Shown: positions 1-41,090 of the stretch, in pieces
Layout: each line of letters opens with the position of its first letter
Numbering within the stretch: the first letter of the stretch is position 1
Source: an uncultured Clostridia bacterium
GTDB taxonomy: Bacteria > Bacillota > Clostridia > UBA1381
DNA length: 41,090 bases
Reading direction: 5' to 3'
NCBI GenBank assembly: GCA_944390955.1
Contig: CALXRY010000107.1
Coordinates: forward strand, 1 to 41,090
Notes under the pieces: model-generated
Told to the model about the DNA's origin: nothing
What the model saw: only the letters and a program-made list of their open reading frames with translations
Databases searched by the model: none
Made by a program: the position numbers and the translations under genes

Positions 1-451
1 AGGGCAGAATGCCCGAATGAGTGGTATCACAAAAATACCGTCACATCAAGGGTTTACGCAGCAAGCTGCTCCAAAGAACGCCCTGACGGGCGCCCTTGAC
101 ATGCCGGAATTTTTATGATATATTGTAACTGGGGCAGGACGAATGCCCTGCCCTGAAAAAAATATAATTTTACCACAGGAGCTTAATTTACAGAAAAAAT
201 TTCGCACGCCCACGGAAACCCGGCAAGGGCGGCAGGCGGCGGCTTGCCGCCTTTTTACGTTTTAACGTTAACATTTGTTAACAAGAGCCGGGGGGCCTGC
301 ACGTTGTGCACCTTGCTTGTTTATTTTTTTATTTATCCATGTAATAGAAGCCGCACTGGACGATCTTTATTACATCTCCTTCTATTATATATCATTATAT
401 CTTATATACTAAAATCCACGAACAATATGCTCAATTTATACGCAGCAATAT
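1..451. other. Non-coding region with GC-rich inverted repeats
   Basis: No gene is supported here. The stretch lies 3' of the beta-galactosidase gene. It contains three short GC-rich inverted repeats: 2-14 (arms GGGCA/TGCCC), 79-92 (CGCCC/GGGCG) and 132-153 (GGGCAGG/CCTGCCC). A fourth hairpin at 228-252 is followed by Ts. The words GGGCAG and GAATGCCC recur in the first and third repeats, which suggests a dispersed REP-like intergenic repeat. An AT-rich part (about 339-375) can also pair, ATGTAATA with TATTACAT. A 32-residue open frame runs in from the left edge on the plus strand to a stop at 97-99; I do not consider it a gene. Confidence 0.5.
228..256 (+). terminator. Possible intrinsic terminator (plus orientation)
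   Basis: Arms AGGCGGC (234-240) and GCCGCCT (246-252) enclose a 5-nt loop and are followed by a run of five T. An alternative pairing uses GGCGGCA at 228-234. No plus-strand gene is visible upstream in the window, so it may end a transcript from beyond the left edge or be a copy of the local GC-rich repeat. Confidence 0.35.
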
Positions 452-3313
<2,862 letters not shown>

Positions 3314-5587
3314 CTATTGTTTTATATTATTTCTGTATTCTGTTGGTGTAACTCCAACATTTGCTTTAAAAACGCGTATGAATGTCGTTCTGCTCTGATA
3401 TCCGACCGCATTGTATATTTCCTCGATTTTCATATCAGTATTCTCAAGCATTGATTTTGCCTTGTCTATTCTCAACCCCGCCAGATAATCATGGAACTGA
3501 ACCTTACTTTTCTTACTGAACAATTTTGAAATATATTTTGCATTAGTCCCGAAATGCTCAGAAATCGAATCAAGACATAGTGAGCTGTCGGTATAATTGT
3601 CCTTGATATAATCCATGACATCCTCAATCCATATGCCGCCATCATCATAATACGTGCTGCGTTCAAGCAGCTCAAGCACGTCGAGTATAAATGCACATAT
3701 CTGGCTTTCCGTCATGCGCATGATCTTTTCGTACATCACCGCCTCACTGTTTCCGCCGAAAAGTTTGCACGTATCTATACCCTTTATCGAAAATGACATA
3801 AAAATCGCATGAACTATATTCACGTACAGCCGCTTCATATTATCGGAGCTCACTCCGTGCGTTACATTGTTTACCATGATCTTTTCTATATGGTCTCTCG
3901 CCTTGTCATAATTTCCCGCAAGCATATTATTTATGATAACATTTTCGTCACTCAGCTTATAATAAATATTCTCCGTCACTATATTCTGAATTTCAAGATC
4001 AGGAATATCATCAACGATAAATCCTGTGATTTTTTGATTAACATTATCATATGTTTCTTTTAGACCCTCAATACCGTAATGTATCCCTCCGTCCGCAATC
4101 TCAATTTCTATATTTTTATCATTCTGCTTGACAATATTTTTTATATTATCGAGCTCATTTATAACCGTTTCTTCATCTATGTCATCCTCAAGATTCATCA
4201 GCATGAACAGACTTTCGTCCACCGTGGGAAGAATATATATATCATACTTATCAGAGAAATACTGCTTTATCATATCGTATATTTCACCGCAGAAAATGTG
4301 ATACTCCCTGTACTGCTGTGATATGATGTTTATGTGCTTGATCCGTACCAACACAGCCATAAAATTATTATTAGCAAACATCCTGAGCTCGTGATTGTTA
4401 ACCTGCTTATTATTCAGCAGATCTATTATCCGCCTTTCCTTGGCTGATTTTGACGCTCTGGATATATCCTTTTTGATTTTTCGGTTCTCCTCTGAAAGAC
4501 GTATTATTGCGTTTTCTATTTCCCTTGCAGACTGTGCTATAGATGCGACCTTGGTCCCCTCATTTGCACCCAGGGCACTTATTATATTATTAAACGGCGT
4601 ATGGAGCTTATTTGCAAAGAATAAGGAAAGTGCTGTAAGAAGCACAAACATGATCAACGTTACTGCGACTATTCTTGCCGTACTGCTGTTGACCATACTG
4701 CATATGTCCTCAAGCGGCACCAGTATCACATACGCATAATCCATAAGATTTGGCGAAGCCGTATGCGAAAGCACAAGATATTCATTATTATTTCCGTCCG
4801 TATATTCTATAGATATATAATCTTCTTCAACGAGCTTTCTCCATATTTCGCTTTCATCGTCAAACAGGTCTATCGAACTGTTTATGCCGGAATACATCTT
4901 TTTAGTCTTTTTGTTGACAAAATAAATTAATGTATTCGGAGTGAAATTATTACGTGTATTCTTTTCAACGATCTTACTCAGATCGATGTTCATTATAAAA
5001 AGATTGTTTGACGCTATATCTCCTATTGACGAAAAGACTATCGGCATGACGTATTTAACTTGATTATCGCCATTCGACATTTCCGTAGGCGGCAATTGAA
5101 TTATGCTCCCTATCGGATAGCGATAATTTTCCCAGAAAGTATCATCATAATCACTATATACACACATTACATCAAAATATTTGTCAATGGAGGCCTTTCC
5201 GTTAGTTCCAAGTGCAAAGTCCGCCTTTTTGTTTATCATCACCATGCTCTCAACAAATTCAATATCATTTTTCATATCGTTCATACGGCGAAGGACCCTT
5301 GCAGAATCCAGATCGGATGGCGAGGTCTCGGCAGTAAATACATTTCTGAAGTTATCATCTGCGAGCCAATTTGACATATTTATCGCATACTGAATATCCA
5401 TGTCATTATTTTTAAAAATCTCATCAAAATAATTAAAATAAAAATTCTGATACAGTTTATTATAATTTCTAATATTCATCTGATGATTTATAATTATAAT
5501 AACGGACATCAGTATAATCGGTATACTAAAATACATCAGTGTTCTTATCTTGAACATTGATCCAAGCGATTTTTTAGAAATCTTCAT
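3314..5587 (-). CDS. Membrane-anchored AraC-family sensor/regulator
   Basis: A 757-residue one-component regulator. A transmembrane helix near residues 15-35 is followed by an extracytoplasmic region of about 265 residues (Cache-like in layout), then a second transmembrane helix near 303-327. A cytoplasmic linker and a C-terminal AraC/XylS DNA-binding domain (about 655-755) complete it. The two helix-turn-helix units are recognisable: the first near LDSISEHFGTNAKYISKLF, the second ending in GYQSRTTFIRVFKANVG followed by TPTEYR. This architecture is common in Firmicutes beside carbohydrate genes, where the outer domain senses a glycan directly or through a binding protein. It sits between GH78 (6-bp gap) and GH2 (9-bp gap), so it probably controls its own operon. 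The ligand and operator are not visible. Confidence 0.9.
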   Translation of the reverse strand: MKISKKSLGSMFKIRTLMYFSIPIILMSVIIIINHQMNIRNYNKLYQNFYFNYFDEIFKNNDMDIQYAINMSNWLADDNFRNVFTAETSPSDLDSARVLRRMNDMKNDIEFVESMVMINKKADFALGTNGKASIDKYFDVMCVYSDYDDTFWENYRYPIGSIIQLPPTEMSNGDNQVKYVMPIVFSSIGDIASNNLFIMNIDLSKIVEKNTRNNFTPNTLIYFVNKKTKKMYSGINSSIDLFDDESEIWRKLVEEDYISIEYTDGNNNEYLVLSHTASPNLMDYAYVILVPLEDICSMVNSSTARIVAVTLIMFVLLTALSLFFANKLHTPFNNIISALGANEGTKVASIAQSAREIENAIIRLSEENRKIKKDISRASKSAKERRIIDLLNNKQVNNHELRMFANNNFMAVLVRIKHINIISQQYREYHIFCGEIYDMIKQYFSDKYDIYILPTVDESLFMLMNLEDDIDEETVINELDNIKNIVKQNDKNIEIEIADGGIHYGIEGLKETYDNVNQKITGFIVDDIPDLEIQNIVTENIYYKLSDENVIINNMLAGNYDKARDHIEKIMVNNVTHGVSSDNMKRLYVNIVHAIFMSFSIKGIDTCKLFGGNSEAVMYEKIMRMTESQICAFILDVLELLERSTYYDDGGIWIEDVMDYIKDNYTDSSLCLDSISEHFGTNAKYISKLFSKKSKVQFHDYLAGLRIDKAKSMLENTDMKIEEIYNAVGYQSRTTFIRVFKANVGVTPTEYRNNIKQ

Positions 5588-5593
5588 ATAATT

Positions 5594-8188
5594 TTAATCT
5601 CCGTCAATTTTTGTATTTGCAGTATGAAAGCCCGCTGTATGTATAAACATCTTCTCTCCACATTTTAGATGCAGCTTGACTCCGAACGGGACTTTTGTAA
5701 ATGTACACAGTTTTCCGTATTTTTTCTCACATTTTATATATATTGAGCTGTTGGATATCGGTATTTCGATCTCAAAATACAGAAGCTCCGAAGGCATCCT
5801 TATATCCGCACCATACTCCTCATTTGGGATTATTGTTTTGAAACCTGCAAGGCTTTCATAAAGCCATATTCTCGCCGCAGCATACATAGGATGATTATGA
5901 GAATTCATTCCGCCATGCTTTTTCAGTTCAAAACGCTCCCATATTGTAGTAGCACCATTTGCAATCATGTATCCCCATGATGGATATCCGTCTCTTGTCA
6001 TGAGTCTCCATGCAGTATTGGTATATCCGTACTCCGACAACATTTTTAAAAGCATGGGTGTGATTATATTTCCTGTCTGTATGCGGTACCCTGCAGATAC
6101 CGCTGCTTCATTCATAAGTTCTGCAGCACGGGCTGTATATTTCTCCGGAATGATCCCGATAAACAGCGAAAAGGCCTGGCATGCTTGAGATCCGTTGTAT
6201 ACAGCTGCCGTTCGCTTATTGAACCATTTGTCGATGTATGCCTCCTTAACGTGTTCCGCAGCCAGTCCGAACCTTTCCACATCCTCAGTTCTTTCAAGTA
6301 GTTCAGCAAATTTCACAAGCAATTTATAATTAAGGTAGTGGCATCCCGTCGATACCATGATCCCAGGTATAAACAATGATTCGGCTGCCTGTGTATCATA
6401 TTCTTCAAGTTTTTTCTTATCTGAACCCGCCATCACCGACACCGAACGGCAACAGTCCTCCGGTCCTGCCCAGTCCCCGTAATATGAATACTCAACTATA
6501 CCTCCCTGCGCCCTTGATGCAAGATAGTCATTCCATTTAATAAAATTACCATAATATTTACTTATAATTCCTGTATCGCCGGTTTTGATATAATATTCAT
6601 ATGCCGCAATCAGGAATGAAGAACAGACCGGATCGGCAGGTCGCTCTCCATACACAAACGGTGCCGTACATGTTATCCTGCCTTCCTCGTCCTGTTCATT
6701 CACAATATCGCCTATTATCTTTTCAAAAAGCCTTTCTGTATCAAATTCATACGGCATTGCAAGAAATCTCACAGTGGCATCATTCAGCCAACCCATCCTC
6801 TCATCTCGTTGAGGACAATCACTCGCAATTGAATGAATATTGTTCCGCTCTGTGCGAATAGCGCACGCGTAAAACTCGTTTACAAGTGCGTTTCCGCATT
6901 TAAAAAAGGCCTTATTATCTATGTCCGTATAAAAATTCAGCGCCGTAACTTCGATATCACAGGCAGATGCTCCCGTTATCTCCAATGAGGCATATCTGAA
7001 TCCGTGATATGTAAAATATGGTGAATAATCTATTGTTCTTTCGCCGCTTCTGCTGATATACGTGTCTTTAGCCTCAGCACTTCTAAGAGATGCGGTGTAC
7101 AGCTCACCGCTTTCGTCTGTCTCCTCGGCATGGCGTATAACAATACGCGCCCCGTTTGGGCTTTTTATTATCCCTCTTATCCTCACCGTCCCCGCAAAAT
7201 TTTCACCAAAGTCATATATTATTTTTCCGTTTAAACGGTAGCTGCGGATCGGCTGTATCTCGCGTTTTATACATACAGGCTCTACGGTCTGGGGTACGAG
7301 CCTTCCCGCAGAAAAATCTGAATACCGCACCCCTTTTCCGTTTTTTAATCCGAGAGTACACCATGTACTGTCTTCCCTGTTTTCATTATACACCTCGCCA
7401 TTGAACAGATGTGCGTATTCAGCTGCTCCGGTGTCGTAGCTCCAGCTGTCGTCGGTAGGCACACATATCTCAGTGCCGTCATCAAAATACATCGTAAGCT
7501 GCGCATTAAGACATATGTCCCCCATAAATTCTATTTTCCTATCTGTCGATAAATTATTCAGATAGCGTCCGTAATTTTTTCTCCAACCGCTGCCTACGGC
7601 GATACCTATGATATTTTCCCCGATTTTTAATGTATTCGTATTCAACACAGACGTAATATACTGACATTCTTTTCGGTAATTTGTGAACACAGGTTCAAGT
7701 CTGAATGGATCTGTCTCTTGACCGTTGATATATGCCTTATCAAGCCCAAGACCGCAGTGATAAAGTACTGCACGCTTTGGCAGCTCTTTGATTCTAAAAT
7801 GCTTTGTAAAATACAGCACGCTGTTTCCTTCGTCCTTTTCTGCGCATATCCATCGTCCCTGCCATTCATCGAACAGCGCCGTTTTAAAATATGAGTAAGC
7901 TTTTCGGCTTTTTCTGTTCATATTATCGGTCAGTTCGATCTCCCAATTAATATACGCACCGGATGGAAGCGTGCTTCCGCAGTATACTGCTTTCATTTTA
8001 TGTGTTTTAACAGATCCGCTGTCCCACAGTATCTTATCTTCAAATCTGACAATAATGCGGTACTGTGACTGATACGAGCCGTCGTAATCCGTCACCGCGC
8101 TCCAAGTAAATACCGGATGCTGATTTTCCGATATCGCATACCGTTCCTTCGTATAATTCACCTTTAAATTCACAGGCTTAAATTTCAT
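5594..8188 (-). CDS. Alpha-L-rhamnosidase, GH78
   Basis: An 864-residue GH78 enzyme that releases alpha-linked L-rhamnose, typically from rhamnogalacturonan or rhamnosylated plant glycosides. The N-terminal beta-sandwich domains lead into an (alpha/alpha)6 barrel carrying DCPQRDERMGWLNDA, the GH78 block that contributes catalytic acidic residues. A second acidic block, ATTIWERF, lies further on. There is no signal peptide, so it is cytoplasmic. I place the start at the ATG at 8188 (MKFKPVN), which has AAGGAG seven bases upstream. A longer reading from an in-frame TTG at 8206 would bury that ribosome binding site. It is first in the GH78-AraC-GH2 operon, behind a strong promoter. Confidence 0.93.
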   Translation of the reverse strand: MKFKPVNLKVNYTKERYAISENQHPVFTWSAVTDYDGSYQSQYRIIVRFEDKILWDSGSVKTHKMKAVYCGSTLPSGAYINWEIELTDNMNRKSRKAYSYFKTALFDEWQGRWICAEKDEGNSVLYFTKHFRIKELPKRAVLYHCGLGLDKAYINGQETDPFRLEPVFTNYRKECQYITSVLNTNTLKIGENIIGIAVGSGWRKNYGRYLNNLSTDRKIEFMGDICLNAQLTMYFDDGTEICVPTDDSWSYDTGAAEYAHLFNGEVYNENREDSTWCTLGLKNGKGVRYSDFSAGRLVPQTVEPVCIKREIQPIRSYRLNGKIIYDFGENFAGTVRIRGIIKSPNGARIVIRHAEETDESGELYTASLRSAEAKDTYISRSGERTIDYSPYFTYHGFRYASLEITGASACDIEVTALNFYTDIDNKAFFKCGNALVNEFYACAIRTERNNIHSIASDCPQRDERMGWLNDATVRFLAMPYEFDTERLFEKIIGDIVNEQDEEGRITCTAPFVYGERPADPVCSSFLIAAYEYYIKTGDTGIISKYYGNFIKWNDYLASRAQGGIVEYSYYGDWAGPEDCCRSVSVMAGSDKKKLEEYDTQAAESLFIPGIMVSTGCHYLNYKLLVKFAELLERTEDVERFGLAAEHVKEAYIDKWFNKRTAAVYNGSQACQAFSLFIGIIPEKYTARAAELMNEAAVSAGYRIQTGNIITPMLLKMLSEYGYTNTAWRLMTRDGYPSWGYMIANGATTIWERFELKKHGGMNSHNHPMYAAARIWLYESLAGFKTIIPNEEYGADIRMPSELLYFEIEIPISNSSIYIKCEKKYGKLCTFTKVPFGVKLHLKCGEKMFIHTAGFHTANTKIDGD

Positions 8189-8211
8189 GTATTTTCTCCT
8201 TCGCAATTATA

Positions 8212-8234
8212 GGATTGAGCCGTTAGCTCAATCC
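8212..8234 (-). promoter_or_regulatory. Leader stem-loop upstream of GH78
   Basis: A perfect 9-bp inverted repeat, GGATTGAGC / GCTCAATCC, with a 5-nt loop. It lies between the predicted transcription start (about 8243) and the GH78 ribosome binding site. No T-run follows on the minus strand, so it is not a classical terminator. A 5' stabilising hairpin or an operator dyad are both possible. Confidence 0.6.
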
Positions 8235-8249
8235 CATAGCTTGCGTTTG

Positions 8250-8278
8250 ATTATAACATATTTTTTTATTTTTGTCAC
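8250..8278 (-). promoter_or_regulatory. Sigma-A-type promoter of the GH78-AraC-GH2 operon
   Basis: Read on the minus strand, GTGACA at 8278-8273 (5/6 to TTGACA), a 17-base spacer and a perfect TATAAT at 8255-8250. It sits just after the stop of the preceding minus gene, so the rhamnosidase operon has its own start even though it follows the secreted-protein array in the same direction. Confidence 0.8.
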
Positions 8279-8285
8279 TTGGATC

Positions 8286-10028
8286 TTATTCCAATATACT
8301 TACATTTTTAATCGGTTTCATTTGATCCAAACCATCCCAAACAAACCCCTTAATGATCAGGTCTGCAGTATCGTATCCGAATGACTCCATGTCGATATTA
8401 GCTGTATATCTTGTGATTTCATCTTCGTTTTTAATACCGTCAGCCTTGGCACAGACAAGCATCTCGCCGCTTTCTTTATTATAAAGAGCAGCTATAACAG
8501 CTATGTTCTGTCCGTCATATCCCGATACCGCAGGCACATCTGCTTGGAAGCTGACGTTCCCCTCAGCCTCCGACAATGCTGTGATTTCATTCCCCTCGCT
8601 AAAGAATCCGGATGTTATTTCCGTTTCTGTAATTGAATACGTTTTTGATGCGAGTCCATCCTCGGAAACTGCCTTAACGTACATTCCGCTCGCAAGATCG
8701 TCGCCGCTCAAGGCTTTCGTCCCATCCGAATAAAAAACAGCAAGCTTTGCATCCGTTTCTATACTGTCTGTAATCTCTTGTACAGACATATGTCCCGAAT
8801 ATGTTATTTCCGCATAATCATTATCTATTCTAACCTTTTCGGATGCCATAGATATGTCGGCATCAATAAGGCTGTTATAGCTCTGCGGCGTATAAATCTT
8901 CACATCAGAGAGCCGTACTGTCAGAGTTTCATCAGAGCTCCTCGGAACCGTTCCTACCATAATCGACGATATTCCGCCGCCGTATCGTACATCGTTTGAC
9001 CGTGTGCCTATTTTGAAGCTTCCATCCTCTTGAAGGGCAACTCTGCCGTCTGCGTGTCCTATTGTTTTATCGTTGGGAAATATTTTAGAGCCATTTACAT
9101 AAACACCGTCTATGTATCCCTCTCTGCCTCCCTTGACAAATCTCTGTACAATGCTTACGGTGTACTTCTTGCCTGGTACCCATTTAAGCCCGGTTTCCTG
9201 AGCAGGAATGCTGCTTACGCCGTAATTTGTATACATACCGCCAAGCTTTATATCGCCCGTTTCCGTAAAATGAACAGAATTTGCCGCATAGGGCAGCTCT
9301 ACACTGTAGAGCGCGTTATCCATGCCCGAATCACCGCGCGTTATCTTGTATCCAGCATTCCTTATCGGAACGTTATGAAAAACAGAAACTGTTCCAAGTT
9401 TATCTGCTTCAAACGTCACCGTTGTAACGATCGGCTTGCCCGACAGTGCATCACTGCCTATTGACGCCTGAAGCTCTGTTGAATAATTTGTACTCTCGGT
9501 GTAATGAGAACGGAGATACGAATAATTGTCTGAGCTATTTTCAAGCAAATATACAGGCTCCCCATTTTCCGTTATTTTCGTCTTATTCGTATTGATATTA
9601 TCCTCATCATACTTTATATCACTTCCAAGCCTGCCGTATGTCTGAACCATAGCAAATCCGGCCGCTTCGATATCGCCGCTTATAAGGGTGCTATCCTCAA
9701 GCTGTGCGCCATTCTCTTCAATAGGATTGTACGCATATTTGAGTCTGATGCTGTAGAGTTCTCCAGACGGCGACATCAAGTAAGTATTATCCGTCGCATA
9801 AGCATTTTCAGGCATTTCGCTTCCGTCAATATTTACCACGGTCATTCCATTTGTTGCAAAGTCATCCAGGAAATCCTGCACACTTGTAAGCGGCTCAACA
9901 CCGGATACAGTCATTGTTTCGTTATCCACAGTATAGATATCCGACTCCGGTAAATCCTCCGCATATACTGCCGTAAAACCTCCTGTGATCATTGCGGCGC
10001 TGAGCATAGCCGACAATAATTTTTTCAT
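8286..10028 (-). CDS. Secreted protein of unknown function
   Basis: A 580-residue exported protein with a signal peptide (MKKLLSAMLSAAMITGG... cleaved near AVYA-ED). I do not recognise an enzymatic domain. The region around residues 230-380 has the alternating beta pattern of a concanavalin/LamG-like sandwich (GREGYIDGVYVNGSKIF, SDVKIYTPQ). The last 80 residues end in IKGFVWDGLDQMKPI, which resembles a C-terminal module I recall from many clostridial secreted glycan-active proteins. The start is ATG at 10028, with AAGGAGG nine bases upstream; an ATG nine bases earlier abuts that site and is unlikely. It is the last gene of the secreted array (36-bp gap). A structural or carbohydrate-binding role at the surface is inference. 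Confidence 0.75.
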   Translation of the reverse strand: MKKLLSAMLSAAMITGGFTAVYAEDLPESDIYTVDNETMTVSGVEPLTSVQDFLDDFATNGMTVVNIDGSEMPENAYATDNTYLMSPSGELYSIRLKYAYNPIEENGAQLEDSTLISGDIEAAGFAMVQTYGRLGSDIKYDEDNINTNKTKITENGEPVYLLENSSDNYSYLRSHYTESTNYSTELQASIGSDALSGKPIVTTVTFEADKLGTVSVFHNVPIRNAGYKITRGDSGMDNALYSVELPYAANSVHFTETGDIKLGGMYTNYGVSSIPAQETGLKWVPGKKYTVSIVQRFVKGGREGYIDGVYVNGSKIFPNDKTIGHADGRVALQEDGSFKIGTRSNDVRYGGGISSIMVGTVPRSSDETLTVRLSDVKIYTPQSYNSLIDADISMASEKVRIDNDYAEITYSGHMSVQEITDSIETDAKLAVFYSDGTKALSGDDLASGMYVKAVSEDGLASKTYSITETEITSGFFSEGNEITALSEAEGNVSFQADVPAVSGYDGQNIAVIAALYNKESGEMLVCAKADGIKNEDEITRYTANIDMESFGYDTADLIIKGFVWDGLDQMKPIKNVSILE

Positions 10029-10064
10029 ATTGATCATCCTCCTTGCTTTATGATAATAAAATAT

Positions 10065-10445
10065 TTAGTTCTTTATGGATAGAATCATGTCCATCAGCAT
10101 TTGACCGTCAGCTACAGATGCTACGATCACATGCAGGTATGAATTGTTGACATCCGGTAGGAACGTATTATAATTTATGTCGGTGCATTCTCCCTCTGTA
10201 TGTATTATTTCATCTGCTATTACAAAGATATCTGCTCCGGCAGAATCGCATATGGTTATTCTTAGCCTCACCTCCTCAAGCCTGCCGACGCTTTCGCTTA
10301 TTCTGTATCGTTCCCACGAGCTTATGCCGGACTTTGATATCTCGCTTCCATATTCATGATATATCTCGACCTGCGCCCCTATCGTTTCCGGAAAGCAAAA
10401 TAGCACCGCTGCCGCAAAAACTGCCGTCAAATTTCTTTTATTCAT
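10065..10445 (-). CDS. Small secreted protein of unknown function
   Basis: A 126-residue protein with a signal peptide (MNKRNLTAVFAAAVLFCF, cleavage near IGA-QV), leaving about 100 mature residues. The mature part shows beta strands and resembles a single beta-sandwich module (RLEEVRLRITICDSAGADIF). No family is recognised. Its ATG overlaps the end of the upstream gene by 8 bases, which argues for translational coupling and supports it as real despite a weak ribosome binding site. It may be a detached module or accessory subunit of the larger secreted neighbours. Confidence 0.65.
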   Translation of the reverse strand: MNKRNLTAVFAAAVLFCFPETIGAQVEIYHEYGSEISKSGISSWERYRISESVGRLEEVRLRITICDSAGADIFVIADEIIHTEGECTDINYNTFLPDVNNSYLHVIVASVADGQMLMDMILSIKN

Positions 10446-13074
10446 ATATTATCACGTCCCGTACATTTCCGTACCGTGTTGTCAGAACTGCGCGGTCATA
10501 TTCAAATTCCAAACTATCGAGAGAAACTGCATCGGTAGTTTTTGATACCGAATGATAAATATATGCTTTTGTATTGGAATCAGTTGGGAATACAGAGATA
10601 CTGTTGCTTCCGGCTATTTTAAGCTTCACTACGGCTGACGGATACTCCGGCGACCTATAGATCAAACATGCACTGCCATAAGAATTTGACCATCTGCTTT
10701 GTGCCGCCTGTGCTGACGACCCCAGCTCAACTGCCTCGATTATATACTGCGCCGGCCTGTCCTCCGTATATTCTGAATTTTCAAATATGGCAACACTGTC
10801 GTTATAGCCTTCTGTGTACCGTTCTCCATCTATGCTGAATATACGGCGGTATTTTTGTATGACTCCGTCGTAGGTCCACAAAGTCAGCACATCGCCGCTT
10901 CTTAATTTTGATATATCTACGCCTTCGGCCGCAGTAAATGAGGCTGCCGCTCCATTATACATCCCCACTAATTCCGGACGGACTTCGCCCTCGTCTTCAT
11001 CATACACTTCAACTATCCGATCAAGAACGAATGCCTGAGTCAAGTGCTGCTCATCATAAACAGAATTCGTCTCAGATTTATGCTCGTATACGCAGATATC
11101 GGCCGTATACATATTGTCGGAATTGTATATTGCCAGATAAGAAGGCTTTGATGATGCCGCTATTGGACGGTCGGAAATATTTTTTATCCGAATATTCTTT
11201 TCGTCCACGCTCCCGTCTGTATTCAGCGGAACATCTATCACAGTACCGTCCGACGTCATATTGTATTTATAATTCACGGTCATCCCGAAGCCATTATATA
11301 CGCATACAACATCGCCTTCAAAAATCTTATTAAGCGTAAGAGGCTGAGACATATCAGCCTCCGGCTCAGGCATCTCTCCCGTTGGTACATATACTGCGCT
11401 TATCTCGCCGGACGCGTTTATTCTGTATGAAATAAGCTGCGGCTTGAAGGCTCCGTTTCTCTGCATTTTACTGTAAAGCTCGTCGTAATCCCCCCTGATG
11501 TCGTTTATTGTGAACATGTCTGCAAAGGCTATCGTTTGCGTGATATTGTTCAGAGTAACTATTTTGGCATATGCCTTATCCTCATTTTCATCATTAAAAA
11601 TCTTTGCAGCATATCCATAAAGCTGCTCCGGCTCGCTGTATTCACTTACCAGCCCGACAGCATAGCCGTAATGATCCAGCCCTACCATAGCCTTGACACC
11701 TGTATGTATCTGTGAAAAGTCAAAGCTTTTTATTGTTTTTACAGTTTCCTCTGCGACCGTCATCGAAAAATCATCCTCTGAAAAAGCCGATACTGTTCCA
11801 TTTAATCTTATGTCTGAAACAACGGCTTTTATAAATTCGCCGTCACGGCTCCTCCCGACAGCTATAACGTCGCCCTCGGAAACATATGCAAGCTTTATCC
11901 GTTTCCCGTTCTTTACTATCTCTACCTTTGGGATATCCTGCTCTGTATCGAGCTTGATACTGCTCCATGTAAGTGAATCGAGCACAGTGCTGTTGTCAAG
12001 ATTGACTTTAGCAGCAATTATATACTCGTAGTGCTCGATCATTACAACATCATAAAACGAATCATTATCGGAATCCGTAAATGATATTTTACCGTTATCA
12101 CTCATTATATCATCTTCTGTGATTTCATAACAGTTCCGCCCATTGTATATAAAATCTGCATACTGTGATATTCTTATTATTTTTGCCGCACCGTTCTCTA
12201 TATATTCCACGCTTCTCAGATCGGTGCTCACATCTGTGACTGAATCAAAAAGCACTTCCTTTATATTTGTCTTTGACGTATTTACAATTACACTTATCAA
12301 TGTATTTTCATACTCGTCTGCACGGTAATAATATCTTACACTGCTTCCGAGAAGCTCTGAATAATCAATATCTCCCGACAGATATATATTGTCTATGCCG
12401 CCGCTGCCGCTTATTATGATTTTTCCTGTCCCGGGAGCGCTCCTTCCTCCTGTTACAGTCTCGCCCGCAGCAGTAATTGTTCCTTCATCTCTATATACGT
12501 CAAATATCCTGTTCATCAAAACCTCATCGCTTTTTTGGATCCCGCTCTGCGCAGTCAGATCATAGCACGGCAGTTCAAGCGCCGCGATCAGGATCTCCTC
12601 AGCAGCTTCAATCGTCACTGTGTCACTGCTCCTCAATCCGTATATATTCGCTTTATCTATTATATTTCCCCCTTCATAATAAAAAAACGAAGCATCATTG
12701 AATCTGTCATAGCCCGCAGCACGTAAGATGACCGTTTTGAATTCCGAATAAGTGACGCCGCTTGACGGGTCAAATATCAAATCACTTCTGCCGAGCATAA
12801 TGCCGCTTGCGGCTGCCTCTGCAATATAATCCTTAAACGGATTATCGTCAGTAACATCAAGAAACATGCATTCTTTTTCCGACAGTATATGTCCCGTCAG
12901 CTTCAACGCAATTGCCGCTGTTTCGCCTCGCGTGATATTTCCATCATCACCGTAGCTTTCATCAAGGATAGAAAGCTCGTATAATATATCATACTTTCCA
13001 TCTGCATATGCCGACACCTCAAATGCCGCTGCCGAGAGCAAAACAAGACATAAGATCGCTATCTTTTTCAGCAT
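10438..13074 (-). CDS. Large secreted protein with N-terminal SLH-like repeats
   Basis: An 878-residue exported protein (signal peptide MLKKIAILCLVLLSAAAFEVSAYA). Residues about 28-125 look like two S-layer-homology-type repeats: NITRGETAAIALKL, then FLDVTDDNPFKDYIAEAAASG, IFDPSSGVTYSEFKTVILRAAGY. Such repeats normally bind secondary cell-wall polymer. The remaining 750 residues are beta-rich and acidic, unknown to me, and contain several strand-rich repeats (for example around DSLTWSSIKLDTEQ and KIFEGDVVCVYNGFG). The start is ATG with GGGGAGG upstream, only 3 bases after the preceding stop. A wall-attached scaffold or glycan-binding role is inferred from context. Confidence 0.75.
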   Translation of the reverse strand: MLKKIAILCLVLLSAAAFEVSAYADGKYDILYELSILDESYGDDGNITRGETAAIALKLTGHILSEKECMFLDVTDDNPFKDYIAEAAASGIMLGRSDLIFDPSSGVTYSEFKTVILRAAGYDRFNDASFFYYEGGNIIDKANIYGLRSSDTVTIEAAEEILIAALELPCYDLTAQSGIQKSDEVLMNRIFDVYRDEGTITAAGETVTGGRSAPGTGKIIISGSGGIDNIYLSGDIDYSELLGSSVRYYYRADEYENTLISVIVNTSKTNIKEVLFDSVTDVSTDLRSVEYIENGAAKIIRISQYADFIYNGRNCYEITEDDIMSDNGKISFTDSDNDSFYDVVMIEHYEYIIAAKVNLDNSTVLDSLTWSSIKLDTEQDIPKVEIVKNGKRIKLAYVSEGDVIAVGRSRDGEFIKAVVSDIRLNGTVSAFSEDDFSMTVAEETVKTIKSFDFSQIHTGVKAMVGLDHYGYAVGLVSEYSEPEQLYGYAAKIFNDENEDKAYAKIVTLNNITQTIAFADMFTINDIRGDYDELYSKMQRNGAFKPQLISYRINASGEISAVYVPTGEMPEPEADMSQPLTLNKIFEGDVVCVYNGFGMTVNYKYNMTSDGTVIDVPLNTDGSVDEKNIRIKNISDRPIAASSKPSYLAIYNSDNMYTADICVYEHKSETNSVYDEQHLTQAFVLDRIVEVYDEDEGEVRPELVGMYNGAAASFTAAEGVDISKLRSGDVLTLWTYDGVIQKYRRIFSIDGERYTEGYNDSVAIFENSEYTEDRPAQYIIEAVELGSSAQAAQSRWSNSYGSACLIYRSPEYPSAVVKLKIAGSNSISVFPTDSNTKAYIYHSVSKTTDAVSLDSLEFEYDRAVLTTRYGNVRDVIIYE

Positions 13075-13077
13075 ATA

Positions 13078-15789
13078 TCATTCCTCCCCGCTACAAGCAT
13101 CCAAAAGCCTGTTTATCACAACTGCCGCCATGGCTCTCGTCGTATCAGCTTTTGGGTCAAACGCGCCATCGTCCGTTCCATTCATGATTCCGGCATTACA
13201 TACGCGCCGCACGGAAGCTTCGGCATAATCGGAAATATTGTCATAATCATCAAAAATTACGGCTGTGTCATCTGTGTTTATTCCCAAATATTCAAGCAGT
13301 CTTGCGGAAATCACTGCCATATCTTCTCTTGTAATGCACATCTTGTTACCAAAGTTTCTGTCATCTATGCCTTTTACTATCCCCAATGCCTGTGCAACAG
13401 CAGCATACGGATAGCTCCAGTCCGCGTTGTCAAGATCATCGTATACAATACCTTTTACATCGGCCTTCAACCCAAAGGCGCAGACGATCATTTTTACAAA
13501 TTCATTTCGCGTAACAGCTCTGTTCGGTTCAAACTCCCCATCGCCTGTCCCGTTTATTATATTTTTTGATGCAAGTGCCATAATTGCATCAGCCGCCCAT
13601 TGGACCTTCTCAATATCATTAAACTCGACATCCTGTCCGTGATCAGGAGTTTCCGTCGCCTCAGGTGTTTGTGAAGGCATCGGTATATTCGGAATCACCT
13701 GAGGCGATGATACTCCGCTTCCGCCTCCGGAATTTCCGCCTCCGCCCGAGACCGGCCGTCTTGTTGGTACAGGCGTTTCACGAACTTCATCTGCAGCCTC
13801 CGATACCGCATCACTTAGCGCATCAATACTTTCCCACTGCTTCCCCGCAACAGCCGTGCCAACGATCCCCATCTGATAATCCGTAAGCTGTGAAACGTCT
13901 ATATCAAGAAGCTCACTGTACTCAGAAAGCAGCTCCTTTATATCTTCTCTTGTAGATGTATTGAATCTTATCAGGGCAATCGTCTCTGTCATACTTTTCT
14001 CAAATTCAGAAATACTTTCATACGGCAGCTCCTCGGCAATCTCATTCAGCAGCAGGCTGCTGTCGCTGAGCTTTTTATAATCCTCCCTATTCCCCAGGAG
14101 ATAGCTGCTTTCCGCCCTTGCCTTTATATCTTCAGCATCGCTCTTGTCAGCGGCATTAAGTCCGGCAAGAGCGATCGATTTATGGTACAGCTCTTTTATA
14201 TCATCGATAGTTTCTGCTCCGTCCTTAACAAAAATCCCGGCTGCTTCCTGCGAAAAGCCGTCATTTTCAAAATCAAATTTAAAGAGTACGTTGTACTTTT
14301 CAAGCATGTTTTTAACCGATGATGCATCAGCACCATTTATTTCGGCAATCGCTGTTTCTATCTGTCCCTTGCCGAAAACGTATCCTATCGGATCGCTGTA
14401 TGCCGGAGATCCGTTTTGATATATAACTGAATTAAAAACCGGTCTGAATACAGCGCGTATATATTTGCCTTCACATTCGTTCCCTATAATATATTTACTG
14501 CCGGATGCTTCGCTTATTTCAGTATATACCCCGTCCGGGGTATCGGACATCTCCCATGTTATGCTCATGCTGCTCAACTCAGCCGTACCCTCATACGTAT
14601 AGTCCGCCGTTATCTCCGCACCGATAACCGGATCGCCATTCAGAGGAGCAGGTATGATAGTATTTTCACCAAACACCTCGTATATTTCCTCATCGGTATA
14701 TATGCTCTCCACCTCTTCATGAGTGAGCAGCGATTCAAGGCTCTTTACTATATTTGCTCCGCATTTTTCAAGCTTTTCGTTTCTGAAAAACGAATCTTTC
14801 AGATAAAAAACCGGTCTGACAAGATAATATCCATTTGCGCCGGGGTTTGTTGTATCACCGTTTTCAGCAAACCCAACAGCCAGATGTGCATAATGGCCGT
14901 TTTCGCCTACGCTCCTTGATGTTCTCAGCCAATATCCGTTTCCGTCCGCAGATGCATCAACTCCTATTTTAGATACATACTGCTTATATTCCGTTGCCGA
15001 CGGCAGTGCAATAGGAGCGATTGTTATCGTTTCCTCTGTGAACCCTTCGTAATTGCACGGTTCTGTATTCCACAAATGCATCACGTCCATATGCTTAAAC
15101 AGTTCCTCCGGAAGCTTTGAAGAAAAATTATTAAATGCAAATTCATTTGTCATATAGTAAGCCAGATTATTCCTGTCGTTGTCATCATATTTTGAAATGG
15201 CAGTCGCATATGTTGCATCCGCACGCATATCTATCTTTTTCGCTCCGTAATAATCCTTTGCCATCACAAAAAACATAGTCTCTCCGTTGCTGTCAGTCCG
15301 GTCAAGTATTATAAAATCCTTACCTCCGATCCTGAATGTGTCCGCCGGATCCGTTTCCGGCTTCGCACCCAAGCCTATAAGCTTGTTCTGCTTCTGCAGT
15401 CCAATATACACCGGATTATCTTTGAGTTCCTTAAGCTTTTGAGCTGCCTGCGTAACGTTTTCATCCAGCTCCTCAAAGCTCGAGAAGCCTCTGTTCCATG
15501 CTTCGAGAATTATTACACAAAGTTCGGAATCTGTATACGCACCATTTCCCCAGAAAGAAAAACTCGGTAAATTTGCCCTGAACAGAGCACGAAGTCCCTC
15601 AAGCTCCACATCCGCAAATTCACGATACAGCGTTTCTGCTTCGGATTGGGGTGCTGCATCACTGAAGGGATCCGCATCTGCCTGAGACTCTATTGTCTGT
15701 ATAGAATCGTACGCATATATCTGTTCGGGACATATCATCATTGCAGCAAACGACGCCGTCATGATTATTGATATTATCTTTGATCTCAT
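13078..15789 (-). CDS. Secreted DUF6273-like protein with three C-terminal SLH repeats
   Basis: A 903-residue exported protein. After the signal peptide (cleavage near residue 26), residues about 150-335 form a DUF6273-like domain with NNLAYYMTNEF, ALPSATEYKQY, GYWLRTSR and LVRPVFYLKDSFF; the fold recalls the FGE/C-type-lectin group. An Ig-like domain follows (about 385-470: SITWEMSDTPDGVYTEI). Next are helical repeats of about 65 residues (about 475-690; each with a pattern like LLSEYSELLDIDVSQLTDYQ), a Ser/Gly/Pro linker (about 695-730), and three SLH repeats (about 733-900: EFEPNRAVTRNEFVKMIV and similar). SLH repeats anchor proteins to the Gram-positive wall. It is a paralogue of the upstream gene over the N-terminal domain. 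The function of the DUF6273-like domain is unknown. Confidence 0.85.
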   Translation of the reverse strand: MRSKIISIIMTASFAAMMICPEQIYAYDSIQTIESQADADPFSDAAPQSEAETLYREFADVELEGLRALFRANLPSFSFWGNGAYTDSELCVIILEAWNRGFSSFEELDENVTQAAQKLKELKDNPVYIGLQKQNKLIGLGAKPETDPADTFRIGGKDFIILDRTDSNGETMFFVMAKDYYGAKKIDMRADATYATAISKYDDNDRNNLAYYMTNEFAFNNFSSKLPEELFKHMDVMHLWNTEPCNYEGFTEETITIAPIALPSATEYKQYVSKIGVDASADGNGYWLRTSRSVGENGHYAHLAVGFAENGDTTNPGANGYYLVRPVFYLKDSFFRNEKLEKCGANIVKSLESLLTHEEVESIYTDEEIYEVFGENTIIPAPLNGDPVIGAEITADYTYEGTAELSSMSITWEMSDTPDGVYTEISEASGSKYIIGNECEGKYIRAVFRPVFNSVIYQNGSPAYSDPIGYVFGKGQIETAIAEINGADASSVKNMLEKYNVLFKFDFENDGFSQEAAGIFVKDGAETIDDIKELYHKSIALAGLNAADKSDAEDIKARAESSYLLGNREDYKKLSDSSLLLNEIAEELPYESISEFEKSMTETIALIRFNTSTREDIKELLSEYSELLDIDVSQLTDYQMGIVGTAVAGKQWESIDALSDAVSEAADEVRETPVPTRRPVSGGGGNSGGGSGVSSPQVIPNIPMPSQTPEATETPDHGQDVEFNDIEKVQWAADAIMALASKNIINGTGDGEFEPNRAVTRNEFVKMIVCAFGLKADVKGIVYDDLDNADWSYPYAAVAQALGIVKGIDDRNFGNKMCITREDMAVISARLLEYLGINTDDTAVIFDDYDNISDYAEASVRRVCNAGIMNGTDDGAFDPKADTTRAMAAVVINRLLDACSGEE

Positions 15790-15813
15790 TGTACTATCTC
15801 CTTTCTGCGGCTA

Positions 15814-17901
15814 TTATTTTTCAATAACACTTATACGTGCGGACGAGCTTCCGCTCATGCTCCCCGCCTGTGCATTGTGCAGAGTTATCCGGCAGTCCTC
15901 CTCAACGGCCAGTTCCACCGCTTCAAACGCTCCAGAACCGGAATAAACGCCACCGACGCGCGTGCCTACTATCATATTCGCAGAATCATCAATATACGTT
16001 ATATACTGGTCAGACGCCGCTGTAAACTCGCCTTCGGCATCATAAGCGATACTGTATGAATAATTCCCCGCAGTACCTTCCAACCATATTTGATAAGTCA
16101 TGCCTTTATGCGCATTGAACGTTACTGTTTCCAGAGGATCTTCAAGCGTATTTGAAATTACAGGCGCATCGATGAAAATAGGATCACTGTATACTGTATC
16201 CCCTTTGATGTCTGCATTATACGCATATACGCCAAGCCTTATCCATCTTCCCATATCCGCCTCGGACAAAATATAGCTTGCTTGGTCTGATGTATAAATA
16301 TCTCCAAAAACACCGTTTTCGCTATTGCTCCTCTGCCATACAAATGCAACATCTGCTGATCTTCCGCCAATCGCCTCATATACGCCGCAGATCTCGCTTC
16401 CCGGCTCGGCCTCAATGCTGTTCAGCCTGCCGCTTATATTGATCTTGTTATCTGCATTTGTAATATCAAGTGATATATCTCCTCCGCCTATTATAACATT
16501 TTTTATTTCCGGCAGGTCACTTATCTTAACCGCTTCGCTGTAATTCATTTCTCCGATTACCGAATTCGATTTTTTCATCGGAGCAACACCTACTCTTAAA
16601 TATTTTCCCGATTCATTTCCGCTCACGGTATAATATCTTCCGTCGGCATTTTCGATGTCGGTAAAATTCTCATTGTCATCAGATATCTGCCATTGGTATA
16701 CTGTACCGCTGCACGCATCATTGTTTGCATCATAATAATGGTATATCGCCTCCAGTCTCTCTGATGCTGACGGAACGCCGTTTAGCCTAATATTCTCTGC
16801 AGCCGGTTTTGATATATCCTGCACCGGAACGTTTAACGCCTTGGCTGTATACGTTTTACCTGCATCTGTTTTGTTTGCCGGTGTGACCTGCATAGTTATA
16901 TAATATCCTATATCATCACTGTCCGGAACATATACAAGCGAATTAGCACCCATAATGGCAGACCACGGTCCTTCGCTGCTTTCCCCCCTCAGCCATTGTA
17001 TCACCGTTCCGCTTTCAGACCCCGACCCGGAAGATATATACATATATGAACCCTTCATTTCCTCACCGACTATTCCCCGCCCGCTCACAAACAAATTCTC
17101 AATCTGCGGTGCGATCGATGAATCGAGAAGCTCATCAAGCTCAGAATCCGTGTACAATACTGTCTGCTGTAAAATATCGCTGTGCTTCCTTATGGCCGAT
17201 ATTACATTATCTCCCGTCTTTGAAATATTGATCTTTACTTTGTTGAAAAAATCATGAGGCAGATAGAATGCCGGTCTTACTCCGCTTGCTCCGTCAGGTT
17301 TTCCGTCGCCTGTAAGTCCTGTATTCGGCGGATTGATGCATGCAACAAGCGGATTCCCCGTTACGCCTCTAGTCGTTCTCAGATACCAATACGCATAGCT
17401 TTCATCATCCGCATAGCCGAATTTCCCGTTATATTTTACCCATTCTGTTTGAGAAAGCAGTACGACCTTACAGGTTATTTCGTAGTCCTTGTTCCATTCA
17501 AATGACGGTCCGCCGCCCTCGGTAAGATATGTATGCTCCATAAGATTGTCTATGATCTCCTGAGGGAGTCTTTTTATCGATGTATCGGTCAAAAAGTCAT
17601 TATTAAGCCAATATCCTATATTATTTTCATCCTGAGGATCAAACGGTGAAATCCCATCAGGATCAAATTCTCGTCTTGTATAATACTTTTCCGTCAGTAC
17701 AAAAAATCCGTCCTCCGTATCATCAAGAAGAATGAACCTATCGTTGCTGCCGTCAAGCTGGAATATATTCTCTATCGGAGCTTTTCGCTGCGAGTCTGCA
17801 GGAACGCTTATTATTCTTTCTACGTTTGCTGCATCTGCACCTATATTACCAAGAATACAGCATGCCGCAGCAGCACATATAAATTTAAGAAAACATTTCA
17901 T
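15814..17901 (-). CDS. Secreted DUF6273-like protein with Ig-like repeats
   Basis: A 695-residue exported protein (signal peptide MKCFLKFICAAAACCILG). Residues about 50-220 are a DUF6273-like domain with NNIGYWLNNDFL, LLSQTEWVKY, YWYLRTTRG and GVRPAFYLPHDFF, matching the order of motifs in the downstream paralogue. Three Ig-like repeats follow at about 265-360, 368-460 and 465-578, each with a V(I/Y/F)QW core and an IGYYI/SGKYLR/MGRWIR strand. A C-terminal beta module (about 590-695) could be carbohydrate binding. It has no SLH or dockerin, so attachment is unclear. The start ATG overlaps the upstream stop (ATGA), with GGAG inside the upstream gene, indicating translational coupling to the dockerin protein. 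Confidence 0.82.
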   Translation of the reverse strand: MKCFLKFICAAAACCILGNIGADAANVERIISVPADSQRKAPIENIFQLDGSNDRFILLDDTEDGFFVLTEKYYTRREFDPDGISPFDPQDENNIGYWLNNDFLTDTSIKRLPQEIIDNLMEHTYLTEGGGPSFEWNKDYEITCKVVLLSQTEWVKYNGKFGYADDESYAYWYLRTTRGVTGNPLVACINPPNTGLTGDGKPDGASGVRPAFYLPHDFFNKVKINISKTGDNVISAIRKHSDILQQTVLYTDSELDELLDSSIAPQIENLFVSGRGIVGEEMKGSYMYISSGSGSESGTVIQWLRGESSEGPWSAIMGANSLVYVPDSDDIGYYITMQVTPANKTDAGKTYTAKALNVPVQDISKPAAENIRLNGVPSASERLEAIYHYYDANNDACSGTVYQWQISDDNENFTDIENADGRYYTVSGNESGKYLRVGVAPMKKSNSVIGEMNYSEAVKISDLPEIKNVIIGGGDISLDITNADNKINISGRLNSIEAEPGSEICGVYEAIGGRSADVAFVWQRSNSENGVFGDIYTSDQASYILSEADMGRWIRLGVYAYNADIKGDTVYSDPIFIDAPVISNTLEDPLETVTFNAHKGMTYQIWLEGTAGNYSYSIAYDAEGEFTAASDQYITYIDDSANMIVGTRVGGVYSGSGAFEAVELAVEEDCRITLHNAQAGSMSGSSSARISVIEK

Positions 17902-20153
17902 CGGTTCTCACTCCTGACGTATTCCTTCATGACCAATTCCAAATCGGTCTCATCTATAACGCTGTTTCTATCCAGATCGGCACGACAAGTATATACGTCG
18001 ATCTCAGTCCCGACTTTGACTCCCGTCTCCGCTATGTCAGCTATTGTAATACTCCCGTCAGCATTCACATCGCCTATCGCATGCGGACCGCAAACAACGC
18101 TCCATTCACTTCCATATGGCACAGCTCCCATATCCGTTGTGCTCTCTTCGCTCCAGTCAAGCTGTATGCCGGCATCTCTTGCAATACTGCTTTCAGTAAG
18201 TTCAAAATTTGCATTTTCCCAATCAACAAAACCGACCTTATCGATATCATTGACATAAAAGCCGCCGTTCTTAACTATCGGTTCATGGACATATACTTCC
18301 GATGGAGCTTCATCAGTTGCTGTGCCGGGATCTCGGGCAACATCAAGGCCGGAGATAAGCATATTATGATCAAAGTAAATCCCTCTTGCCTCAGTAAATG
18401 CCTGCCCCTTTTTAAAGCCGCCCTTGAATGTTCCGTCTTCGGCACAAACCACAACTTGGATTATATTATTGTAAAATTCTATATTGCTTATATTATCATT
18501 ACCTCCGCCAAGCAGACCTACATTTTCTTCAAAGGCCATATTGGGATAAATAAACGTATTGTTCCATACGCGCATACCGTCATCCTCCAACTTTACGGAA
18601 TCAACGGGATTTCCCGTCTGCGGATCTATCGGATAGCTGTGCATCCACGGGAACGACGACCACTGATCTGCCGATGCGCCGAATTTGAACAATCCCGAAT
18701 ATCTCGGTGAAGGTACTTTTTCACCGTTCATATAGTTTTGTGTATACCACCAGACCCAGCCCTCTTCAGGTGTATTCCATATAATATTATGATGGAAGTT
18801 TATGTTTGTCGGAAACGGGAACGCAGCAAGCGGCTGCCACGATATCGGATCCATCATCCCGCAGAATTCATTGTAGCTTACCTCCCATCCATTTGTATTG
18901 TCCTCAAATTCTATAGCATTGTCAAAGCAATTTTCAAATTTATTCCCATACACCGTTATATTCTTTGCCGGGACCTGACGCAGCTTCCCGTCCTCAGAAT
19001 ACCAATAGCTGAAATTGCAGTATGATGAAATCGCATCAAGCAGATCATGGAAATAATTATTCCGCAGTGTCCAGTTCTCACCTATTCTGACGGCCAGCCC
19101 GCCACCCTCATAGTTACAGGTCGTCCCGTTCTTTGAATGCCAGTAATAAAGCGCATTATATACTCCATCAGGCATTCGCCTGCTTTCGTCATCCTGGCAT
19201 TCAATCATCATCTCAATCCCATCGGTGTATATCGGAAAATCAGTATAATCGCAGTATTCGATAGTTATATTTTTTGAAACATAGGGATCGTCATGGCCTC
19301 TTGCCCCGCCGCGCACACCCTCACGGCAGCCTATAAACCAGCAGTTGCTTACGGTCACATCATCGCACCTTGCCCATACCGCTGCAACCGCGGGCATCTC
19401 AAATGTGATGCCGTTGATAAATACATTGGCCGAATTTTCCGTTGTAATTCCAAAAAGATAGCTCTCGTTCCCTATAACAGAACCGTTCTGACCTGTTATA
19501 GTTCTTCCGTCTATCTTTATTGAATCCAGTACACCCACACGCGGAACACATATCTGTGCCTCATTCGGATCGGATGAACAGTATTTTTCATCTTCTCTCA
19601 ATCTTATATACATTTTTGAATTCTCGGAGTCATAATAATATCCCTGCTTATAGCCGACCATATTATTTGCCTCGTTTGCGGTATACGTTTTAAGCCCATT
19701 CAGAGTCATATATTCAACTACCTGCGTTCCGTCTGCTGTCATTCTGTAAACCTGATAATCAAACGGTATGGAATACAGACCCAGTTCAGAATCTTCAAGC
19801 GTCCATTTTATTGATTTATTTTTTATATCTTCCCGCGCCCCGCTTATAATGACCTTATTTTTGCCATGGTTCGCAGCCTTGAAAACAATCGGCTTATCCT
19901 TTGTTCCGCTTGTGCGAAGGGTCACGGTCTCATAATAGGTCCCGTCTTCTATGATGACCGTATCACCTGCCACTACGGAATCGGCTGCCTTCTGGATAGT
20001 CCTGAACGGCATATCGGCCGTTCCCAAATTTGAGTCGCTGCCAATATCGGAGCTGACATGATATTCTGCCGCATATACCGCAGCACCCGCAGCCGTTACC
20101 ACTACCATAATCATTAACGCAAAAATAATACGAAATTTTCTATTTGCTTTCAT
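17898..20153 (-). CDS. Secreted right-handed beta-helix protein with dockerin
   Basis: A 751-residue exported protein (signal peptide ends near AVYA-AE). It opens with the pattern of polysaccharide-lyase-type beta-helix proteins: YHVSSDIGSDSNLGT, PFRTIQKAADSVVAGDTV and DGTYYETVTLRTSGT. A long right-handed beta-helix follows (about 30-680) with many Asn-rich turns (NITVYGNKFENCFDNAIEF, VSNCWFIGCREG). Residues about 690-745 are a type-I-dockerin-like pair of calcium loops (GDVNADGSITIADIAE and ADLDRNSVIDETDLELVM), so it may dock to a cohesin scaffold. Activity could be pectate or rhamnogalacturonan lyase, or glycoside hydrolase; I cannot assign catalytic residues. It follows the ABC permease by 32 bp in the same operon. 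Confidence 0.85.
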   Translation of the reverse strand: MKANRKFRIIFALMIMVVVTAAGAAVYAAEYHVSSDIGSDSNLGTADMPFRTIQKAADSVVAGDTVIIEDGTYYETVTLRTSGTKDKPIVFKAANHGKNKVIISGAREDIKNKSIKWTLEDSELGLYSIPFDYQVYRMTADGTQVVEYMTLNGLKTYTANEANNMVGYKQGYYYDSENSKMYIRLREDEKYCSSDPNEAQICVPRVGVLDSIKIDGRTITGQNGSVIGNESYLFGITTENSANVFINGITFEMPAVAAVWARCDDVTVSNCWFIGCREGVRGGARGHDDPYVSKNITIEYCDYTDFPIYTDGIEMMIECQDDESRRMPDGVYNALYYWHSKNGTTCNYEGGGLAVRIGENWTLRNNYFHDLLDAISSYCNFSYWYSEDGKLRQVPAKNITVYGNKFENCFDNAIEFEDNTNGWEVSYNEFCGMMDPISWQPLAAFPFPTNINFHHNIIWNTPEEGWVWWYTQNYMNGEKVPSPRYSGLFKFGASADQWSSFPWMHSYPIDPQTGNPVDSVKLEDDGMRVWNNTFIYPNMAFEENVGLLGGGNDNISNIEFYNNIIQVVVCAEDGTFKGGFKKGQAFTEARGIYFDHNMLISGLDVARDPGTATDEAPSEVYVHEPIVKNGGFYVNDIDKVGFVDWENANFELTESSIARDAGIQLDWSEESTTDMGAVPYGSEWSVVCGPHAIGDVNADGSITIADIAETGVKVGTEIDVYTCRADLDRNSVIDETDLELVMKEYVRSENR

Positions 20154-20185
20154 TACAATCCTCCTCGTTTACGAAGACATACAAG

Positions 20186-21082
20186 TCAGCCTTTTACTCC
20201 TCCGATACTTACTCCACCGATAATATGCTTTGACAACAAAAAGAATATTACAAGCGGCGGGACTATCGAAAACATCATCAACACCATATATTTATCCGCC
20301 GAAAGCTGAGTCTGCATATTATAAAGCATTACTGCCACCGGCTGAAGCGATTCCTTCTTTAGTATCATATACGGCCAGAAAAAATTCCCCCATGCCCCAT
20401 TGATAGCAAAAATCGAAACAACAACTATTATCGGTTTGCTGAGCGGTAATATAATCCTTAAAAATATTCCCGGCTGACTGGCTCCGTCCACTCGTGCCGC
20501 TTCGACAATCGAAGTAGGTATTGAATTGAAGAAATTCTTGAACAGCAGTATATCAAATGCGCTTATTGCACTCATCATGAACAGCGGTATATATGTGTTT
20601 GTAAAATTTATTCCCAGGATCGGAAAATTTGTAAACTCAACATAAAGCGGTATCATATTCATAGAAGCCGGCATGAGCATTGTAAAAAATATGATCTTAA
20701 ACAAAAAATTTGATCCCAGCGGTTTTACCTTTGAAAATACATACCCTGCCATGCCGTTGAAAACTACGGAACATATCCATGTTCCGATAATTATTATGAC
20801 TGAATTTTTAAGATATTTGCCGAAGCTCAGCATCCCCCATACCTCAACGATCTTATGAGGCTGAAAGCTTCTTGGGATAATAGTCGGCGGTATCTGCAGA
20901 AATTCTTCTGTGCTTTTAAAAGCCGACATGAAAATCCAAAGTGTCGGAAAAATCGTTGTAACGCATACGGCACAGAGAATTAATAAAACACATATGTATA
21001 TCAGCTTATATTTGGGATTTTTCATATCCATATCATTTATCAATCCTGTAAACAAGCTGTTGTCAATCGCGCGCTTTTTCAT
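20186..21082 (-). CDS. Carbohydrate ABC transporter permease (MalG/UgpE type)
   Basis: A 298-residue inner-membrane permease of the sugar (CUT1) ABC importer family, with about six membrane segments. The cytoplasmic EAA loop reads EAARVDGASQPGIFLRIILP and contacts the ATPase. It ends in the typical VSIGGVKG. I start it at the ATG at 21082 (MKKRAID), with GGAGGTGAT seven bases upstream; the longer in-frame reading begins inside the upstream gene. It pairs with the permease directly upstream (23-bp gap). No ATP-binding subunit is present in the window, which is usual in Firmicutes, where a shared MsmX-like ATPase serves several importers. Confidence 0.93.
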   Translation of the reverse strand: MKKRAIDNSLFTGLINDMDMKNPKYKLIYICVLLILCAVCVTTIFPTLWIFMSAFKSTEEFLQIPPTIIPRSFQPHKIVEVWGMLSFGKYLKNSVIIIIGTWICSVVFNGMAGYVFSKVKPLGSNFLFKIIFFTMLMPASMNMIPLYVEFTNFPILGINFTNTYIPLFMMSAISAFDILLFKNFFNSIPTSIVEAARVDGASQPGIFLRIILPLSKPIIVVVSIFAINGAWGNFFWPYMILKKESLQPVAVMLYNMQTQLSADKYMVLMMFSIVPPLVIFFLLSKHIIGGVSIGGVKG

Positions 21083-21105
21083 TATATCACCTCCGGCCGT
21101 ACGCC

Positions 21106-22020
21106 TCAATCATTCATTTTCTTTTCAAGCACCAGATAGACGCCTGTGATCATCACAAGTATAATAAAAGTTATAACACCTGTTGCCATAGCCTTATCAA
21201 ACTGGAAATATTCAAAGGCATATTTATAGGCAAGCAGTGCCAATGAAGTAGAGGCTCCGTTAGGTCCCCCTCCTGTCATGGCAAGCGGCTGTTCCATTAC
21301 CTGGAACACTCCTATGATCTGTCTTATAAACAGCAGTAATGCTATCGGATATATTTCAGGAAGCATAATATATCTTAAACGTTTTCGCATACCTGCGCCA
21401 TCTATCTCTGCCGCCTCATACAATTCCCTATTTATCCCCTGAAGCGCCGCCAAATACATCAGAGTGCTGCCACCGAAGCTCTGCCACGTCATTGTTATAA
21501 CTATCCATAATATTGATGTCCCTGCATCCTGAAGCCATGGCTGAGGATCTATTCCAAATGATGCTAATATGGTGTTCAACAGCCCCGACTCACCGGGCAG
21601 ATACAGGTAATACCACAGCATATATACTGCGATACCCGGCAAAACCACCGGCAAATATATTGCAGTTTTGAAAAAAGCACGGATATGGCGAACTTCATTA
21701 AGCAGTATTGCGACTATGACCGGCGGCAAAAATCCGACTAAAAGCGAAAATCCCGTGTACTTAAAAGTATTAAACAGTACTTTTGTAAAGTTTGTATCTG
21801 TTATAATATCCTTATAATTCTCCAATCCGACAAATTCAAGCATTGTACTGCCCTGCATATCGAACAGAGACTGGTAAAATCCCATAACGATAGGACGCCA
21901 TATTATGAAATAAGCAAAAACGACAGTAGGAAGAAGCATGAGCCACCCGGCTATATTCTTCATGACCATCGGCTTAAGGCGTTTTATTGACAGTTTTTGA
22001 TTTTCAAGTTTTGTTTTCAT
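21106..22020 (-). CDS. Carbohydrate ABC transporter permease (MalF/UgpA type)
   Basis: A 304-residue permease with about six membrane helices, the partner of the following gene in a CUT1-type sugar importer. The EAA loop is EAAEIDGAGMRKRLRYIMLP. The FVGLENYKDI segment and MTGGGPNGAST near the fifth helix are characteristic of the MalF/UgpA group. The start is ATG with AAGGAG upstream. It is separated from the binding-protein gene by 83 bases that hold a strong stem-loop. The substrate is not deducible from sequence; an oligosaccharide from rhamnogalacturonan or a related glycan is suggested by neighbours. Confidence 0.93.
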   Translation of the reverse strand: MKTKLENQKLSIKRLKPMVMKNIAGWLMLLPTVVFAYFIIWRPIVMGFYQSLFDMQGSTMLEFVGLENYKDIITDTNFTKVLFNTFKYTGFSLLVGFLPPVIVAILLNEVRHIRAFFKTAIYLPVVLPGIAVYMLWYYLYLPGESGLLNTILASFGIDPQPWLQDAGTSILWIVITMTWQSFGGSTLMYLAALQGINRELYEAAEIDGAGMRKRLRYIMLPEIYPIALLLFIRQIIGVFQVMEQPLAMTGGGPNGASTSLALLAYKYAFEYFQFDKAMATGVITFIILVMITGVYLVLEKKMND

Positions 22021-22055
22021 GTTCCCACTCCTTATGCCAAAACATCCGCAAGTAC

Positions 22056-22083
22056 TGCCGGCATAATATCATATATACCGGCA
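22056..22083 (-). promoter_or_regulatory. Intergenic stem-loop between binding protein and permease genes
   Basis: A 28-base inverted repeat pairs ten bases on each side (TGCCGGTATA with TATGCCGGCA allowing one G-U), leaving an 8-base loop. It lies just after the binding-protein stop. In other importer operons, hairpins at this place protect the upstream mRNA or partly end transcription, giving more binding protein than permease; that role here is inference. No T-run follows. Confidence 0.65.
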
Positions 22084-22103
22084 ATACCGCATCAAGCATT
22101 ATA

Positions 22104-23489
22104 TCAGCTCAGCTTATCAAGATGGTTTACCTGAAAATCGTTTGCCATTCTGTTCACAATCGCCTCACAATCTGCATTTTCATCTGTTAACACTTCCTGT
22201 ATTCCGGCATCGAGAATGCTATAGAGCTCCTGTGTCGCTACGGGCTCCTCCTCCTGGATTATAACATCCTCAAAGCTGGAATAATCGCTGAAGTTCACAT
22301 CCGGAACATTGGCGTATTCTGATCTGAGTTCGTTTTCAAGCTGCATTCTTTCATCATTGATCCATATGGAAAACGGCACCGTTTTCATTACCGGCACGTT
22401 TTCATTATTGTCGGCTTCGAATTCAAGACGCAAATTTTCTTTCATATAATCAGATACATTAGGGCTCTCTCCTATAATATCAAGCCATTTAAAAACAGCA
22501 TCTACCTGTTCCGGAGTTGAATTTGGTGAGATCATATACACGTTTCCGCCCATAAGCGAATAACGACCCTCCGGTCCGGCAGGAACACGTCCGAAACAAA
22601 TATCGTCTTTATCCATGCTGTATGTCTTCACAAGCATTCTTTCCGGAACGTGCATAAGATACATTGCCGCTTGGTCAGAGGCAAACAACTTTCTTTGCTC
22701 CGTTACGTCTACAAACGAATTGTCCGGAAGCACGTCATATTTCCATTTCAGGTCTTTTATATACTGTAATGCCTCTACACATTCAGGACTGTCAAAGGTC
22801 GCTTGCCATTTGCCGTCGCTGTCCTGCTCCATAAAGTCTACACCGTAGCTCCATGCAAGCGATGTGAATATCCAGCCGCCCTGATTATTCATGGTTGGAA
22901 AAGAAAAGCCTGCCTGACCTGTTGCATCCTTTATTTTGACAGCCGTCTGTGCAAGCTCATCATATGTAGCAGGATATTGAAGCGAGCCATCCTCATTTAC
23001 GAGGCCTGCAGTCTCAAACATCTTCCTGTTGCACGCCAATCCGAGTGAATACGCCGTCGACGGGATCCCATACACTCTTTCATCATATGAGACCTTGTCC
23101 ACAAGCAGCGGATTAAGGTTTGTTGTATATTGGTATTCCTTGCAGTAATCTGTTATATCGAGTGCAAAACCGGACTGTGCTGCCAACGGAAGCTCTGTGT
23201 ATGAAGAAACGAACAGATTTGGCAGTTGTCCGCTGCTCGCCATCGCAGCAAATTCTTTTGTGCTTATTTGTGTTGTATCCGGAACAATTTCGATATCCGG
23301 ATATTTTTCGTTCATCATTCTTTTGTATTCATTATAATATTTCACTGTAGCTACATCGGTTTCACTCGGCCAGTTTCCGATAACAATACTTACCTTTTCG
23401 TCAGATCCGTTTTGGCAGCCGCTTATCAGCATTGACATCGACATTATTGCAACGCATAGCATAGAAGAAATTATTTTTTTTGTGTTCAT
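22104..23489 (-). CDS. Extracellular sugar-binding lipoprotein of an ABC importer
   Basis: A 461-residue solute-binding protein of the family 1 type used by CUT1 sugar importers. It has a lipoprotein signal peptide with lipobox ISGC, so the mature protein is lipid-anchored outside the membrane at the Cys near residue 25. The mature part has the usual two-lobe pattern: KYYNEYKRMMNEKYPDIEIVPD near the N-terminus, YDELAQTAVKIKD mid-protein and WLDIIGESPNVSDYMKE later. The ATG is preceded by AAAGGAG. It is the first gene of the transporter/secreted-protein array and has its own promoter. Its distance from enzymes leaves the ligand open. Confidence 0.92.
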   Translation of the reverse strand: MNTKKIISSMLCVAIMSMSMLISGCQNGSDEKVSIVIGNWPSETDVATVKYYNEYKRMMNEKYPDIEIVPDTTQISTKEFAAMASSGQLPNLFVSSYTELPLAAQSGFALDITDYCKEYQYTTNLNPLLVDKVSYDERVYGIPSTAYSLGLACNRKMFETAGLVNEDGSLQYPATYDELAQTAVKIKDATGQAGFSFPTMNNQGGWIFTSLAWSYGVDFMEQDSDGKWQATFDSPECVEALQYIKDLKWKYDVLPDNSFVDVTEQRKLFASDQAAMYLMHVPERMLVKTYSMDKDDICFGRVPAGPEGRYSLMGGNVYMISPNSTPEQVDAVFKWLDIIGESPNVSDYMKENLRLEFEADNNENVPVMKTVPFSIWINDERMQLENELRSEYANVPDVNFSDYSSFEDVIIQEEEPVATQELYSILDAGIQEVLTDENADCEAIVNRMANDFQVNHLDKLS

Positions 23490-23562
23490 CAGGTGTCTCT
23501 CCTTTTCTTAATAAAATTTAATGTTACTTATGGTCTCAGGTATTCCGCTTTTCCTGTTTTTT

Positions 23563-23591
23563 AGTGTAACATACGACCGACACGCGGTCAA
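23563..23591 (-). promoter_or_regulatory. Promoter of the ABC importer/secreted-protein array
   Basis: On the minus strand, TTGACC (23591-23586), a 17-base spacer and TACACT (23568-23563), matching the sigma-A consensus at 5/6 and 4/6 positions. It gives a leader of roughly 65 bases before the binding-protein start. Confidence 0.6.
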
Positions 23592-23640
23592 GAAGCAAGA
23601 ATCTCTTGTGTTTCAAAATTCGCCAAACGCATCCACAAAC

Positions 23641-23654
23641 CGCATAGGTATGCG
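23641..23654. promoter_or_regulatory. 14-bp dyad in the divergent promoter region
   Basis: CGCATA-GG-TATGCG is a perfect inverted repeat with 6-bp arms. It lies about 50 bases upstream of the importer -35 and 85 bases upstream of the isomerase -35. It could be an operator shared by the two divergent units. A chance occurrence cannot be excluded. Confidence 0.4.
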
Positions 23655-23738
23655 ATTATAGATGTGTTGCATTTTATTGGGTGAACGATTTCTGAAACAA
23701 GCAATAAAAATGGCACTAGAAAAATCCACTCAAATCTA

Positions 23739-23767
23739 TAGACAAAAAAATATTCTTATGTTAAACT
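23739..23767 (+). promoter_or_regulatory. Promoter of the isomerase gene
   Basis: TAGACA (23739-23744), a 17-base spacer and TAAACT (23762-23767): 5/6 and 4/6 to the sigma-A consensus, with a start about 30 bases before the coding sequence. Confidence 0.55.
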
Positions 23768-23804
23768 CATAATACAGAACGAACTGAAGAAAGGGGTCAT
23801 TAAA

Positions 23805-24377
23805 ATGAAAAGAATAAAAGATAAGCAGATTCTTGTAGGAGCGGATTTTGCCGGGTTCCCGTTAAAGGAGGCTGTGTGTGAATATCTGAGAAACAAGGGC
23901 TGGACAATCACGGATATCGGAGTGCGGGCCGATTCTGATCCAAACGATACCGATTTGATGTTCCACCGCATAGGCCTTCGTATCGGTTCGATGATTGCCG
24001 AGGGCGAATTTGAACGTGCACTGGCATTTTGCGGAACAGGGATGGGGATACATATAGCTGCCAGTAAATGTCCCCACGTACACGCAGGAGTTGTGGAAAG
24101 CGTGCCGTCAGCTTTAAGAGCAATAACAGGCAACGGAGTAAATGTCCTTGCTATGGGAGCATTCTATGTTGCTCCGCAGATGGGCTGTGATATTGCCGAT
24201 GCATACCTCAATGCCGAGCTCGGAAGCGGATATGAATGGTGGCACAATTTCTATGAATTCCACAAATTGGCTATAGATGAATTAGAGGAATTTGACTATG
24301 AGGAATATAAGCAAAACGGCTTCAAGGTACATCATCTCGGCGATTATCCTCTTAAGCTTGAAGTAAAACCCGATTGA
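23805..24377 (+). CDS. RpiB/LacA/LacB-family sugar-phosphate isomerase
   Basis: A 190-residue cytoplasmic isomerase of the RpiB/LacAB family, which interconverts aldose and ketose (phosphates). It shows GADFAGFPLKEAV at the N-terminus, the signature FCGTGMGIHIAASK (Cys76 is the likely proton-transfer residue) and NVLAMGAFYVAPQ. It is about 40 residues longer than typical RpiB; the extra C-terminal tail (EWWHNFYEFHKLAIDELEEF) recalls the longer members of the family. Family members with non-ribose substrates include DhuI of streptococci, which acts on 4-deoxy-5-keto-uronate from unsaturated uronides. With a GH88 in the window, that role is possible but unproven. It starts at ATG with GAAAGGGG upstream and is divergent from the importer. 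Confidence 0.85.
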   Translation: MKRIKDKQILVGADFAGFPLKEAVCEYLRNKGWTITDIGVRADSDPNDTDLMFHRIGLRIGSMIAEGEFERALAFCGTGMGIHIAASKCPHVHAGVVESVPSALRAITGNGVNVLAMGAFYVAPQMGCDIADAYLNAELGSGYEWWHNFYEFHKLAIDELEEFDYEEYKQNGFKVHHLGDYPLKLEVKPD

Positions 24378-24449
24378 CTTACAGTCTGTGACGGCATATA
24401 ATTCAAATAAACCATTCTATATAATTATTCTGATAATGGAGATGATATC

Positions 24450-25184
24450 ATGCATATCTGCAAAAAGATTTTACTCGGAACGCAGGAGCTGGAGGAGCAG
24501 GGTCCCATTACTATCGTAGCTTTTGGTGACAGCATTACCCATGGGGCAGTCGGTCCGGGGGAAATTGATTATGAGAGCGTGTACTGGAATCGTCTCAGAA
24601 AGAAAATAATAAATGTACGCAATTACGTTCCTGTAAACGTAATTAATGCGGGCATAGGCGGAACCACCGCCGAAAGCTCGGTAAAGCGTATGGACAGTCA
24701 GGTCTTGCAGCACAATCCCGATCTGCTCATCGTATGCTTTGGCCTGAACGATATAAATTGCAGCCTGGAAACATATTTGGCGTCTCTGAAGAAAATTTTA
24801 GAAAAAGGTCTTGAAAATAATATCGATACAATATTCATGACGCCGAATATGCTTAATACATATACAGCTCCGGATACCGAGCCGGAATATCTTGATTACT
24901 CCGCAGTCACGGCGGAATATCAGAACAGCGGCAAAATGGATCTTTATATGCAAAACGCTGTATCGCTTGCATCAGATCTTGGCGTTACTGTATGCGACTG
25001 TTATTCGGAATGGAAAGAAATAGCTAAAGCTCAAGATACGACCATGCTTCTTGCGAATCGGATAAACCATCCCGTACGAAAAATGCATGAGCTGTTTGCT
25101 GAAAATCTGTTTAATGCTATTTTTAGCAACAGCACTAAAATCACATCAGGTTCATGCAATACAATGTATATGACACATAAATAA
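24450..25184 (+). CDS. SGNH/GDSL-family esterase
   Basis: A 244-residue SGNH-fold hydrolase, likely a carbohydrate or lipid esterase (acetyl esterase in many glycan loci). Block I is VAFGDSITHG with nucleophile Ser28; block II is NAGIGGTT; block III is CFGLNDIN; block V is NRINHPVRKMHELFAE, with the catalytic His in NHP. The Asp usually three residues before that His is not present (Arg occupies the place), so the triad may be a Ser-His dyad or use another acid. There is no signal peptide. It is 72 bases downstream of the isomerase on the same strand, with GGAG before the ATG, so probably co-transcribed. Deacetylation of imported oligosaccharides is inference. Confidence 0.85.
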   Translation: MHICKKILLGTQELEEQGPITIVAFGDSITHGAVGPGEIDYESVYWNRLRKKIINVRNYVPVNVINAGIGGTTAESSVKRMDSQVLQHNPDLLIVCFGLNDINCSLETYLASLKKILEKGLENNIDTIFMTPNMLNTYTAPDTEPEYLDYSAVTAEYQNSGKMDLYMQNAVSLASDLGVTVCDCYSEWKEIAKAQDTTMLLANRINHPVRKMHELFAENLFNAIFSNSTKITSGSCNTMYMTHK

Positions 25185-26017
25185 AAAAGCAAGAGTACCG
25201 TGGAAAATGATACCTCATCAGCATCTGACAAACTATAATAAAACATCATTTCAGAGGCTTTCAATTTATACTAAAGTATAATAAGATTTTCCAAGAATAG
25301 GCGGCAGAAAAGAACGTAAGAAGAACTTACGCTAAATCATACAGGGCCTTTATGTGAAGAATTTTGACAACTCAAAAGATGTATTAAGGCTCATAGTATG
25401 CTCGGCTATACTTAGTACGATTACCACAACAAGCAGGAATACGCCAATCACAACGGCTATCTAAAAAGGCTCTCAAGCAAGTTTCAATCTGCCTGTGTTT
25501 TCTTATTCTCTTTTTTTAAGGCCTCCGAAAACTGCGATTTCTCTGTTGCACAAACCTCATCGTCAGGCATTCGTACCGTTTGTAATATCTGAACCGTACC
25601 ATGCCGGTGCGGGCGTATCCCGCTATCTTTTCGTATTCCTTAAGCATGTACACGCACCTGTCGGCACGGAGCATTACAGGGTATTCCACGCCCTTCACGA
25701 GCGGCTCCGACAGGCGGCGGCGAAATAAAAACCGTGTATGATATAGTATGTCTTTTACCCGTGCTTCAAAATATCCCCTCTGTTGGATGTACTCTAAGTG
25801 TCAATTGCGTAGGAGCACCTGCCATTTTCACTATGTATTTTAGGGACCAAACTGTAGCTAACGCTATAGAAGAGAGCAAGAAAATGATAACTCTTTATAA
25901 TGACGGGACAATAGATGGTGAAGTGTTTGAACTGTGGCAGGAGAAAATGAAGCGTAAATACAGCAACATTCTCTTGGTGTCTGATGGGCAGTCGACACCA
26001 GACGCGGAGTTTTAATC
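25185..26017. other. Gene-poor, decayed accessory stretch
   Basis: No intact gene is convincing. Coding-like fragments without clear starts appear on both strands. One is a minus-strand frame at about 25516-25722 (YPVMLRADRCVYMLKEYEKIAGY...), rich in basic residues. Another is a plus-strand frame around 25398-25500 (YDYHNKQEYANHNGYLKRLSSK), which is interrupted by stops upstream. A hairpin CGTAAG-AAGAA-CTTACG sits at 25315-25331. Because an integrase fragment follows at once, I read the stretch as the eroded remainder of an integrated element; the parent element is not identified. Confidence 0.5.
25734..26015 (+). CDS. Hypothetical protein, possibly a remnant
   Basis: A 93-codon frame starting at GTG with no good ribosome binding site. 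The first 30 residues look random; the C-terminal 60 (NAIEESKKMITLYNDGTIDGEVFELWQEKMKRKY) look like genuine helical protein. It ends 2 bases before the ATG of the integrase fragment, the place where elements of this sort often carry a small regulatory or excision gene. I cannot assign it to a family. It may be the tail of a longer gene that has lost its start. Confidence 0.35.
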   Translation: MYDIVCLLPVLQNIPSVGCTLSVNCVGAPAIFTMYFRDQTVANAIEESKKMITLYNDGTIDGEVFELWQEKMKRKYSNILLVSDGQSTPDAEF

Positions 26018-26140
26018 ATGGCAACGATAGAAAAGCGCGGAAACAGCTACCGCATAACGGTATCGGCAGGCTACAGCACAGACGGAAAGCGATATAAGCG
26101 GCAAAACACAGCTGTTTTTGAAACAATAAACCCCAAATAA
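26018..26140 (+). pseudogene. Truncated tyrosine-type integrase (N-terminal fragment)
   Basis: Forty codons beginning MATIEKRGNSYRITVSAGYS, the typical start of the arm-binding (AP2-like) domain of tyrosine integrases from integrative elements of Firmicutes. The frame then stops at TAA within a tandem 11-base repeat (AATAAACCCCA at 26125-26135 and 26136-26146). The SAM-like core-binding and catalytic domains are absent, so an internal deletion seems to have joined the start to the 3' end. It points toward the 3' end of tRNA-Thr 75 bases away, the usual position of an integrase relative to its target tRNA. Not functional. Confidence 0.7.
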
Positions 26141-26177
26141 ACCCCAAAACGCAATATTTTAAGTTTTACAGCAAAAC

Positions 26178-26213
26178 AAAAACGGCTCAGGATCACATAC
26201 CTAAGCCGTTTTT
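26178..26213. terminator. Bidirectional hairpin terminator
   Basis: AAAAACGGCT(C)AGG pairs with CCT(A)AGCCGTTTT around an 8-base loop, with one C/A mismatch. T-runs follow on both strands. It separates the tRNA-Thr transcript from the integrase remnant. Confidence 0.75.
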
Positions 26214-26215
26214 TA

Positions 26216-26291
26216 TGGAGCTGGTAATGGGACTCGAACCCGCGGCCTGCTCATTACGAATGAGCTGCTCTACCAACTGAGCTATACCAGC
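26216..26291 (-). tRNA. tRNA-Thr (anticodon CGU), CCA encoded
   Basis: A 76-base cloverleaf on the minus strand: acceptor GCTGGTA pairs perfectly with TACCAGC, D-arm GCTC/GAGC, anticodon stem GCTCA/TGAGC with loop TTCGTAA (anticodon CGT, reads ACG), and T-arm loop TTCGAGT. The 3' T plus CCA is encoded in the DNA. The T-stem has one C/A mismatch. It lies downstream of rpsU in the same direction, and its 3' end faces an integrase remnant. Confidence 0.96.
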
Positions 26292-26297
26292 ACATCA

Positions 26298-26316
26298 GAG
26301 AGAGCAGCGCTCTCTC
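26298..26316 (-). other. Hairpin between rpsU and tRNA-Thr
   Basis: GAGAGAGC and GCTCTCTC pair over 8 bases with a 3-base loop, just 5' of the tRNA. No T-run follows on the minus strand, so it is more likely a processing or stability element in a joint rpsU-tRNA transcript than a terminator. Confidence 0.5.
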
Positions 26317-26333
26317 GAATTATTCAATTAAAA

Positions 26334-26507
26334 TCAATACTTTCTTTTTCTTGCAGCCTCGGATTTCTTCTTGCGTTTAACACTGGGCTTTTCATAATGC
26401 TCACGCTTTCTGATCTCCGACATAACGCCCGATTTTGCACACTGGCGCTTAAATCTACGTAATGCGCTGTCCAAGGATTCGTTATCTTTCACTCTTACTT
26501 CAGACAC
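26334..26507 (-). CDS. rpsU: 30S ribosomal protein S21
   Basis: A 57-residue S21, the normal length for Firmicutes, with [20 protein letters not shown] at the N-terminus and the basic tail [18 protein letters not shown]. It is a small-subunit protein near the platform, involved in translation initiation. I place the start at GTG 26507 (read VSEVRV) because GGGAGGG sits six bases upstream. The longer ATG reading (MPEGGIK...) would translate the ribosome binding site itself. The gene has a perfect-consensus promoter and a leader of about 90 bases. Confidence 0.96.
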
Positions 26508-26525
26508 TTTTATCCCTCCCTCCGG

Positions 26526-26549
26526 CAAGTCAATTCTTATACAGACTTG
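26526..26549 (-). promoter_or_regulatory. Leader stem-loop next to the rpsU ribosome binding site
   Basis: CAAGTC and GACTTG pair over 6 bases around a 12-base loop. The stem ends within about 3 bases of the GGAGGGAGGG ribosome binding site. It could affect initiation or S21 autoregulation. It is short, so the call is tentative. Confidence 0.35.
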
Positions 26550-26603
26550 ATGGAATTTCTGTCATGCAGGAGCCTGTCCAAATTCTGCCCATGCAACATA
26601 TCT

Positions 26604-26632
26604 ATTATACAATACTTTGTATATATTGTCAA
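26604..26632 (-). promoter_or_regulatory. Consensus sigma-A promoter of rpsU
   Basis: On the minus strand, TTGACA (26632-26627), exactly 17 bases, TATAAT (26609-26604): 12 of 12 consensus positions, as expected for a highly expressed ribosomal gene. Confidence 0.93.
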
Positions 26633-26722
26633 GATATTTTTTTAAATTTTTCATTTTTTATTCAAAAATCAATAAATCCAAAGCCGGGCCGTATTCGGAT
26701 ATATAACTCCTCTGCAGAAGCT

Positions 26723-26965
26723 TTACGCCGAAAGCACTACGAGCGTCATAGTCGTCACAAGGAACAGTATGGCAAGCGTAGTCGTAATTTTAATATACAT
26801 CGCTTCTTTTGTGGTTCCGCCGTTATTCTTGAAGAAAGAATCGCCCATCTCGGATGACGCGCCCTGAATACCGCGCATTCCGGGGTCCTTTCCCTCCTGT
26901 ACCAGAACTATGAATATAAGTAAAAGCGTCACTACTATGTGTATCACAAGAAATACATTCTGCAC
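26723..26965 (-). CDS. secG: Preprotein translocase subunit SecG
   Basis: An 80-residue membrane protein with two transmembrane helices (about 4-24 and 57-78). They are joined by the Gly-rich cytoplasmic loop VQEGKDPGMRGIQGASSEM, the SecG signature. It is part of the SecYEG channel and helps SecA-driven export. The start codon is GTG, eight bases after AAAGGAGG. It has its own promoter and stands between spmB and rpsU on the same strand. Confidence 0.95.
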   Translation of the reverse strand: MQNVFLVIHIVVTLLLIFIVLVQEGKDPGMRGIQGASSEMGDSFFKNNGGTTKEAMYIKITTTLAILFLVTTMTLVVLSA

Positions 26966-27008
26966 GAAAACAACCTCCTTTATCGCAATCTATACATCAT
27001 ACCAATTT

Positions 27009-27036
27009 ATTATACCACAAATCTGAGATTTTACAA
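27009..27036 (-). promoter_or_regulatory. Promoter of secG
   Basis: On the minus strand, TTGTAA (27036-27031), 16 bases, then TATAAT (27014-27009) preceded by TGG, an extended -10. The start would lie about 35 bases before the coding sequence. Confidence 0.65.
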
Positions 27037-27139
27037 GATGTTTTTGAAAATTTCTCAAAAAAATTTTCATAAAATCGCCAAAGTACAAATTTCAGCAGCA
27101 GATCGCCGTTATTATAATGTGATTTTTAGGCTGCAAAAA

Positions 27140-27652
27140 TTATACGCCGCAAAAAAGCCTGACTGCCCATACGGCCATAACAGCTGCGGCAGCATCGCAG
27201 AGCAAGGCTATGACCAGTATCTTGGCAGTGGATTTTGCCCGTGTTTTTGCATAATATACTGAGATGCAGTAAAGCGTCGTTTCGGTAGAGCCCATGATAA
27301 CAGACGCCGCCTTCCCGACAAAGCTGTCTGCGCCGTAGGTATTCAGAATGTCCGTCAGAAGTCCTATCGAGCCTCCGCCCGAAACGGGGCGTATGAGTGC
27401 GATCGGAATAACGTCGGCAGGCATCCCCACAGCATTTGCCACAGGAGCTATAAGCCCCGTTATGAGCTCGAGAGCGCCTGACTCACGCAGCATAGCCGAC
27501 GCGGTCATAACGCACAGCAGCGCCGGAAAAATATTTTTTATCATAGCAAGCCCGTCTCCGGCACCTTCCAGAAAAGCACCGTACGTATCACGCCCATGAA
27601 ACCGCGATGCGATGATCACCACCGTGATTATAAAAGGCAGAACATACTGCAT
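27140..27652 (-). CDS. spmB: Spore maturation protein B
   Basis: A 170-residue integral membrane protein of the nucleoside-recognition (Gate) family. It matches SpmB in length and in motifs IRPVSGGGSIGLLTDILNTYGADS and GSTETTLYCISVYY. In Bacillus and Clostridium, SpmA and SpmB are needed for spore-core dehydration and heat resistance. The usual partner spmA is not adjacent: downstream is secG and upstream is the divergent phosphate symporter. The ATG has AAGGGG about nine bases upstream. Its presence suggests the organism sporulates or recently did. Confidence 0.92.
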   Translation of the reverse strand: MQYVLPFIITVVIIASRFHGRDTYGAFLEGAGDGLAMIKNIFPALLCVMTASAMLRESGALELITGLIAPVANAVGMPADVIPIALIRPVSGGGSIGLLTDILNTYGADSFVGKAASVIMGSTETTLYCISVYYAKTRAKSTAKILVIALLCDAAAAVMAVWAVRLFCGV

Positions 27653-27732
27653 AACACAACACCCCTTGTAATAAATTATGAAACGACAGTCCTATGTATG
27701 ACGTAAATTCTATCCATAAAACTCCATTTTAC

Positions 27733-27787
27733 TTTACATATATTTTACATAGCGCTGTATACAATTTTACATTGCTTCTGATATAAT
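27733..27787 (+). promoter_or_regulatory. Pho-box array and -10 of the phosphate symporter gene
   Basis: Units with 11-base spacing: TTTACA at 27733-27738, TTTACA at 27744-27749, the degenerate CTGTAT at 27755-27760 and TTTACA at 27766-27771. Ten bases later comes a perfect TATAAT (27782-27787). This is the geometry of promoters activated by PhoB/PhoP, where repeats replace the -35. The regulated gene is a Na+/phosphate symporter, which supports the reading. Confidence 0.85.
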
Positions 27788-27863
27788 AAAAATACAGTAA
27801 AAAAATAGACACTCACGGGATCTTTGTCGGATCCTGGCAATGACAAATCACAGGAGAAATACT

Positions 27864-29639
27864 ATGACTATTTTTAATCTTCTGACCCTGTTCGGCGGTC
27901 TTGCACTTTTTCTTTACGGAATGAACCTTATGGGCGAGGGTCTCGAAAAATTCGGCGGAGGTAAATTGGAACGAGTTCTTGAAAAGTTGACCTCTACCCC
28001 AATTAAAGGTGTGCTCCTAGGAGCGGGAGTTACGGCCATCATACAATCATCATCAGCAACTACCGTTATGGTCGTTGGGTTTGTAAACTCCGGCATCATG
28101 AAGCTGCGCCAGGCCATAGGTATTATAATGGGCGCCAACATCGGAACCACCGCCACGGCATGGATACTGAGTCTTTCGGGTATTGAGGGCGAAAGCCTTG
28201 CCGTTCAGTTCTGCAAGCCCGAGAATTTCACTCCTATCCTTGCTGTCATCGGCATCATCTTTATGATGTTCTCAAAAAGCGATAAGAAGAAAAATCTCAG
28301 TCTTATCCTGCTTGGCTTTACGATACTTATGTTCGGAATGGAAACGATGTCCGGCGCAGTGAGCGATCTTGGTGATGAGCCGTGGTTTGCAAATCTCCTA
28401 ACGATGTTCACCAATCCCGTCTTCGGCGTTATCGTTGGAGCGGTGCTAACGGCTATTATACAGTCGTCCTCGGCATCGGTAGGTATCCTTCAAGCTCTTT
28501 CCGCCACGGGCCGTATCACCTTTGGGGCAGCCATACCGATCATTATGGGACAGAATATAGGAACATGCGTGACTGCGCTCATATCATGCATAGGCGCGAA
28601 CAAGAACGCAAAGCGCGCAGCAATGGTGCATCTTTATTTTAATATAATAGGAACGATACTGTTCCTGATGCTGTTCTATGTTATAAACTCATTTGTACAT
28701 TTCAGTTTTATAACCGAGCCTATAGACGAGGTCAAGATTGCGGTCGTACACACTATATTTAACGTTCTGACAACATCTGTGCTGCTTCCGTTCAGCGGAA
28801 TACTCGAAAAGCTTGCAACATGGACAATAAGAGATTCAAAGCACGAGGAACAGCAGACCATCCTTCTTGACGAAAGATTCCTTATGACGCCGTCATACGC
28901 GATAGAACGCAGCATGACTCTCACGACAGACATGGCGTATATAGCGCAGGAGGCTTTTGAAACAGCTCTGAAATGCGTGGACAGCTTCTCGGACAAGAGA
29001 TATAAAATAGTCCGTGAGGACGAACAAAAAACGGACAACTATGAAGATATGCTCGGCACATATCTTGTTAAGATAAGCGGCCGTGATCTTTCATTCAAGG
29101 ACTCACAGAAGGTATCGCTGCTGCTGCATGCAATAGGCGATCTTGAACAGATCACCGACTATGCCTTAAAAATTGCCGCACTCGGCGAGGAGATCAATAC
29201 AAAGCAGATTGTATTCTCAGATAAGGCAACAGAGGAGCTTGCTATCATGAGAAGCGCAGTGACCGAGATACTCAATCTCACAATAAACGCCTTCGCTTCT
29301 GACGACAGGCGTTCTGCCGAAAAGGTCGAGCCGCTTGAGGACCTGATAGACGAGATAAGGATCGAGCTCAAGACCCGTCATATCAACCGCCTGCGCGAGG
29401 GCAAATGCACCGTTGAGCTTGGCTTTATATTCTCGGACTTCATCGGCAGTCTTGAAAAGATTTCCGACTGCTGCCTGAATATTGCAGTATCAATCATACA
29501 GCTTTCCGATGAAAATTATGACACTCATCAATATTTGAGCGAGGAAAAGGAATCGAACGAAAAATATAAGGAACGCTATAATGAATACAGCAAAAAGTAT
29601 GCCCTGCCGTTTTCAAAGTCCGGCATCCTATCTGAATAA
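27864..29639 (+). CDS. Na+/phosphate symporter with PhoU-like domain
   Basis: A 591-residue membrane protein of the Na/Pi cotransporter family (NptA/YjbB type). Two internally repeated halves in the first 310 residues each carry the GAxxTAIIQSSSA signature (GAGVTAIIQSSSATTVMVVGF; GAVLTAIIQSSSASVGILQAL) and a GxNIGT block. About 260 cytoplasmic residues follow with PhoU-like helical repeats (SLLLHAIGDLEQITDYALKI; FSDFIGSLEKISDCCLNIA). It takes up phosphate with sodium, or exports it in some relatives. I start it at ATG 27864 because AGGAG lies seven bases before; the earlier in-frame ATG at 27840 has no site. A Pho-box promoter precedes it and a terminator follows. It is divergent from spmB. 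Confidence 0.93.
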   Translation: MTIFNLLTLFGGLALFLYGMNLMGEGLEKFGGGKLERVLEKLTSTPIKGVLLGAGVTAIIQSSSATTVMVVGFVNSGIMKLRQAIGIIMGANIGTTATAWILSLSGIEGESLAVQFCKPENFTPILAVIGIIFMMFSKSDKKKNLSLILLGFTILMFGMETMSGAVSDLGDEPWFANLLTMFTNPVFGVIVGAVLTAIIQSSSASVGILQALSATGRITFGAAIPIIMGQNIGTCVTALISCIGANKNAKRAAMVHLYFNIIGTILFLMLFYVINSFVHFSFITEPIDEVKIAVVHTIFNVLTTSVLLPFSGILEKLATWTIRDSKHEEQQTILLDERFLMTPSYAIERSMTLTTDMAYIAQEAFETALKCVDSFSDKRYKIVREDEQKTDNYEDMLGTYLVKISGRDLSFKDSQKVSLLLHAIGDLEQITDYALKIAALGEEINTKQIVFSDKATEELAIMRSAVTEILNLTINAFASDDRRSAEKVEPLEDLIDEIRIELKTRHINRLREGKCTVELGFIFSDFIGSLEKISDCCLNIAVSIIQLSDENYDTHQYLSEEKESNEKYKERYNEYSKKYALPFSKSGILSE

Positions 29640-29642
29640 AAC

Positions 29643-29675
29643 CAAAACGCCCCGGCTTCCGCCGCGGGCGTTTTG
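29643..29675. terminator. Bidirectional terminator between symporter and nrdG
   Basis: CAAAACGCCC and GGGCGTTTTG form a 10-bp stem with a 13-base GC-rich loop. A and T tracts flank both sides, so it can end both the plus-strand symporter transcript and the minus-strand nrdDG transcript. Confidence 0.85.
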
Positions 29676-29716
29676 ATTTAGTTATTCTCTTTTGTTAAAT
29701 TATATATAGGGGCATT

Positions 29717-30235
29717 TTATCCTATCACGGCAACGCTGCCGGATTTAAGTGACTTTCTTACGTCTATTATCCTCTGGTTGCGCGACCCTTTGAATCTCAG
29801 TGTTATATCTTTCTCAGCCTCCACAAACGGCCCATCCACGATTACGTCCGTCATGGACAGTATTTCATCCGTCGCATCGCATCTTGCGCGGCTTTCTCCG
29901 AGCAGCTCCGTATCAAAAACATATCCCGTATAGATCCATATGTTCTTATTCGGGAACTGCTCGCGCACGCGCCTGATAAACGGCAGCAGCGCCGTCTGAT
30001 TTTCCGGTTCAAACGGCTCGCCGCCGAGTATGGTCAGTCCCGCTATGAATTTCGGCGCCAGCGCCTCAAGCAGCTCCTCCTGAACTCCTTTGTCAAAAGC
30101 CCTGCCGTAGCCAAAATCCCATGCCACCTCGTTAAAACAGCCGGGGCATTTATGCGTACAGCCCGAAACAAACAGCGAGACCCTGACTCCCGGACCGTTC
30201 GCTATATCCGTTTTTTTTATCTCACCGTAATTCAC
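29717..30235 (-). CDS. nrdG: Anaerobic ribonucleotide reductase activating enzyme
   Basis: A 172-residue radical-SAM protein. Cys26, Cys30 and Cys33 form the CxxxCxxC cluster motif (CTHKCPGC), and TILGGEPFEPEN is the SAM-binding GGE block. It uses a [4Fe-4S] cluster and S-adenosylmethionine to install the glycyl radical on NrdD. Its ATG overlaps the stop of nrdD (ATGA), so the two are translationally coupled. Length and motifs fit the family fully. Confidence 0.97.
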   Translation of the reverse strand: MNYGEIKKTDIANGPGVRVSLFVSGCTHKCPGCFNEVAWDFGYGRAFDKGVQEELLEALAPKFIAGLTILGGEPFEPENQTALLPFIRRVREQFPNKNIWIYTGYVFDTELLGESRARCDATDEILSMTDVIVDGPFVEAEKDITLRFKGSRNQRIIDVRKSLKSGSVAVIG

Positions 30236-32394
30236 AGGTGCATCACCCTGTCCTGTATCTCCTGCGTCCGTCCCTGATTCCAGAACTGCGTTCCGATATA
30301 ACCGCAGGTGCGGCGCGCAACATTCATCTTATCCTGGTCTCTGTTACCGCATTCAGGGCATTCCCATACGAGCTTTCCATGCTCATCCTTTACGATCTGT
30401 ATCTCTCCGTCATAACCGCATACCTGGCAGTAATCGCTCTTTGTATTGAGCTCCGCATAGATTATGTTGTCGTAGATATGTTCCATAACGGCAAGGACAG
30501 CCTCGATATTATGCTTCATATCGGGGACCTCCACGTAGCTTACCGCTCCGCCTGGCGACAGCTTCTGGAATTGTGATTCTATAGACAGCTTCGAGAATGC
30601 ATCTATCTCCTCTGTAACATGAACATGATAGCTGTTTGTTATGTAATTCTTATCGGTCACACCTTTTATTATGCCGAAGCGCTTCTGGAGGCATTTTGCA
30701 AACTTATATGTCGTAGACTCCATCGGCGTTCCATAAAGGCTGAAATCTATATTTTCTTCCTTCTTCCACTTTGCGCAAGCATCATTCAAATGCTGCATGA
30801 CCTCAAGCGCAAACGGCTGCGCAACAGGGTCGGTGTGCGACTTACCTGTCATATACTTAGTACATTCATAAAGTCCCGCATAGCCGAGTGAAATCGTCGA
30901 ATATCCGTTATAGAGCAGCTTATCGATCGTCTCACCCTTCTTGAGCCTTGCAAGCGCGCCGTGCTGCCACAATATCGGCGCAACGTCCGACGGCGTGCCC
31001 TTCAGTCTTTCATGGCGGCACATAAGAGCCTTCTTACACAGAGCAAGACGCTCGTCAAGTATTGTCCAGAATTTCTCCATATCACCACCGGACGAGCATG
31101 CGGCATCCACAAGATTGATTGTAACAACACCTTGATTAAAGCGTCCGTAAAATTTGTATTTCCCATTTTCGTCCTTATATACTGTCGGGAACGAGCGGCA
31201 GCCCATGCACGGATAACAATTGCCGTCCTTGCACTGCTTCATCACTTTTTCCGAAATATAATCGGGTACCATTCTCTTTGCGGTACACTCCGCAGCAAGC
31301 TTTGTTATATGCCAGTACCTGCTACCCTCGCGAACATTATCCTCCTCAAGCACATATATAAGCTTGGGGAATGCCGGCGTGATATACACTCCCTTTTCAT
31401 TCTTAACTCCGAGAAGCCTCTGCTTCAGCATTTCTTCTATTATAAGCGCAAGGTCGTCGCGTGTCTGTCCGTCTTCCACCTCGTTAAGGTACATAAATAC
31501 CGTTACAAACGGCGCCTGCCCGTTAGTCGTCATAAGCGTGATCACCTGATACTGTATCGTCTGTACACCGCGCTGTATCTCTTCTTTAACGCGCATTTCA
31601 GCAATCTCATTTACCTTTTCCTCCGTGAGAGGAAGCCCTGCTTCCTCAAACTCGCTTTTTACTATCCTTCTGAATTTCTGGCGGCTCACATCTACAAACG
31701 GTGCCAGATGCGAAAGCGTTATGCTTTGACCGCCGTACTGCGAGCTTGCTATCTGCGCTATCGCCTGAGTTGCGATATTGCAGGCCGTCGAAAAGCTCTT
31801 AGGGCGCTCTATCATCGTTTCGCTTATGACCGTCCCGTTTTGGAGCATATCCTCAAGATTTACAAGACAGCAGTTATGCATATGCTGCGCAAAATAGTCC
31901 GCATCATGGAAATGGATTATACCCTCCTCATGCGCCCGAACAATATCCTCCGGAAGCAAAAGGCGGCGCGTAATATCCTTTGATACCTCGCCCGCCATAT
32001 AGTCTCTCTGAACGCTGTTTACGATCGGATTTTTATTTGAGTTCTCCTGCTTGACCTCTTCATTGTCACATTCGATCAAGCTCAAAATCCTGTCGTCCGT
32101 TGAGTTTGCCTTCCTTACGAGCGCTCTTTTGTAGCGGTAGGTAACATATTTTCTTGCAACATTAAATGCTTTGCGGTCCATGATCTGATTTTCCACAAGA
32201 TCCTGTATCTCCTCCACGCTCACGGAGTGATTCGTCCTAAGACATTTGTCCGTAACGTTTGAGGAAATTTCCCTTATCTGATCTTTTGTAAGCCGGTCCT
32301 TTTCCGGCACCTCGTTATTGGCTCTTTCCACTGCGGAGATTATTTTTGTTATATCAAAGCCGACCTCCGTGCCGCTTCGCTTAATTATCTTCAT
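30232..32394 (-). CDS. nrdD: Anaerobic ribonucleoside-triphosphate reductase (class III)
   Basis: A 720-residue enzyme that reduces ribonucleoside triphosphates to deoxy forms without oxygen. Residues about 1-90 are an ATP-cone allosteric domain (KIIKRSGTEVGFDITKI). The catalytic barrel follows. A zinc site near the C-terminus uses CQVCG and CPECG. The glycyl-radical motif is RRTCGYIG, with Gly698 as radical site. It is activated by NrdG, encoded directly downstream with a 4-base overlap. The leader carries two NrdR-box-like palindromes, so repression by NrdR when dATP/ATP is high is likely. The oxygen sensitivity of the enzyme fits an obligate anaerobe. Confidence 0.98.
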   Translation of the reverse strand: MKIIKRSGTEVGFDITKIISAVERANNEVPEKDRLTKDQIREISSNVTDKCLRTNHSVSVEEIQDLVENQIMDRKAFNVARKYVTYRYKRALVRKANSTDDRILSLIECDNEEVKQENSNKNPIVNSVQRDYMAGEVSKDITRRLLLPEDIVRAHEEGIIHFHDADYFAQHMHNCCLVNLEDMLQNGTVISETMIERPKSFSTACNIATQAIAQIASSQYGGQSITLSHLAPFVDVSRQKFRRIVKSEFEEAGLPLTEEKVNEIAEMRVKEEIQRGVQTIQYQVITLMTTNGQAPFVTVFMYLNEVEDGQTRDDLALIIEEMLKQRLLGVKNEKGVYITPAFPKLIYVLEEDNVREGSRYWHITKLAAECTAKRMVPDYISEKVMKQCKDGNCYPCMGCRSFPTVYKDENGKYKFYGRFNQGVVTINLVDAACSSGGDMEKFWTILDERLALCKKALMCRHERLKGTPSDVAPILWQHGALARLKKGETIDKLLYNGYSTISLGYAGLYECTKYMTGKSHTDPVAQPFALEVMQHLNDACAKWKKEENIDFSLYGTPMESTTYKFAKCLQKRFGIIKGVTDKNYITNSYHVHVTEEIDAFSKLSIESQFQKLSPGGAVSYVEVPDMKHNIEAVLAVMEHIYDNIIYAELNTKSDYCQVCGYDGEIQIVKDEHGKLVWECPECGNRDQDKMNVARRTCGYIGTQFWNQGRTQEIQDRVMHL

Positions 32395-32466
32395 CTCGCA
32401 TTCTCCTCTTTTTGATTCTATTTATAAAACAAGTAAAAACAGTATATTTTTTAATCTGCACTCGCC

Positions 32467-32493
32467 GCGGTTGTGCCGCCGTATAGCAACCGC
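32467..32493 (-). other. Hairpin in the nrdD leader
   Basis: GCGGTTG and CAACCGC pair over 7 bases with a 13-base loop, within the leader of about 155 bases between the predicted nrdD promoter and its start. No known riboswitch is recognised. Confidence 0.4.
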
Positions 32494-32502
32494 TGTCCCG
32501 AT

Positions 32503-32518
32503 AGACTAAATATGGTAT
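32503..32518. promoter_or_regulatory. NrdR box 1 upstream of nrdD
   Basis: The 16-mer AGACTAAATATGGTAT matches the NrdR consensus ACACWATATATWGTGT at 12 of 16 places. It starts exactly 31 bases before the second box, the three-helical-turn spacing typical of NrdR targets. Confidence 0.7.
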
Positions 32519-32533
32519 GTCACCGACAGTCAA

Positions 32534-32549
32534 TTACTATATATTGTGC
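32534..32549. promoter_or_regulatory. NrdR box 2 upstream of nrdD
   Basis: The 16-mer TTACTATATATTGTGC matches the NrdR consensus at 13 of 16 places. It overlaps the predicted start of nrdD transcription, so bound repressor would block the promoter. Confidence 0.8.
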
Positions 32550-32556
32550 ACTTACT

Positions 32557-32585
32557 AATATACTATTATTTAATGCAAAAGTCAA
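32557..32585 (-). promoter_or_regulatory. Promoter of nrdDG
   Basis: On the minus strand, TTGACT (32585-32580), 17 bases, TATATT (32562-32557): 5/6 and 5/6 to consensus. The start falls next to NrdR box 2. Confidence 0.75.
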
Positions 32586-32728
32586 GAGTCATTATTACCA
32601 AATAGCGCATATTATTTTCTACATCTTTTTAACGTTAAATTTTTGTTACATGATGTTTTCAAATTTCTATCATATTATTACTTGCAAACGTAAAGTCCAT
32701 GTGATCCGGGATGCGGAAATTCAGCATA

Positions 32729-32757
32729 TTGACTTAACAATAGTGCTGTGATATAAT
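32729..32757 (+). promoter_or_regulatory. Promoter of the GH88 gene
   Basis: TTGACT (32729-32734), 17 bases, TATAAT (32752-32757), with TG one base before the -10 (extended -10). It lies about 50 bases before the start codon. The remaining bases 32586-32728 are AT-rich and show nothing else I can name. Confidence 0.8.
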
Positions 32758-32813
32758 AAGACCAATATATGTCCGGTACAAAATTACGGGCAAAACGAAA
32801 GGACTAATTACAT

Positions 32814-33977
32814 ATGGATTTAAACAAATATGCTCCCGCCTCATCAGAGCTTATCAATAATGCTATTGACACGGCGACAGAGCTCGTCACAAAAAATACA
32901 GAGGAATTTTTCGATACATTCCCCTGTGCAAACAGCGAAAACAACTTCTATCCGCACTCGGAAAACGTTGATTGGACGACAGGCTTCTGGACGGGCGAAA
33001 TATGGCTCGCCTATGAAAAGACAAACAATCCGCGTCTCAAGGAAGCCGCACTCGTTCAGGTCGACAGCTTCCTTGAGCGGATAAAGAACCGCGTCAACAC
33101 CGATCACCATGATATGGGCTTTTTGTACACCCCATCATGCGTTGCCGCATATAAGCTTACCGGCAGCGAGACCGGCAAAAAAGCAGCCCTGCTTGCCGCT
33201 GACAACCTGATGGAGCGTTTTCATGAAAAGGGACAGTTCTTTCAGGCATGGGGCGAAATCGGCGCTCCTGACAATTACAGGCTGATAATCGACTGCCTGC
33301 TCAATATGCCGCTGCTGTTCTGGGCGTCAGAAGTAACGGGCGACGAGCGTTACAGCGAAAAGGCGACCGCTCACATAAAAACAGCGATGAAATGCATAAT
33401 AAGACCCGACAATTCCACATACCATACGTATTACTTCGACCCTGAAACGGGACTTCCGGACAGGGGCGTTACATGCCAGGGAAACCGCAACGGCAGCGCA
33501 TGGGCCCGCGGCCAGGCCTGGGGCATATACGGCAGCGCACTTGCGTATTCCAAGCTCCGCAACGAGGAATACATAGACATATTCCGCAGAGTGACCGGCT
33601 ATTTCCTTGACCATCTGCCGGACGATCTCGTTCCCTACTGGGATTTTGACTTCACGACCGGCAGCGATGAGCCGCGCGACTCCTCAGCAGGAGCCATAGC
33701 CGTATGCGGTATGCTGGAGATGGCAAAATATCTCAACAAGGACGAGGCTGAATATTATACAGACGCCGCTCTGAAGCTGCTCAAGCCGCTGATCGAAAAG
33801 TGCGCCGTAAAGGACACTGCCGAATCGAACGGTCTGCTCCTGCACGGGACCTATGCCAAAAAAACGCCTACAAACACCTGCGGCAACAGCGGCGTCGATG
33901 AATGCAACACATGGGGCGATTACTTCTATCTTGAGGCGCTTACACGCCTTACATCGGACTGGAAGCTTTATTGGTAG
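32814..33977 (+). CDS. Unsaturated uronyl hydrolase, GH88
   Basis: A 387-residue (alpha/alpha)6-barrel enzyme of GH88, which removes the 4,5-unsaturated uronic acid left by polysaccharide lyases through hydration of its double bond. Asp100 in NTDHHDMGFLY and Asp160 in RLIIDCLLN correspond to the two catalytic acids of Bacillus UGL. Other signatures are GSAWARGQAWGIYGS, PRDSSAGAIAV and ECNTWGDYFYLEALTRL. There is no signal peptide, so it works in the cytoplasm on imported disaccharides. GH88 acts on glycosaminoglycan-type products; the similar GH105 acts on rhamnogalacturonan products and is the main alternative, though these motifs fit GH88 better. Single-gene unit with its own promoter and GAAAGGA before the ATG. 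Confidence 0.9.
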   Translation: MDLNKYAPASSELINNAIDTATELVTKNTEEFFDTFPCANSENNFYPHSENVDWTTGFWTGEIWLAYEKTNNPRLKEAALVQVDSFLERIKNRVNTDHHDMGFLYTPSCVAAYKLTGSETGKKAALLAADNLMERFHEKGQFFQAWGEIGAPDNYRLIIDCLLNMPLLFWASEVTGDERYSEKATAHIKTAMKCIIRPDNSTYHTYYFDPETGLPDRGVTCQGNRNGSAWARGQAWGIYGSALAYSKLRNEEYIDIFRRVTGYFLDHLPDDLVPYWDFDFTTGSDEPRDSSAGAIAVCGMLEMAKYLNKDEAEYYTDAALKLLKPLIEKCAVKDTAESNGLLLHGTYAKKTPTNTCGNSGVDECNTWGDYFYLEALTRLTSDWKLYW

Positions 33978-33998
33978 TATAAAAAAAATAATTTAATT

Positions 33999-34041
33999 TT
34001 AATGACTTTTTAAGGTTTATTTAAGGTTTGTGTGGTATTAT
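33999..34041 (+). promoter_or_regulatory. Direct-repeat promoter (OmpR/PhoB-family regulator type)
   Basis: Units with 11-base spacing, TTAATGACT (33999), TTAAGGTTT (34010-34018) and TTAAGGTTT (34021-34029), are followed nine bases after the last TTAAGG by TATTAT (34036-34041), a -10-like box. The layout equals that of the Pho boxes near 27.7 kb but with a different repeat word, suggesting another OmpR-family response regulator. Confidence 0.6.
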
Positions 34042-34044
34042 TCT

Positions 34045-34177
34045 ATTGAAGCAAGGATAGAGCTTCAATAAGGATATGCCCCCAATTCTCTGCTCAGGGT
34101 TATCCCGGAGCAGGGCTTTAAAACCCTATTTCATAAATACGCAAAAACAGACTACCCTGAGGCAGTCTGTTTTTGTA
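34045..34177 (+). ncRNA. Candidate small RNA, about 130 nt
   Basis: Downstream of the direct-repeat promoter no credible protein starts, but structure is dense. A stem ATTGAAGC/GCTTCAAT lies at 34045-34069. A two-step hairpin lies at 34090-34113 (CTGCTC/GAGCAG outside, GGG/CCC with loop TTAT inside). It ends in a terminator at 34143-34174. A competing pairing AGGG/CCCT spans 34112-34127. The unit is promoter, folded body, terminator, which is what a small regulatory RNA looks like. No known RNA family is recognised. The alternative is that it is only the 3' region of GH88 with a terminator shared with the opposite genes. Confidence 0.5.
34143..34174. terminator. Bidirectional terminator
   Basis: AAAAACAGACT and AGTCTGTTTTT form an 11-bp stem with a 10-base loop. 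Ts follow on both strands. It ends the plus-strand transcripts (GH88 or the candidate RNA) and the minus-strand membrane-protein genes. Confidence 0.9.
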
Positions 34178-34180
34178 TGC

Positions 34181-34681
34181 TTACTTTTTATAATGCTTAT
34201 AGCTTGTATTTGCCTTAAAAAGCCCTCTGAGAGCCTGAATATCACTCTCCGCCATGAATCTCTTGCACAGCACCGAGGCATTCTGACCCTCATAGAAAAA
34301 TACAAAATACTTGTCTGTCTCTATTACCCTTTGTATATCGGAATACTTCTTCTCTACGCTCTCCTTGCCTGCCTTCTCCGTAAGAGCATCATCTGTAAAC
34401 GTAAATTTCGAGGTCATCATCTTCCCTTTGACAGCCTTATACGGCTTTCTGTACATCCTCTTTGGATATACAACAAGGAAAACTACGAGCCATATGCAGA
34501 CAAGCGCCGCTATTATATTATTCCTTACAATATACGAATACAGCGCCGTTACAAACAGCAACACCGCAGCGGCAAACATTATATATCGCACAACTTTTGT
34601 TTTTTCTCGGTAATACAGCTTAAAAAAATCCATGAACTCCGCATCAGCCATGCGCGATGTTACCTTTATAGGCTTGTCCAT
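34181..34681 (-). CDS. YcxB-like membrane protein
   Basis: A 166-residue protein with two adjacent transmembrane helices (about 33-50 and 57-76). A basic stretch follows, then a C-terminal soluble domain with KFTFTDDALTEKAGKESVEKKYSDIQRV and FVFFYEGQNASVLCKR. This is the layout of the YcxB-like family, whose function is not known. I start it at ATG 34681 (MDKPIKV), 7-8 bases after a GGTGAT-type site; the preceding stop lies one base away (TGATATG), so it is coupled to the gene upstream. The product sits in the membrane with the domain probably cytoplasmic. Confidence 0.75.
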   Translation of the reverse strand: MDKPIKVTSRMADAEFMDFFKLYYREKTKVVRYIMFAAAVLLFVTALYSYIVRNNIIAALVCIWLVVFLVVYPKRMYRKPYKAVKGKMMTSKFTFTDDALTEKAGKESVEKKYSDIQRVIETDKYFVFFYEGQNASVLCKRFMAESDIQALRGLFKANTSYKHYKK

Positions 34682-34682
34682 A

Positions 34683-35093
34683 TCAATCACCGCCCATCAG
34701 CTTCTTTATAAATGCCCCGAAAAGCGTAAAAAGATATGCAAACAGCGTGTACACCACTGCACATAGTATGCCTGCAAGCAACATATAATTCATCCCGTCA
34801 AAGTTATAATACATGATTATAGACGCAGTCGCCAATATCCCGAACATCAGCGGGAACTTCCACTCGAAGCCGAGCCTCACGCCGTAAAAAAACGATATTC
34901 CGAATATCAGCATCGGGTTCACCATGAACATGAACATATTAAGAAGCACCGACTGTCCTGTGGGTCCCATGAATACAAACACCATGGGCAGTATATGAAA
35001 GCATATTATGACCGCAATGACATACAGCTTTGCATTTTCCATACTGAATTTTGAAACCGGCAGAAAAGAGCCTTTTTTCTTTAACTTCCTCAT
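34683..35093 (-). CDS. Small multi-pass membrane protein, unknown
   Basis: A 136-residue protein with about four hydrophobic helices (near 23-42, 48-70, 80-97 and 102-128) and a basic N-terminus (MRKLKKKGSF). I recognise no family. The ATG has GGAGG six bases upstream. It is immediately followed by the YcxB-like gene with which it probably forms a two-gene unit, and may cooperate with it in the membrane. It starts 121 bases after the GH116 stop; those 121 bases contain the palindrome CCGTACGG but no clear promoter or terminator. Confidence 0.7.
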   Translation of the reverse strand: MRKLKKKGSFLPVSKFSMENAKLYVIAVIICFHILPMVFVFMGPTGQSVLLNMFMFMVNPMLIFGISFFYGVRLGFEWKFPLMFGILATASIIMYYNFDGMNYMLLAGILCAVVYTLFAYLFTLFGAFIKKLMGGD

Positions 35094-35214
35094 TTAAATC
35101 CTCCATTCCGCCGTCAAAGCGCCGGTGCGGGCCACGCTCTGACATGCGGCTGTTTTTTATATGCTAAAATCGTCCTTCCAGCGATAATATACCGTACGGA
35201 TATTCTTTTGTATA

Positions 35215-37746
35215 TTACTCGCATACTATTTCCACGCTTCCGAAAATATTTGTTTTTTCAAAATGCAGTATACCATCTTCAAAGCTGAAGCCGCAGCCAT
35301 TTCCATCGATCTTGACTTCGCTTATATTATTCACAAAACTAAGCCCCACAGTGGAAAGCGCCAGGCTCCCCTCATAAATATTTAAGAATATGCGGCTGTC
35401 CTTTTTAATGAAATTTCCCCATGCGCCGCTAAGACTCCAGAAATATGAAAACTCATCGCTGTCAGCCTTTGGCGCAAAGCCGATGTAATTATCCGGCATA
35501 TCAAATGTAAAGCCGGCAAAAATAGGCAAAAGCGCAAAGCTTGCCATACTTCTGGCGTAATTGCTCCCGCACTCAATTTCATTCCATGGATTCCTTTTTT
35601 CTCCGTCATATCTGCTCCTTACAGCTTTTACGACCTCTATTCCTTCGTCGATCATACCGTTTGAGACCAGCAGGCCTGCAAACGAATATTCAAAGCCGGT
35701 CATCGTTTCCTCACAGTACGGTACAGGGATTTTAGGCTTTGTCACATCTTCCGGATACTCGCACATCACAGTACCGGCTTCGTCATTCAGCGAGAAAAGT
35801 CTCCAAGGATTCACAAAACCGCGCATTGATTTCTTATAATTATACTTCACCATGTGCTTAAGCGCAGTTTTTACCTGCTCTTCGTCAAAGATACTCTCCA
35901 AGCCCAAAATATCGGCATGCCACTGCCCAAGAAGCTGGTCGATCTCAGAGCCGTTGTCTATCTGATATTTTATTTCCTTAGCCTCTTCATTCCAGTAATC
36001 CTCGACTGCATTATACTTTTCCAAAATGCCCTTATCCTTAATATCCGTTTTCTGTATAAAGTATCTTCCGTTAAACAGATTATCCTTTGTCCATTGTCTG
36101 CCTTGCTCAAAAAGCCTTCTATACTCGCCGCACTTTTCATCGTCACCAAGAAAATCCGCCATTTCCGATGCAGCCGCCAGCGCCGCAAGGTACATTCCCT
36201 CAAGCCATGAGGACGGTCCGAACAGCTCCATATCTAACGTATGATGCTGTCTTCCCTCCAGGACTCCGTCTTTATCCCTGTCCCACTCGTCAATATTTTC
36301 TTCGCTCCATGCATATTCAAGAACTCTTTTTATATCCTGCCACTGAGCCCTCAGCCAATCGTTATCACCCGAGAGCTTCCATTCTCTATAGCATTTTATA
36401 ACGCTCCCCATCTGTCCGTCAAGGCAGGCTCTGAATTTCTTATGCTCTCTTCCAAGCGGGAGCTTCAGCCTAAATTCCATTTCGCCGCTTTCCAATGTGC
36501 TGTACTTGAATTCCAGCTCGCGTATACTTCTTTCAAGCTGAGGAAACAGGAAACACAATGCGTATGCGTAATTCCAGACATGCTGACACGTTCCCTCACA
36601 GGAACCTGTGTTTTCCTCAACTCCCTCCCAGCCATAGAAGGACCCGTCCTCAAGCCTCAGCACAGTCGCAGATTTCAGCACCGATAAGTTTGCGGAAACT
36701 GCATCAATAACCACCTCGTCCAATGTTGAACAGAATAATGCGTCCTTGAATAATTTTGTTCTTTTGTATAGGCTGTCCCAGTTTTTTAATGCATATCCAG
36801 CACTGGCTGCCGAATCATCAAAAAGGACAGCATAATAATTTTTCCACGTTATATGCTTCCCATTCTCATCCCGGCACTCATCCCAATAGTTATAGTTGTT
36901 TGGAATATTCCATGTAAGAACGAACCTTATCCTTTTGATTTCTCCGGGAGCCGCTTTTATTTCAGCCGCAATAGTTCCCGTATCCCGCTCTCCGGGAGTT
37001 TCGTAGTTCCTCGGTCTCAGCGGCTCTGCCGAATTAAAGTCATTCCAGTAGGTCACGCAGGCATCCTGCCACATCCCTCTGTACCAGTATGCTTGGCTGC
37101 GCGTATCGGGATTGTCCGTAGCGATTGTCAGATCACCGTATGTAACATCATCGCTGTCAACTCCGGAATGGAGCATTGTGAGCATAGCCATCCCATCTTT
37201 TATGAAGGCCCTGTTTTCCGATGCCTTAAACGGGTTGCAAAGCGAAAATGCCGCCTCATACACTATCTCATCCTGAGTATTATTTTCAAACTCTATTTCA
37301 AAAAATGCGCCCGGTATGCTTGAATTTTTATCATCGTTCGGTATCATCGGATTAAACGCCGTAAGCTTTACATTGGCGGGAAACTCGCTGTCGGAAAAGC
37401 AAAGCTCCGCGATCGGGAACTCGCCGTTAAAAACGGCGCTCTGAAAATGAGGAAATCCGCCCATAGTTTCGCTGTCAGGGCCGAATCCGAAGCCGCTCGC
37501 TCTTCTTCCCCTCTCCTTGCCGATGAAATCCTTGCAGACGTCTGTATTTAAAATTTTTGTTATAACGTCATTTTTCGTTTTCGCCTTGACGGCAATATGC
37601 GAATAGCCGTTAATGCTTTCCTTTGCGGGACGGTTGAAAATCTCCCAGTCAATCAGTCTTCCGTCGCCTCCCAGACCTATGCTTCCGCTTCCTATTCCTC
37701 CGAGCGGAAAGGATATTTCCCTTGTATTTCTGCCGGTATACTGCAT
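35215..37746 (-). CDS. GH116 beta-glycosidase (GBA2-like)
   Basis: An 843-residue protein of the GH116 family, which includes bacterial and archaeal beta-glucosidases/beta-xylosidases and the human non-lysosomal glucosylceramidase GBA2. The N-terminal beta-sandwich starts FPLGGIGSGSIGLGGDGRL, which is typical. The (alpha/alpha)6 barrel includes GTCQHVWNYAYALCFLFP and DGVLEGRQHHTLDMELFGPSSW, the latter in the region of the acid/base Asp. NPWRLFSLNDEAGTVMCEYP and EETMTGFEYSFAGLL follow. No signal peptide; cytoplasmic. The start is ATG with AAGGAG eight bases upstream, 29 bases after hisF. The sugar removed (glucose, xylose or other) cannot be decided. Confidence 0.87.
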   Translation of the reverse strand: MQYTGRNTREISFPLGGIGSGSIGLGGDGRLIDWEIFNRPAKESINGYSHIAVKAKTKNDVITKILNTDVCKDFIGKERGRRASGFGFGPDSETMGGFPHFQSAVFNGEFPIAELCFSDSEFPANVKLTAFNPMIPNDDKNSSIPGAFFEIEFENNTQDEIVYEAAFSLCNPFKASENRAFIKDGMAMLTMLHSGVDSDDVTYGDLTIATDNPDTRSQAYWYRGMWQDACVTYWNDFNSAEPLRPRNYETPGERDTGTIAAEIKAAPGEIKRIRFVLTWNIPNNYNYWDECRDENGKHITWKNYYAVLFDDSAASAGYALKNWDSLYKRTKLFKDALFCSTLDEVVIDAVSANLSVLKSATVLRLEDGSFYGWEGVEENTGSCEGTCQHVWNYAYALCFLFPQLERSIRELEFKYSTLESGEMEFRLKLPLGREHKKFRACLDGQMGSVIKCYREWKLSGDNDWLRAQWQDIKRVLEYAWSEENIDEWDRDKDGVLEGRQHHTLDMELFGPSSWLEGMYLAALAAASEMADFLGDDEKCGEYRRLFEQGRQWTKDNLFNGRYFIQKTDIKDKGILEKYNAVEDYWNEEAKEIKYQIDNGSEIDQLLGQWHADILGLESIFDEEQVKTALKHMVKYNYKKSMRGFVNPWRLFSLNDEAGTVMCEYPEDVTKPKIPVPYCEETMTGFEYSFAGLLVSNGMIDEGIEVVKAVRSRYDGEKRNPWNEIECGSNYARSMASFALLPIFAGFTFDMPDNYIGFAPKADSDEFSYFWSLSGAWGNFIKKDSRIFLNIYEGSLALSTVGLSFVNNISEVKIDGNGCGFSFEDGILHFEKTNIFGSVEIVCE

Positions 37747-37775
37747 TTGATCGTTCTCCTTATATTTTGATTATT

Positions 37776-38537
37776 CTACAGCCTCACGCTTTCACCGTTG
37801 TCCCGCAGATACTTCTTAAGGTCACGTATCTCTATCTCCCTGAAATGGAACAAACTCGCCGCAAGCACTGCGTCCGCCTTTCCCTCTCTGAACGCGTCAA
37901 GGAAATGCTCCATTTTTCCCGCTCCGCCGGAAGCGATAACGGGGATCCCGGCGTTTTCGCTCACGGCACGCGTAAGCTCCAGATCGTAGCCGGCCTTTGT
38001 GCCGTCGCAGTCCATGCTCGTGAGCAGGATCTCCCCCGCTCCGAGCTTCTCGGCGCGTCTTGCCCATTCGATCGCGTCTATACCTGTATTTACGCGTCCG
38101 CCGTTAAGGTATACGTCCCAGCCCGAGCCGTCTTCACGTCTTTTTGCATCTATCGCGCAGACAACGCACTGGCTGCCGAATTTTTCGGCAGCCTCGCTTA
38201 TAAGCTCGGGGCGTTTTACTGCGGCGCTGTTTACCGAGACCTTATCGGCTCCGGCGTTGAGTATTTTTCTGAAATCCTCAATAGTCCTTATCCCGCCGCC
38301 GACCGTGAACGGTATAAATACCTTTTTTGCCACGCGCTCGACCATGTCAGCAACAGTTTCTCTTGCATCAGACGACGCCGTTATATCAAGAAATACAAGC
38401 TCGTCGGCTCCCGCCCTGTCATATACGGCAGCGCATTCTACCGGGTCGCCCGCGTCTATCAGATTAACAAAATTCACTCCCTTTACTACCCTTCCGTTAT
38501 TCACGTCAAGGCACGGGATTATTCTTTTTGCATACAA
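37776..38537 (-). CDS. hisF: Imidazole glycerol phosphate synthase cyclase subunit
   Basis: A 253-residue (beta/alpha)8 barrel, full length for HisF. The catalytic residues Asp11 (IIPCLDV) and Asp130 (VCAIDAK) are present, as are the phosphate-binding blocks TVGGGIRT and IASGGAGK. With HisH it converts PRFAR and glutamine-derived ammonia to imidazole glycerol phosphate and AICAR in histidine synthesis. The start is TTG at 38537: it lies eight bases after GGAGG and is in frame, while the nearby ATG (38533) is out of frame. The ribosome binding site is inside the last codons of the GH30 gene. No other his gene is in the window, which is odd. Confidence 0.96.
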
Positions 38538-38538
38538 A

Positions 38539-41090
38539 TCAATTTCCTCCTATGGCTCTGTAGCTCTTTCCTCCGGCAAACACGCGTATCTCCGAGAACT
38601 TTACAGCCGATGTTTTTACGGGAAGAATACCGTCCTCAGCCTCTGCCGTGCTTGTGCCAACAAGCATTCCGCCCTCGTCATAGAAGCATGCCACAGCTGT
38701 TCCGGAAATATCTCCACTTATCTCTCCTTTTAGATAAGTCCCGTAATCCTCCAGCTCCGCCTCAAGCACACCGTATTCGGGAAGGTTCGCCTTAGGTGCT
38801 ATGTTCTGTCCGTGGATAACATACGTCGTTATCGAATTTGCGGGCTGCGTAACGGTAAGCGTTCTGCCGTTTACCTGCACCTGCCCGAGCTCAGCCCAGT
38901 TCTCGCTCTCAGTCGTCCTTATAACATCTGCCGCATCGAGAACGCCGTCAAAATCTGTTAGATCATAGGTCACCGTCTGTTCGCTTCCCGTTCTGTTCGT
39001 CGTAACGATAACTATCTCGTCGTTATCATATGCCGTTACGGTATCTCCGGTATCGTCAGAGCTTATCAGGTTCATGCCCTCTTTTATATATCTCGTGTAC
39101 TGTCCGAAGCCGTAATATTTCTTGCTCCTTAATATCTCGCCGTTTGTATGGTTTGCTATGGCCGTTCCCCAGTAGCCGTCATCCGAAAATTCAAGGCTCG
39201 TATTCGTATAGAATACATTATCCTTATGTGAATCGATTATCTGCCAGATTATCCACGCAGTCGGCTGCATACCGTTAAGGTCTATTGTTATCCTGCGTCC
39301 GAGCCCGAGCGCCGGAGCCATGCTGCCTGCGTTCTCACCGTCAACAAATTTACCGTCGACCTCGCTCATCCACAGCGATTTCCCGTATTCCATCGCCGTC
39401 TGCCTTACCTCGGTGCGGGCGCTGCCGGAATAAGTATGCGCATTTATCCTATCGACCGCCGCCTTTGCGTCATCATCAAGCTTTTCAAAATTCTCATACG
39501 CCTTTGTCAGGTCGGTCTCTTCTGTCGCGGCAAGGATAATATCTATCCCGTTTTCCTCAATAGCGGAATCGAGCGCGTTCACTATCCCCGACTGCGCCTC
39601 TCCCGGAGAAACGTGCATTCCCTCCTGCTTCGGGCTTCCATAGCCCCAATAGGAAGTATCGGGCTCATTGAACGGCGAAATGCTGTCAAATTCGATGCCC
39701 TCTTCCCCGAAGTGCTTTATAACGTCGCACAGGTACTGCGCAAAATCATCGTATTCCTCGGGCGCGATATTATCCTGAGACGCGTCGTGACCGCCTGACG
39801 AGCAGCCGCTTATCGTCATAAAATACGGCGCGCTGTTGGCAAACGCCTCTATATTGTCAACGCCCTTTTCTATCGCCGCCTTTAATACATTTACCTGATT
39901 TTCATCTGCGTTCCAGTCGTAATACATATTCCCGTCCGCATCAAGCTTCGCAAAGCCGGGCATATTGCCGTCGGGCCGTCCGTCCTCTATGTGCGTATGC
40001 GTCGGGTCGTCGCCGCCGCCTATATTATAGCGGACGATATTCAGTCCGAGACCATTTTCCGGGTCAAAGAAATACTCCGCCGCCTTTTCGGTGAGCTTAT
40101 CGGAATAACCGATATAATTCGCCCACCAGCAAAGACTCGTTCCCCAGCCCTCAAACTCTCCGAACGGGCTCGCCTGCTCAGGGAATACCCTAACTGTCTT
40201 ATCAACAGCCGGAAGCTCATAATCGGTAAATTCAACGGCGCAATCTCTTTTTACCGTTACACCGTCACGCTCTGCCGTCAGAGTTATCTCATAAACCCCA
40301 GGTTCCGCCGCAGTGAGCACTCCGCTGCTTTCGGACAAGCCCTCATAACGGTAGCTCACGCCCTCAGGCAGTGCAGTTCTCATGTCCAACGAGCTTGCCT
40401 TTGCGGGGAGCTCTACAGAATTGAGCAGCACACGGAGCTCCTCGGAGACTGATGCGTTCCTCAGTACAGTAAATTCAAAATCCCTCGTATATGATACATC
40501 GCCCAAAGCGATATTTGCGGTAAGCGTTACCGGCGTATCCTCAGAGTCCGCCGCCGGACGCGTCACCTCGCCCGAGGACGATATCACGCTCTCGTCCGAT
40601 GACGTCCACGTCATCTCCGCTCCAGATTCCGTTCCCGCCGCCGGTAGCTCTATATCCTCCGTAACCCTGTATGCCTTGTCGAACGAAATCGAGTTTATAT
40701 CAAGATACAGCTTGTAATTGTCACGGTCCTTATTGAGCTCATCGTCAAGATGGCGCACTCTCTCGGCGCTAAGGGCAGTCGGATATATCCTGAAATCGGC
40801 TATCGCCCCCGAAAAATACGGGTCGTTATACGGCGATCTGCCGAGCCAGTTCTGCGTTGTCCTTCCGAGCTCCGAAACCGTTATCGGCAGACTGTTGTTT
40901 TCCGAAACGAGCTGCGCATCGCGGTAGAGCTTCATATTGTTCCCGTCTATAACGACGATAACAGACGCAAACTTATTTTCCTCAACGCCCGTATCATATG
41001 AGACTGCTGCCTCCTCGTTATAATCCGACGGCGTTATCGCCGCATACAGCTTTCCGTCAGGACGCGAGGTGTTCATAAACAAATAGCCGT
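38539..41090 (-). CDS. GH30 glycosidase with LamG and Ig-like modules (5' end outside window)
   Basis: A 3' partial gene; the frame is open to the right edge, so at least 850 residues. Visible order: a LamG/concanavalin-type domain ([35 protein letters not shown]), an Ig-like domain of the atrophied bacterial type ([21 protein letters not shown]), another short beta domain, then a GH30 barrel beginning [18 protein letters not shown]. The acid/base Glu is in SPFNEPD (codon at 39664-39666) and the nucleophile Glu in WMSEVDG (39361-39363). The C-terminal beta-sandwich typical of GH30 follows. The Trp-rich start and [12 protein letters not shown] resemble endo-beta-1,6-galactanases (GH30 subfamily 5), which cut arabinogalactan side chains. 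Its modular form suggests secretion, but the signal peptide is off-window. Confidence 0.9.

Follow-up and report, generated by a model that had tools for sequence, protein, structure and literature searches.

Paired wall-anchored proteins at a predicted glycan utilization locus of an uncultured Clostridia bacterium

Gram-positive PULs (gpPULs) are defined by the presence of one or more polysaccharide-degrading enzymes, a carbohydrate transport system and a transcriptional regulator (PMC5320581). In the gpPULs of Roseburia and Eubacterium rectale, enzyme genes, an ABC importer and an AraC-type regulator are clustered; neither SLH nor S-layer is mentioned in the main text of that report (PMC5320581). 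How Gram-positive gut bacteria hold long polysaccharides at their wall, ahead of uptake by ABC importers, is far less understood than the Sus system of Bacteroides. SLH-anchored glycoside hydrolases of Caldicellulosiruptor are cited, as reference 108, in PMC9554435. Our literature search, whose coverage left out most subscription papers, found no SLH pairs in gpPULs or Monoglobus.

In this study, we analyzed a stretch of 41,090 nt (the window) from an uncultured Clostridia bacterium (GCA_944390955.1, contig CALXRY010000107.1, positions 1 to 41,090); all features described below are on its minus strand. A first-pass annotation had placed six exported proteins at 8286-20153, packed head to tail directly behind the genes of an ABC sugar importer, and our analysis agrees with it on each of these points. 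Gaps within the block do not exceed 36 bases and two genes overlap their neighbors. The second permease gene is followed after 32 bases by a beta-helix gene, which overlaps the gene for a DUF6273 protein by 4 bases; 24 bases further lies a gene for an X-SLH protein (so called here for its C-terminal SLH triad), and after another 3 bases the gene for a protein designated CORE. The CORE gene overlaps a 126-aa gene by 8 bases, and the last gene, encoding 583 aa, begins 27 bases later (36 with an alternative start at 10028). Each of the six ORFs is preceded by a purine-rich ribosome-binding site and begins with a signal-like hydrophobic stretch, as judged by a heuristic.

The locus contains all components of a gpPUL. 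Transport is represented by a sugar-binding lipoprotein of a CUT1-type importer (SBP_bac_1, 22104-23489; PF01547, E = 4e-28), which among PDB structures is most closely related to MalE3 and an arabino-oligosaccharide-binding protein, and by two BPD_transp_1 permeases, at 21106-22020 (PF00528, E = 8e-19) and 20186-21109 (possible start 21082; PF00528, E = 5e-13); the gene run contains no ATPase gene. The enzymes, both of the exo type and without signal peptides, are a GH78 alpha-L-rhamnosidase (5594-8206; PF17389, E = 2e-73) and a GH2 beta-galactosidase-like protein (452-3304; PF02836, E = 2e-78; PF02929, E = 7e-60). Between them, a membrane-bound sensor with an AraC-type DNA-binding domain (3314-5587; PF12833, E = 6e-19) serves as the regulator of the locus. 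Since this composition corresponds to the published gpPUL definition (PMC5320581), the general kind of locus is already known, and the glycan-utilization setting suggested earlier is supported. The 79-base gap between the 583-aa gene and the GH78 gene holds a strong promoter-like match (8250-8278; GTGACA-17-TATAAT with TG before the -10 element, i.e., an extended -10; 11 of 12 bases, a consensus match only), just after which lies a 9-bp hairpin. Because of this match, GH78, the AraC-type sensor and GH2 may form a second transcription unit, apart from the exported block. Weaker promoter-like matches occur all over the region at a frequency near chance and are uninformative.

Four of the exported proteins accompany CORE and X-SLH. 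The first, at 17898-20153, is a right-handed beta-helix protein (PF13229, E = 5e-7; PF22842, E = 4e-7) with C-terminal dockerin-like calcium motifs; Dockerin_1 scored 22.2 bits in one scan and 25 bits in another, relative to a cut-off of 22.9, and five dockerin matches were found genome-wide. Its N-terminus resembles the GH120 xylosidase 3vst and the rhamnogalacturonan lyase 5olq, but only the first 80 residues match solved enzymes, so that the protein does not name a substrate; it is an unproven candidate for an exported polysaccharide-degrading enzyme. The DUF6273 protein (15814-17901; PF19789, 26.6 bits, cut-off 23.5) carries three Ig-like repeats (IG_AIR9; PF23197, E = 5e-17). The 126-aa protein (10065-10445) has no Pfam or NCBIfam match, and the 583-aa protein (8286-10037) has no Pfam family above cut-off and no PDB match.

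We searched for the block in 70 genomes of the family (the window genome and 69 others). Genome G003, of another genus, has a near-identical order of the lipoprotein gene, both permease genes and the beta-helix, DUF6273, CORE, small-protein and 583-aa genes, distributed over two contigs. The permeases are 69-71% (permease 1) and 64-70% (permease 2) identical to their counterparts in G003 and G009, and the G003 beta-helix and DUF6273 proteins are 49% and 39% identical to those of the window. In G003, a 124-aa gene fills the slot of the small protein, and the 583-aa protein, 42% identical, is present in two successive copies. Because the order recurs in this genome, it is more than a chance arrangement. 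The full block was present in one of the 69 other genomes (G003) and part of it in G009, and we therefore rejected the six-gene block as a widespread system. The unit that recurs is the pair of X-SLH (13078-15789) and CORE (10438-13074), rather than the six genes of the earlier view.

CORE (878 aa; A1/A3 profiles and an AF2 model) consists of an SLH triad followed by a body of tandem OB-like barrels. PF00395 is sub-threshold in it (18.1 bits), and the SLH-like N-terminus noted previously proved real, as its model could be superimposed on the triads of the S-layer proteins SpaA of Paenibacillus and Sap of B. anthracis (TM-score on target 0.58-0.70). The model of the window protein has a pLDDT of 74, with the last 130 residues weakly modelled; a single-copy family member reaches 87.6 in its AlphaFold model, which likewise shows the triad and a string of OB-like barrels, and the triad of the family model scores up to 0.82 on target against SCWP-bound SpaA and Sap. 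CORE models had no overall match in PDB. The body, which contains an internal repeat, is closest to OB-fold chains (S1 and cold-shock domains) at low global similarity, and a beta-propeller reading of the top Foldseek matches, to DDB1, was rejected, these being low-probability string-of-sheets matches (TM-score about 0.1 or less, rmsd above 24 A). Pfam and NCBIfam scans detected no model beyond SLH in the family. Its members number 6-40 per genome in the nine genomes examined. Within the class it is well represented in about 18 families, whereas the rest of the phylum has almost none. CORE is an unnamed multicopy family.

The X-SLH partner (13078-15789) is composed of a DUF6273-homologous region, an Ig domain, a helical module, a Pro/Gly linker and three SLH repeats (PF00395, E = 3e-28). 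It had been described as an SLH-anchored paralogue of the DUF6273 protein, and the two are indeed homologous over its residues 151-450 (31% identity, E = 1e-22), while DUF6273 was undetected in it by the Pfam scan. The helical module (residues 480-900) is shared with 550-aa partners at other loci (HMM E = 7e-19). The earlier proposal that these proteins are attached to the wall is supported by the triads of both proteins and by the presence in the genome of a gene for the SCWP pyruvyl transferase CsaB (TIGR03609, 284.7 bits versus a curated cut-off of 213.1), evidence for the gene and not for the polymer itself.

Pairing was scored for 78 CORE copies in four genomes. An X-SLH gene was adjacent or fused in 65 of them: immediately upstream on the same strand in 58, immediately downstream in six and fused in one, whereas only 2 of 284 control genes from CORE-free regions come after an X-SLH gene (Fisher P = 8e-56). 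Two of nine copies scored as unpaired have an X-SLH gene one gene further upstream, and natural fusions occur in L129 and L281. Within genomes, distances between CORE bodies correlate with those between the N-terminal parts of their partners (r = 0.41; 0 of 2000 permutations), a correlation that could also arise if both genes were duplicated jointly. The 46 short partners all contain an Ig domain and a helical module, a combination present in just 3 of the 23 X-SLH proteins that stand unpaired. These patterns suggest that the two products probably act as a physical complex. Within the pair, CORE is conserved whereas the head of its partner varies. Along with strict pairing in a set order, fusions and conservation of the helical module adjoining the linker, this would also suit a CORE that is a scaffold for assembly or display on the wall: it would receive its own X-SLH protein, perhaps with further secreted products of the operon, and position or fold it, leaving substrate recognition wholly to the partner. 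Against this, the module was undetected in 22 of 35 long partners, identity among CORE bodies is about 20-25%, so that they too are highly diverse, and single-copy CORE persists partnerless. We regard such a role as quite unlikely.

This single-copy member is kept across families, often adjoining another SLH gene, and is also present in the cultured Ructibacterium gallinarum DSM 107454. Since it usually lacks a partner, the ancestral role of CORE may have been structural. It is one of several observations that would fit alternative subunits of an S-layer or surface lattice, with each active locus giving a different coat and no direct capture of glycans; others are the two SLH triads, CsaB, a tandem-barrel build in which no sugar-binding or catalytic site was identifiable in any CORE member, and the up to 40 copies. 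Against a lattice, many copies lie among glycan-enzyme genes at loci that have AraC regulators of their own, a minority of partners carry CBM, F5/8, LamG or lyase-N domains, and X-SLH proteins range in size from about 500 to 2900 aa, which is unusual for lattice subunits. On balance, the lattice is an unlikely explanation, although less so than the scaffold.

Polysaccharide lyases, glycosidases, CBMs and AraC regulators abound among the neighbors of pair loci, which include PL8, heparinase II/III, GH88, GH94, GH127, sialidase-like proteins, CBM9/11/4_9/96, F5/8 and AraC, whereas those of the control sample are housekeeping genes. By a Pfam-based count, an SBP_bac_1 gene lies within about 16 kb of 52 of 104 pair loci (24.6 expected, approximately twofold); about half the loci have none nearby, to which contig ends contribute. 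A permease occurs within five genes of 31 of 78 CORE copies and of 16 of 284 control genes, but this four-genome count used home-made SBP and permease profiles and chosen regions, gives a stronger contrast than the Pfam count, and was not used for effect size. The block had been called welded to its importer; this is true of the window and G003 and does not generalize, the Pfam-based count ruling out an importer always attached to the pair. Importers near only some of the loci, and surface proteins that are large, repetitive and non-catalytic, would be expected of a system by which the cell adheres to mucus or to insoluble plant particles, its genes being transcribed together with the importer only because both respond to one plant cue. 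We consider this very improbable, given that lyases and glycosidases are frequent neighbors and that in the window and G003 the block is packed closely against the importer.

The reading we favor, at somewhat better than even confidence, is that the exported block and its importer constitute the surface-and-import side of a gpPUL centered on a locus-specific, wall-anchored glycan-capture pair. The N-terminal triad would fix CORE to a pyruvylated secondary wall polymer with its small OB-like barrels projecting outward, and the C-terminal triad would fix the partner, whose helical module and flexible linker would bear the locus-specific head (DUF6273 and Ig). Made together and probably forming one complex, the two would keep the glycan next to the beta-helix and other surface proteins. 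As in the earlier proposal, we infer from sequence that the block may bind or cut a plant polysaccharide and hand over the fragments: freed oligosaccharides would pass to the binding lipoprotein and through the permeases, to be finished inside by GH78 and GH2. The substrate assignment rests on these two cytoplasmic enzymes, which point to a probably rhamnose- and galactose-containing glycan, either pectic or arabinogalactan.

The first-pass annotation knew of no described system with this gene set. Its general kind is described, as noted above, and the CORE/X-SLH pair is a new part of it: the window differs from reported gpPULs (PMC5320581) in its SLH-anchored pair that includes an unnamed family, its DUF6273 protein and its beta-helix with dockerin-like motifs. 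With the Caldicellulosiruptor hydrolases, as cited in PMC9554435, it shares SLH anchoring of glycan-active proteins; unlike them, CORE and its partner in the window are a fixed pair without a recognized catalytic domain. CORE has the N-terminal triad of Sap and SpaA, but its string of barrels matches no solved S-layer body. SusC/SusD of Bacteroidota PULs are, like the pair, locus-specific, multicopy, co-transcribed surface proteins with fast-diverging paralogues at glycan loci. Membership in that system was rejected, as there are no homologues: none of the nine block and importer proteins contains a Pfam family of TonB-dependent transporters or SusD-family lipoproteins, and CORE/X-SLH involves neither an outer membrane nor TonB transport, with both members wall-anchored and the importer only about twofold enriched. 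We tentatively raise the possibility, which we hold with less confidence than glycan capture itself, that X-SLH and CORE are a counterpart, in function and in Gram-positive bacteria, of SusC/SusD. On this view they would form a swappable two-protein surface module, with diverged copies numbering as many as about 40 in a genome and each adapted to the glycan that its locus handles; the module would span about 18 families of Clostridia, mostly uncultured. A fixed wall-anchored pair marking glycan loci would provide a searchable PUL marker in Monoglobus-like and related Clostridia, and also a defined complex for experiments, the lineage having cultured members. If the parallel is true, this SusC/SusD-like module would represent a new architecture of wall-anchored PUL.

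Contig C107, which the window spans entirely, belongs to a Clostridia genome of 2.79 Mb in 234 contigs. Twelve minus-strand genes, running from 23489 down to 452 with spacing of 83 bases or less, encode in order a sugar-binding protein (SBP), two permeases, a beta-helix protein with dockerin motifs, a DUF6273 protein, a DUF6273-like protein with three SLH repeats (13078-15789), an 878-aa SLH protein (10438-13074), a 126-aa protein, a 583-aa protein, GH78, an AraC-type sensor-regulator and GH2. The six exported-protein genes (8286-20153) lie as the first-pass annotation described them. In the 79-base gap preceding GH78, a strong promoter-like site is accompanied by a hairpin, so that GH78-AraC-GH2 may be transcribed separately from the importer and block, which may together form a single transcription unit. 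In this leader (8160-8286), a near-consensus extended promoter is followed by a perfect 9-bp hairpin, a possible operator of the regulator. The window's contig breaks off within the coding sequence of a large GH30-like protein (38539-41088), whose domains include LamG and atrophied Ig and whose start is beyond the contig, and another contig of the genome (C231:470-3912) encodes three tandem regions homologous to the window's DUF6273 regions.

In G003, a different genus of the same family, one contig carries SBP, two permeases, beta-helix and DUF6273 protein before ending, and another carries the 878-aa protein's homologue, a 124-aa protein and two 583-aa homologues; a putative gene for the SLH-bearing DUF6273-like protein would fall in the break between them. 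Identities to the window are 63% for SBP, 69 and 64% for the permeases, 49% for beta-helix, 39% for the DUF6273 protein, 35% for the 878-aa protein and 42% for the 583-aa protein. In G009, a third genus, the locus has the importer, a shorter beta-helix and a piece of GH2, and lacks the two SLH proteins. Close beta-helix homologues occur in only these two of 70 family genomes; the block is thus a real unit, but a patchy one. Most polysaccharide utilisation loci are patchily distributed. A divergent RpiB/LacAB-like isomerase and GDSL esterase (23805-25184) probably belong to the same utilisation locus; the isomerase is 82% identical in G009, where it adjoins that genome's version of the importer.

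The 878-aa protein and its relatives (designated CORE) form a large family, recovered by a profile built from 24 relatives (A1) and another of the body only (A3). Pfam and NCBIfam recognise only the SLH part of CORE, and a PDB profile search matched SLH domains only. Eight genomes from four families contain 21, 40, 11, 6, 31, 31, 18 and 23 copies (E 1e-20 or better); 15 long copies were evaluated in the window's genome. CORE occurs in 102 of 391 genomes of the class, strongly in about 18 families, and in just five others, as weak, partial matches, across the phylum (399 genomes). One approximately single-copy subfamily, 40-58% identical between families and mostly unpaired, looks like a housekeeping member; it is present in Ructibacterium gallinarum DSM 107454, Acetivibrio sp. 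MSJd-27, Lachnospiraceae bacterium MD329 and Monoglobus MAGs. One MAG has a second, divergent copy (L192:2593-5574) about 4.4 kb upstream of this member.

CORE genes are typically paired with a gene whose product carries a C-terminal SLH triad (X-SLH; in the window, the DUF6273-like protein). Among 78 copies in four genomes, sampled from regions of the best-scoring copies and hence under-representing weak ones, X-SLH lies directly upstream on the same strand in 58 (gaps -4 to 131 bases), directly downstream in 6 and fused in 1, while 4 are at contig edges and 9 unpaired. Three of the nine belong to the single-copy subfamily, and two have X-SLH one gene further upstream. In 20 CORE-free regions of two of these genomes, only 2 of 284 genes follow an X-SLH gene (P 8e-56). 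Natural fusions of an SLH-triad protein with CORE occur in the window's genome (L129:1036-5026, on C205) and in G050, a second genome placed in its genus (L281:8828-14449, on C7). Within genomes, CORE body distances correlate with those of the partner N-part (r 0.41; 0 of 2000 permutations), no more weakly than with CORE's own SLH part (r 0.32). This shows shared history; contact is not proven by it, because the two genes of a pair may be duplicated together.

Forty-six of the 81 partners are short (about 500-580 aa), with a signal peptide, Ig-like domain, helical module, glycine-rich linker and SLH triad; the remainder, of up to 2878 aa, differ in the head or have a larger one, and a minority of heads carry Big, F5/8, CBM11, CBM4_9, LamG or lyase-N domains. 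An Ig + helical profile recovers all 46 short partners, from which it was built. Among the 35 long partners it matches 13, with the window's at E 7e-19; it also matches 3 of the 23 X-SLH proteins that are unpaired, two of these being the cases noted above in which X-SLH lies one gene further upstream of CORE. The AF2 model of the window's CORE (pLDDT 74) is good across most of residues 30-750 and poor at the C-terminus; that of the single-copy member (74 sequences) reaches pLDDT 87.6. An SLH triad forms the N-terminus, with a target-normalised TM-score of up to 0.82 against SCWP-bound SpaA-SLH. The body gave no global structure match; locally it matched OB-fold chains, namely ribosomal protein S1 (probability 0.82) and cold-shock domains, with further low-probability matches to DDB1, and profile self-comparison detected an internal repeat at an offset of about 225 residues (89% probability). 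With moderate confidence, the body is predicted to be a string of OB-like barrels.

Among the top 25 Pfam families for 128 operon neighbours of pairs in three genomes are PL8, heparinase II/III, GH88, GH94, GH127, sialidase-like/BNR, CBM9, CBM96, F5/8, beta-helix, AraC and copper-amine-oxidase-N, whereas those for 64 control proteins include housekeeping families, a qualitative comparison. The copper amine oxidase N-terminal domain (PF07833) occurs in 9 of the 128. The block had been called welded to a sugar importer. Of 104 copies, 34 have an SBP_bac_1 gene no further than about 11.5 kb away, against 17.9 under random placement (P 9e-5); for a distance of 16.5 kb the count is 52 against 24.6 (P 5e-9). 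The link is real but partial.

The genome encodes CsaB, so a pyruvylated wall polymer can hold SLH triads. The two proteins would then be wall-held by opposite ends, one presenting a variable head and the other a string of barrels, and, made together in glycan loci, could act as a locus-specific capture platform. The main rivals are an S-layer coat and a display scaffold; the opposite-end anchoring, head and barrels, joint production and glycan loci are best fitted by the capture platform. Since GH78 and GH2 lack signal peptides, oligosaccharides bearing rhamnose and galactose would be imported first and finished afterwards; the enzyme families suggest RG-I or an arabinogalactan-like substrate. 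The pair has no family model and is not described in the main text of PMC5320581 or in the literature found, which covered few subscription papers; it would deserve a higher novelty standing if shown to bind glycans as a complex. The locus as a whole, having enzyme, transporter and regulator, is a Gram-positive polysaccharide utilisation locus by the published definition (PMC5320581).
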